Origin: Hydractinia symbiolongicarpus
Lineage: Eukaryota; Cnidaria; Hydrozoa; Anthoathecata; Hydractiniidae
Assembly: GCF_029227915.1 (NCBI RefSeq)
Contig: NC_079881.1
Location: 9,300,001-9,364,000 of the forward strand
Reading direction: 5' to 3'
DNA: 64,000 nt
Translations under genes and position numbers: made by a program
Shown: piece by piece, positions 1-64,000 of the stretch
Position numbering within the stretch: position 1 is the first letter of the stretch
How the letters are laid out: each line of letters opens with the position of its first letter
The notes under the pieces: model-generated
The model's database searches: none
Told to the model about the DNA's origin: nothing
What the model saw: only the letters and a program-made list of their open reading frames with translations

Positions 1-1306
1 AAAAAAGTTTGATCGGCCAAAATTTGGTCACTTTTCAAGAAAGAAGCTTAAAGAGCAAATTAAAACCATTGTTGTCTATGTACAGGTTGCTGCAGTGTTC
101 TTTGATGGAATTTAAATTATAAAATCAGCCGTTCCCCTTTAACCTGGTCCCCAGGGTTTTTGCCGGCCATCAAGTAAGCGTTAGCGGCCCTAGGCAGGGA
201 CGAGGATGGTTCCCCTATGTCATTTTCGCTTAAATCATAACAACAGTGCATTATTTCTCGAATTGGACGATAATTTTAATTTCTTTTAACCTTGCTTAAA
301 ATTGACCACACCCTTGACCACACCCTGACACTGCTTTCATCTTTCCCCGTAAATTACCAATGTGCACGGAGTTAGTATAATAAAGCTGAGTGCCGAGGGA
401 CGAGAAAATGGTACAACCAGTCAGTGATATTTACAAAAATTGGTCAAAGATTAGATCTGCTTGTGTGGCACTCAGGCCTGGATCCCTGTGTGTGTGAAGC
501 ACAGAGTGATTTTTGGACACATCCAAACAATACAACGGAGGAGGGAGGGAGTGTTTAGACCGTTCAGTTCATGGGAACGATTTTGTCAAGCACTGGCTAA
601 AAGAAGACAACGAAGTATTGTTGATATTCTCCCGTGAGTATTTTCTCTCATTTAAAATTTATTTCGTACAAAAATAGTCATTTATTTAATCTATCACTAA
701 GCACATGCTGGAAATGATAAAAGTTGCCCAGCAACAGCCGCTTCAATTTACTTTTGTGGTTAACTATTCCATTTTCTTCATAAATGTTTTACAACGTGAC
801 GAAGAAGCTATCAATATTGAAAAGGCTGAAATGACAACTGACAAACACAACTAAACTAATCTCATATTTATAACACTACAAAAACATACCCAACGAAGGA
901 GGGCTTATTGCCAAACAAAAATAGAAGAATACACTATGTCACTGAAAAATACACTATGTCACTGAAGAATAAAAAAAATACCGAGTCTTACTCTCGAAAC
1001 AAGGCGTGCGAAAATGTTAATCATATTCTCGATTTGCGGTGTATATAAAAAAGATGGACAACCTTGAATATCAGAGACAAACGAATATATTTGCAGGTTT
1101 ACAGACACTGGAGACGAAGTTGACATAAAAGTAGTGATAAATAAATAAAGCAAATAAGAAAGGTGTAGCAAAACATTAAAAATGTGTAAAAAAAGTTCAG
1201 AGACAAAAATTAATTTATATACATTCTTAATTCACGAAAACACGTACAAATTTTTTAAAAGAAATAACTCAAAAAACATTAAATCGTGCCGCTAAAAACG
1301 CTCATT
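1..1306. other. Noncoding flank downstream of the anoctamin gene
   Basis: No convincing exon was seen. It holds a hairpin element at 140-208 (described separately) and the short direct repeat AATACACTATGTCACTGAA at about 930-965. The anoctamin 3' UTR should lie just left of 1307. Confidence 0.6.
140..208. repeat. Hairpin element family A, copy 1
   Basis: The ends AACCTGGTCCCCAGGG and CCCTAGGCAGGGACGAGGATG are roughly complementary. Flanking 9-mers at 131-139 (GTTCCCCTT) and 209-217 (GTTCCCCTA) agree at 8 of 9 bases, consistent with a target-site duplication. The interior contains CAAGTAAGCGTTAGCGG, shared with the copy at 14433-14552. Confidence 0.75.
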
Positions 1307-4300
1307 CTAAACTCCAACCGAGTCAACCGGTCCATCGTCCGGTTCACGATGCGTGTGAGTTTTCTCCACATCTGGTCTTGGCTTTCGCTTTCCAGATTTC
1401 TCTTTGTGGTTTTTCTCTGCTTCTGATGCGATGAAATTTTCACGCTTCACTTTCAATTCCAAGGCTGCAAGAAAAAGTTACGGTGGACGTTTAAAAATAT
1501 GATTACAAGACAGAGCTAGCCCTGCAAGCGAAAAAGCTAAACGAGGTTCATACACATACCAGACATGCTAGCACAGCACACAGCTTTATTTGCGACTGAC
1601 AACAATACAGAATCAACATGGCGCATATCGTAAAAGTTTTCACAAACTTCATACCCAGTGTTTTACTGAAGGAAGTGGGCTATTCAATTTCCCAGGTTGA
1701 TACTTGAACGTTTATTAGAATCTCCACAAGTTTTTCACTCAGCCGTTTATTCAAAGAGATTTTTCAAGCAGGCGTTTATTAAATTTCCTAGGCTTTTGTT
1801 CAGGCGTTTATTCTACGCACTGCTTATTTAGTCTGGGCGTTACATGACAACTAAAATATGCAGTTAAAATTACGTAAACACGATGCGAATAAAAAAATCT
1901 CACTTTTCGGCACATCTGGAATGAGGTACGCCACAACAAACGTGACAGCCAACACGAAAGCCTGGAATGCTATGATAAAAGACAATCGCGCAGCAAGAAT
2001 GATCCAGTAGTCCTTGCTTCTCCTGTACGGAGAAGTATCTTCGTGAAACCCGGGGTATCTAAACAAAGTGAAGATATGGTTAAAGTTTAGCCTGTACATA
2101 TCCGGAACCATACTATGGGTAGTCTGCTTGACTGAATATTGTTTTCAACCGGAAGATTAAGAGGAACTGGCTGCTTTATAACGCAGTTACGTGCCGGTGA
2201 AGCCTCATCCAGTATCCAACATTGTTGCGCATGCTTTTCCCCATAGATGTTATAATTAAAATTACCTGCAATAGTCTTGTATTGGATAGCCATTTAAAGT
2301 AGCATTATCAGGGCGAGATGCGTTTTTAAAATCAGATACTTTGAAGTAAGACAAGGTGAAGTTAGTAAAGCCATGCAAATCGTTTGTTTCTGAGAAGTAG
2401 TATTTGTAAGCCAGCCGAGGTATCAATTCGGATGTGAATGCAAGTACGAAAGCATTCACGATGGTGGAGAACTAAAAAAGAAAGAAGGAGAGTGTACCAA
2501 AGACAAAAAGAGGGAAGAGTGTAAAAATCTATTTTTAGAGAGAAAACGTTGCGCGGGAAGAAATTTTCGCGGTAATTTAACCTCATTTTCATTTTCCGTA
2601 AGAGTTTCTTCCGTAAAACACACAAAATCAGCGAAACGAAAATTTGTTTTAAGTAAAATTCATAAATTTATGACGTAACAGCTAAAAGGAAAAAGGTTTT
2701 GGGGGACATATTTTTTTATTTTAAAGTTAACGTGAAAGTCAAAATATCTATTGCTTCAAAATGATAAGTTGGTGAATTTACATTAAATTAAAGATATTGC
2801 TGCATAGCTAGGAAAAATGTACCAGAATAAGAAATTTAGCGAAATTTTGAGTTCCTAATAAAAAATATAAAACACCTATGCGATTTCAATTTTTTGTAGA
2901 ATTTTTAATTAAATAACGTTATACCATTCACGATTAAAAACAAGTCTTACTGTGGTCAGCGTTGCTAGGATACCGTACCAGGCACCGATATCTTCAGCAC
3001 GTTCGGCAGCAGGCCTTCTAAAGTTGTGAATGAAGTTCACACCATCCAAACGAATTTCGACCAAATTGTTAGCCAGGGCGAAAAAGGGAGCGAGCGGAAA
3101 CGCAGCCACAAACATCGTAACAAAACCGTATTGAAGAACTAAAAAAAAAAATTATCAATGTTTCTTGACTTGAGGATGAGATAAAAGTCCTTTCAACTAC
3201 TAACTCGCAAAATATTGATAAATTAAAAAACAAAATAACTGATAGATTAATAGGAATCATGCTACAAAAAAATTTTGAAGGTACAGAACTGACTGCAAAA
3301 CTCCTTTGATGCTGACAAACATTCAGGCGGAACTTAAAAAGAATGTTTTCAATAAACAAAGACGTGTAGTTGTACAACAAAGTACGATCTAGTAAGAGTA
3401 TACATTTTACAAGGAAATTTAAGAAATCATTCACTATACTAATTTTGTATAAAATTACCAGGCTTCATGCACATCGCAGCCTGACCACTTTACTAGACTT
3501 GCTCCAATTCCATAAGTTTTTACATTATAAATAAATTAGCATTCAACTGTTTACTTCCAGCATTAAAAGTTAATATTTACACGTAATTTGTTTACCTATT
3601 TCAAGATACTGCCAGAACAGCGAGAATTTCGTTTGCATTTCACATTCGAAATCTGTCACCCACTGTGGTTCATCAGCAGCAGAGTAAGCTTGTGTCTTGC
3701 GGTTCTTCCAGTCTCGGAATTTGTTTTTTAAGTAACTGAAAAGGAAAGCAAATTAGCAATGCAGTTAAGATATAATATAATCTATCTCCATTTGAACGTT
3801 TTAAAACAGAAAATGCGTCACTGTTTAGAAACTTACGGGATGACAATTTCCATGATATTGCCGATGATTTGTTGGCCAACCATAATGATTATTAGTTGCA
3901 CGGTTAACTCAAGAAAGCAACCTTGCACGGAGCAACCATCGAAACGGAAATTTTTATTGGTGAATCGTTTGTACTGCCCTGGAGTACCAGTGAAATATTC
4001 ACCTTTAAAAAACGCCACATAGAAGATGGACGAATAGGTGTTAACGAATTGAAACCAAAACATTTTAACTGTAAAGCTGTCCTCGTAATCCGTCTTCGTT
4101 CGAGGATTTTCCCAGTCTGTAATTTTTACAGCAATTCTTTGGTAGATAAATTTGAGAAGATTGATAGCGACTAAATTAATACAAGCAGCACATGCAGAGT
4201 TGACAATTTTTGATCGCTGACGAATTAACTGATTTCTTTGACCAATCAAGAAGGCGTAAAATGCAGCGCGGAAAACTATTACGCCAGTAATGGCAGCCAA

Positions 4301-7300
4301 AACAAGAATGATGAAGAAAACAACAACACCAAACGCGCCAAATAGTCGAGTCATTCTTTGACCAGTAGGCATGTATGGTTCCATCTTAAGTGTGACTGGG
4401 TTCTCCTTCAATCTGGTGACAGATGCCAAATATTCCGGGCGTGGTCTTTCTTCTTCTTCTTCAAAATCCATCGTGTGCCAATCGTAAGCCAATGTGACTT
4501 GTTTTCTTTTCCAAAACTCGAGAAAGATGGTGGCCCAAAGCGACATAAACACTGCAAAAAATAATGTAGCTTCATTGTCGAAAAAATGGGTGATTTTACT
4601 ATACATACATCCTTGAGTTTGCAGTAGATAATACGAACACAGTTTGTCACATAACGGGCACATATAAAACAAGTGTGTGCCGTTTTTGTCTGACGGGTTG
4701 CAAATTTCTTTCACCGGTACATAATCCCAAGCTGAAGTTACGCCGTAGAGGAAACAGAGGAAGCCAACAATCGCAGCAGGGACTAAAAACATGGTGTAAA
4801 AACCAAGCCATGCAAAATAGAGGGCAATCTTTTCCCCAAAATAATCCTTGATAGCTGGTATCGGTTGGTACTTAAAAAATCTTTTCATTGTAGCCCAATC
4901 AGCTTGTAGACGCTGTCTGTCGTTAACTGGCGGTAGGCTGGAATCCTCACGCACCTGTCCATCGTGAAGGGGGTAAGCGTCTATAAAGACGCCTTTGTGT
5001 TGCAAGTTGAATACACCCAAGTCTAACTCTTTTGGACCAAATTTGGTTTTCTCTAGGATGTAAAAAACTAATCTTCCACGCTCAGCTACTGAAAAAAACT
5101 GATCTGGTTTGTCACCGTTAATGTATTCTTGTAATCTATCTTTATCGAAATGCGTGACAAAGTACTTCTGTTCTGGCTTTGTTGCTGGGTCGCGAATTTC
5201 AAAAGGATCGAACTTTTTAAAAAAGTCGTACACGCCACCCAATTTCTCATACCATTCTTTGATATAGATGTCATTTTCGGCGATCGGCATTTTCATCTTC
5301 ATATCTTCAGCGGTGTCACAGAGCACTTCAAATGGGGCGTGGACTTTAATAAAACGAACATCACTTTCCTAAAAAAACTCATTTTTATCAAAAACAGATC
5401 TGAATATATCTTATTAGAGTTAAAGAGTATAGTTTATCTCCTTCATTAGATATTGCTGACATCAACACATCCTTAGCAACCAGTAGCCTTATATAGATGC
5501 CTGAGGTACGGATGCCAGGAAAAAATCTGAGGAACGGAATAAGTAAAATGGACAAGCCCGTGGATTGATTTACAGGCTAATGACTAGTTTCTTTAATAAT
5601 AGCCGTATTTTGTCTGTGTGTCCGCGAGAGCCGCGTCCCGTAACGGAATCACGAAATTTTTATAACGCGCACAAATACCAAATGCGATATATTTTTGTCC
5701 ACTTTGTTACGACAGGTGAATTTAATGGACGGGCGAACCCGACGATTTCTCAACGGGCTAATGACTAGTCTCTATAATAATAGCATTTGCGTGTTCAAAA
5801 TGGTAGCTGAATTACTAATTCATGGTAAGGATATAAGAAATAGTAATACCAGGGATATGTACCGATATGGATACTTCCACAGTTACTAACTAATCTCTTA
5901 ACACCTGTTGTCCATCTATCAGATCAGGTCGATTTCCTGTTGAAAATGCTTAACTTTTTATGCCGAAATAGCAAATCGTACATATTTTTTAATGATTTTT
6001 GTGGACTTTTCACAGGTTAACAAATGAGCTTAATATGTTAGCTGTCAGTTGCAACAGGCTAATGACAGTTAACTCTAACAATCAAATAGGTCTCAAATTA
6101 AAATAAATAAGATCTCAAAATATTAAAAAAAATTAGATTTACATGTGGCATAATTCATAATTTTATTTGCAAATTTTGATATTTTTTATCATCAGTAATT
6201 TTAGAAATGTTATTGTGTATATATATATACATTTAAACTTATTGAAAGTAGAAGTAGTGATTTAAGTTTTTAGTGGTTAGCCACTTATTTCTAGACCTTG
6301 CCTATTGTTCCCAGGCTAAATTCTATTTGAGCTAAAGTAATCTGTGGAATATCTACCCAAAAGACAACAACCTTAGGTGATGATCGCACCCATGTTCATC
6401 TGGACACAAAATGCTAGGATAGTGATTGTTTACTTGTGTCATGTCATATCATTTAGACCTTCGGTTCTAATCCTCTAACCCTTCTTGAGTAGACTTAAAA
6501 AATCTCTAGATCGGTAAATGTGAATATTTTGAGAACAATAAAAGTTATAACTTTCTTCTAAGTGCCAAAGCTTAAAGGAACCCGAGGTATAAAATGATGT
6601 CGGGCTTATATTATAGAACTTAAAAAGTTAGTTAACAAGTCTTTTTAAATTTTTTGAAAAGTTCTTTTCGTTATCAAGTTATTCACATTTAAACAGATGA
6701 CAGAAAATATCAAAATTTGCTTTTACTTAAATATGACATCATAATGTATGCAGCATAATTAAATCTGAAATTCTTTAAATGTGAATATCTTGAAAAAAAA
6801 GAGCTTTCTGAAAAATTTAAAAAGACTTGTTAATCAACTTTTTAAGCTCAATAATTTTAAGCCCAACATGATTTTATACTTCTGGATCCTTTTAATTTAA
6901 CATGATTTTCACTTTGAGAATCATTTAAAACATCCTTTATAAAAGAAATAAAACCATAAAAGGAACTATTTAAACTTAGGGATGTGTAAAGGAGATGATT
7001 ACTACAATTTTTTTTAAATAATTCTAATTATCCTCTACAAAAAATTGTAATGTGAAAGCAGTCGTTTTTAAATGTAAGAAACTTTACAAATCCTGTTTCC
7101 GAAGATTAAACTTAAGGTAAGTACAAACATGATATATAAATAGTTTCATTAAACTTGTTGCCCCTGATGTTTTAAGAAAGACATCAATTAATAACAATTT
7201 GCTTGGTAGGCAAGTTATTAATTATATTTTCCTCTTTTATTGTTTACAGGAATTGATAAGGATACTATATATTAAGTTAGGTGAGGTGAGGTGAGAAAGA

Positions 7301-7940
7301 GCTGCTCAATAAAAAATTTTATATATGGCCTATGATTCATATGCTGTATTTTCACATGTAAAGTTCTTTAGTTTCAGAATTTTTTTTCTTAAAGATTTCT
7401 TTTTTGTTATGTATTTTAAGTCATTCTTAACACATATAGCAGCAAAAGCTTTACTTAAATCAATATAAATAAATAATAATGGTTCATAAATGTATAAAGA
7501 AACAAGTTTGTATGAATAAAAAAAATTTCAACATTTAGCATGATTATAATATAAACGTTTTGTTTTTTAAATCAAATGTCTTATTTTGTGGGCCTTAGTA
7601 AAAAATTGAATATATTGTTCTATTGTTTTTGCCTCATTGTTTTTTCGAATTATGAGGTTTTAATAATAATTCATGCTATGTTTGCACATATATTTTGATC
7701 AATTCATATTTTCTAAAAGTTTTATACAGGGGGTTTTGAGTTTCAATAAAAAACTAATTGTAAAGAAATGAGAAAATTTTTATATGCACTGCAAAAAAAA
7801 AATCCATGGTAAAAATGTGGACCAATTGACACCCTAATTCAAATCCATTTGGGAACAGGTAATAGAAGCTCAGAATGAAGCAATAGTACTAGAAATACCT
7901 GCTTTTTACTTTCGTCAAACGTCCCATAGGCTTCTTTTCC
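1307..7940 (-). CDS. Anoctamin (TMEM16 family) common body, seven exons
   Basis: Anoctamins are dimeric ten-helix membrane proteins acting as Ca2+-gated chloride channels and/or lipid scramblases. Exons read on the minus strand: 7899-7940, 3837-5368, 3596-3735, 2951-3138, 2266-2471, 1904-2058, 1307-1464 (TAG at 1307-1309). All junctions are GT-AG and the phases agree, giving 806 residues after any first exon. Seen: the cytosolic domain (RFIKVHAPFEVLC, AERGRLVFYIL), the Cys-rich first extracellular loop (CPLCDKLC), YDWHTMDFEEEEERPRPEY, YVAFFKGEYF, NNLVEIRLD in helix 8, helix 10 and IPDVPKTLELK near the C-terminus. With 70-112 residues from a first exon the protein is about 876-918 residues, normal for the family. 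Two canonical Ca2+-ligand positions look substituted (see findings). Which vertebrate paralogue is closest is not resolved. Confidence 0.95.
1690..1825. repeat. Degenerate tandem repeat, CGTTTATT core
   Basis: Four copies of a (G)CGTTTATT core spaced about 35-45 bp apart (near 1708, 1745, 1782 and 1805) lie in the intron between the last two anoctamin exons. The units are diverged. No function inferred. Confidence 0.5.
5551..5790 (-). repeat. Diverged copies of dispersed repeat family B
   Basis: Two reverse-oriented ends of family B, GGCTAATGACTAGT near 5575-5588 and 5756-5769, each follow a CCCG-rich hairpin remnant. The inner part has the GTCTGTGTGTCCG and ATAATAG motifs of the family. It lies in the 2.5-kb intron between the large anoctamin exon and the microexon. 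Confidence 0.55.
6572..6895. repeat. MITE-like element with long terminal inverted repeats (family C)
   Basis: The left arm begins TTAAAGGAACCCGAGGTATA at 6572, and the reverse complement of the right arm begins TTAAAAGGATCCAGAAGTAT, ending at 6895. The arms stay similar for about 100-130 bp (AAAAAGTT..TTAACAAGTCTTTTTAAATTTTT). A partial relative is at 37627-37870 in a PARP intron. The rest of the anoctamin intron 5369-7898 is AT-rich with no exon seen. Confidence 0.75.
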
Positions 7941-8714
7941 CTAAACAAAAACAATTGCAATAATGATACTGTCAATTTGGATAGTTAGACAGAGCAGAAT
8001 ATTTTTGAGTTTGAAATTAAAATCCTGGGTCTATATACCAGGTAAACTTGTACAACAAACAAATGCTCAAAGTCAAAAATATTGTGGGTCATTGGCTCTC
8101 AATTTCAGAAAGAGTTAAAGCAACAAGAGGGCTCACTCATGATGTGTTTGGGTTGTTGGAAAAGGGGAAGTTTTATTCTGTAATTCCCTATTCTTAAATC
8201 TCTATTTGTGGGGAAGAGATTGATTTCATATATGTTCTGCTAAAAGAGTCAAATTGGTCTACTTAAAAATAAAAGCAATTTCAACTATGCCAATAATCCC
8301 CAGAAATAAACTCTTCCATGCCAAAAACAAAAACAAAAGTATGGTAAATGCTGCATATATAATTCTTAAATATTTTTATATTATATATGGTTAAAACCAT
8401 CAGTGCTAATTTTACTGTCCAACCTAATGTCTAAAAAATATTTTTGTCGAGCTTTTAGAAATTTTAAGAAATTTAGAAAAACTTTAACATGCTATTCTAT
8501 ATACTAAACAAGTGCTGGGATAAAATTTACACAATTCTGTTTTTTAAACATTTTATGTAAATATTGTGGAATTGTATAATATATAATCTTGAATTGAAAT
8601 GAAAATTTACTTGCCCTTATGCAAACAAAAAAGTTACAATAACAAAAAAACTAAAAGGCAATATAGAAAATTCCTGCACCCATAAAAAATCAATTTCAAG
8701 GAACATACTCTTAC

Positions 8715-8924
8715 AAAAACATCAATTTCAATCTGAAGTCTCCATCTATGCAAATTTTTAATATATGCATCTCTATATGATCTTAACCAGCCCTCACTAT
8801 CTTTATCTTCATCATATGCAAGAATGGCATCGATTCTACGCACACCATCATTGAAGAAGTTGCCACCTTCCTTTTCTTTAGCAAGATTTTTACATTCTTT
8901 AGTTCGTAACAGGAATGCATTCAT
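8715..8924 (-). CDS. Anoctamin alternative N-terminal exon A (proximal)
   Basis: This exon encodes 70 residues, ATG at 8924-8922 to a phase-0 donor (GTAAGAG at 8714-8708), with the anoctamin N-terminal signature NFFNDGVRRIDAILAY and then YIKNLHRWRLQIEIDVF. It joins in frame to the 42-nt microexon 7899-7940. The usual Gly-Leu-x-Leu-Glu near the end is degenerate here (WRLQIE). A possible acceptor (TTTTTAG) lies just before the ATG and leaves the frame open, so this could be an internal exon rather than a first exon. Isoform length 876 residues if it is a first exon. Confidence 0.8.
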
Positions 8925-9662
8925 ACTATGATGCTAAAAACTTTTGTGGCCAGACCTACAAACATGACTAACTTAATTTTACCATTTAGGAAAAGTAAAT
9001 CATTCAAAAGATCATTTTATTTATGAATTATTGAAAACTTTATTCAAATCAGATCATACTATTGGAAAAATTGTAGATTCGTGCAACATTTATGATTTCC
9101 TTTGGATTTGATCTTTGCTATTCATACAAGATCAATAGCTGGATATTGGAGTACATAAATGTATAGCCCTATTAAAACTGTGAAGAAAAAATAATGTGCT
9201 CTCTTTATTATAACTACTAATTGTGTTATTAAGGTGAACGTCACAAGTATTGGTATTGGAGTCACCCAACCAACCCTATTTTTAGATAGCAATTTTGAAT
9301 AAATGTATGGGTTGCCTCCTTTACATGCCATCTGGTGCAACCAAAAAGTATTTGTTAGGGTTATTATTAAGTATTTAAGTATTTGTGAATGAACCGTTAC
9401 AAACCCTTACTGGCTCTCTAGAGTGCATTCACTGAAAAAATAGTGAGCTAAAAACAATGGCCTTTGTCTAAGGCCCTTTTTACTTTTAAAGCTCTTGTCT
9501 TGTTTAGCTATACCAAACATAGAGAAAATAGCTAACATGCTACTGAATTTTAAAAAGGGTAGAAAGCTAGCTAGCTAAATTGCCTTTTTATGCAAGAAAG
9601 GTGACATCAATCAGAAAAGCAAGTGATTCCTGGATATAATATGAATATTAACATGAATAAAC

Positions 9663-9998
9663 CTGGTCTCCACTGCTGATTTCTGCATGTTCTATTTCCA
9701 ATCCTTTGGACTGCAAATTTTTTATATATGTTTGGCGATATTCCTCTTTCTTTGCAGCTTCTTTTTCATCATCTCCAGCAACAATTTCGTAGGCAAGCAT
9801 ATGATCAATCTGCCGAATACCATCCTCAAAGTATAAACTTTTGATCGAGTTGCTCTTCTTCTTTTCCGCCATCTCCATGCTCGTCAAAAGTCCCGAACGA
9901 TCATCTGCCATTGTAGGATTTTGGACTACAGGCTCCTTATTTTCTTCTTTGTTTAATGTCCGCCCTACCTCCTGAGTCGCTAGGTTGTCGTCAGCCAT
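9663..9998 (-). CDS. Anoctamin alternative N-terminal exon B
   Basis: This exon encodes 112 residues from ATG 9998, or 83 from a second in-frame ATG at 9911. The second ATG has the better Kozak context (A at -3, G at +4) and its product aligns with the start of exon C (RSGLLTSMEM against KAGLLSSSMEL). Core signature LYFEDGIRQIDHMLAY, then YIKNLQSKGLEIEHAEISSGDQ. The donor is CAG|GTTTAT, weaker than the others but phase 0, and splices to 7899-7940. The reading frame stays open upstream to 10226; that hydrophobic, Lys/Tyr-rich stretch looks like 5' UTR. Isoform length 918 or 889. Confidence 0.85.
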
Positions 9999-10235
9999 TA
10001 AAAGCCAAGAATAGCGATAAAATAACAATATATATCTGCTCAGGGTTGCATAAATTACTTTTTGCAGCAGTGAATAATAAACCCAACAAGGCGTGATGGA
10101 CTTTACGATCTTCCATTGTTCTTTAACTCTTTGTTTACAATACAGCCATTTTGTTAATTTTAAATAAAGTAGTTTAAAAGAAATCAAAACAAATGCACGT
10201 GACCTATCGTGTAATTTACCGAACAAAGTGTAATT

Positions 10236-10293
10236 CTAAAAAAAGGTTAGAGGAGTATCCCGGGGACGGGATACTCCTCTAACCTTTTTTTAG
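10236..10293. repeat. Perfect 27-bp inverted repeat, 4-nt loop
   Basis: Arms 10236-10262 and 10267-10293 are exactly complementary around the loop GGGA (10263-10266); the arms start CTAAAAAAAGG. It sits between anoctamin exons B and C, about 240 bp upstream of the exon B start codon. No flanking direct repeat was seen. It may be a recent hairpin insertion. Confidence 0.9.
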
Positions 10294-11254
10294 GACCCGT
10301 TTATGAAATCCGTAAGAGTTTATTTTATTGGAACCAGATCGACAATTAGCCAATCATCAAATAAAAGTTCAACCTTGTTCACGAACCTACATTGTTTTTA
10401 ACGGCGCTACAGTTTGTCACGAGTCTTGACCGTGCAGTAAAATGAACTAATGGCCTCGCATAAAAAAATATGAATAATATAGCATAAATTATTCAAATTA
10501 TGCATTTATGTCTGGAATATTGCTATCCTAATCAATATTGATTTATATATTTTATCTCTATTATGAATGAAATTTTTGTTGATTCAGTGAGCCAGAAACT
10601 TGTTAGTTTCATTATTTTAAAGTAGAATATAGCAGAAAACAACTCAACAACGAAACTCCAGTGCCGTAAAATAGGTGTCACACAGTGCTAAAAAACAACA
10701 GGGTATTCTCTCATTTGTTGTTACTATCACTTCTACTATCTTGGGATATGTATGGCCACGTGTTCCGTACGTGTTCCTTGTCATCCAAAAACACAGTGGA
10801 TTTTTGCATCGCTTTGAAAAAACAGCAACCCCGATCCCAGGACCTGTTGTCTCTTGCTGTTTATACGATATATTCGTCAGACATATCTAATAAGCACAGG
10901 TCAGTGGAAGACAAAAACGACGTTGGTAAATTAGGTTAAGAAATATTGTGTTAATTGTGATATTATCAAATGACAACGCCATTATAGATGAACTACAAAA
11001 ATAGCAAACTCGAACCCGCGCAAGTAGCGTTTTTATAAATAAGTATCGTATAATAATATATAATAGAGAACGAAAGCAAGTCGGAAGGTATCAGATATTA
11101 ATAAAACAATCTCTTTCCCAGGGCTACTTTTTCGCTTTTTCATATGTGACTAGCACTGCACCACAAGTAATATCGAAAATTAAAAAGAAGCTATGGGACG
11201 AGATTGCATGAAAAATAGGCCCGATATTTTAGGTCGTTTTACTGGCGTACTAAC

Positions 11255-11497
11255 CTGATTCAAAGAGGTGTCGTTCGCCTCTTCTAGTAACAAACCCTCC
11301 TTTTTTAAATTTTCTAAAAAAAATTCTCTTGCTTCAGCTCGTTCCTGTTCTTCTTTACTATCCTGGTTTGATGGCTGATAAGCTAACATGTAGTCTATGC
11401 ATCGTTCGTTGTCGTCAAAGAAGAAACGAAAAGTCTTCCTTCTTTCTTTCAGTTCCATACTGCTAGATAACAATCCAGCTTTTTCAGTAGCAGGCAT
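11255..11497 (-). CDS. Anoctamin alternative N-terminal exon C
   Basis: This exon encodes 81 residues from ATG 11497 to a phase-0 CAG|GTTAGT donor. Core signature FRFFFDDNERCIDYMLAY, then REFFLENLKKEGLLLEEAN. It is homologous to exon B over its whole length, including the MPATEKAGLLSSSMEL start, so the two probably arose by local duplication. A stop lies upstream in frame, which supports this ATG. Spliced to 7899-7940 it gives an 887-residue isoform. Divergence from B in the acidic linker (QPSNQDSKEEQERAEA) is large, so the copies are old. Confidence 0.87.
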
Positions 11498-13011
11498 GAT
11501 AAGTTTTGTCTTACCGTCGCTCCCAAATGTCGTCCAAAAAAGAGCGCTCCGAAACCTCTCACTGTCAGACAGTGTGAATGTTTGTGGAGTGTTGTGTTGT
11601 GTGGAAGTTTACTTTCACACTATAACATTGTGACGCCACGCACAGGTCATGACCCATCATCTTTGCACAAATAATGTGTTATTATTAATATTACAATTTT
11701 CAGAAAAAGGAAATTAAAAAAGGGTATTAAAACTGTAATTCTAAGTAGAAATTACATCTAAGAAAAAAAAAGGAAATTTGTTTAGCTTTAATTAGAATAG
11801 ATCCCCTTGCCGACAGGGGTTTTTAATTAGAGTCAGCAAAAATGAGCCTTGTTTAAATGTAGGGGAAATCATCTTAGCTTAAATATTTTCGATACATAAA
11901 AAACATCAAACAAGTTTTATAAGATTGTTGCAAGTGTATTAATCAGAAGCTATCATTTCAGAAAATTAACCTGTAACCCATTTATTTGTAAAAGGTTAAA
12001 AAAGTTCAAAGAAAGAGTCGTTTGTTCATTAATATATACAGTATAAGGGTCTCTTGATTTCCGTTTGTTGTTCTCCATAAATCAAATGTTAAGTGGTACG
12101 TGTTTTAAATCATTCCACTGTGGTAATGTTTGCTAAAATTTTAACTCTCGTTCCCAAACCTGTTTCAAAATTATGCTACGATTACCAAGCGTCTGCCGTC
12201 CAGTGAGCATATCATAGAAATAAAAGAGATCTAGGGACAAGATTTGTTTTCACTTCGATTGAATGAATTAGAATGTTTCACTCACTGAACATGCGTTGTT
12301 TAACTTTACACTAGTACCTAGGACTCTCTCCCTTAATTTTATATTTTTATTTCCTTATTTATTTTTTTATGTAAGCGCTTAAGCTGTAAGTTTCGCCTTA
12401 ACGGAAAAAAACGATGTTTAAACAAACACCTTTTAATAACATGCTAACCAACCTCAATTACAATGTATTTTGTCTCTTATTTTTTAAAAAGAGAAAAAAC
12501 TCTGGTGTCTAGGTTGCGTGTTAGCTTTAGTTTTAAACCAAGACCTATCGACTGAGTTGTTGATTTAAGTTGTGCAGCTCTAAACAAATGTACTCACCTC
12601 GATCCCACAGCTCTGTAAAAATTCTATTCGAGGTTGACTCTGTCCTAATAAACGTGAAAGTGAGCGACAGGGATACTTATTTGAAATCATAGGTTCGTGG
12701 TTTATATTTTTTGTACTGTAATTACTTGAATATTCCCCCACATTTGTCCATGTGCCTACTTATATATAGTGTGTAACGTAGTTCTACTTTTGTCAGAAAT
12801 TATTGAGGTTGGGTGTTTTTTGTAAATTGTTTTAACGGGGTCAAATCTTTCTATCAGGAATTTATTAACAAGCGGGGCTGAGAATATTGTTAGCAACTTT
12901 CTAACCTGCTTTCTTATTCTTTATTAGACCATGGCTTAGGACTGCACATGTATTTATAGTAACTGAAACAAGGGAGATTTTCTTCTAATAAGCAAGTTAG
13001 ATTTTTTCTAC

Positions 13012-13245
13012 CTCGTTCTTTTTTTCTGATGCATCGTCTTCGGCTGCTTCCAACTGCAGTCCTTTTTGTTTCAAGTTTTTATAAAATGCTTTTCTCTTTT
13101 TTCTTGCTTCGATATCTTTTTCAGTGTTTTTAAACTTTCTATGTACTAGTATGTAATCAACCTTCCGCTCTCCATCGTTGAAATACCAAGACTTTCTTTT
13201 TGATTGTTTGTCACCCTCAGTTTCATCCTTTCCGTATATCGTCAT
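13012..13245 (-). CDS. Anoctamin alternative N-terminal exon D (distal)
   Basis: This exon encodes 78 residues from ATG 13245 (G at -3) to the phase-0 donor GAG|GTAGAA. Signature SWYFNDGERKVDYILVHRK, then RKAFYKNLKQKGLQLEAAED, closest of the four to the textbook anoctamin N-terminus. The frame is open upstream to an ATG at 13413, but that extension is hydrophobic and Cys/Phe-rich with no family similarity, and a possible acceptor (TATTTTAG) lies within it; I prefer 13245. Isoform length 884. It is separated from the microexon by 5.1 kb containing the other three N-terminal exons. Confidence 0.85.
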
Positions 13246-13794
13246 GACAACGCAGTGAGGCGATTTTCTAAAATAGAAATACCGAAAAAGCTTATCGAAA
13301 CATATACATGCCTTGCAAATGTTTTTTGTGAAGAAATTGATTATCATCAGAAAGCAAGCTAAAAATGAGTATTCATTTGCCTCTTTATTCTGGGCAGAGA
13401 GGTGCCCGTACATTTAAGGGGCAGAAGGCGTTGATAAAGTTTTCTAGGTTTTTGCTCTGGCAGTCATGTGTGTCGTTGTTTTTTGTGGCATTAATTTGTG
13501 GTACTAGCTACAAGTTTTACGAAGGGACCCTGTTTCTCAATAAAAAGTCGAAACTAACCGAAAAAGTGAGGGATCATCTGAGCAATCCCCAACGGACCCT
13601 TCTTTCTCGAATGGTCTACATGAGACATGTCACTTGCACCATTGCTGGGATATACTTAATTTATCTCTCAAATCGCCCCGCATATTCAGGAGACTGAAAT
13701 TTAGGTAAATTAAGCAAAACTTACTTAAAAAAAAATCTGCAATAATAACCTATATAGAATAGAGCTTTGATTTTCCAAATATGATGCCTTGACA

Positions 13795-13874
13795 CAATCT
13801 CGTTTCTGGGGCATTTTTCCTTTTTACTGAATTTTTAACGGCTCAGGGGCCATAGGACCCTGAGAACGAGGTTG
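13795..13874. repeat. Hairpin element family A, copy 2
   Basis: Left end CAATCTCGTTTCTGGGG, right end CCTGAGAACGAGGTTG. The flanking 9-mers GCCTTGACA (13786-13794) and GCTTTGATA (13875-13883) match at 7 of 9 bases. The interior includes the GGCTCAGGGGCC palindrome. Confidence 0.75.
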
Positions 13875-14040
13875 GCTTTGATAAACTTACTACTAAAAAA
13901 TCTAAGCTTATAAAAAGGAGGTTGATGTCAGGACCCCCTACGTGAAGAACAAGCCTTTTTTATTTTCATCTAACGTTTTTTATATTTAGCAGGCTGTATA
14001 TTTAGATCCACTGACAAATATTTCTAGAATGGATTTAAGG

Positions 14041-14159
14041 CAACCTCGTTCCCAGGGCAATTTTTCGCTTTTTTGATATCCGAGACGGCGTGAAGAAATG
14101 ATTTCTTCTCGCCGTCCGAGATTGTCAGAAAGAGAAAAATGGCCCTAGGGTCGAGGTTG
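14041..14159. repeat. Hairpin element family A, copy 3, perfect 9-bp TSD
   Basis: CAACCTCGTTCCCAGGG at the left and CCCTAGGGTCGAGGTTG at the right bound a self-complementary interior (GACGGCGTGAAGAAA against TTTCTTCTCGCCGTC). The flanks 14032-14040 and 14160-14168 are both GATTTAAGG, a perfect 9-bp direct repeat. Confidence 0.9.
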
Positions 14160-14432
14160 GATTTAAGGATCATTTGTACAGAATGGAATTTAGTATATTG
14201 TCGCCGGACTTCTAAGGAAACAAGTGGAGCGCTGCTTAAAACTTGAGGGTTGTGTGTAAGGAGCTCCTGTTTTACTTTAGTGGTTTTAAATCGCTATCGT
14301 TAGTTTTCAAAATTCTGGCTAAGGACAAAAGTTTATGCATAAAACGAACTTCCTAAACGAAGATGGGTAATTTTTTTATTTTAAACTCATTGTCATAAAG
14401 AAGTTAAAAAAATTATTTTTTGTGTGTTTACG

Positions 14433-14552
14433 CAACCTCGTCCCCATGGGTTCGTGACTTTTTGACATCAGGCCGCCGGCAAGAAACATTTTAGCCGTCA
14501 AGTAAGCGCTAGCGGCTTTTCCATCAGGCAACAAACCCTAGGGACGGGGATA
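14433..14552. repeat. Hairpin element family A, copy 4
   Basis: Left end CAACCTCGTCCCCATGGG, right end CCCTAGGGACGGGGATA. The 9-bp flanks GTGTTTACG (14424-14432) and GTGTTAACG (14553-14561) differ at one base. The interior shares CAAGTAAGCGCTAGCGGC with copy 1. Confidence 0.85.
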
Positions 14553-15107
14553 GTGTTAACGCTAAAGTCAATGGACTATATTGTTCGGTTAAGTTTTTGA
14601 GGACGCTTACGTTTGCAGCAATAGGGCTGTTGTGCAAATAATTTTCAAAGTGTAGAGTGAAATAAAACATAGGTTTCTTAAGACCAGATTTTTTTTTTTA
14701 AAGAAAATCAGCCAATAAACGAATCAAAGATTTAAAAAGTTTGTAACATAAAAGTTTTTCAAAATTACGAGGCCAAAATTCGCGAAATTTGCGAATTTTT
14801 AAAGAATTATTGTTCCGATAGAAAAACACTGAGAAGATGTTGATGATTATCCTGAGGACCCTGGAATTATTTTTTTCCTGCAGGCCACAATGTTTTTTCC
14901 CGTCAATGATCCGTCTAATAATCTAACAAAAAATACAATTTCGATTCTTACCTACGGTTTATTTATATACTTCCAAATTTATCTTTTTTGCATAAGTTTT
15001 ATGTAAAGTTTTATGTTTTTGATAACATAAATCTTCGCGAAAAAGGCAAACGAAGTTAAATATATCTGGTTCTAATCGAGTGAAAGCATTTATTATATTT
15101 ATATATT

Positions 15108-15265
15108 ACTAGTCGTTAGCCCGTGGAAAATCCACGGGTTCGCCCGTCTTTTTTATACCGCATTGCGTGCTTCTCGCTATTGCGCAGCTAAGCTACCATT
15201 TTGCGTGACAGACAGACGAACGGACGGAAGGACGGACAAACGTATACGGGCATTATAATATAGAT
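15108..15265 (+). repeat. Dispersed repeat family B, full-length copy
   Basis: It starts ACTAGTCGTTAGCCCGTGG with a 5' hairpin (CCGTGGAAAATCCACGG), passes through GCTAAGCTACCATTTTGCGTG and a run of GACAGACGAACGGACGG, and ends CATTATAATATAGAT. Other copies: 27821-27952 (+), 35575-35756 (-), 42601-42742 (+), diverged at 5551-5790. No coding capacity. Confidence 0.85.
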
Positions 15266-15430
15266 ATATATATTCAGCATTTTTTTTTAAATTATTAACC
15301 ATCAATATGTTTTGATTTGGTTTATATGCAACTTCGCTCTCAGTTTTTTATTTTCATTTATGTGGACAAGGAAGTATACTGTTAGGAATAAATTTTTTTA
15401 AAGCACATGTTTGTGTATTCGCTCAAAAAG

Positions 15431-15536
15431 AAAACTCGTCCCCAGGGCATCTTATATCTTTTAGAGACCGGGACAGCGTTGTTCGTAACGCCGTCTTAAT
15501 GTTAAAAAGATACAAGATGACCTGGGGAAGAGGTTG
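15431..15536. repeat. Hairpin element family A, copy 5
   Basis: Left end AAAACTCGTCCCCAGGGCAT, right end CTGGGGAAGAGGTTG. The flanks CTCAAAAAG (15422-15430) and CTAAAAAAG (15537-15545) match at 8 of 9 bases. The interior is palindromic (ATCTTATATCTTTT against AAAAAGATACAAGAT). A related copy at 15574-15649 has no clear target duplication. Confidence 0.8.
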
Positions 15537-16230
15537 CTAAAAAAGTCAAAATAATTATGCTTAGTCGACACCCTAATCTCGTCGTATCCCAGTGTTTTTT
15601 TCTTTATGACAATTTCGATTGTGGAAAAATAGCCCTGGGAACGAGACTGAACACAGCAGTTTTATTTTTTGTTGTGTTCGTCAACTTTTTTTTAAGGTGT
15701 TAAAAAAATCGTTTCATTCTTTTTTTAATATTGTCCTGGTTTAAAAAAGGACAAAGAGCCCGGGGATTCAGGTTGGTGTTATCGTTCGTAAATATTAAAG
15801 TTGTTGAAAGTGAGCCATGAAAGCATAAACTTCAGCAGGTAACAGATTTACTTTTTCATATTAGACATTTAATTTGTTTATCGATTTCTTTATGTACAAA
15901 ATCTTAATCCAAGAAGGAACTAACAAAATGTCTGATCGTTGTGTATCCAACAACATCCTTTTTCCCCCAATAGTTTTTAGTTTTGTACAAATTGTTTTTT
16001 TATGAAAACTTGACAATATTGAATTAAAGTAATGAATCAGCCATGATTATGCACAACGGGTGCTTACTTAAAATTTATTTGAATCACGAACGGAGATACT
16101 TATTTTAAAATATATATTATGCAAGAGGTTTGCGTTTCTACGAGAGATGCGCCAATAAATGGCGCTGAATACAAATCGCAAATGTATAAAACCGATAATT
16201 TTTACCGCAAAGATTTGCCATGGCCCATCC

Positions 16231-16288
16231 CCTTCTTGTCCCCAGAGCTCTTCGAGATGAAAAATCTCAAAGAGCTCTGGGGTTGAGA
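16231..16288. repeat. 58-bp hairpin insertion with 11-bp direct repeats
   Basis: A near-perfect palindrome (CCCCAGAGCTCTT..AAGAGCTCTGGGG) is flanked on both sides by ATGGCCCATCC (16220-16230 and 16289-16299). Its ends resemble family A loosely. Confidence 0.8.
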
Positions 16289-16534
16289 ATGGCCCATCCG
16301 TATAATTTTATTTTTCTAGTTTTATTTAGGTGGCCAAAACGTTACGTGTTTCACCAGGAAAATGATGTGCTTGTGCAAATATATATAAACACAAACTCAC
16401 AATAATTTAGATACACGTATTTTATTTGAAGGAGGTTTGAGGTTTTGGTGAAATTGCATACTCTTTTTTGTCGACTACATTCTCAATATCCTAAGTCTCA
16501 AATGTTCTTATGTTTAGTAACCAACAAAGTTTTC

Positions 16535-16637
16535 ATCGCATTACAATCGCACTACAATCGCACAACAATTGCACTACAATCGCACCACAATCGCACAACA
16601 ATTGCACAACAATCCCACCATAATCGCACTACAATCT
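16535..16637. repeat. 11-bp minisatellite
   Basis: About nine copies of an 11-bp unit close to CAATCGCACTA, with variants CAATTGCACAA and CAATCCCACCA. It is translatable as an NRTTIALQSHH-like repeat, but 11 bp is not a codon multiple and the open frame is an artefact. Confidence 0.85.
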
Positions 16638-17335
16638 ACTAACGACGTATTGAGATCACATGTGGTGAATAATTGAAAAAGGACATTTAAAAGGGGCATA
16701 GTTTCGATAAAGAGAAAAATTATATTCGCATAGAATTAAGCTTCATCAAGCACATATAAACCAGTGAAAATCTGTTATTAGCGTGGAACTTCGAAGAATT
16801 AAAAGAACCATTCAATGTTTAGTTTTCTGAAATAGCTGCAATTTGGACTGATGGGTTAAATAATATATAGAAATGCGTTTTCATTTGAAAAAACATCGAT
16901 CTACTTTTCAGGACCGGTATAAGCTGTTGGACTCACAATGTGTAGGCATAATGCCTCCAAAATAGTTGAAAATATCTCTGGTCCTTAAAATTTGTTATTG
17001 CTGCAAACGTATCCATCGCATTGGCACATAAATGAATAATGTAGCGTAAGAAGCAAAAGGTTATTTAACAAATTGTGCATGTGCATCCAACAGATAAGAA
17101 AATATACTTTAAGGTGGATTAATGCAAATTTTACTCCTTTTTTCTCAAAATTGACGTTTTGCATTTGATTTTTTTGTGTTGTACATTGAAATGTGCTAAA
17201 ATGGCAATAAAAACTCTTGCATTTCGAATTTGTTGTCCAGGTGTGGACTATTAATATATAGCCACTGCACCTGATTGTGTTCTAAAGCGCGAACTTCTGA
17301 AATAGGCTTGCTATAAAAAATATTGTGAAAAAGGA

Positions 17336-17372
17336 ATTTATATATATATATGTGTGTGTATATATATATAAA
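17336..17372. repeat. TA/TG microsatellite
   Basis: (TA)n(TG)n(TA)n run at about 17338-17371. Other simple repeats are (AAT)n at 31721-31750 and (ATA)n at 50430-50460, the latter at the end of a LINE. Confidence 0.85.
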
Positions 17373-18162
17373 GATGGATATTCAATTATTCAATTCTAAC
17401 ACTCCAAAGTTAACATCAATAAGAGGCTAGTATAACAAAACGAGGCTATTTAGGTAACAGAGTGGGATTGTAAACTTAAGTTTTACTTACTCTTGTGCCA
17501 CTGTCTTATAGCTTCTTTCATCTTTCATAATTTTTTAAAATCACACAAAACAACTCTCTGTATCAATGAACAATCCGAAAGCAGAGAGTTCCATTTCCCA
17601 AAGAAAAAATGTATTTTGCAGACTATAAAAAGCGTAGTAATAGTTGCCATGGAAATGCAGTGCGTAGTGTCCAATGCAATTATTGTCTCTGCCACCCGAG
17701 ATAGAATTTTCCCATCAAAAGAGAATAGGAATGCTAATTATAAACAGCGAGAATGTTTTGTTGTGAGATTTCAATAAGATTTTAATTTTGAGTTTAAAAA
17801 ATTAATCCTGAAAAATTATATTTTTTGATTAAGTAAATTTTCCTACAATTTTTTTTTTGGATTTCCTCATTTTTAAAAAGATGAGAAATGCAATTAACGT
17901 TGGTTTCGATGGAAGTGCGATCATATGATATACGTTCTTGCAACAGGAGACACAAGTCCATCAAAATACCAAGAGATAGCGAAGTGAGTGAAGTAAAGAA
18001 GACAGGGGAAAGTGTCCAAGACGTTCCTTGTTCTAAGACTCATACGGCGAAACATAACAAAAGTTTGTTTTTTATTGGCGCACAAACCTAACTGGGCAAT
18101 CAAACACGTAAATTTAAGATTCCTACGTAGATGGTCAATACGCAACAAGTAAGGGACAGTCG

Positions 18163-18293
18163 CAACCTCGTCCCCAGCGTCTTCAAACTCGTCCCCAGGG
18201 TCTGGTGGCCCCTGAGCCGTTATTACGGAGTAGCCAACCTTTTCGCCGCTATTAACTTCATCAACAAGGAAAAATACCCTGGAAACGAGGTTG
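18163..18293. repeat. Hairpin element family A, copy 6
   Basis: Left end CAACCTCGTCCCCAGCG with a second internal CTCGTCCCCAGGG, right end CCTGGAAACGAGGTTG. The flanks GGACAGTCG (18154-18162) and GAGCAGTCG (18294-18302) match at 7 of 9. The interior (GAGCCGTTATTACGGAGT) is shared with the copy at 28186-28269. Confidence 0.8.
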
Positions 18294-20159
18294 GAGCAGT
18301 CGAGCCTATAAAACAAAGAGACTTAAGCAACCATGATCTTCAGCCAAACCGTTTGTGTTGCTTATGAAACAAAAGTCGTGTAATGTATGTGTAAACTTAG
18401 CTTTAGCATATAGCACTGAAAAACTCCGAATATAACCCCATCTTTAAGTTAACAACCACCTTAGTTTACTGTAAGGCCATGATTAGCTTCATTGCTAATG
18501 TTTTCCATGTATTCATTGGATCATTTCTTTAACGCAGATTGAAAAACAAACCTGACGCGCACGACGTTAACAACATTAACGACATTGACGGCTATAAAAT
18601 GCTACAAAATCCCAGAACAACATATCTACAATCTTAGACAAAAATATTGCCACAAAAGCAGTAGTTTCCTCATTATTCAAATATGGGCAGGACTGTCAAA
18701 CAGTCAATGCTCTGCAGTTGGCAGGCTACAAAGTCGCAACTTTTGCACACACGTAGGCCAGGCAGACAGCGTTGAATTTTCTAGTCACATTTTCTTGCAC
18801 GCCCGCACACCGAAATAATCCACGTCGAGGGCCACGAAGGTCCCAAAATTCATAAAAATTGCCATGCTGACGTCAGCAACAATTAGCACATTTTAGGAAT
18901 CTGAACATTGCGAAGTGAACTTTGACAACTTCATAATGTGTGAATCTAATATAGAAATAACCTACGCAATTAATTGTGGTGATAAACTTCAAAATTATTT
19001 GTCCTGTTTCAACATATTTTAACCAGGATTGTAGATATCACATTCAGATATCTTCAAGCGTCATTTTGTATTCGCTGTAGACGGGATACCCTAGTGAAAC
19101 GGTGGAAATAAAGTTGGGAAGGTTTCAAATATTGAGCCTTTTTTCCATAAATCTCTATATTTTTTCTTCGACAATAATTCAGCATTGAACTTCAGTCCAG
19201 CTACCAGTTACACCACGTACTAACGCAATTAGGCACCTTTAGAAAAGCAGATTTAATTCTCCTTTATACAGCCTCCACCCGTGTCCCTATATTTCTCACA
19301 CGATCCTTCCGAAAGGCTAATATTTTGACAAACTATCCGAATCATGATCTTTTTCACTTTTCTCAAGTAACGCAAACTCATCGTCAAATTTGTTAATCTG
19401 GTACACTGATGCATACCGAAGTAGTCGAATCACCACGGGATGTGCCTAAATGCGAATGGTCACTTGAGGGAGGTATTGAAACTAAATGCAGATATACGTT
19501 ATGTGGATTGAAGAAGAATAAAATAGAATTTAGAAAGATGTAGTGTGAATATAGATTATATTTAAAGAAACGACTTCTTCTTAATTGATTTTCCAACGGA
19601 ATTATTTGTTTTCCAGAAATGAGACCATAAGCCGACATTCGAAAGGTTAGGGGGGGGGGTTAACGGGGTAAGATAAAATAGGTAATTCGTGGGCTTATTA
19701 TTGATAGGGTCTTTTACAGAGAGGAGGGGGGGGAGGCGGGTGGGTGCCGGGGTTTTACAGTACTTTATGGCGTTTGGTATTTTAGCTTTCCTTTGACAAC
19801 TGTGTGCGTTGTTAGGGTCTAAGGATTAAACACCGACCATATCAGACGTAAGTCCACTGATCCGCAAAACTGGCTAGTACGGAAATTAAAATAACTTAGA
19901 AATTGTTCGTTTTAAGGTCCTACTAAAAACGCAGCGGATTGCCTCCTTAAAGACACATCTGCCACATTAAGTATACTAGAAAAATTTCCTCGTGTTAAAA
20001 TAAAAATACAATAAAGTGTTAACAGCAAGACAAACTTTTTAACCTTTGCCAATGTTAGGAGCTAATTAAATGATGGTGTCGATAAAGGCGTTGATCGGGC
20101 GAAAAAAAATAAAAATTAGAGATTATAAATAGAAAAGTTAAAAAATGTACGAAATAAAA

Positions 20160-20399
20160 ATAAAAATTCAACAAGTGGTTTTTTTTTTCATGTGTCCGCT
20201 TTACTCAGACATTTACACGATGTCATTCAGTGCGAAAAAAAAGTGTCCGTTTCATCAAGTGTCCGCCTTTATTACTGTCCGTCTTATAGAGATTTTCTTG
20301 TGAGGGTTTGACCTGAAACCAGTCTGTTCCAAGGAATAGTGTCCGTTATATAGAGGTGTCCGCTTTAGACCATGTCCACTTTAGAGAGATTCCACTGTA
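20160..20399. mobile_element. End of a pogo/Tigger-like DNA element
   Basis: Repeated GTGTCCG(C/T)TT motifs (near 20193, 20241, 20258, 20338 and 20358) lead to a terminus reading inward as CAGTGGAATCTCTCTAAAG, then TA. This terminus style, with TA target, is typical of pogo/Tigger elements. No transposase is in this piece; a related coding remnant lies at 22378-22680, and a similar repeat (AACGGACACTTCAATAAGCGG) is at 62340-62490. Confidence 0.55.
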
Positions 20400-21322
20400 T
20401 AAAAAATATTGTGGTAGTAACCAGATGTACCTAAGAAAATCAAATTATTTGAGCACTTTGCAAACTCAGTCGAGCCGGACGAAATATGGAATACACGCAT
20501 GCGCATTCGATGAATACGATTCGATTCGATTAAATCGATTTACAAAGTTTAATTAAAGATGGTGGAGAGCGAAACAACAATAAAGACAACAGCATATGCT
20601 TCGGATAACCGTTTTACATGGTCCGAAAAATTATTCCTCCCATTGATGCCCTGTGACTATAAAGGTATAGTGTATAACGTGAGGTTGTTTTCCACCACGA
20701 TTTACAAAACAAGTGACAAATAAAAAGATTTAAAGACATTCGTTATTTTCTTTTTCTTTTTCTATATTACATGCAACTAAACTTATAAGTTTTTTCTTAC
20801 AACTAAACGGTCCGTTTAAACTTACCGTGTATTTTAGCCTTAAGGTCGGATTTTCCGAAACGTATAATATAGGGGACATGTTTTCGTTATTTTCTTTTTC
20901 TTTACTTTTTAGTGATTTATAATGAAAAATAAAATAGCCTTGTTTACAAACTTAATTCTAAAAAAGGATCTTCATCATCTTCAACGTCCATGTGATTGTT
21001 CGCATTTCCCATACATTTTTTATAAAATGCGCCACTTCGGACTTATGGATTTAACCGGATCTGTTAGATCCGTTGTTGTGATTCGCAGTCTTCAAACGAT
21101 TCTGAAACCATATTCTTGAATTCAATCCACCATATCTTGATGGCTGGGTGCAAAATTCAACTTTTGGGATAGGATCAATCAAGGTTTACTTAATAAAATG
21201 GCAGCTGTAACAGAAGTAAATAAGTACAACAACGAAAAACGAAAATCGATAAAAGAAAAGATTGTTACGATTTGAAGGTAAGTATGAGAGTGATAAGAAA
21301 AAATAAAAAAAAAAAATAATAC

Positions 21323-21916
21323 TTACCTTAACGAGATAAATTTTCGCGTGGACATATTTTCGGGGAGGGAAAATTTTTGGATTTCGCGTGGACAGATTTT
21401 CGCGGATGTTCATATTGAGAAAAAAAATTTCAGGTTTTTGAAAATACCAATCTTCCATAATAATCGTTACAATTACAACAAATTGCCAAAAACAAAAAAC
21501 TTTTCACCCCTCACCGTAATTAACCTTTGATGCTTCAAAAATATGAAGAACTTGTTAAAACACTGTATACTGAGCCCAAGACGAGATCATTGACGGTTGT
21601 TATCCTTCAAACACAAATCATGTAGTCATAAGGGATGACCCGGTTGTTCCAAGAAAGAAAAAAAGGAACACAAAAGGCGAGGTCAAAATGGATACTTTTT
21701 TTAGTGAAGAATAGAAGAAAAAACGGTGTATTTTTACTTGTTTATACTTCGTAACGAATTCTTAATCCCTAAATCATTTGAATTTTACAGAAAAAAAATA
21801 AACATTTTGCGGAAACATATTTTCGCGGTTTGGCGAACTGCAAACATTTTACGGAGACATATTTTCGCGGAAATAACCAAAATTTAACTCCGCGAAAATT
21901 TATCTCGTTAAGGTAA
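21323..21916. mobile_element. Nonautonomous DNA transposon with 26-bp TIRs
   Basis: Terminal inverted repeats 21323-21348 and 21891-21916 are perfect over 26 bp (outer end TTACCTTAACGAGATAAA, inner TTTTCGCG). Several subterminal copies of TTTTCGCGG follow at each end. The 594-bp body has no transposase. Related TTCGCGAAAGTTTATCTCGCAAAT motifs recur at 45970-46190 inside the decayed copia element. Confidence 0.8.
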
Positions 21917-22090
21917 ATAAATGTTATTTTTTCCCCTCTTTTTTAGTGCGGCTAAGGTCAAATGTTCCTCTTAATTTTAGTGCGAAATTAAATATTTGCA
22001 ACAAGACAATTTATTCCCTATTATTAGTGCGACCCTCCGGAAATAGTTATTTTTTCGGTCGCTCTAAATTAAAGGAATGACAGTGTAAGC

Positions 22091-22146
22091 CCACCCCTTT
22101 AACACCTGGGAAAACAAATCAGTTTTCCTAGGTGTTAAAGGGGTGG
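22091..22146. repeat. 25-bp inverted repeat hairpin
   Basis: Arms 22091-22115 and 22122-22146 match at 24 of 25 bases (outer end CCACCCCTTTAACACCT) around a 6-base loop. Possibly a shortened hairpin element. Confidence 0.85.
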
Positions 22147-22377
22147 CCAATTTATTCACACACTTAATTTTTTTTAATTGTCTTTTTCTAGATCATATAG
22201 GTTCTAAATACACGAGATTAGAAATTCACCACCAGGGATTCGTGTTCTTTCTGATGCAACGCGATGCTTGCCGTTAATAGCGCAAGTCACATTTAAAGGC
22301 CGGCGCAAACGACGTAAGTCCCCTTAAAACTATTTCACGCAAAAGTTTTGCGTGAGGGAAAAAGAGAAAGTTAAACC

Positions 22378-22680
22378 TTGAGTGATATAGCAAATATGGT
22401 CTCGTACTTGGAGATAATAGAACATACGATATTACAAGGGCTGAAAAAATTTTTAACTACTGAATCTGGCAAGAGAACATGTATTGTGCAGCTGACTATT
22501 TCTGCGGATGGAAGAGCTAGAATCGGCCCACTGGTCATCTTTAAAGGGAAAATTTTGGGAGTAAGCGTAGAAGAAAAGAAACAACGGGACGAAAGAGTTG
22601 TTGTTTTGTTTTAACTGAATGCATGGTGTGATGGAAGAAATCATAAAGAAGTGGATAAATGAGCAGTGTGGTAATGCAAG
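22378..22680 (+). pseudogene. pogo/Tigger-type DDE transposase fragment
   Basis: The frame gives GLKKFLTTESGKRTCIVQLT, SADGRARIGPLVIFKGK, then VEEKKQRDERVVV and NAWCD. This matches the DDE_1 transposase core of pogo/CENP-B-like elements as I know the family (VQLT.ADG....PL.IFKGK ... NAWCD). After NAWCD the frame shifts by one to read MEEIIKKWINEQC. No start codon opens the piece and there is an internal stop, so it is a decayed remnant, probably related to the element end at 20160-20399. Confidence 0.75.
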
Positions 22681-23639
22681 GAGGTTATGTTTTACTTAAT
22701 CCACTTAATAATAAGTTCAATAGTTAAAATCCTTTTTGTTGGTATCCATAAGGCACAATAGACAAACGCCTTGGAGATATGCTATAAAAGTATAAAACCA
22801 CGCTTATCAACGTACAAGGTGGAACCACACGTCGTGTACAACCCTGTTTATAAATAAACCATTTAAGGATCGTTTCGAGAGTCATTTAAAAAGCATATAA
22901 TTTAAAGATTTTTGCACGGAGAGTAAGTTTTACTGCTTCGGATTGCCGCGTGCTAGCAACAAAATGGGTTGCAAATGCTTCAGCTGCGATCATAGCAATT
23001 GAGGAAATGATTTGGCGATCTTTTCAGAAAAAAACAGAAAACGTCCGTAGTCAGCAAATTGGTGAATTGAATTTTTTCTTAAAAATAATCAAACTAACTC
23101 TGAAATTAACTTGATAAGGAAGTTCTTGAAATATTGAGATTCTTTTCTGCAAAAATTTGTCAATTCATCAATTTGGTAAACACAAAAACAAATTAAAACT
23201 TACTTTTTTACACACACAGATGTACCTTCAGTTTGGTTATCCATCGTTGTAAAGAACTTTTTTACATACAAGAATTTTTAACATCTCACAAAGTATCACA
23301 CACCTAGTTTACAGCTTAAAGTTGGAAAAACGTTCTGTTTTTATTAATTTACAACCGATCCTACCATTGTTGACACATACTCGCATCATGCAATTTTAAA
23401 GGTTACAATCAATGAATTGATTACTGCTTGAGTCAAAAAGATCGCTGGATGGATTGAAATATCGTGTGACGTTTTTAAAAGCGCCGACGTTTTATGACAT
23501 GTATAGGACGGTTAAATGACGGCTCGTGAAATATTAAAGAAAGAATTTTGTAAGAATATATACAAATATACATATACAAAATATATATAAATAAGGAAGT
23601 AATAAATAAGTAAACAAGCAAGTAACGAAAAGTTTAATG

Positions 23640-23860
23640 GCATTGAAATTTAATCGTCACGGTTAAGCCTTTCTTTCCTTCCAATGTAACTAAGTTACAT
23701 TTCTAGCTAGAGATGCGTATAGCATTGCTCTAACTTGTTTGCTAGATAAGCCAATTCACGGTCGGCAGATGGCTCTAGATGAGCTGACAACACCAAATTT
23801 AATTGTCTAGAATGGAGACTCAAACCTGGAACCGTATAATAGAGGTCGAAAAAGTTACCA
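23640..23860 (-). mobile_element. tRNA-derived SINE, copy 1
   Basis: It shares GAGATGCGTATAGCATTGCT and flanking sequence with the copy at 28890-29150. On the minus strand the right end reads as a tRNA-like head with a B-box-like GGTTTGAGTCTCC. No terminal A-run was identified. Confidence 0.55.
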
Positions 23861-25414
23861 TATCCATGCACCATATCCAATTGCTTCTCACATAGTCCTA
23901 CTGCAGGTATTATTCTAAAGCATCCACTAACACAGAAATCCTTGTATCGATTGTTTTGCCCTAGATATTCATATAGAAAATGTTGAAAACTGGAATAATT
24001 AAGGAGGGCATTTTAATCCGACATACATGCGTTATGTGCTGAAAGAATATTACCACGTATGATTATAATTCCAAAATTGATGGTGACGCCTTATAAGTTC
24101 ATCGTATGCCCATCGTTATTCATTGCATTGTATAAGGTGGTAAATCTAGTGTATAAAACACGAAGAAAATCGTAGCTGCAATAGACACCAACCTGCGCAA
24201 CTGCTGAAGAAACATTTCCAGCCTTCAAAGCATCACGCAATTTTATGATGCAGTTTCTGATAACAAAACTTGTACTTTGCAAGACATCAACGTATGGGTT
24301 TTGTAGGATGTTGTTTTGGTTATATTAAGTATTTAATTTGTGTTACCAGGTGGTCAACAGGGTGTTGCTAAAGGAGGTTAATCGGTCCTTGGAATTAAAT
24401 ACAAACAAGTTTGGAAGAAAATATTGATCCTGCAAAATAACGTCATTATTAAACCCAATGACGTCATCTCATTGTTTTTACTTCAATCATCTTCGAATCC
24501 AATATTCTTTCGGTGGACCGGTTTAATAAATTAGTTTGTATTAAGACATTCTACTACTGTGCCACCTAATTAATCAAGAATAAGTAGTTTGGGATATGTG
24601 GCTCGCAGGGGACGAGAAATGAGGGTCGATAGAATCAAAGCTGACGAAAATATGGGTCGACGAATAATTTGAACTGGCGAATAATTCAGGTTCTGAAATT
24701 GTAAGTAAGTTACGCAAGCTGCGGTTGTCGGCAGAGTTTGGGCAAACTACATTAGGTCAGCAAAGTTGGTGCTGATGACATATTATGATAAAATGGGCGG
24801 TATCACAACCGTAGACTCAGTTAGTATTTTGGACATCTCTAAAGCTACAAAAAAAAACGCTCTCTTGTCCCTATTATACTTGCAAAGTCACGTTGCCCAA
24901 AAATAGCCTGTAGCCCAATACATGTGTTCACAGGTATTAGCTAACGATTTTTTAAATAAATCTTTCTTTTGTTACAACCCTTTTATTGAGAATTGTAACC
25001 ATGACCATAAAAAAAAAATTATTTGGAAACAAATTTGAAAAAAGAAATTACAATTCCTTCATATATGTTTAATGTAGGGTTACTGGCAATAACATACTAT
25101 ATTTTCATGCCGTGAGACTAATTTATTTCTGCAGAAAATAAGAAATATTCATAATGCCCATTATCAAAGTCTAAACTGTCAAGAATTTAAAGAAAATCCA
25201 GAAAAATATTGAAGGCCAGATTAGATAAACCAATTAATATTTGAAATAATAATGACAATCCAGAAAACCATGGATTAAATCAACTTTTTCATATTATAAT
25301 TAAAAAAAACAATAAAAATTTAAGATGGTTAAATCTAAGGGCTTAAGGCTCACGTCATTTTCTTGTTCCTATATACAAGTGAAGACAGTGCGTAGTAAAA
25401 TAACCAGTTTTGAT

Positions 25415-28400
25415 TTAGATGCAGTGAGAAGCATCACCTGCTCTTGCTTGTTTGATGTATCGATCACAGCTATCTTTTTTATCACAATCTTTGCAACACC
25501 ACGCATATGGCTCTACATCGTCTTCTTTATGGTTTTCCACAGATTTATCAGGTGTTCCTGCTCCAGGGTGACCTGGCCGTAACAAAGTTCCACTTTTATT
25601 GTAACAACACTGTTGTCTGGCTCCATATTGACTTGTAGCAGAAGAGCGGAGACAGCCATCAGCTCCTGGGTGAAAGTAAAAGCACATTGGAGCTCCATTA
25701 CCAATACATGCACCGTCTATATCCCAGACTTTGTTTGATGGGTTGTCAATTGCTTCCAATCCCAATTTGTACCATGGATTTTTTCTGACTTTGCATGGAC
25801 ATTTAAAATTCTTATTTAAATCAAGCAACCACGCATTATCACTCTTTTCACGTTCGGCCCATTTCTGGCACTTTTCACAAGCGCAATTAGCCGCTGTTAA
25901 AAAGAGAATATTTGGGATAGGAATAATATCGTCAAGAAATTTTTTATCTCTGCAGTAAGATTTATTCCAATAACACTTTTTCTTTGCGCGACATTCTTCA
26001 CATGCTTTTATGCACGAGCAATCAGTTGCTTTCTTTTCCTCGGTACAATCCGTTTCTACTACTAATGTTGCACTTTTCCCTTTGGTATAATCATAAGAAC
26101 TTTCATCGTGACTCCCAAGAATTCCTTGAGGATCTTGAACAGTGATTTTTCCTTGACCTCCAACTTTTGTAACCGAAGCTGTATAATCGTAATCCGGTGT
26201 ATTACGATTTGTTGCAACGTGCTGTATTCTGATTGGATATGAACCAGGCTTGAAATTGTAATTTCCTGAACCAACCAAACCAAAACCAGGAGATTGATGA
26301 GATACATCTCCGACATACATTACATACCTTTCTGAATGACTTCCGCTGTGGTCACCAATTGTAATTCTAATTAATACGTCTTGGGTATCTGGAGGTGGCA
26401 TCCCTCTATCAATTGGATCTCGAGGGTCAGCATTATTTTTTACTTCAGCCCCGTCCAAAGCTCCGTCACCATCAGTGTCTGGATTTAGGGGATCAGTTCT
26501 GAGAATTTGTTCTTTTAAATTTGTCAACCCATCACCATCAGCATCTGCTTTTGAATCGTCCTTTTTCACTGGACTCATGTTATTGAAATATTCAAATCCG
26601 TCAAGCAGAAGGTCGCCATCAGAATCTGGATTTAATGGATTTGTACCAAGTTCTTCAACATTGATGACATTTCTTCGTGTTCGGACTTTGTCTTTTTCAA
26701 TGAAGGATTGGTTTCCATAATATTCGATGATATTAACAAGAGCATCTCCATCAAAATCAGCAAGGTATAAACTCTCACTGTTATTTGCTGATTTGAAATA
26801 GTGAAGAACCCAATCATCCCAATATTCTGGCTTTCTAATTGAACAGTATTCATCTTTGAACATGATTTTATTATCTGATGGAATCACACTGTAACTCTGA
26901 GGTAGATCAGACAATGTGCATTTTATTTTGAAACATTTTTTCTCGTTGACGCATAATTTTTCCATGTAATCGAATGGAACTTTGACGTGTATTCGAGGAT
27001 TCGAACAATCAGTCGGTGTAGCTGGCAGTACGAAAGTAGCAGTTGACAATACAATCACACCAATTAAAACTGCGTATCGTTTATTTATTAACCAAACACA
27101 AAAGAATACCATAAAGCACGTGATCCATTTGTTGACATTAGTCGTTGTTGCCATAGCTTTTTTAGTGAGTTGTACTTTCAAAATCATTTCATCGTTTTTG
27201 TACGTAATGTTGTGTGATACATGGCTGTTATGCGCGATTGTGATGTTACTGGTTCCTTTTTCAACTTCCCAGGTAACTACCACTCCTGCAGGGTGTGTGA
27301 GGCGAATGGATTTGATAAATTGTCCATAAACAACTGTATTTTGCCATGTGCAATTTTTTTCAGCTGGAAGTGGGGCAACAAAAGCTGCCAACACCACTAT
27401 CAACAACCTAAATAGAGAAGCAAGAAAGATATGAAATTAAGAGGCGTACGGGTTGGTGAAAACAACAGCAATGTGTAGATACAGCATACTTATTTTAAAA
27501 ATAGTCGTTTATATGTATTAACATATTATAAGTTTTCATGGTACTTTTTTTATCAAAACGAGCATAGTCTATTATAGAATATAGAATTATAATGAACTCT
27601 CTCATAAAAGAACCTTGGCGGGTAAAATATTAAATTATGGCAGCTTTATTTGTATTATAAGCCAGCTATATCAGTATAAAAATCTGTAAAAAGTCAGCAA
27701 AAAATAAAGTCAGGAAAAAAGCTGAGGAAAAAATTTGGCCGGTACAAAATGTTTGTCATTGAGCTAAAATGTGGTCTAATCTTAAGTTGGTTGACACACT
27801 TTTAACCAAAATATATGAGAACTAGTCTGTGGCCGGTGGATAAAACCACGGGTTAGCACGTCCTTTATTTATCGCATTTCGTGTGTCTCGCTACAGTTGT
27901 CACAAGTTTGCGTGACACACAGATTTATAATACGGGTATTGTAAATATAGATTTGCAGTGTTTTCTTTTACATCAACCTCATTCCCAGTGCATTTTGTTT
28001 TTTGATGAATTTATATTTTCTAGTTTTGCTTACTGCATAACGTCGTTGTTTATTTTTTGTTAAGATTTACTCTAATATGATGTCTCGCCTGGGCGCGAAC
28101 TGTACCGACTCACATGATCGAAAGGACATCGTCAGCATTTTTTCTTCTTTTTTTTATCTTATATGACAAGTTAATCAACTCAACCCAACTTCGTCCACAG
28201 GCTCTTGTGGACCTTGAGCCATTATTACGGAGTGCATCAACAAGGCAAAATAACCTGGGAACGAGGAAGCTTAAGAACGTGACGGAAGTTATTTTATTTT
28301 GGTTGTTTTTATTGATGTAGAAACTTGTTACTGCAGGTTTAATGTAAACATGCCTGCACCAGCCAGCCATTTATTCTGTAGTTTATTTATTTATTTTTTT

Positions 28401-29206
28401 ATTCGTGAGCGTTTAGTTGGTCATTACGTTTAGAAATTTTAGGTAGGAAATTAAGTCCTGGTAAACTTAGGGGCTGCAATGAATTTAGAATGGCAACGAC
28501 TTCAAAATCCTGTACAGGAAAAATTAAAAAACTTTCATTTTAAAGCTAACTGGAGACGAGGTTGGGGTTAAAGCCTTCTTTAAAAACAAAACAAAAAAAA
28601 CAAACAAAAAAAACAAAAAAAAAACAAAAAACAGTTGAGCTCGTATGATAGACCTGTAAAAATTATCTAAAAATCTTATTTCTTTGCTACTCAAAATACA
28701 TGGTCAGTCATTTTTGTTTCTAAAGATACATATCAGGGTTTATCTCTAATAAGGATAATAATAACAGGGCAAAAATACCTAACAACAAAATATCTGAATT
28801 AAATAGATTTTTTATTCGCCACAGAAAGAAATTGATAAAAACCTTTAAGGCCTTTGCTTTGATGAATTACTTAATAACAGGAAGTTTTATTGTCGTTGGG
28901 GAATCCATCCTAACGGCTGGCTCTTCCTCACCTCCGACTCTAACTATGTTACATTACCGCCAGAGATAGGTACAGCATTGCTCTAACTTTTCTGTCTAAT
29001 TGTTGTCTGACTGACTTTCTTGTTTATCAGTAGATGGAACCAAGTGGACTGCCAACATTACATTTAAAGTGCGCCGAAGTGGGGAACCAAACCTGAAACC
29101 TTATGACTATAAGTCGAATTCGCTACCACTACTACTCGATCTCTTACACGAAAATATACGCGTAATTTCTTAAAGAAATATAAGACTTACAATCTTACCT
29201 TGACAT
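25415..29206 (-). CDS. Secreted or membrane TSP type 3 repeat and AMOP-like protein, two coding exons
   Basis: Exon 1 carries 8 coding bases (29199-29206, ATG TCA AG|GTAAGA). Exon 2 is 25415-27407 (acceptor TTTAG), ending TAA. Joined, the N-terminus is MSRLLIVVLAAFVAPLPA, a good signal peptide; total 666 aa. Domains by residue: signal 1-18; a Cys-poor N-glycosylated region; a hydrophobic pair at about 95-132 (WITCFMVFFCVWLI and AVLIGVIVLSTATFVL); a KVRTRRN furin-like site at about 243-249; thrombospondin type 3 Ca2+-binding repeats at about 215-330 (DPDSDGDLLLDG, DADGDGLTN, DPDTDGDGALDG); a beta-rich domain at about 345-455; a Cys-rich CSCIKACEEC segment; and an AMOP-like C-terminus at about 535-655 (QQCCYNKSGTLL, GAGTPDK, PYAWCC). 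Likely a cell-surface or matrix adhesion protein; partner unknown. The ATG at about residue 87 offers a second possible start. Confidence 0.85.
27821..27952 (+). repeat. Dispersed repeat family B, copy
   Basis: ACTAGTCTGTGGCCGGTGG start, CCACGGGTTAGCACGTCC, TTTGCGTGACACACAG and ATATAGAT end; diverged. It lies in the intron of the TSP3-AMOP gene. Confidence 0.75.
28186..28269. repeat. Hairpin element family A, copy 7
   Basis: Left end CAACTTCGTCCACAGG, right end CCTGGGAACGAGGAAG. The interior matches copy 6 (GAGCCATTATTACGGAGTGC, CAACAAGGCAAAATA). No convincing 9-bp flanking duplication here. Confidence 0.7.
28890..29150 (-). mobile_element. tRNA-derived SINE, copy 2
   Basis: Similar to 23640-23860 (GAGATAGGTACAGCATTGCT, then GTCTGACTGAC). 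The minus-strand head has an A-box-like TAGTGGTAGCGAATTCG and a B-box-like AGGTTTGGTTCCCC. It ends about 50 bp from the first exon of the TSP3-AMOP gene. Confidence 0.55.
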
Positions 29207-30100
29207 GTCGAGGAGTTTGTCTGTGTCTCTAGAACTGAAGTACGCTTGAAAGAAAATCTTTGTAATAATCCAACCTCGTCCCAGGACCTGTTAGGCTTTT
29301 TATGTCAGGCCTTCCAAATATAAAAACCTAACAGGTCCTGGGAACGAGGTTGGTAACAATCAATAAAATAAACATTCAGACAAAGCAGATTTCAAGCGAC
29401 ATGCCTGTCATACAATCTTGTCCCCACGCTTTATGGTCGAGAAATAAACTTCCTGGTGGGGAGCAAGCTAAATTGTTTGGTCATCATGGCGCCCTCAGCA
29501 GATATTTCTTCGTACGTTTTTAGACTTCACATCACATTGTATATAAATCAGGCCGCGATGTTTTTATACCCCTGGATGTAACAACCTGGGACGTAATAAC
29601 AATTACAAAACAACAAGGTATCTTTGCAAAGCCCTCAATGATAGTAAGAGTTTAAATTGCACAAGTCACTGTATTTATATTCTCATCCGCAGAGCTCTTT
29701 TAAGTAAACGTCAATGAGAGGTTTAATGACGAATTCTCAACCGCATCGTATTATCGCCAGTTACGTTTCGGGATTGCTATCTCTTCGTTTTTAGTCTTTT
29801 ATGACGAACGAATATAGTTATATTCCAATCGTTATGGACTGGTGAGAAAGTTTCTAATTAAGTTAAAACATGAAAGCTTACGTCAGAAATTTGTTTACTC
29901 ACGAGCGCTGAAACCACCATATTCTCAGAATCTTCATTCTTTTTTAAGTTATTTATTTAAAGCTTTATTTAAACAGAGATGCTTGCCAAAAATATTATTT
30001 ATTTATCCAACCTTCAACTATTTTGAATATGTTCAAAAGTTCTCAAATGATGTTCAGACGGATTAAAGTTGGCGGGAAAAAATTATTAATCAAGTATTAC
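29207..30100. other. Noncoding region upstream of the TSP3-AMOP gene
   Basis: It should hold the promoter and 5' UTR of the minus-strand gene, plus hairpin copy 8. No TATA box was called. The open frame at 29842-30066 has no family resemblance. Confidence 0.5.
29271..29352. repeat. Hairpin element family A, copy 8
   Basis: An almost complete palindrome: CAACCTCGTCCCAGGACCTG at the left mirrors CAGGTCCTGGGAACGAGGTTG at the right, with arms continuing through TTAGGCTTTTTAT. The flanks GTAATAATC (29262-29270) and GTAACAATC (29353-29361) match at 8 of 9 bases. Confidence 0.9.
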
Positions 30101-30109
30101 GTAAATGAC

Positions 30110-30203
30110 AAACCTCCCAGGTTTTTTTTCTCTTTTTGATTTTAGGGACAATCCCGGCTGTCAATTACATCAAAAAGAGAAAAAAGACCTAGGAACGAGG
30201 TTG
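30110..30203. repeat. Hairpin element family A, copy 9
   Basis: Left end AAACCTCCCAGGTTTTTTTT, right end AAAAGACCTAGGAACGAGGTTG; inner arms CTCTTTTTGAT and ATCAAAAAGAG. The flanks GTAAATGAC (30101-30109) and GTACATAAC (30204-30212) match at 7 of 9 bases. Confidence 0.8.
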
Positions 30204-30395
30204 GTACATAACCAACCCTTAACATTACTCACCTTTTCTGTTTCTTAATCCCTTATAATTTCCTGCACATAGAGTTTGATCGGAATCGCTAGCTGCTAAA
30301 TTGCAATGCACAAAAAACTAAAAAGAGATGGGGACGAAGTTGATTAGATACAACATGCATTAAAATCCGCGTCATTAGCGTACTTCATTTGAAAG

Positions 30396-31520
30396 TAATG
30401 TCTGGGAGTTTCCTATGGAGTTATATGTGGGACAATATTCGTGTATGGTTTTCGTCGCGTCGTAATGCTTTTCGTCGTGTCGTATCTTTCTTCGTGGCGT
30501 GGTTTTTTTTGACTCGTAATAGTTTTCGTCGTGTCGTATCTTTCTTCGTCGTGTGGTTTTCTTCGCAGCGTAATGGTTTTCGTCGTGCCGCATCTTTCTT
30601 CGTGGCGTGGTTTCTTTGACTCGTAATAGTTTTCGTCGTGTCGTATCTTTCTTCGTCATCTGGTTTTCTTCGCAGCGTAATGGTTTTCGTCGCGGCGTAT
30701 TACTCATGTTGGTGTGATCTCATGTTTCGTCGTGTCGTATGTCACTTCGTGGGATATTTCATTTTGAGGCGAAATAGTTATGCTTTTTTTACACGGAATT
30801 ACTAATTTCGTGAAGCTTTTACACAATATATTTCACTTCCTTTCTAGTGGCTTTGGTCCTTCTACTGGGTAAAGCTAGCAATTATTATTGTCATTTTCTT
30901 TTAATAAACGATACATTCTTAGCTATAGATTTAGCTAGCTAGCTAGCTATACATTTTAAACATGCTACACTGTATAATCTATTATCTATTTTGTAGTTTA
31001 AATGGATTCTGATGAAAATATTAAAAATCAAGTAAACTAACTACATAAACATAAATTATTACATAAAACTCTTACACAACACATAATATTTCTTCATAAT
31101 CACAAAATGTAAAACTAACTTAAAAATAGAATATAATTTTTAGCACTAAACTAAAGGTTTTGTTTATTTTACTGCACCTTATTCATGTGACTTGGATTTC
31201 TTGTAAGCGCTACACGAATATAGTAATTTCGTGTTAAAAAAGCATGAAAATTTTCGCTACAAATTAAAATACGCCGCGAAGTAAAATACGCCACGAAGTG
31301 AAATACGCCGCGAAGTAATATACGCCGCAAATTGAAATACGCCGCGACGAACACAAATACGACTTAACGAAACGTTAAACCACCCCACAAAGAAAGATAC
31401 GACGCGACAAAAAGCACACCACGAAGAAAGATACGGCGCGACGAAAAGCGTTTACGACGCGCCGAAAACCATACACGAATATTGTCCCATATATAACTCC
31501 ATAGTTTCCCACGCAGTAAT
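30396..31520. mobile_element. Foldback-type transposon with minisatellite in its arms
   Basis: The left arm from about 30396 (CTATGGAGTTATATGTGGGA at 30413) matches the reverse complement of the right arm ending about 31520 over about 60 bp with few mismatches (ACAATATTCGTGTATGGTTT). Similarity then continues through CGTCGCGGCGTATT-like units to a shared ATGCTTTTTTTA..CACG..ATTACTA. The left arm holds two alternating 54-bp units (A: ..TTCGTGGCGTGG..GACTCGTAATAG; B: ..TCGTGTGG..CGCAGCGTAATGG) as an ABAB array at 30470-30690. The right arm has a 16-bp-scale array of ACGCCGCGAAGTAAAAT. Inner spacer about 390 bp; no transposase. Confidence 0.8.
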
Positions 31521-32340
31521 CTGGTCGATAAAAACCGAAATTTCAATGACAAAAATTGAGCTTCCATAACTTAACGACTGTAAAAATGGACCTAAACAAA
31601 CCGTTTCCCATTTTATCAACATTATCAGGAGTTTCAACCAGGCATATATTAAATTTTTGTTAGCAGTAACATATTTTTGTTACACATAAGAACTGGATGG
31701 ATTAAACATTTTTTTTTGTCAGAATAATAATAATAATAATAATAATAATACACCATTTTGTTGATTGTCTGTGATTGTAAATACATTTTATATAAAAAAA
31801 CGCTGAAAACACATACACGTTCATTCAAAGAATTTTATATTTTAACCTTCTATAGATTGGATTAAAATGCATTCTCTGTACAAGTCTCCATTTTAACCAA
31901 GATCGACAAAAACCTTTTGCACCTGTCCGTCCCACCCCAAGGCCGCCACGGCCCTGTAACATAACAGAAGTCGGTAAATATATGTTTTTAGTGAACAAAA
32001 CTATCAAAATAATGTATAAAAATTAAGCGAATAATAACAAAAATTATAAATGATGTATATATATACATAATAATAATAACTCTAGCTGAGTTATGATCTG
32101 TGAGTTATGTAGCAAAACACACAGCTGCGAAAAATATTTTCCAGCTTAATTTGTTTTTTTATCTTAAGCAACTAGTCTCTGTAGCAAAAATGTAAACATT
32201 CAATTTCGGCATGATTCTCATCCACCCTCTATCTATATGTAATTCAACTTTATAGCAGTTTGAATCCTTTAACTGTGTTTTACTGAAGTAAAACAAAAAA
32301 GATGAAAAAACAAAATACATGTCAAAAATAAAAACCTAAT

Positions 32341-35300
32341 CTAACGGAACTTAAACTTTAACAAGTATCGAATTCGACATTGACTTTCTTGGTAGAGTAA
32401 ATATTCACTTTGGTGAAAAGAACTATTTGTAGATTTTGTGGGCACTGGTTTTCCTTGCGGTACAATGACGTCATTCCCATCAAGGTTTAACGTCGTATCT
32501 TGTTTCGGATCTAAACAAAATTTTTAAGGCTGAAATACACTACCATTTTTCAATGATACATTTCAATGTAATCAAAAATGACACATTTTGGCGCAAATAC
32601 ACTATCATTAAAAACATGAAACTTGAGCAGGTTTTTCTTTGCAACATGGACTTTGAAAAAGAAATAGCAGCTGCTGTTGTTGTGTATATGTTATTAGAAA
32701 AAGATAGCTAAAGGTAGGAAAAGAAAGCAAAGAGATGTATGGGTAAAGTCGTGGTTAAATAGGTGAACTGAACTTGGCATCTACAATACTTTCATGTATG
32801 AATTGCGCGTGGAGAAAATTGCAGAGTATACGCGTTTTTAAGAATGCCGCCGAATATTTTTGATGAACTTCTTAACCTCGTGGAAGTTGACATTGAGAAA
32901 AAAGCAACGCATTAACGAGACGCAATTCCTACTAAAGTCAAACTAGCAGCAACTTTGAAGTTTTTATCATGCGGGATACCTTTGAATACCTCGTGACTTC
33001 TTGCCATCTCGTTTCTGTCCTTATACAACGGGGGCTTAATATCCCACAAACTGGGCTGGCTTCTCCAAATCTCAACAAAATTTTTAGTCGCTTCTTGCGT
33101 GTTCATTCTAAACCTATATCGCGTGCAACAAACACATATACGAAAACAATGGATTCGATATAAAAATAGAAAAAAAATGTCATTGAACATGTTCAACTTT
33201 TAATTTTTAAGGATCGTTGGATATGAGAATGTAAAAAATGACAATTTTTCCTGTATACACTGTCATTTTTTTCAATGATAATTGGAAATTCAGATACATT
33301 TCGTCATTGCAGAACGACATCACACTAGACTCAAAATATAAAACAGTCAGTTTAAAATACCAGTTTTTGTAAGTGTTGTGCTAATTATTTTTTTTTATAA
33401 TTTAGTATTTTTACGCATTTGCTAAAAGGGTGGCTAAATTAACAAAAGCATATATTTCTCCTTATTGGGATGGTCATAGGTCAATAGGCTCAAAATAATG
33501 AATCAAGTTAAAGATCAAAATAGAAAAAATGTTAAACAAAATGTGACGAACATATTTCTATTATTTTATACTACTGAACGTACTAAACAAATTGATATTT
33601 TACTTTGTGAGTACAGATAAAGAAAGTAAAGATTTGTGAAAAAAAAAAAGATGCAGGCACCATACTGCGTTTTCGATTTGTTGTTTAATGTTTCCGGTCT
33701 GTACATTTATTTAAACTTGGCGCCATCTTATCCATAACAAACTTTTCGTTCGACGCTCGTATTATTTTATGGAAAAGAGGCTTAAAACATGAAAATTATT
33801 AAGTAGTTATTTATTTGTTATTATAGTAGTTACCTTTTTTTAGATTTTAGGATTTAGAGGTATTTAATATTTTTTCTCTCGCCTAATATTTCTTTTCTTG
33901 GTGCCACAAAATAGTTTTTTGTTCGCATCTCCTTTAACACAAACTTATTGTAATTTCGTTGCTTTACTTAAATCTCACGAAAAAGAAACAAGCATAAAAA
34001 CACGATGAAGCAACACGGGTAAACCGCGTAGCCACACCATTATTTTCCGGAGTTCATGAAGGTTTTTAAAAATCTTTACAGATTGGAGAACAATATAAAG
34101 GACAAACTCACCAGGTTCCTGTCGTCCCTCAGCCAAGACAGAGTCGAAGCCTTTAGGTGGTTTTGTTAACGACGAATCGTCCCTTGTTATAACGTGTTGT
34201 TTACCAAGTGTTGCTTCACTCAAAAACATAATTCCTGTACCATCTCTTGACGTGCCAACTGAGAAAGAAAAAATAACATGAAAGTAAGTATACTTGTCGC
34301 ACTTCGTACCTCCATAATTTGGAAAATCAAGAATAGAATAAATCACTCGTTAACGCCTCAATTTATGGAAAAAAGAAACACCCAAGAAAGTGTTTCCATT
34401 AGTCTATTCAAATCGACATGGATCTGGTTAGTACGGAAACCCATATCTGCTATTTAATGTTGAACAGTAGAATTAGATTTCTACTGCGCAGTAGTCACAT
34501 TTCTACTGCGCAGTAAAACTCAGTTTACCGTAGGTAAGGTAGATGACAACTTCAGAGCAAAACAACAACGAAATCTGTTTTCGAAAAAAAACTGATCGTT
34601 TGATTCTTTTAGTTTTGTTTCGGAGCGCAAGCTATTTCCCGGATTGAAAAACCATTCGAATTTAAAGGCTCCAGGCAATACAGCAAAAATATACACTAAA
34701 AAAGACTTATTTAGAAATTTTAAGACTTTTCGACGATGAATCTACCAAGCACTTAGCCTAGCTAGATTTATACAGAACAGTTCTACTCAATGTCATACCA
34801 TAAGCAGCAGATTTTGCGTGCTCTGACGCAAGATAAATTCCACGTCCGACTCTCCCACCAGAATGTGGCATGATACGCAGTCCACTTTTCAAGATAGCCA
34901 CAACAACAGCGACACTGGTGCCATGCCAAAGAAGTTTTCTATTCTCGATATCTTTGTGCGCCGCAAATCGCTTGTCCTGAAATGTAGAATTAAGCGTGTC
35001 GAAAAATAACAACAGTCTAGTTAAGCTTGGGTATACTCTCTCATAAAATACCTTTATAGCAGACACTTACATCACAGAAGCTACTTATTGCTGATATGTT
35101 TTTTAGAAATAAAAACCTATAGAGAAGTATTTAAAAAAGACAAAGAAAAATATATCTTCGTTTTAATAGCTAAAAAAGTAATCACACAAAATTTAGGAGA
35201 TTTGAGTTTTTTAAGAAGATTTTGATGCTGAAAACGAATGAAGAATGAGATTTTTATTTCGAAAATGAGGACACATATTTCCATTGGTATTTTTATAGGT

Positions 35301-38300
35301 ACTGGGGAGCAACTTGCATTTTTGGGCCGTATACCCCGGAAGAAAGGAGGCATAAAGTGTCCGCGCGTTAAACATCCTAAACTACTTAACTACGGGAACA
35401 GAAATGACGTCACACATACCTAAATTAGGCCATTTCCCCATTTTTTACACTATACTTCAATTTTTCACGACATGTGCACTATGTAGCAAAAAATTATTTG
35501 ACAATACCTTCTAATGACGCAAAAAAAGAAAAGTTTTCCATACATATTGACGCTTATGTGAATAATCTTGATATATCTATATTATAATACCCGTATACGT
35601 ATGTCCGTGACGGACATACGTATACGGCGTCCGTCCGTTCCTCCGTCTGTCTGTCACGCAAAATGGTAGCTTAGCTGCGCAGGTAGCGAGACGCACGCAA
35701 TGCGGTATAAAAAAGACGAACGAACCCGTGGATTTTTCCACGGGCTAACGATCATGTAAAATATTTCATTTAAAGATGCTTGAGGGAAGGAAAACAATAC
35801 AATGACGTCATTCCGCAGGATTATTGTTTCCTTTAAATCTGGTCTGTATTTTATCTCTAGTACCCATATATGGCCTTTTAACCTCGTGGTAACCACCTGG
35901 CAAATAACATAGATGTACTTAATATTAATAAAACAAATACAAAAACACTTTTTAAAATTTCAGCACTCACCCAGATTCCAACACAAGTTATGCCTGTTCA
36001 AACAGCCCACAGGCGCTTTGCGCCCGTATTCCAGATAAAATAAGGTTAAAGCGTTTTAAGGAGGTCAAATTTAAAATTAAACTTTATTATTCCGCCGCGT
36101 AGGTTGTTAGGAACTGTTACACATAGTATGGATGTTGAAGGAAAAGTTGAAGGAAAAATATTTTTTTATATATATTTGATAGAACCAAATTCAACAACTT
36201 CAAAATTTTTAGTTTCAGTTTTGTTTTATACTTCTAAGAGAAAAACATAAAAAACTCATGTACTCTCTTTAAAGATTTTGATGGAAATCTCAACCTTTTT
36301 AAAAGTAAAAGAAAGATGGATCAAACGTAAACGTGTTGTTCCCATAAAGAAAAAACCGCCAGGTTCAGTCTGAAAATAAATTCTAGACTTTTTCTTAATC
36401 TATTTTAAACGATTGTTCTGGGTGCTTGTTTTAACTTCCATGCACTTTTATTAGGTTAAAAAGATAATGTGTATTCATATTTTTATGTGTTAGGTATGAT
36501 TTTTTCTCTCTTCTGCAATATTTTCTTGCGTTTGATTGACATATTTGATATAACCAGAATGCCTTTCTTCCTTTTGTTTCCCCATGTACTTAATAAGTAA
36601 ATATATAAGTCATAAGCTTTTTATATATTATTTAAAACTTTTAAGGCGAAACAGCAGCTTCGTTTACGAAGAAGACCCAACGTGCATGAATTAAATCATA
36701 TTTTTTTGTGATCTTATGGATTAGTTGAATTAAATATCACAAAATAATTTTGGGTTAACTTTTCCAGACACAGCTTTCCATAATAGATGCTATTTTGACT
36801 TTTAAGGTGTTCGTTTTACACAAGATTGACCGTGAAAAGTAAACAATGCCTTAATCTTATGCAATAAAGTCCTGGCCGTCTAAAGCTTTCCATGCAACAA
36901 TTTTATTACCAAAGGAATTGCAGGCTGACAAAGATGGATGAGACCTGATATATTAACAAAGGGACGTTACCTCGTCTTGTCTATCCACTTCCCATATGTC
37001 CAACAGTTTGATTCCTCCGCTTGACTTTGTGTTGTCAATATATTTGGATATAACCTTAAAAGAAGAAATTTTCACGCAATTTACCTTAGTTATGCAGATG
37101 TCGAAAATTATCTCCGTTTGCAGAATTCACCTCGGTGTCACGTGATATAAAAGCAATCTTGTGGAGCTCAATTAAGTGCTTTCGTTCTCAAAGTAATATT
37201 TGTAAAGATTTTAAACAAGCCAAGTACTGTAACGTGTTGAGACATTTTTTATTGCGGCCAACCTATAACCTGCTATTTTCATAAAGATATCTTGATGAAT
37301 CAGCAAGAAACAACATTGGGAAATATCACTACCATCAAATCTCACATTCTACGTCATCAGTCACTAAAATTAGCAATATACCACCCACAGTCATCCTTTG
37401 TCAACTTTGTCATAATAGTAATTTCCCCATATCTTTTTTAATTCATTGGAAACATACCTTATACGCATTCTCTGAAGGTTTAACACGAGTTAAGCCACAC
37501 TTTAAAAGACCATAGTTTACATCTAGTGGATGAGGTTCTTCTAACTATAAATTGAAAATAAAAACAACAATTTTATGTTTAATCAATCTGAAATTGCATT
37601 ACACGAATTATTTTATAAAAATACTTTTAAAGGGATCCCAAGGTATAAAATGACGTGGAGCTTATATTATATTATTTAAAAAGTTAGTTAACAAGTCTTT
37701 TTAAATTTTTCGTTCTCCAGATATTCACCTTTATAGAATTTCAATTATTCTGCATAAATTATGATGTCATATTTAAGTGATAGCAAATTTGGATATTTTC
37801 TGTCATTAGTGATTTTAGACCTGTTATGGTATGTGCAATCAAACTTTATCAATGATAGATATTATAAAGGTGAATTGATTAGCATAATTCTTTTTGACAT
37901 AATGGCACTCGTTTGCTCGTCCCAGGCCTTTTAATTTTTTGCTGACGACCCAATAACTCGGGATCTGTAACTTTGTTTTTAATAAATTTTTTTTGGGAAA
38001 GCTGGTATAGACTCTACATGTTTACTCACAAAATGTAATTGCAAACAGACATGATCTTGCAGTACAAAATACAGAAAGCTTTATCATGGTAACTGTGCAT
38101 GCATACTTACTGTTGAGAAGATCACACAAAATCTATACCTGCTCTCTCTTGACTTTCACTTTTTGCAGATCTTGGGCTAGTTCTATATCTCCCAGAATCT
38201 AAAAAAAAAGAGTGAGTCAAATAATACTGGACCAACCAAATTCTGCAGAAATGAGTGAATGCAGCTGCAGTGCAGAGAAAACAACCAACTTGAAATTTAA

Positions 38301-41300
38301 TTTTGAAACTCTTCATTCAAAATTCAAGCAAAACTTGTTTCTTGTTGGAAATTACTTGTTTGTTATTTACAATGCAGTAAACCCTTCTTATCACGAGAAT
38401 CCTATATCCCAAACTAATTTTCTGTTCTCAACTTGATCTTCTCTATCTTGAACAAATGTTCTGTTTTTTGTGAGCTTGAGAGAGGGACGAGTTGAATGAA
38501 TCAAATACTTAAAATTGCAAGCGAAAATGAAAAACTTATCTGCACTGAGTGACACAGGAAAATCCTGAACCTTCTATCCAAACTGACACTGGATAAGATT
38601 TTAACAATAAAAAATTACAACTCACAGTTAACATGTCCATTTTCAGCTGCAGTGTTTCCGCATCTGTGATGGTGGGAGGGCGCTGTCTACCAAAATTATG
38701 TGGGATTAACGTGTAGAATGTTGATGTCAGTTCCTGTAATTTATTCTTTGTTTTCTTTTTGAGCTCATTTTCCATATCTTCCAAGATCTGAAAACAATAT
38801 AAAAGAGTGTTGCTGTAATCTTTATGCTGCAAGGAAATAAAAGGGTGTTGCTGTAAAGTTTTCGCTGATGACACACTGGTCACTTAACCCTATTTATACT
38901 GGGCTTTTTTGATAACCAATATCAAATATAGGGTGGATTTCACCTCAAATGATTTTTGAATGGATGAGAACCTCCAAACACATCCTTGTTAATATTTGCT
39001 ATAATGACCTTTAAGGTATATTAACGAAACTTCGAAGGAATGTAGTATGACATAAAAGCAAATAGATTAGAGGGGATAAAAATTTGCTAACATCAACAAT
39101 TTTGCTATGATGTCATTATTTTTCCGAGAACAAGTGTTTTCGCTGTTGACTATTATAACTTGATTGGGTCGGTTTGCACGTGAATCTTGTTTGTAAGATG
39201 GTTCCTATGGTATTAGTCTTTCAAATATTACATTTCAGGACAATACAGTTGAGTAAAAACAATGCTCAAAAAGCTTTTTCTTGGACCACATTTAGTAACC
39301 AGGTGCCATGGCAACTCCCAAAATGGAAATTCAAAAATCATTCGTGAAAAGTAACCTAATAGAAAAATGTTACGAATCACCTTATTAGAGCGGTATTTGT
39401 GAGTCATAATAAAAGTGAGTTGGTGGAGGAATCCACCTCCCTCAGTATAAATAAAGTTAACAGATGTAAGAGACGAAAAAAATGAAACAACTTACCTCAA
39501 ATCCCTTTGCAATTTGAGTTTTACTTAACTTTCCCAATGGCATTTTCTTAACATCTACAAAAAATAAGATAAAAATGTTTGCCATGTTGCAGCCAAAGAA
39601 ATATTTACTTTTGCAAAGAATTCTAAAAAAAATTTTTAAAAAACAATATTTGCGGATGCCATGTTTTTATAAATTTGGCACAGAAATCTTTGACCTATTT
39701 TAACGACTCTGTTAAATACTCCAATGTATTTACCTATATTCATTTGAGACATAGCTTCTTTAAACATATCTTGATCAAAGATCAATTTAATTAAACTTTG
39801 TGTTGCAGCATCTAAGCAACATGGCTTTGTAATTTTTGCTGGTGTACCATCAGTTGAGTCCAAGTTGGCTAGCTATATAATAGAAACGTTGTCTTTATAC
39901 TAAAATAAACATTAAAAGATACGCAAAACTTATGGAATAGTCATTTCATGGGTACAAATATTTTTACTAGCTGCTAGCCTATGAAACATTCTACAGGAAA
40001 TCACCGACAGGGAATGACATCGCAGGGAATCACATATTTTCTTCATTGCTATGTTGTGCATTCTTGCCTGTCTGTTAGCACGGTGTAATAAAATATACAT
40101 GGACGGGGTTATTACTATGATTATAGGTGCAATTATAATACTTTTTCTAATGAAATAACACCCTGGTTTCTAACAAATTACAGAACTATCACAGGAAAAT
40201 AACTTTGAACAGACTGACAAAATATGGATATTATTTTATAGACTGCATCTACAAACAATTAACATTGGCAATTCTACCTTTTTTTCCATGTTTTGATTAT
40301 CTGTTTCATCTTGAGCATCCATTTCAATCATAGTATACTTCCCAGATGCGGGTTTGAAATCACTTCGATCATCCCAATTGTTTTTTGTTTTGTCTTTAAA
40401 TTTCTTATGGAACTCTTTTACAGCAGAGTCTTGGTCATCAAAAGGTCCCTTCATAGCACTTTGGCCACACTCTCCCTAAATTAAAAGAACAGCTACATCA
40501 TGTGCTTCAAAAATGAAATCTAATTCCTAACTCGAGGCATGCACCATCTATTTATAAATTAGATTGTGTATACAATATTTTTTTTGATTCAATATGTTGA
40601 GTCCAATTTGTGCAATTCGAGATTTCAAAAGTTTAGCTTTTCAGGTTTGTTGAAAAAACTTTGACCAATTAAAAATGATTTGTTCACCATTGAAACAAAA
40701 TTATTTCAGAACATTCTATATTCGATTAAATTAAGCAGCTTCTGTAGCATATTACATATTATCAATAAGATAATAACACCGAAAAAAATTGGTCCCCCAA
40801 GGTTACAATAATTTAAACTGGGCGAGCGATCTGAACGAATAGAATAAGAATCTATTTTGTTTTATTTTTTTTATATATTTTGTTTCTTTTTTACTGTAAA
40901 TAAAAAGAAACAGAACATTGATTCCCATGTGAGATGAAGTGATATTGCTCAGCCAGAAAAACTTTTTTAAGAATTGGGGGAGCAATTAATGGCTCAGCTA
41001 GTTTCTCATTTCTCAGAATTGGGCGAGCCTTTGCGTGGGCAAGAGCCCTGCCCTTATTGATAGGCCTGATATTACATTATTAGGTAAAATGCTTTTATTT
41101 AACCTGATAATGTATACTTTAAAAAGCTTCATATTTTAATTGAATATAATATGTTCTAAAGCAGTTTGTTTTACTTACAATGGTGAAATCAGTTTTTTTA
41201 AATTGTATAAAAAAAACACAACCAATCACACTCTGCAAAATGGAAAGTTGAATGAAAAACAATCAATGTATCGCCTGATGAAGTAGTACAAAGTAGTACA

Positions 41301-43821
41301 TCACTGTAATATTGTTGATCATAGAAATTGAGAAACAAAAAAAGAGGAATTTTTGATTAGACATAAATTACGTTACTACAAAAAAACAATACAAATTATT
41401 ATTATAGAAAATGTACATCAATATAACAAAGTACAGTGAGCAGCTCTTAATCAATATAAAACTTTTTTGAGTCACCTTAAAGTCACAATCTTTTCCTAAT
41501 TTCCCAAGCCAAGTTCTCACTTTTTAGAGAATTCTAGGAGTGAAGCCAATGAGCTAAGAAACCCTGTCATTCTTTCGCTATACAAGAATTTGCCATTCAA
41601 ATCTTACCACTCTTCCCCATCGATTCCAAAGAAAGAATTTCCCACCATCTTGAATTAACTGAATGACATAGAATTTGTTATTATTTGCACCAATATTTGT
41701 CTGATTCAACATGCAGTCATAATCATCGACAACTCTGCCAGAATTATAACGAGGACAATTTGAATCTACCTAAAGTAAAAATTGTTTGAAAATTAGTTAA
41801 AAGGAAATACTCAAACAAAAAACACACAAAAAAGAAATAATATTTACCAAATCGTGTCAATCTTGTGTGAATAAAACGTAAATGTAATAAGAGTTATATA
41901 TATATTATCTGCAAATGTGTTAACTTACATCCGTATTTCATTCTCTTTTGAGAATTAAATACAGATGTGCTATGATAAATATTCACCTATGTATATTCTA
42001 GTCTAATTAGAAATGGTTTCAACTAAATACATTTTAAAAGTAAATTGTGACTTGCCTGTTCTATAGAATTTCGAAAACAGCTATTAACACACATTGTGTG
42101 CCCACAAAAATAGTGTGCCATAAGTCTTAGTTACTTCACACATATTTTAGTGTTTGTGTGTTTTCTTGCCCTATTACTGTTCTACTTAGTATTTGACCTG
42201 CCTTGACTTGTCCCTATTAACAGGACAAATAGGAATGATTTTCTTTTTGCATGCATTTACCCTACATTTTACGTAGATCTTATTCTGAAAATAATTATTC
42301 ACAAAATTGTAAAAAATGTGTTTCCATTGCCTAACTTAGAAAATGATTTTTTTCAGTAAACATTTAAGATTTTTAACTGCAAAGAGGTTAAAAGTTGCCT
42401 GCTGACAACACAGCAGGAAACATGTAAAAGACCTGCCCTTGGTTTTGCAAGAAAAGGTTCTATGAAAGACTTTATTATCGAGTCTCCTGTATGGTTCTGC
42501 TTTTGTAGAATGGGTTTTACGACAGGCATTTTTTAAAGCTCATCTCTATGGACCTCTGCGATAAAAACTCCACTAAGTAACTAAATGCCTTATAAGGAGT
42601 ACTAGTCATTAGCCCGTAGAAAATCCACGGGTTTGCCCGTCCTTTTTATACCACATTGCGTGCTTCTTGCTTCTGCACAGCTAAGCTACCATTTTGAGTG
42701 ACAGACAGACAGACAGACGTATACAGGTATTATAATATAGATACATTGTTTATAGAAGAAAACAGTTTCTATTTTTTTTTTTCAGTTACAAATATTGTTT
42801 TGCTATCGTGGATTAAGTTGGCAACGTTAATTCCTAAAAATCATTTGCTGTCACCAAATTTTCTAGTGTCCCTGTGCTCTACTAAACAAGTCTTGGATAG
42901 ATCACTTCTAGTTACCTGAAATGTTTTACGTTTATTTTTCTTCTCTTCTTCAACCAAGGCTTTTAGCTTATCTTTCATAGAGAGCTTCTCCTCTGTTTTG
43001 TCTTTATCCTGTTCTTGTTTTATTTTTTTGGAAGTTGTTCCTTGACTTTCATCTTCCTGTAACCTAAACGGAAACCAAACCAAAAATGTATATAATAATT
43101 TAAAGTTTTATTATTTTTTATAACTACCTTTAAGAGTTAATTACAGGCAAGTTCATTTTTTAAAAAATTTGCTTTAATTTGGTTAAATGCTTTTTTATGA
43201 CAATGTTAGGAGAAAATATAACTACGCCCTAGTAAAACATAGAAACTGAGGCGAGCAAAAGTTTGTTATTATATTTTGATTATGCAAAAAAAAGAATAAG
43301 AATATTTTTTTGCAAATAAGTCCCAACATTTTATATTTGAAAACTGCATCTAAATCTACATCAGGAAATATTATTTAAACTAAACACGACTGACTTAATA
43401 AGCTATACTACACACCAACCCTTGAATAATAAATATGCATTTTTTTTGTCGTTTAAAATCGTTTAATGCATTTTTTATGCATTTTTAAACGACTATCACG
43501 AAAACATAAAATTTTCAGTAGCAAAACAATTGTTTTCATTTGATAATCTTTATACATTTCTAGAAATGTAAAGCACATGCCAGTTATTTATGTCGCTATT
43601 TTCTGATCTGGTCAAAAAATGCAGCATATAACAAATATGTTTTATCTGTATAAACAAAATAAAAATCACACCAACCTTTTAATCAGATCTGCTTTTCTAC
43701 CATCACAAGCTAAACTTCTTAGTTTGCATTCCTCTTTCAGTTTAGCAACAGAAAGCTTGGAAAAGTCTGTGTCCTCATTACTTGTTTTGGATTTTGAAAC
43801 AATCTTTCGTTTTGGTGGCAT
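32341..43821 (-). CDS. PARP3: PARP3-like mono-ADP-ribosyltransferase with N-terminal SAP domain, 13 exons
   Basis: Exons (minus strand order): 43676-43821, 42916-43063, 41608-41769, 40278-40475, 39734-39872, 39496-39554, 38626-38787, 38139-38198, 37458-37544, 36971-37054, 34799-34976, 34112-34258, 32341-32510. They total 1740 nt, 579 aa, with all phases consistent and every junction GT-AG. Start ATG 43821; stop TAG 32341. Residues about 20-50 are a SAP DNA-binding motif (LSVAKLKEECKLRSL, KADLIKRL); Lys-rich linker to about 98; WGR domain 99-218 (FLWNRWGRVGECGQ); helical regulatory domain (KKMPLGKLSKTQI); ART domain from about 380. The H-Y-E triad is present: H433 (LLWHGT), Y463 (GRGIYLAS), E559 (SEYLLY). 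The C-terminus YQESQCRIRYLL and GGRVGRGIY favour PARP3 over PARP1/2. Role by family: NAD+-dependent ADP-ribosylation at DNA breaks in the nucleus. Human PARP3 lacks SAP. Confidence 0.96.
32525..33315. mobile_element. PIF/Harbinger remnant: transposase N-terminus plus opposed MADF fragment
   Basis: In the last PARP intron. The plus strand (about 32650-32980) reads as a broken Harbinger nuclease N-terminus (RDVWVKSWLNR, TELGIYNTFMYELRVE, EYTRF, then IPTKVKLAATLKFL) with frameshifts and stops. The minus strand (33110-32970) reads NFVEIWRSQPSLWDIKPPLY and KDRNEMARS, a MADF (Myb/SANT-like) domain start. Harbinger elements encode exactly this pair; here they abut head-on, so the middle of both genes is deleted. 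Short ATACACT..CATTTTTCAATGATA motifs recur on both flanks. Confidence 0.75.
35575..35756 (-). repeat. Dispersed repeat family B, reverse copy
   Basis: Reverse orientation: ATCTATATTATAATACCCG at the left and CCACGGGCTAACGATCATGT at the right. An inner inverted GTATACGTATGTCCGTGACGG is extra here. It is intronic in the PARP gene (intron 34977-36970). Confidence 0.85.
37627..37870. repeat. Relative of repeat family C in a PARP intron
   Basis: TTAAAGGGATCCCAAGGTAT, then GCTTATATTATA and AAAAAGTTAGTTAACAAGTC, match the arm of 6572-6895; further right GGATATTTTCTGTCATTAGTG matches the region near 6180. One-sided copy. Confidence 0.65.
42601..42742 (+). repeat. Dispersed repeat family B, copy
   Basis: ACTAGTCATTAGCCCGTAG start, four GACA units in the ACAGACAGACAGACAG run, and end TATTATAATATAGAT. 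It lies in the intron between PARP exons 2 and 3. Confidence 0.85.
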
Positions 43822-45180
43822 TATTATCTCCTTAACCGTAAATGAAGCAGATACACATGCTTTATTATTCTTTAAATAAAACTCAAAATTAAATAGATAA
43901 TAATAAGAATGTATACAGCAAAGTACCTTTGTTTGTATGGTACAGTTTACATATAACTTTACATATACTGAAGTTTTCCAACCTCATGTAAAATAGACAC
44001 ATGAACTTAATTGCTTCTTATGTTATTTGGTATTATTTCTATTGTTATTTGATGAGATTTTTGTTCTCACATATTTAAAATCATGAAGTCTATTAAAATT
44101 TATGTATTTTTTATTGAAAGGATATTCTTTATTTTACGTTAACTATTTTCAAATGCACAATTTTATAATCACAATACAATGATTCCTATGCTTTGATAGA
44201 AAATTTCTTTGTCCTTAAAAAAGGAATGTTTTTTTCTCATTTCAGAATAAAAAGAGATTTTTAAGCTTTGTATGGCTGTTTTCTTATCACTTCAGAACGA
44301 AATACGGAAATTTTAAGCTTGACATGGTTGTTTCCCCACATTTTAAAATGAAATACAGAGATTTTTAAGCTTTGGCATTTTCGTGTTATTCTAGAATGAA
44401 CTTTGGTGATTCCTATGTTTTATACAATCGTTTTCTGGTCATCTTAGAAAGAAGTATGACAATATTTAGCCTTGCTAATTCACAATTTCTTGCTGATATG
44501 AAAGAAATTGCATTACAAAACGCTAAAAACAGTGAATTAAGATGATAGTCATAGAAACCTAATGTTATTTTTTAATTTAACCATGCAACACAATCCAAAT
44601 TTAAGCTTCTGCATATGCACAACTCACATGAATAAAAACTTTCATATAGATCCTTCTGTCTTAGAGAAAATAAGTATATCTGCTAAAAGATGAATATAGA
44701 TCAGGGAAACTTATTGTTTAAATAAAAACAACATGCGTGAGATGATCTTGAGAATACTTTCAGGGCAAAGTTTATATAGAATTTGTAAACAACAGCAAAT
44801 AAAAATATAAATAAAAATAAACTTTACTATTTTATGAAGTTATTAAAAAAGGTAATTTTTATCTCAAAGGATATTTTTTTTTGAAACCAAAACATCTTAA
44901 ATTTTCTAAACATGATACAAATATCATTGTTTTCTTACATATATATATACTACTTTAAAACATTGTTTGTATAAACTGTATTGTTAAACTACTGTTTGTG
45001 TTTAGGCAGTAAAACTAATTACAATAGTGTTGGAAGGGGTTTTAGTTCTGTGTGGTGCAGATCTGATACATTGGTACAACGTTGCATTGCTGTTGTGTTG
45101 CTGTTGTGTTTAATGACTGTTGTGTTAAACTCAAGTCAGAGCTACAACGATTATCAGGTTAGACACATATTTCATCTTTT
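43822..45180. other. Upstream region of the PARP gene with a degenerate ~60-bp tandem repeat
   Basis: The PARP promoter should lie just right of 43821. At about 44225-44480 there are four to five diverged copies of a ~60-bp unit built on TCA(C/T)TTCAGAA(T/C)GAAATAC, GATTTTTAAGCTTTG and ATGGTTGTTTTC. Nothing else was recognised. Confidence 0.6.
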
Positions 45181-45183
45181 AAC

Positions 45184-48100
45184 AGTAGCAGAGGTGTACT
45201 AACCTGTTAAAGATGGTACACTACAAATCTCCATTGACACTTGGTGATAACACTGATATGTGTTATGAGAACTGGAAAAAAGAAGTACAGATATGGCAAT
45301 TATTTACTTCGCTGGAGAAGAAGCAGGCACCTGCTATTTTTTTGACTTTGACTGGTCAAGCACAAGAAGCAATTTTAGAGATGGAACTTGAAGTTTTAAG
45401 TTCTGATGATGGTGTTAAGGAACTCGTGAAGAAGTTAGACTCCTTGTATCTTAAGGACTCGCACCATTCAGCTTATGAAGCATATGAATAGTTTGAAAAA
45501 TTTTGTAGACCTTCATCAATGACAATGAATGATTATATTATTGAGTTTGAAAGACTATGGAGCACTTTTTCTTTCAATCAATATTTTAACGTATGGATTA
45601 AAAGAAAAAGTGTAACAATATTCAAGTTTGGAAGTGGTAAACATGTGAGATCTGGTAAAAATGTCACTTTACCTACGATAACTGCTGGACAAAGTGTGAT
45701 GTTATCCACAGATGTGGTACAGATACCTTTACCCTTATTGCTAAGCAAGGAAGCTATGAAAAAGGAAAACACTAGAATAGACTTTGCCAACGATAAAATA
45801 ATTATCTACAACACAGATATACCAGTTTCTTTCAGTTCCTGTGGTCATTACTGTATTCCAATAGGAAGAGTTGGAAAGTTCAGAGAAAGAGACATTACAG
45901 AAGAAGCACTTGCAATATGTAATGTTTTACAACAGAAAACACCACTCCACAAGAAGTTTCCGAATTTCTTCATTCGCGAAAGTTTATCCAGTAAGCTATT
46001 TTATCATTTTTCACCAAAAGAGCACAAAATACTTAGAAATCTTATTTCAAGAAAGAAAGTTTATAACATTTTCAATAGTACTAAGAATTTTGAAGTTTTT
46101 TTCTAACTGAAATATTCTTGTTCGCGAAAGTTTATCTCGCAAATATTTGCAGGTTTCTTCATTCGCGAAAGTTAATCTCGCAAATGTTTCTCCAATTAAA
46201 GTAGTTCAAGACTAAAACAGTTGCTGCTAGATGCAAATATTAATGATGTTTAGATCTTTAATCATCTTGATGAGCTTGAGCATTCCTGCCAAATTTGTTT
46301 AAAATACAAAAAGCCAAAGCCAACCCCAATTGTAGGATTTCCAATGGCAAGACGATTCAATGAAACAGTAGCATTAGATCTGAAAGAATGGTCAGATTCA
46401 CCAAAGGTTTGGTTCTTGCATTTAGTTGATCATTCTACTCGCTACAGTACTTCGTGCGTGATCAAAACAAAAAGGAAAGAAGAAATAATCAAACGAATCT
46501 TTCAAATATGGATTTCCATATTTGGTTCTGCTGAAAAATTTCTTGTTGATAACGGCGGAGAACTTGCAAATGAGGATTTTGTATCGATGTGTGAAAATGC
46601 CAACATCAGAATATGCACAACAGCAGCAGAAAGCCCTTGGAGCAACGATTTGGTGGAAAGACATAATGCTATTCTTGGTTATAATATTAGCAAGAAGGAT
46701 AAGTCACAGTCAATTTGAACATGGCAGTAGCCTGGTCAGTGAGCGCCAAAAATTCCCTGAAAAATGTCAATGTCTACAGTCCGAACCAACTTGTTTTTGG
46801 ATTCAACCCAAATCTTCCAAACTGCGATAATACGAAGTTACCAGCTTTAGCAGGAAAGACAACCAGTTAGATTGTTGCAACAAATCTAAATGCTATGAAC
46901 GCTCCACGGAAGGCGTTCATACAAAGTGAATCAGCGGAAAAGGTTAGAAGAGCATTAAGGCATCAAACAAGAACGTCAGGCAATGATAGATTTGAAACTG
47001 GGGACAAGATATTTTATAAAAGAAATACAAGCAATGCTTGGAAAGGCCCAGGTAGTGTCATAGGACAGGATGGCAAACAGGTTTTAATAAAGCATGGCAG
47101 TTTGTATGTCTGTGTGCACCCTTGTTTTATCTATAGAGACAAAGGCTTTTCTCTGATTGATGCTACTCCCATAGAAAGTTGCCGAAGTAAACCAATAATA
47201 TCTTTAATCAACACCGATAATCCTGTGAATGAAGAAATAGTAGGTGATGGAGATAGTGATGACAGTGGTGAAAATTCTGATATTGGTTTGCAAAACTTCT
47301 AAATTGATGAACCAGAAAGAAGGGATGCCATTATCAAATTGATGAAAGTTGAAATGATATGAATAATCTAACCAGTAGCATAAATCAACTTTCCTTAGAT
47401 GTAACAATTAGTGACACACAAGACCAAAATTGGTTTGATGGTTCTGTTAAACCCAAAGCTAAGTCATTTGCAAATGTAAGTTAAAGTACTGTGATACAGT
47501 TAAAGATGTGGAAATTATATCAAGAGGTGGTAAAGCAACTGGGAAATATAAATCCTATTTGAATATACGAGATGTAGATAGTAATTCATTGCCATGTATT
47601 GATTAGGAGGAAATTAAAAGTTGGCAGCCAATAAACACAGAAGAGGTACTTCTTTTGCAAGTAAAATTTACAGATTCAGACGTCTTGAATGCTAAAATTG
47701 ACGAATTAAAAAAATGGAAAAAGAACAAAGTTTATGAAAATGTTGAAAACCATGGACAAGAGGCATTGTCTGTGAGATGTGTCGTGACTGAGAAAATACT
47801 GCATGGGAAGAAAAAGATGAAAGCCAGATTAACAGGGTTTCGAGAAGACAGAAAATGACATTTTAAAAGACTCCCCAACTTGCTCGAGGGAAATTTTGTG
47901 TTTGATACTCACCCTCATTGCTTACAATAAATGGAGATGCAATTCTATTGATATCAAATTTGCATTTTTTGAAGGAAAAGAAATTGAAAGAACTGTTTAC
48001 CTGAAACCTCCAAAAAAAGTTGATAATGGAAATTCCTTGTGGAAGCTTAAGAAATGCATTTATGGTTTGGTGGATGCTTCTCGCTGTTGGTATTTGCGTG

Positions 48101-48790
48101 TAAAAGAAGAGCTCATAAATCTTATTGCTCGGTCAGCAAGAGTGATCCTGCAATTTTTTACTGGCATCATGGTCAACAATTATCAGGAGTAATGGCCACA
48201 CATGTTGATGATTTTTGTTGGGGCGGGAATGAGGATTTCATCGAAAATGTTATACAACCCTTATGGAGAGTGTTTCTTGTTGGATCTGAATGTTCAACTA
48301 TCTTTCGTTATCATGGATTAAGCTTGAACCAGCACAGTGATTTTACTATTCCAATCATCCAAAATGCGTATGTTGTGGAAATTGAACCTATTGAAATAGA
48401 AAAAGAAAAAAAGAAAGGGGAAGAAGAATTCTCCACTAAATGAAAATGAGATGAGGGAATTCAGAGCTTTAATAGGATGGCTGTGCTGGTTAAGGGGACA
48501 GGTCAGACCTGATATCATGTTTGAAGTCTGTGAATTAGGAGCATCCACAATAGATGATTTCTTGAAAGGCAACAAAGTTCTGGTAAAAGCCAAAAAACAA
48601 AAATATTATTTTGAGTACTATGAAAAATTTGACTCTTGAAGTCTACAATGACGCATCCTTTGCAAACCTTTGAAACGGTAGATCTCAAGGCGGATATAAA
48701 ATATTTCTGAAAGACGACTGTGGAAATCTATTACCCATTATGTGGCAGTCAAAGCGCCTGCGAAGTGCAGTAAAGAATACAATACAAAAG
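45184..48790 (+). mobile_element. Decayed Ty1/copia retrotransposon
   Basis: A primer-binding-site relic (GTAGCAGAGG, 45186-45195) follows a TTTTAACA end and precedes gag at 45213. Pieces in order: gag (45213-45488, 45519-45600); an abrupt join to the distal protease region (TFKFGSGK..PLPLLLSKEAM), so the zinc knuckle and catalytic DTG are deleted; repeat insertion at about 45970-46190; integrase zinc-finger half (CQICLKYKK), then core 46344-46718 with the DDE residues (ALDLKEW, VDNGGE, LVERHN); integrase C-terminus 46895-47302; RT 47655-48440 (DIKFAFFEGKE, CIYGLVDASRCWYL, HVDDF); RNase H to about 48790 (YNDASFANL). At least six frameshifts or stops. It is a different subfamily from the intact element at 50931. 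Confidence 0.85.
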
Positions 48791-48829
48791 AATTTTTCTT
48801 ATTTTATATTCCATCGAATGAGTGCGCAA

Positions 48830-49450
48830 CCACCCGATCAGGAGAGACTTACCTCAATCGGGTGAGTATTTTTCTTGCTTAAAATTGCTTCTTAAAAGGG
48901 CACACCGCTGGCCAAAAGTGCAATATAATTTTTGTTTACATCAAGTCATAAGCTTATTTTGCGCCGTTTCACAGATTAAAAAAAAATTTTACCGTGCCGT
49001 TCCAATGCTATTGATGATTTCTTGAGTTGGATTGACTACATGGTGCATATTTTCAGTCTAGGTTGCACGTGTTGTGCCTCTGAAGCTCATTTTAGTTGTC
49101 TTATAGACATGTGCTTGGAATTAGTTTAGTAAGAAGCCAGTATAGCAAGCTATATAGAGAAAAATGTGCATATTTTTATCATATCTGACACAAAGTATAG
49201 TAGAGAAATATTGATATCTTTAACATAGCTAGTTAGCTGTCTCTAGAGCTTTAAGCTGACTAGGTGCTAGGCAAGAACTAAGTCTCTCCCAAGCACCTTC
49301 GGTTTGTTTATATATTTAGCTAGCTAAATTTATCGCCAGTTATGACTCACTCAATCGGGTAGTCGTGAAAAATTGCCGCCAGTGCTGACTCACTCGATTG
49401 AGTGGTTTAGTCAATCAGGGGACACTCACCCAATTGGGGAAAGATCCCGT
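48830..49450. repeat. Possible TIR element beside the copia relic
   Basis: The left end (reverse complement ACTCACCCGATTGAGGTAAG at about 48850-48869) mirrors the right end ACTCACCCAATTGGGGAAAG (about 49424-49443). Several CACTCGATTGAGTG-like palindromes lie inside the right end. No coding capacity seen; the TIRs are imperfect. Confidence 0.5.
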
Positions 49451-50429
49451 ACTGGTAACCTGTTACAGTAATTAAAAAAAAATATCCACTTTCGCTATCA
49501 AACCAACAGCAATGTAATTGTCAATAGGAATTAGTTGTCCATACACCCTCCCTGAGAACAAGGTTTAAAATGACATCAAAACATTAAAACTGTCATTAAA
49601 CAGAACTCCAAGGATGCCCAAGCCGCACAAGTCCTCTAAATGGTGTGGGCATCCTCGAAACTGCTTGTAATTTTAGAACAAACTGATAAGCTGCATACGC
49701 CGTAAAACGGGCAGGCGTTTTTGGCCAAGTTTAGCATTTAGAAAAAAATAGAAGTAATCACCCGAAAAAACCAGCATAGACCATAAAATAAACTATGTGG
49801 TAGCAAAGTTCTTAAAAGAACTGTTTTTGATGGTTTTTGATAAAATTTACTTGATAAATAACTTTTAGACTTTATTAACTCCTTTCTCTTAAAGCATCTT
49901 TTTCCAACTATCGTCCAAGGAATTGAATTTGGGAAATACATTATAATTTCCTCTGGGTGATTACATTAATGTTGGTGGAAAAAAACCCTGAATGATGAGA
50001 AGCATGTGTTTTTGAATGGGTCTTAGACAATAAACTTATTTAATTTCCCTTGGCCTTGCATCAATCAAATTCTGAAAAAATAAACACTTCTAAAATGATT
50101 TTATCAGATTTCGAAACTGTTGGTACGATTGGAACTTTGCATATAAAATTAGTAAAGTTGCCAAATTGTTTAGTTTTTTCTTTTATACTTTTCCGAATTA
50201 GCCTTAATTATTTATGAGATGAAAAACAGCGCTTTCAATTCCATTGACTTGGCCATCCCTTAAAGGCACTGGAAGCTTCACTATATGAAAATTTTTTCTT
50301 TTTCTTTTAGATTGTGTACAATGGGAGTGAGTGATGTAATCTTCCAATGCGTGTGGTGAAAAGAAGGCGAAACCGTTATTGTTTTTCTGCCCAAAATTGA
50401 AGCTATTTAATAAATCTTGATAAAGTTAA
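48870..50429. other. Noncoding spacer between two retroelement regions
   Basis: Apart from the TIR element above, no gene or recognisable repeat was identified; a GGCATCC-containing inverted pair occurs near 49610-49650. Confidence 0.5.
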
Positions 50430-50430
50430 A

Positions 50431-50462
<32 letters not shown>

Positions 50463-50667
50463 TTTAAAGTGGCTAGCCCAGAAAATCACAAAAAACCTAT
50501 AGTTAGTGGATTGTTTCCACTGGGGGCCACTAGAACAAAAAAGAAACAAAAAATGATAAACCTTAGACTGCCTCAGCTCAATCAAACATAGTAACATTTA
50601 TAATCTGTGAAAAATGAAAAGAAAAAGAATAAAAAACAAAAATTAAAAAGTTAAAAAGTGATCTCCA

Positions 50668-50930
50668 TTAGAATTTGCCAAATACAATAGAGATGGAAGT
50701 CTTAAACGAAAGCAGACTTCCATCACAGGTCACTTGGTCTGGAAGATTATTCCACACTTTTGCAGCTCTAAATGGGAAGGCTTTTTTGCCAAATTCCGTG
50801 TTGACCAAGGGAAGTGTGAACCTGTTTTTTGAAGCTCCTCTTGTTTGATGATTATGACAGTTTTTTGTCAAAAGGAATTTTGAGCGCATGTAATCAGGAG
50901 CCATGTGATTCATGGCTTTGAAAACTAATA
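50668..50930 (-). pseudogene. LINE ORF C-terminal piece beyond the copia insertion
   Basis: Continues the LINE protein: FKAMNHMAPDYMRSKF, then FTLPLVNTEFGKKAFPFRAA and WNNLPDQV, ending FGKF. This is the usual C-terminal pattern of such LINE proteins (RAAKxWNxLP). Confidence 0.9.
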
Positions 50931-51056
50931 TGTTAACATCCTACTGTCTGACTCTAACAATGCAGTTCATTTATGTTTATTATATGTTTGTATATTTATA
51001 GGTATTAATATATAGTGGTGGGTTTATCTATCTCTATTAACATTTACGAGTTTTCA
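50931..51056 (+). repeat. 5' LTR of the copia element
   Basis: 126 bp, TGTTAACATCC ... CGAGTTTTCA, identical to the 3' LTR. Very short for a copia LTR. Confidence 0.97.
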
Positions 51057-51079
51057 TGGTAGCAGAGGGTAGTTAAACA

Positions 51080-54000
51080 ATGGCTAGTGGATTTTTAAAC
51101 CCACCACGGTGGGATGAAGAAAACAAAGAGTTTTCATTATGGCTCCGAGAAGCCAAGGCATGGAAAGTTGCCACTTCTGGTGTAACTGGACTGAAAGATG
51201 TTCATGGTTTGCAATTAGCATTGCATCTTCCGGATGGAAGCGAAATACGTCGTCAACTATTTGATACCCTTGATACGGAGAACATGACAGGTGATGACGG
51301 GTGGAAAAAGGTGATAGAATTGATAGAAACGTACTATAGTAAGGACGATAACACGTCAGCCTTTGACACGTGGAAAGACTTCCGTATATTATGTAGAAAA
51401 GAAGATCAAAGTATTGAACAATATATCATGTATTATGAGAAATATAAAGTCCGAATGGAGCGCTTCGACATGAAACTTGGTGAACGTATTCATGGACTTA
51501 ATTTACTGTGTGGTGCCAATCTTAATGATTCTGACCTTCGTCTAGCAATGAGAGAAGTTGATGGGGATCAACCAAATGAAATGTATAAACAAGCTAAAAA
51601 GGCGCTTAAGAAATATTTTGGCAGTGCTGCTGTCACAAGTACTCAATCATCCAACACCGCTGTAGCCTCAGTTCAACCTGCTGTCAAACAAGAGCCTTTT
51701 TTTGCCACACTAGATGAATACGAAACATACGTTGCATGGAGACAATACCGATCGAAAAATGGTAATTCATCAAATAAAAGTTATCGTGGACAAGGTCGTG
51801 GAAAATTGCAACATCGCAATCCCCTAAATGCTGACGGTAAACCTTTAACATGCCGTGTTTGCCGTTCAATTGCACATTTTGCTCGAGATTGCCCACATCG
51901 TTCTGAGAAACAACAAGGTTCGGAAGACAACCAACAGCATGATAGTTCTACAAACCGCTCCTGGGTTGCTTCTGTTAACTCTGATGTTATTGAATGCCAA
52001 GCATCTGATGCGTCTATGGCAGGTGGTGTTGCATTTAACTATATGATTCTCGATACAGGTTGCCCACAGAATGTTGCCGGAGTAGTATGGACACAGTGTT
52101 TTCTTGATTCCATGAGTACTGATATGTACCAAAATGTCAAAAAGCTTCATGGTAATAACAAATTTAAATTTGGTGGTGGACGTGTCATGAAATCTATGTA
52201 TACCATTATAGCTCCTGTTTTGGTTGCTGGGGAAATCACTTCCTTAAAATTCGATGTTGTTGACACCGATCTTCCTCTTCTGCTTGGAAAGGAAACTATG
52301 AAAGCATGGAATCTGCTCATTTGTACAGGAAATGACACTGCTGAAGTTACAATAAATCGTGTGAAGAAAAATGTTGAGCTCTTCACATCCCCTACTGGAC
52401 ACTGGTGTATAAATGTGCAGCCAGGTTTTCCTGTTGAAGTACTGGATGTTATGTTTTCTGTTAGTGAATTGTCCAAACATGACAAAGAACTTGCTGCTAA
52501 ACGCTTGCATCGCCAATTTTGTCATCCTCCCTTTGAGTTCTTAAAGAAAGTCCTCAGTGTCCTGGATAAGCCTGACAAGGAATTTTTGGACATTCTGCAT
52601 AAATATTCTCAGAATTGTCTAGTGTGTAAGCGATACAAACCGACCATTCCAAGGCCAGCTGTCGGAAACTTAATGGATCCAGATAAAATGAAATTTAATG
52701 AAATAGTTAGTATTGATTTGAAAGAAAGGAAGGGTAAATGGATAATTTACCTCATCGATATGGTTACTCGATACACACGTGCTGATTTCATACCATCTAA
52801 AGAAAAACGCATCGTTGTTGCAAAGATTATAGAACTTTGGTTGCCTATATTTGGAGCAGCTAAAAGTTTTCACATGGACAATGGAGGGGAATTCGCTAAT
52901 GATGAAATGCGGGAACTTGGCAATCAATTTGGGATAAACATCAAGCACACCGCTGCTTATAGTCCTTGGGCAAATGGTCTGAATGAACGGAATCATGCAA
53001 CTATAGATATTATGATGGAAAAAATGCTAGAAGATCACCCGAAGTTATCAGAATCACTGGCATTGCAGTATGCTATATCTGTACGAAATTGCTGTATGTT
53101 TGTAAATGGATTTACACCAGCACAGTTAGCAATAGGTCAAAATCCTAGACTGCCATCAGCTTTCCATGATGAACTCCCGGCCTTGGAAGGCATTACCACC
53201 AGCTCTGTAATAGCCCAGCATCTTAATGCCATTGCTGCAGCCAGAAAAGCTTTCGTGCAAGCAGAAATAAGCTCAAAGCTTCGCAAGGCATTAAAACATC
53301 CTGTTCGCGAGTATGCAGATATTTTCTATCAGCCTGGTAACCAAGTCTTCTATAAACTACCAGACGATCGGCGTTGGCAAGGGCCTGCTACTGTCATTGG
53401 TGCAGATGGTAAAGTTGTAATGATTCGTCATGGCAGTGTTCTTCGTCGTGTTCATCCATGTCGTCTGCAACTTGTTAATGAAATTAGTCACTCCTCGTCA
53501 CAACCAGATTCCTCACCACAAGCAGCAGGAAATAGTCAGTCAGATATTACTCAAAATCTGGAATCAGGGTATGAACAGCACCACATTGCAGAAGAAGAAA
53601 CTGAACAGGAAGTACAACATTTTACTGAACATGTTGCAACTCACCAACCAGAAAGCTCAATTCAGCAACCAGAATCTGGTCCTGTTGCCAGATCCAAGAT
53701 GTCCCTCCCAAAAAGACAACAGACAGTGCAATACAAATATCCTGATGGAGAATGGAAAGAAGTAAAAATTCTAGGCCCTGCTGGAAAAAAGGGTGGGATC
53801 CACAAAGATTGGGTAAACGTTCGAGATCACTCTGACCATGAGTATTCTATGGATTGGAGTGATGTATCAGAATGGAAGTTAGTCGAAATTGAGTCAGACC
53901 CAACAGGAGGTGATCCCTCTACTCCTTCTAATTGTGAAGAAGAGATGTGTGTTGCCGTATGCTTCAACGCACCAGATGAGTTCAAGAATGCCAAGAGTGC

Positions 54001-55453
54001 AGAACTTGAAAAATGGAAACAGTATGAAGTTTACCAAGAGGTTCCAGATGTAGGTCAACCCAGACTAACTGGTAGGTGGGTATGTACCCGAAAAATTGTT
54101 GACGGAAAACTTGTACCGAAAGCAAGATATGTCATCCGAGGCTTTCAGGAAAATATTAACATACCTGCTGACTCACCAACTGGCAGTAAAGAATGTATGA
54201 GACTAGTGCTTTCTATAATTGCCAGCAAACAATGGACACTAAATTCTATTGACATAAAAGCAGCTTTTCTCCAAGGCAAACCAATACAACGGGATGTCTT
54301 TATTGTTCCACCATGTGACGTACCCCTTCCAAACACACTCTGGAAGTTAGAAAAATGTGTGTACGGTCTAAATGATGCTGCTCGTATGTGGTATTTTGCA
54401 GTATGGGAAGCATTACAAAATTTAGGATGTCATAGATCAACTATTGATTATGGTGTTTTTTATTGGAAAGATAAAAATGATCAATTGTCTGGTGTGTTAC
54501 AAGCACATGTTGATGATTTCCTTTGGTCCGGTACTGATGTTTTCAAAGCTGATGTCATAGATAAGCTTTACCAAATATTTCAAGTTGGTCATTCAGCATC
54601 ATCACATTTTAAATATGTTGGTATTAATATCAGCCAGAGTGAATCTGGACAGCTATCACTTGACCAATTGGATTATATTGAAAAAATCGATCAAATTCCA
54701 ATCACCCGAGAACGTCAACTTCAGAAAGATTCCATTTGTACCAAGACTGAATCTTCTCAATATTGCAGATTGGTTGGTCAGTTAAACTGGACTGCTACAC
54801 ATACTCGCCCGGATATTGCCTTCGATATTTCTGTATTGAGCTCGACTATGAAAGCTCCTACTGTGTCTAATATCTTGAAAGCAAATAAAGTGCTTCAAAG
54901 AATCAAAGGTAATCCATTAAAGATTCATTTCCCTAGCCTTGAATCATTGGAAAATTGCTCCATCATATGCTACAGTGATGCATCGTTGGCAAATTTGTCA
55001 TCAGGTCAAAGTTCAGGAGGATATGTGGTGTTCCTCTCTGATAATAAAGGGAAGGTGTGCCCATTAGTTTGGAGTAGCAAAACTATTCGACGTGTTGTTA
55101 GAAGTACACTTGCTGCTGAAACAAGTGCCATGGTGGATGCTCTTGATGCTGCATACTTTATGTCACAAGTTCTTACTGAAATGATTTCCATACCAAACAC
55201 GCAATGTAAGCACATTCAGATTCATGCATTAACTGATAATGAATCTCTTTACCGAAATACTTACTCAACAACAATGGCTGCAGAGCGCCGACTCAGGGTT
55301 GATATTTCTGTTATAAAAGAAATGATTTTGAGAGAAGAACTATCCAGCGTGAAATGGATTCCTACATCCATGCAACTTGCAGATCCATTGACAAAAGTTG
55401 GTGCAGACCCAACAAAGCTGACAGCTGTTTTGGAAACTGGAAACGTCGGATAG
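51080..55453 (+). CDS. Copia gag-pol polyprotein, 1457 aa
   Basis: One uninterrupted frame from ATG 51080 (24 nt past the 5' LTR) to TAG 55451. By approximate residue: gag 1-250; CCHC zinc knuckle about 257 (CRVCRSIAHFARDC); aspartic protease DTG about 325 (ILDTGCPQN); integrase HHCC (LHRQFCH ... CLVCKRY) about 475-520; DDE core about 545, 600 and 635 (SIDLKE, MDNGGEFAND, NERNHA); RT about 970-1240 (NSIDIKAAFLQGK, CVYGLNDAARMWY, catalytic HVDDF about 1143); RNase H about 1298 onward (CYSDASLAN, LAAETSAM, LADPLTK). The order protease-integrase-RT-RNase H is the copia order. There is no gag/pol frameshift, so expression of the gag excess must use another route. GalEa-like affinity is a guess from the RT wording. 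Confidence 0.97.
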   Translation: MASGFLNPPRWDEENKEFSLWLREAKAWKVATSGVTGLKDVHGLQLALHLPDGSEIRRQLFDTLDTENMTGDDGWKKVIELIETYYSKDDNTSAFDTWKDFRILCRKEDQSIEQYIMYYEKYKVRMERFDMKLGERIHGLNLLCGANLNDSDLRLAMREVDGDQPNEMYKQAKKALKKYFGSAAVTSTQSSNTAVASVQPAVKQEPFFATLDEYETYVAWRQYRSKNGNSSNKSYRGQGRGKLQHRNPLNADGKPLTCRVCRSIAHFARDCPHRSEKQQGSEDNQQHDSSTNRSWVASVNSDVIECQASDASMAGGVAFNYMILDTGCPQNVAGVVWTQCFLDSMSTDMYQNVKKLHGNNKFKFGGGRVMKSMYTIIAPVLVAGEITSLKFDVVDTDLPLLLGKETMKAWNLLICTGNDTAEVTINRVKKNVELFTSPTGHWCINVQPGFPVEVLDVMFSVSELSKHDKELAAKRLHRQFCHPPFEFLKKVLSVLDKPDKEFLDILHKYSQNCLVCKRYKPTIPRPAVGNLMDPDKMKFNEIVSIDLKERKGKWIIYLIDMVTRYTRADFIPSKEKRIVVAKIIELWLPIFGAAKSFHMDNGGEFANDEMRELGNQFGINIKHTAAYSPWANGLNERNHATIDIMMEKMLEDHPKLSESLALQYAISVRNCCMFVNGFTPAQLAIGQNPRLPSAFHDELPALEGITTSSVIAQHLNAIAAARKAFVQAEISSKLRKALKHPVREYADIFYQPGNQVFYKLPDDRRWQGPATVIGADGKVVMIRHGSVLRRVHPCRLQLVNEISHSSSQPDSSPQAAGNSQSDITQNLESGYEQHHIAEEETEQEVQHFTEHVATHQPESSIQQPESGPVARSKMSLPKRQQTVQYKYPDGEWKEVKILGPAGKKGGIHKDWVNVRDHSDHEYSMDWSDVSEWKLVEIESDPTGGDPSTPSNCEEEMCVAVCFNAPDEFKNAKSAELEKWKQYEVYQEVPDVGQPRLTGRWVCTRKIVDGKLVPKARYVIRGFQENINIPADSPTGSKECMRLVLSIIASKQWTLNSIDIKAAFLQGKPIQRDVFIVPPCDVPLPNTLWKLEKCVYGLNDAARMWYFAVWEALQNLGCHRSTIDYGVFYWKDKNDQLSGVLQAHVDDFLWSGTDVFKADVIDKLYQIFQVGHSASSHFKYVGINISQSESGQLSLDQLDYIEKIDQIPITRERQLQKDSICTKTESSQYCRLVGQLNWTATHTRPDIAFDISVLSSTMKAPTVSNILKANKVLQRIKGNPLKIHFPSLESLENCSIICYSDASLANLSSGQSSGGYVVFLSDNKGKVCPLVWSSKTIRRVVRSTLAAETSAMVDALDAAYFMSQVLTEMISIPNTQCKHIQIHALTDNESLYRNTYSTTMAAERRLRVDISVIKEMILREELSSVKWIPTSMQLADPLTKVGADPTKLTAVLETGNVG

Positions 55454-55585
55454 AGACACTATTTACACACTTCTGTTATGAACCTTTGGTTATGTTTTGA
55501 TTTTGTTTCGGGGCATTTGCAGTGTCGCTAGGCATTTGCAGCCGTATGTTTATATTATTGGTTGCGAGAAAAGAGAGAATGGGAA

Positions 55586-55711
55586 TGTTAACATCCTACT
55601 GTCTGACTCTAACAATGCAGTTCATTTATGTTTATTATATGTTTGTATATTTATAGGTATTAATATATAGTGGTGGGTTTATCTATCTCTATTAACATTT
55701 ACGAGTTTTCA
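55586..55711 (+). repeat. 3' LTR of the copia element
   Basis: Base-for-base identical to 50931-51056; followed by the TAATA duplication. Confidence 0.97.
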
Positions 55712-57427
55712 TAATATGGCATCGTTTTTGATGAGTAAATTATTCATTGAATATTCCCTCTCTTTCCCAAGAAAGGTACGGACACATTTTAATCGTTTTT
55801 CTAGTTTTCCCAATCTACCTTGGGTGGCACAAGCCCATGCCGAGGAGCAGTAGTTGAAATATGGCATGACAAGTGCATTAATTAAAAGGTTTTTTGTGTG
55901 AGGTGTTAAACAGGATGCAATGGTTCTAATTTTAGAATATTTAATTAGTATTTTTCTATTTATGTCATTAATGTGCTTTTCCCATTGCATTTTTTGATCA
56001 AATGTTACCCCAAGATATTTAACTTTTTCGCTCCTCTTCAAAGGAATACCCATATAGTTGATAGTTTTGTTCTCAACTTTTTTTAACTGGCTGTGGTTGC
56101 CGAAAAATATTGTTTCAGTTTTGTCCGTATTAATAGTCATTTTGTTATTATTCAGCCAGAGGTCGACTTGCGAAAGTTCTAACTCGACCTGGGAGACAAG
56201 GGTATCCAAGTTTTTATGAGACGAAATAATTATTGTATCATCCGCATATAGATGGTGGTAGTTTGAATTGATGACAGATTTTAAGTCATCAATATACAAA
56301 AGAAAGAGCAGGGGCCCCAACACAGATCCCTGCGGCACCCCAAAAGCGTCTTCATGAAGCAGATCTGATCCTGTGTCGTTTACAAGAGTCAGCTGCATTC
56401 GGTCCGTTAAGTAGGACTCAAACCAGTCAAAGGCAGCATCTCTGATGCCAAAACACCATAGTTTTTTTAACAAAATTTTATGATCAACAGTGTCAAAAGC
56501 TTTTTTAAGGTCAATGAGCACAGCACAAACAAAGTTATGTTGGTCGAGCTCAGTAAGAATAAAATCAGAGACATCGACTACTGCAGTTTCTGTGGAAAAG
56601 AGTTTTCGAAATCCGGACTGTCTGTCATTCAGGAAGTTGTGCTCAGAAATAAAATGAGACATTAGCTCATGCACTAACTTTTCAAAAATTTTCATAGGAA
56701 TTGGCAAAATGGAGATAGGCCGATAATTAGTAAGATCTGTTTTATTGCCACTTTTAAAAATAGGCGAGACCCTTTTAGTCTTCCAACATTTAGGTACATA
56801 ACCAGTAAATAAAGATTTGTTGAAAAGACTTGATAAATAAATACTTAAAACTGACGAACCTGCTTTTAGCAGTCGTGAACCAATTCCGTCCAAGCCTGTA
56901 GCTTTATTAAGTTTTAGTGATCTAATTATTTTTGCGACAGTTTTGGTCTCAATACGAGCCCACCGAAAATCGTGTCCGCTAACAGGTGGATTAACATTAG
57001 TAGTGTCAGAAGAAAATTTAGAGGCTAGTTTGGCACCAACACTGACAAAAAATGAATTGAATGTGTTGGAAATTTCTTTTGGGTGAGAAGTTTCTGTACC
57101 ATCGTTTTGGACTACTCGTTTTATCGAGGTAGTATTGCCTGACTTATCAGGAACCAGTTTTTTTAGGGTTTTCCAAAGTTGTTCTGGCCGTTTTTGAAAG
57201 TCCTGCAAAACGTCATTATAGTACTCGTTTTTGAGTCGATTTTTGAGACCTATTACCTGGTTCCTTTTTTGTTTGAAAGCTTCCCAGTCTATGATGGATT
57301 TTGTTTTTGATGCTTTCCGTTTCAAGAAGTCTCTTTCTTTGATGGCTATTATTAATTCATCAGTGACCCATGCCTCAACACGGCCAGAAAATCTATGTGT
57401 TTTGAAAGGGGCATGTTTGTCAGCCAC
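55712..57427 (-). pseudogene. LINE reverse transcriptase, main part
   Basis: An open frame of 572 codons without a true ATG start (it begins at a GTG, TVADKHAPFK). Seen: linker (DWEAFKQKRNQVIGLKNRLK), RT motifs YRPISILP, LIDLKKAFDTVDH, GVPQGSVLGPLLFLLYIDDL, the catalytic YADDT, and the thumb region (KYLGVTFDQKMQW). All RT catalytic aspartates are intact. The frame is cut at 55712 by the copia LTR. Confidence 0.9.
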
Positions 57428-57450
57428 TGTTAAAAAAACTGTTTTGATTT

Positions 57451-59997
57451 GTTTGTTTTTGTTTTAATTGTTTCCCGTGAGTTTTCGAAATTTGTTCCAG
57501 CAGATTCTGTGGCTTCTAGTGCCGGTATTTTTACGTGAAAAAAATACTGTTTTGTTGTAAGGTCATTTACGAAATCGTTAACGTTAGAACCAACTTCTGC
57601 GGGTTGTACAACTCGATGTATTACATATCTTTCGAAATACTGCTAAAAGTTTAATTTTGTATTGCGCTCTTTACTTATGGGAAAAGGCGGTACAAAATTC
57701 TAACAAGTGTTATTCGTTTTTGTTAGTTTCGCGTAATCTAATTTTCTCGCACATTTTAAAAAGAATATCCCACGCACATCAAATACTCGCGCAGTCTATT
57801 CGCAAAAAAAACTGTTTTTGATCAACAAATTGTTCTGCAGAGCGTTCATTTTCCTACCTCGTCCCCAGGGTTCTTCAATATGATATTCAATTTTGATGTA
57901 TTTGGGAAGATGTTAGCACCAAAGAAACAAGAAGCGCTATGGACAAAGTATTGGATAGCTTAATTTTGCTTGGTACTTGCGAAATGCTTCGCAACCTTTT
58001 TTAATTTCTAGTTTAATGCCACACAAATACCAAAGCTAAAAGGAGAGCACTCCAGAAAAAGTAAACAAAGAAAATCATCCACCTAATGTAGCGAAAAGAG
58101 CTGACAATGTCAACATTAGGCTTAGGGGTTGTTAGCTATACGACTTTAATTAGAAGCTTGGTTGTTGGTTTCCAAAGTCAAGCTTGTTAGCTAGCTACAG
58201 TTGTTGTGGTACAACTGTTGCACAACAACAAAGTTGTCTATCTCTAGCTACAACATTTGTTGTGCAATGTCTCTTGTTTCGCGTTTGTATTTCATGTGTT
58301 TTCAAAAAAGTTGTAACCGGGTGCTGCAGCTGTGCAATTGGAGACCAAGCATACAGATTATGGTTAAAAGATGTTTTGCAAAGATGATAATTTGACCAGG
58401 AAGTTACTCCTAGTATACTAAAGCATGGAATACAACATTCTGCAAAATTACAGCGTTATAATTTATTCTATACATCGAAACCTCATTCGACAAAAAGAAG
58501 CATGCCGAGTTGAAGTGCCGACTTCTTGTTTTCTCTGTGATATTTTAATCTGACAAATTTAAAGTAAGGACGTGCTATTCTTTCCTATATTAATGTGCCT
58601 GTATTTTCAGAGCTATAGCTAGCTAAAATATTTTGTTGAATGTAATGTATGTTGACTGTGATGACATTTCTCTGTTGCAGAGCAGCAAGAGGTCCCCCCT
58701 ATGTTGGCAAGCAAAAAATTTTAAAACATTCACAAGTCCCCAGGTAACCTCGACCCAGGGCTCTTTTTTGCGATGGAAGTCAAGGGGCAGAGCACTTCTG
58801 CTGTTCCATGCAAGTTATTAAAAATCATATATCTATTATAAACGCGTATGTTTTTTAGCAAGTGTAATGGCATACATGCGTTACAAAATATTTTTTATAG
58901 AAAACATTACAAAGAGAATCCCTACTAATCCCTACTAATCTGAAATATTTACTCTAGGCCACGCTCATTTAAACTGAATTTAAATTTTTATTTTGCTACA
59001 AAGTGCTTATAAACATTCAAAAGTTACAACACAACGGATAAGCGTTGTCTTGAGTTTGATTTCTTTGTTATGTTTTTATTAGATAACGCCAACAACATTA
59101 AACTACCCTGTGTGCATTGACTTTTGACAGTATCAATCAATACAGGGAGAATAAGTAAAAATAACATTTTTGTTCGCTAAACTAAGTTAAGGCACGAATA
59201 GACGGAACAATTTTGCAGATCAATTTTTATAATAAAATATTGAACTAAAATTGATCTAAAATTGTTGTGTAAAAAATAATGGAACAATAATATATACTCA
59301 AATGACGTAAAAACACAAATCAATATTTAAAAATTGATCTAATAAAATCAACAGTTTGATTTTATTAGATTAATTTTTCGTCAGAGCAATATTATTCCAA
59401 AGAAAACTGCCATCTCTTCACTTCCTTTCGAAGCTCACATTGGGATTTTTATTCATTTTAAATGTTTTTATGCACGTAAAAGAGAGTTAGTAGTGAAGAG
59501 AAACGGGACTGAAAATTGTGTCAGAAAAGTATGTTTTGATCATATCAAGCCGCAAGGCAAACTGAAGTACTTAAACAGCTTCGGTAGCTCTCAAAATCCG
59601 TCAATTTTAATTTGTTCAACCTTTCACCCATATAGTTCTTTATTTTCTAACTTTTCTTACATGTGAAAGAATAAATTCTTTCTTTTTCATTGTTGCTTCT
59701 TTATATTGTATTGTGTATACAAAAAATATTAAATATTAAATTAATTTAAGAATTAAATAGTTATATTGACCTAAATTTTTTGCGTGTATTTTTTTCAACG
59801 ATATTCTGACAAGTAATATTTTTCGAAAATTGATCTACAAATTTGTTCCAACCATTCCAGCTCTTAAAATTTTTTTGAGCAGTATGGGTATGCTACAATA
59901 AATCAATAAATCGCTGTGTCGCGTAATTCTGCTTTTTTGATTTATTCATTTTAATAATATTTTTTATTTTATGTTATTATTTTTTTGTATTTTTCAG
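57451..59997. other. Noncoding region upstream of MRPS24
   Basis: Contains the out-of-frame LINE 5' remnant (to about 57620), solo ends of hairpin family A at about 57855 (CTACCTCGTCCCCAGGG) and 58745 (AACCTCGACCCAGGG), and AT-rich sequence. Any MRPS24 5' UTR exon should lie in its right part. Small open frames near 58184-58395 are unsupported. Confidence 0.55.
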
Positions 59998-60895
59998 ATG
60001 CTTAAATCAAATTCGAGAATTTTGAATAGAATTAATCTTAAGTCAGCAGGATGCTTATGTTCAATGAGAAACATTATGAAAAAACCAGTTACTAAGCTGC
60101 CAAATCAATCAACGAAAGGCACAAAAATGAAAAGATATGAAGTTCCACCACATAGAATTGGAGTATTGAAAAGTTGGGATTCAAGACACACTGGTGAGTT
60201 GGAAGTTTTAAGACCTTCATTTTTATGTTTATCTATAAAATGCTTTAAAATTAAGCACATATTAATTTGATTGGATAGTGAGTGTGTTTACGATTGAGTT
60301 ATATAACGACTTGCTTGAGATTCCATGTGGTTAACGTCACTAACTTCGTTATATAAACCCTCCTATTATTAGTAGGAGGGACCAAAAAGTTGGTTTCAAA
60401 GTAACTAAACAAGATATATGTTGAATTTTCTGCTTAACTAGGCAACACTCGTCTTAGACCCTTGAACTCTGGACGTGAAGTGAATGCTCCAACCCTTGAA
60501 AGTTGTGTGGTTGAAACCAACTAGTGTATCTCCCCTAACTGGTGTGATCTGTGGTGAATTTGACATGAGTTGCTTCCACTTATAATTTAGTTTCTTACGA
60601 TGTCTTTCCTTCTTTAGGTGGTCTCAAGGGAAGTTATTGGGCTGCCGAACGTTTTGCTGATGATATTATGATTACAAAACTTATTGAAGGCACGTTCTAC
60701 GATCGAATCACGTCGGATGTGATCATAAAGAGACGTTTGAATGAAATTGTAATTTGTTTTTTTGTCACTGGAAGAGGTCAAGAAGGAACTACAGCTAAAG
60801 TTTACTTTTTGAAAGCCTTCACTGAGAAGCTGTTATCGGAAATGATGGGCTGTATTGTGAAAATTGAGTTGAGGACTGGGCCAGAGTTTGTTTGA
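59998..60895 (+). CDS. MRPS24: Mitochondrial small-subunit ribosomal protein uS3m (MRPS24), two coding exons
   Basis: Exon 59998-60193 (after acceptor TTTTTCAG, first codon ATG; donor G|GTGAGT) and exon 60618-60895 (acceptor CTTTAG, stop TGA) give 157 aa with consistent phase; the human protein is about 167. The N-terminus MLKSNSRILNRINLKSAG is basic and lacks acidic residues, as expected for a mitochondrial presequence. The body follows the MRPS24 pattern: YEVPPHRIGVLKSWDSRHTG, then AAERFADDIMITKLIEGTFY, then IIKRRLNEIVICFF and AFTEKLLS. It is a structural protein of the mitoribosome small-subunit head. The acceptor directly before the ATG implies an upstream noncoding exon. The intron carries a small CCTCCTA/TAGGAGG hairpin at about 60358-60380. 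Confidence 0.88.
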
Positions 60896-62020
60896 CTATA
60901 AATATTGTAAATATTTTGCATGTAATGCAATGTAATTGTTTTTTCTGAATAGAGATCCATTTAATTATTAGGCCTGCGGGAATTGTTTCCATGCACGCTA
61001 CGGTTGCCACAAGTCTGGAAAACCTTGCAAAAGATAAAGCCAAAGAAATATAAAGAAGTCAGGTAAAGCTAAAAGACAAGTGTTGAGATCCGTCCCCGCA
61101 AGCAGCTACTTAGTGTATTTTTGTGTTAGATTTATATAATTGGAACAGTTCACTTTACGGTTCACAGTGGGTGCATGACAATTTATAACTGGTTGATCGC
61201 CAACTCTTAATCTGCTATCTAATAAACATTTCCCCAATTAGTTTTCTTTGATATACCGCTGCTATTTCCAAACTTTTTTAAACAAAATGAATGTGATTTT
61301 TGAAATCCTCCCCTGAAACTTGATAAAATGTATAATCGTCAGATTCATACAGCAAACAAATAGCAGGATTTTAATTTTGTCCTGAGTGAACTCTGCTTGA
61401 AACCGGGGCTTATTATTAATTCAAGTGGAAAATTAAAAAGATTTTGACCGTAACCTTAATACCACGAAAACGGCATTCTCACTTGTCGGATTAAGTTAAA
61501 AATTTATACACACACCAATTCAATGATATTGAATATGACCCGAAAGTCAAAACATCGAAATTCTAAAATTTTAAAACACATGTAATTCGGGAAACGTGTA
61601 TTGTAGCTGACGTTAACACGACTCTTTACCATATTTCCGTACTTCAATGGCACTGCCGTAGAATATTTCGTATTTTCGACATGTTAGAAAATGCAACTAG
61701 TGCGTTCTAAGCGTCACCTACTAAACCTACAGATATGTAGAAGTTGCATTTTTGCAATCTCCTGGCTGTCATTTTTAAAAAATGACCAAATAACTGCCAT
61801 TATCAATGATTGACTTTGAAAACAGTTTTTGTAGTTAATGTAACATTGCCCGGTATACATGTTCAGTACTGCTATTTTGGATATATTTTACATTCTTATT
61901 GTATATATTTTGCATTCTTAGGCTTACTGTAAGTCTGTTGTTGTGATTTTCACATCGAAGCTTTGGAAACTTAAAATTCGTCTTATAAGGAAAAGCAATT
62001 AAGGTTGCCAGGATGATCTA
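60896..62020. other. Region downstream of MRPS24
   Basis: 3' UTR, with AATAAA at 61219-61224 as one possible poly(A) signal. At 60972-61037 a short frame reads ACGNCFHARYGCHKSGKPCK and stops; see findings. The rest is AT-rich with nothing recognised. Confidence 0.5.
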
Positions 62021-62029
62021 TTCAGTTCC

Positions 62030-62290
62030 TATTGGTACTACTATGTACTAGAGTCCTGCGAAGGTGGTTCAGTGCATTTAAAGCTGACATTTGAGCTACA
62101 AAAGTCGTGCAAGCGCAGCAATCGGTTAAATGGACAACCGCCTAAGATATCAATCCTATTTTTATTATGAACGCTAAGCAGAAAGGATCGATTCACACTT
62201 TTATAGTCTCTGCCATGACTCGGGTGGGGTTTGAACCCAAAACCTCCCGCACTGGAAGCGAACGTTCTACCACAAGGCTACCAGTTCCTT
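62030..62290 (-). mobile_element. tRNA-derived SINE with tRNA-Gly-like head
   Basis: On the minus strand, 62288 down to about 62213 has an A-box-like TAGCCTTGTGGTAGAACG, an anticodon-loop-like CTTCCAG (TCC, Gly) and a B-box-like GGTTCAAACCCC. A non-tRNA tail continues to about 62030. The acceptor stem does not close well, so I call a SINE rather than a tRNA gene. Confidence 0.65.
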
Positions 62291-62339
62291 GCATTTTGTT
62301 TTGTTTCAGAGTGGAAAACTTTTGATCTTTACAATTTTT

Positions 62340-62490
62340 GATCTCTACAATTAACGGAAACTCCACGGAAACCTCTGATTAACGGAGAGATTTCATTACA
62401 CCGGCCCAATTCTGACTGAAATCTTGAGAAAAATTTCTAAAATACGTACAAGCAATTAACGGACACTTCAATAAGCGGATACATTTTTTT
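62340..62490. repeat. pogo/Tigger-like repeat remnant
   Basis: AACGGAAACTCCACGGAAAC, GATTAACGGAGAGATT and ATTAACGGACACTTCAATAA resemble the GTGTCCGTTATATAG motifs of 20160-20399 in reverse orientation. No coding sequence. Confidence 0.5.
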
Positions 62491-63429
62491 ATACAAAATA
62501 AGGATTTTTGAACTTTTGTCTTTCTAATTTGCGAATATGATGCTCATTAAAAAAATCGTAGAGAAATGGCGAGCTAAGAAAGCAGGATATTTTTATTTTC
62601 ATCACTCACAAAAAGAGCCATGAAAAGATCCGTCATTTGAATTCGATGACGTCAGCAATAACCCGTTGATACCCAAAAGTTTAAGAAATTTGTTAACCGG
62701 TTGCCTCTATTCTGTAGAGCTGGAAACGTTATTCAAGAAAATGTATAAGATTATGCGCGTTTCATGAAAAATGAAAAAAATATAGCTTATTATTATTAAC
62801 AATTATAATTTTACAGGTTGACTACGTCAGAAATATTTACAATCCTGGTATCAATGTAGGACCTGTTGAAACAAAAAATAGTAATAAATGAAATTTTATA
62901 ATAGGTAATAAATTAGGTATTTTTTTCTATATATATTATACAAAAACAAATAAACAAATAAGGTAATCGAAAATAAATAAATTAATTAGATAGGTGAGAT
63001 GGAAAAAAGCAAACTGGTACACTGATGACACTGGTACACTGATGACGTAAGAATGGGATAGCACGAAAATTATTCTACATTGCTTAGTCAAAACACTCGC
63101 ACACAGGCAACAAAATCAATAGAGAGAGAATCCTAGAACAAAATGAAAGGCAATCAGGAAAAAAACGATTCAAATTGGATCAAATAGCATGAGACAAACA
63201 AAGTTATGGAGGAAAGAAATTAAACAATGCAAGAAAACCAAAAATCAAAACAAAGTATACATAGTAACGATAATAATAGAATGATCAGAAAAATATATAC
63301 ATATAAATTACTACAACTGCTTAGTCAAAACACTCTCAGGCAACAAAATCAATAAAGAGAGAAACTTAGAACAAAATGAAAGGCAATCAGGATACAAAAA
63401 ACAAACAGACAGTAAAAATAAATTGAATA
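62491..63429. other. AT-rich noncoding sequence with a direct repeat
   Basis: A ~60-bp segment (TTGCTTAGTCAAAACACTC .. CAACAAAATCAAT, then AGAACAAAATGAAAGGCAATC) occurs at 63078-63157 and again at 63318-63390. No gene seen. Confidence 0.6.
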
Positions 63430-64000
63430 ACTAAAACAAATTAACTACGTTGATATTTCTTTTAAAAACAATAAATGACTTTTCGTTTCTCAAAGGTAAA
63501 TCAAGTTTATTGAACAGCAAGGTTCCTTGATAACCAGTGGTTTTGCGACCAGCTTCGGTTCGAACACGTGTTCGATGTTCTATAAATTCGTATTGAACAT
63601 TTTGAATTGGTTCCAGGTTGTGAACGATTTAAATACATCGGTTACCATTTTTCGATCTATTTTGTTGCGCTTGAAACTTGATTTTCCAGGTTAAGTTCAA
63701 GCCAGAAAATAGAGGGTAGCAATAATGAAACAGTGGATTTATCATGGATTTGTAGATAGTTTCCGCCACCGTCGGTGGTAAAGTATAACGAATTCGACTG
63801 AGCAATGTAACACGTGAGCATATTCTCTTGTAAACCGAATTATAATAAAAATTCAAATTCAAATGTTGATCCAATGTTACTCCAAGATATTGGTACGATT
63901 CAGGTCGGTTCAATTCTACAGTATTAATATTGATCAAACAATTTGGTTGTTTGGATGGACGTGAACCATATAATACAAATTCAATAGAAATATTGATGAC
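63430..64000 (-). pseudogene. LINE reverse transcriptase C-terminal fragment (runs off the window)
   Basis: The minus strand from the right edge reads VINISIEFVLYGSRPSKQPN, then ESYQYLGVTLDQHLNLNF and TIYKSMINPLFHYC, a LINE RT thumb region. After about 63629 the frame is broken, but another frame continues EHRTRVRTEAGRKTTGYQGT and LRNEKSFIVFKRNIN, the protein's C-terminus. It is a different LINE from the one at 50430-57450. The 5' part lies beyond the window. Confidence 0.8.

Follow-up and report, generated by a model that had tools for sequence, protein, structure and literature searches.

The question raised by this locus is whether a single anoctamin gene can be provided with four alternative beginnings and, if so, how one of them would be chosen. 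The gene lies on the minus strand of the Hydractinia symbiolongicarpus window (the whole stretch of 64,000 nucleotides that was analysed) and consists of four first exons, transcribed in the order D, C, B, A and spaced 0.7–1.5 kb apart, and one shared body. Its features are given below, with matches to PF16178, the Pfam anoctamin N-terminal domain (Anoct_dimer; cut-off 22 bits), and with P0001, the isoform X2 predicted by NCBI, which corresponds to exon A plus this body.

13246..13267, minus strand: putative start of a 5' UTR exon or putative acceptor for a spliced leader, from an acceptor-like site (score 6.0) to the ATG of D
13012..13245, minus strand: exon D, alternative first exon furthest upstream, 78 aa; PF16178 1-55, 49.0 bits
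11255..11497, minus strand: exon C, alternative first exon, 81 aa; PF16178 1-53, 49.2 bits
9663..9998, minus strand: exon B, alternative first exon, 112 aa (83 aa from its second ATG); PF16178 1-53, 45.0 bits
8709..8924, minus strand: exon A, alternative first exon, 72 aa; PF16178 1-50, 32.7 bits; residues 1-72 of P0001
7899..7940, minus strand: shared 42-nt microexon GKEAYGTFDESKKQ, both ends in phase 0; found in NCBI isoform X2
3837..5368, minus strand: shared exon 3, remaining dimerisation domain and start of the membrane domain; PF16178 55-221, PF04547 1-278; product matches P0001
3596..3735, minus strand: shared exon 4; splice signals and frame, spliced product matches P0001
2951..3138, minus strand: shared exon 5; same evidence
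2266..2471, minus strand: shared exon 6; same evidence
1904..2058, minus strand: shared exon 7; same evidence
1307..1464, minus strand: shared exon 8, with the stop codon; same evidence

Four first exons and one shared body

The gene is a member of the anoctamin (TMEM16) family: its family domains occur in the order Anoct_dimer (PF16178), Anoctamin (PF04547), and its best relatives of solved structure are Anoctamin-1 and Anoctamin-6, with E values as low as 1.2e-178. The residues of P0001 beyond exon A are identical to the spliced body at 806/806 positions, and the sequence cluster of P0001 counts five members on one contig, among which there may be other isoforms. The sequence-only reading had proposed four exons of 210, 336, 243 and 234 nt; these coordinates were right, with all lengths divisible by 3 and all exons on the minus strand, and each exon does have its own ATG and an open frame and ends in a GT donor of phase 0 matching the same 42-nt microexon. 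The donor it had assigned to A, at 8715, is in phase, but isoform X2 uses 8709 (216 nt), as is evident from the residues VR that it reads between exon A and the microexon.

The anoctamin N-terminal motif claimed for each exon is borne out by PF16178, which all four match above the cut-off; the exon queries included the 14-aa microexon as a tail, and a six-frame search of the genome without this tail again placed all four above the cut-off. The profile is divided between the first exons, which cover positions 1 to 50–55, and shared exon 3, which covers 55-221 plus PF04547. Chance resemblance, held to be improbable from the start, is ruled out, since the four exons all hit one and the same end of a single Pfam profile. 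In all four exons the codon score is higher in the reading frame than in the five other frames, but the values are modest: of 64 other open stretches, two (C, D) or five (A, B) reach as high a score. Exon A sits in a CpG-poor stretch, which counts against its use. An alignment of exon B to Anoctamin-6 extends from residue 60 onward. Another in-frame ATG of this exon lies at 9911, the point at which the exons of the relatives P0125, P0130 and P0133 begin, while a long head like that of B is also present in P0002 and in the orthologue P0121; B may possibly start at 9911. An HMM trained on the four exons and run on stop-free stretches of at least 12 codons detected no fifth copy or relic in the window (next match E 0.069; the source exons score 3.5e-32 or better, by construction).

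The notion of a single body holds for the complete body, but a truncated copy of window positions 1-3892, 98.4% identical, lies about 42 kb away, outside the window; it contains 3' exons of the body and no first exons. Among 32 matches no retrocopy freezing an exon junction was noticed, the copy being instead a partial genomic one of the 3' half. BLASTP of the body against the window's stop-free stretches (at least 12 codons) matched only the known exons, so that separate bodies between the first exons were rejected; there was no Rfam match.

The shared part of the protein was compared in an alignment of 40 rows chosen from the best 120 of 4065 matches above threshold. Its TM6-TM8 region aligns with ANO1, and residue 639 of P0001, which we take to be the position of the TM7 glutamate of the anoctamin Ca2+ site (TM6-TM8), is Q in 9 of the 40 rows (P0001-P0009), E in 30 and D in one. 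The microexon pattern YG followed by T, S or A recurs in P0003-P0009 and is absent from P0002, P0010, P0012 and P0014 (12 rows compared).

The PF16178 search of the genome yielded four domain starts here versus one at each of three other anoctamin loci, and at a fourth (C1) the local HMM found one N-terminal module. As a general trait of the anoctamins of this genome the array was thus unseen at four other loci (about 20 kb each, 30 kb at C1; the control covered loci other than those on C9 and C6). The module at C8:26859843 was found by PF16178 and missed by the local HMM, so that diverged copies could escape the latter at other loci too. Two of these loci, C8:24.87 Mb and C4, carry the motif in pieces on separate exons. 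There were also two weak matches, at E 0.86 and at E 0.15; the latter looks like the remaining half of the C4 module.

Conservation and ancestry of the four copies

A second Hydractinia-like source has orthologues of A, B, C and D, recovered among nine matches of one search. They are all open, encode V (GTN) at the donor in 4/4 cases, and differ at 3–7% of residues: 5/72 for A (P0124), 3/112 for B (P0121), 4/81 for C (P0122) and 5/78 for D (P0123). Exon C is better kept than the frame of its adjoining intron (4/81 versus 7/24 changed, Fisher p 0.0026), a flank that was chosen after seeing the data as the sole long one free of gaps. Between the copies themselves, the second codon position is the best kept in five of six pairs (the exception being A-D) and the third the worst kept, again in five of six (the exception being B-D). 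Third positions are 27–45% identical, and on this sequence measure the four copies are old; frames that had gone unused should therefore have broken by now.

Exon B is closest to the first exons of other hydrozoans. In a tree it sits on a short branch among hydrozoan N-termini, while A, C and D are on long branches; a single clade of the four exons is neither shown nor rejected (AU p 0.129). This tree has 31 rows and 79 columns, was computed with a model without mixture, leaves 17 of 28 inner branches open and carries long-branch warnings; its rows were drawn from 14 of the best 120 proteins, five of nine (P0121-P0125) and eight of 28 (P0130-P0137). Besides the four orthologues, nine of 34 matches were judged medusozoan by eye (the other 21, which look like other animals, were unused), and none of these nine exon frames is A- or D-like. 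For this reason B looks like the ancestral type of exon.

Joining of the exons and rival readings

The donors of all four exons fall in the range that the six body donors span under leave-one-out scoring (1.8–7.8). Those of D and A are ordinary: D is the lowest of the four (2.2), A scores 2.4 or 3.8, and C is the highest; scores as high are reached by 13–25% of the GTs in the window for the D and A donors, 11% for B and 0.7% for C. One junction-bearing query was searched; for this gene and its near relatives (P0121-P0125) it retrieved only frames running into the intron, and no transcript was found in which B, C or D is spliced to the microexon. Since the A junction was missed by the same search too, this is weak evidence. 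A shared promoter word was likewise rejected as a candidate: no 7- or 8-mer is common to the 400-nt regions upstream of the four exons, and the number of shared 6-letter words, four, is what random sets give (mean 4.6).

Alternative first exons on one body, as originally proposed, give the best reading of the homology, phase and position of the exons, of their conservation in the second source and of the presence of A in isoform X2. We consider it probable that this is one anoctamin gene in which tandem duplication of the first coding exon produced four copies, each cis-spliced to the same microexon and body. The four copies would then have diverged, B keeping the ancestral type while A, C and D, as duplicates, would have changed fast and later persisted. 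Each copy would be joined separately to the common microexon and body, so that each isoform would have a whole anoctamin body and different first 70–112 residues, which open the cytosolic N-terminal domain. B, C and D would be used in mature mRNA, the choice among exons being made through separate transcription starts or spliced-leader addition; by analogy with segment a of ANO1, the isoforms may have a role in trafficking, Ca2+ response or choice of dimer partner.

Other readings have to be weighed against this one. It is rather unlikely that only one or two exons are in use (B, plus A as annotated) and that the rest are decaying duplicates open by chance. The long branches of A, C and D against the short one of B point that way, as do the donor score of D, the lowest, the outcome of the junction search for B, C and D, and two features of A: its GLxxE motif is missing the G that B, C and D retain, and its flanking intron is, by eye, about as well kept as the exon. 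Against decay, the four exons are open in two sources with GTN retained at each donor, C is better kept than its intron frame, copies of this age should have broken if unused, and A is present in the NCBI isoform. Whole-gene tandem duplication with later loss of the bodies, the extra first exons having once belonged to separate genes, is very improbable: the partial copy about 42 kb away means that the locus does duplicate, but this copy holds 3' exons rather than first exons, no fragment of a body lies between the first exons, and positions 7000-14500 contain no repeat longer than 44 nt, the sole link between two first exons being a stretch of 30 nt inside A and B.

That all four exons are used without four promoters, through one or few upstream transcripts with alternative cis-splicing from a non-coding 5' exon or spliced-leader trans-splicing to acceptors before each ATG, is possible, if on the unlikely side. 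Hydractinia adds spliced leaders in trans according to the excerpts of PMC11067881, and such addition could likewise create separate 5' ends. Within 300 nt, the best acceptor-like sites lie 253, 237, 260 and 22 nt before the ATGs of A, B, C and D, and the strongest donor-like site in 8000-14500 (exon end 11515, 9.2 bits) is just ahead of the ATG of C; the lack of a shared promoter-like word fits as well. Acceptor-like sites are however common (15 above 6 bits in 6.5 kb; the score of 6.0 ahead of D is reached by 3.7% of AGs in the window), the best one ahead of B scores only 4.6, and the gaps of 0.7–1.5 kb leave space for separate promoters. This reading overlaps with tandem duplication of the first exon as described above, which leaves the choice of 5' end open.

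Relation to known systems

Other gene families are known to have similar layouts, while a four-member one was not found for anoctamins in the open-licence literature. UGT1 and protocadherin clusters have more copies and larger variable exons; in the Hydractinia gene the variable part is four small exons that cover the beginning of a domain, with putative promoters. In the accounts of UGT1 and the clustered protocadherins given in parts of PMC1885805 and PMC3325998, tandem variable first exons likewise lead into one common set, with a separate promoter ahead of each in the case of UGT1. Here too, tandem homologous coding first exons stand before one constant set, and all four copies share the same end phase (0) and a GT donor. 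The best reading is a UGT1/protocadherin-style provision of alternative N-termini by tandem duplication of a first exon. Arrays of the Dscam type, as outlined in the section of PMC1397879 consulted, similarly offer tandem related exons for alternative protein segments, but those exons are internal and chosen by splicing, whereas the Hydractinia copies each have their own start codon. In a Dscam-type array each copy would have an acceptor and a donor in matching phase; when the top three acceptor-like candidates in the 300 nt next to each ATG were inspected, one in phase 0 with an open frame was seen for A (9 nt upstream, 1.6 bits) and one for B (237 nt upstream, 4.6 bits), and none for C or D.

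Within the family, the cytosolic N-terminus of ANO1 (TMEM16A) is also altered through the choice of 5' end, by segment a and exon 0, and segment a matters for surface expression (passages of PMC8480199 and PMC4876403). The earlier statement that no homologous four-member array is known agrees with the open-licence papers searched, but N-terminal variants of ANO1 under alternative promoters are known; in them residues are added by exon 0, or segment a is either included or left out, and the portion of PMC8480199 concerned describes no array of mutually replacing homologous exons. No anoctamin with an alternative first exon, with tandem exon duplication or in Hydractinia was found in the open-licence literature. 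The medusozoan anoctamin-4-like orthologues of Hydra (P0003), Clytia (P0004) and Rhopilema (P0009) share the type of body, the microexon segment with YG and a first exon that is B-like or of a related type, but the frames retrieved, on which this comparison is based, include no A- or D-like exon.

A more ambitious proposal, which we regard as doubtful, is that N-terminal modules are chosen per cell type, giving four channel/scramblase subunits with different cytosolic dimerisation domains, up to ten types of dimer and a variable-first-exon code in a TMEM16 of the Hydractinia lineage. Such a choice could perhaps be made in part by spliced-leader trans-splicing at competing sites.

The function of the N-terminal cytosolic segment of anoctamins is only partly worked out, even in ANO1 (by the part of PMC8480199 that deals with it). 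The Hydractinia gene could yield four versions of one protein that differ in their cytoplasmic end. If this is true, a small variable-first-exon cluster originated within one cnidarian lineage, and four conserved variants that occur naturally on an identical body would offer a test of how this segment bears on trafficking, Ca2+ response and choice of partner.

Structure of the gene and its surroundings

The coding exons of the anoctamin gene are as follows.

13012..13245, minus strand, N-terminal exon D
11255..11497, minus strand, N-terminal exon C
9663..9998, minus strand, N-terminal exon B
8709..8924, minus strand, N-terminal exon A
7940-7899, minus strand, shared 42-nt microexon
5368-3837, minus strand, shared exon 3
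3735-3596, minus strand, shared exon 4
3138-2951, minus strand, shared exon 5
2471-2266, minus strand, shared exon 6
2058-1904, minus strand, shared exon 7
1464-1307, minus strand, shared exon 8

The sequence-only reading had given each N-terminal exon its own ATG and a phase-0 GT donor, and in all four the frame is indeed open from one to the other. The array was also placed correctly, except that the donor of exon A in P0001 (NCBI 'anoctamin-4-like isoform X2 [Hydractinia symbiolongicarpus]') is 8709, 6 nt past the proposed 8715, both being in phase. P0001 consists of exon A plus the body, its last 806 residues matching the spliced body without a difference; NCBI models of this kind are usually based on RNA reads. 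The cluster of P0001 holds 5 member sequences, all on one contig, which may be other isoforms of the gene. When the four junction-bearing proteins were used as queries, 9 matches were obtained, among them no spliced fragment of this gene.

Each of the four exons aligns with the start of the Pfam Anoct_dimer profile (PF16178; 221 positions, cut-off 22 bits), over profile positions 1 to 50-55 and at scores of 32.7-49.2 bits. Profile positions 55 to 221 are matched by shared exon 3; hence each exon supplies just the part missing from the body. The Anoctamin-6 alignment of exon B begins at residue 60. The swapped piece is thus the beginning of the cytosolic N-terminal domain, upstream of the conserved F-x-K-x-H-A-P segment. 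In the shared body, residue 639 of P0001, aligned to a TM7 glutamate of the ANO1 Ca2+ site, is Q. Among 40 aligned proteins, nine carry Q at this position, namely this gene and P0002-P0009, against 30 with E and one with D.

The lowest CpG observed/expected ratio of the window (0.26, versus a median of 0.82 over 3.75-kb stretches) is found at 6001-9750, a stretch that starts inside exon B, includes all of exon A and ends in the intron preceding exon 3, and suggests germline methylation of this stretch. Positions 1-3892, with 459 nt past the left end (~4.35 kb in all), are repeated in the same orientation ~42 kb away on the same contig (G000:C7:9257438-9261791) at 98.4-98.9% identity; the repeat contains exons 4-8 together with the final 56 nt of exon 3, and is either a recent truncated 3' gene copy or an assembly duplication. 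By eye, the long frame at 51077-55450 (plus strand) resembles a Copia-type polyprotein, that at 55712-57463 (minus strand) resembles a non-LTR reverse transcriptase, and a 673-codon open frame at 25418-27436 (minus strand) carries repeated D-x-D-G-D motifs resembling calcium-binding repeats.

Possible constraint on the exons and probable origin of the array

Pairwise identity among A-D is 32-43% of residues over 47-57 aligned codons and 27-45% at third codon positions, indicating that the duplications are old. Repeats between 7000 and 14500 do not exceed 44 nt, and just one of them, a 30-nt stretch within A and B, links two exons of the array.

Four of the nine matches of the junction-bearing search, in Logan assemblies, represent close orthologues of the exons (P0121 of B, P0122 of C, P0123 of D and P0124 of A); their frames continue into the intron, and thus they are genomic sequences. 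Their source is likely H. echinata, whose divergence from H. symbiolongicarpus is put at ~19 million years in PMC11067881. Residues differing from the orthologue number 3/112 in B, 4/81 in C, 5/78 in D and 5/72 in A, and the V (GTN) at the donor is retained in all four. In a comparison picked after the data were seen, the 4/81 changed residues of exon C contrast with 7/24 in the adjoining intron frame (Fisher p = 0.0026); the flanks of B and D are too short for such a comparison, and that of A is seemingly preserved about as well as the exon itself.

An exon-only profile built from 7 sequences gave 34 matches, among which nine frames besides the four orthologues (P0125, P0130-P0137) were judged by eye to be medusozoan. 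These are B-like or of Hydra, Clytia or scyphozoan type; none of the nine is A- or D-like. In a 31-row tree with many weak forks, exon B sits on a short branch (stem 0.2) among hydrozoan N-termini, and C, D and A are on long ones (0.82, 0.98 and 1.95); a single clade of the four is neither supported nor rejected (AU p = 0.129). Searching the genome with PF16178 located four domain starts at this gene and a single one per locus at three others, and a local HMM found one at a fourth, on contig C1. No first-exon array was recognized in ~20 kb at each of these four loci, with a local HMM that missed one PF16178-positive module. Since neither arrays at those loci nor A- or D-like medusozoan frames were found, the array is confined, as far as sampled, to this gene and to Hydractinia. 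As a side observation, the NCBI 'isoforms' X3 (P0003) and X5 (P0005) of Hydra anoctamin-4 have different bodies, the N-terminal module being absent from X5, and are possibly tandem genes sharing one name.

Possible modes of exon choice

The most economical reading is that A-D are four alternative first exons, each of which would be spliced to 7940, in the fashion of the UGT1 and protocadherin clusters, where alternative first exons are likewise joined to one common set (PMC1885805; PMC3325998). Spliced leaders are added in trans in Hydractinia (PMC11067881). An acceptor-like site lies 22 nt ahead of the ATG of exon D, and another, in phase with exon B, at one end of a perfect inverted repeat (10236-10293; two 27-nt arms, 4-nt spacer) ~240 nt upstream of that exon. 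Among the donor-like sites between 8000 and 14500, the highest-scoring one (ACG|GTAAGA at 11515, 9.2 bits) is found shortly ahead of the exon C start codon, which makes a 5' UTR splice bypassing this start possible.

The exon donors themselves score 7.8 (C), 4.1 (B), 2.4 or 3.8 (A, at 8715 or 8709) and 2.2 (D), all inside the leave-one-out range of the six body donors (1.8-7.8); GTs of the window scoring as high amount to 0.7% for C, 11% for B, 13-23% for A and 25% for D. No 7- or 8-mer is common to all four 400-nt upstream regions. Overall, the earlier observation of four N-terminal exons on one anoctamin was right, with small corrections, and their interpretation as alternative first exons seems reasonable.

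In ANO1, N-terminal segment a, which is controlled by an alternative promoter, is important for expression at the cell surface (PMC8480199; PMC4876403). By analogy, the N-terminal variants of the Hydractinia protein probably change its trafficking or regulation.
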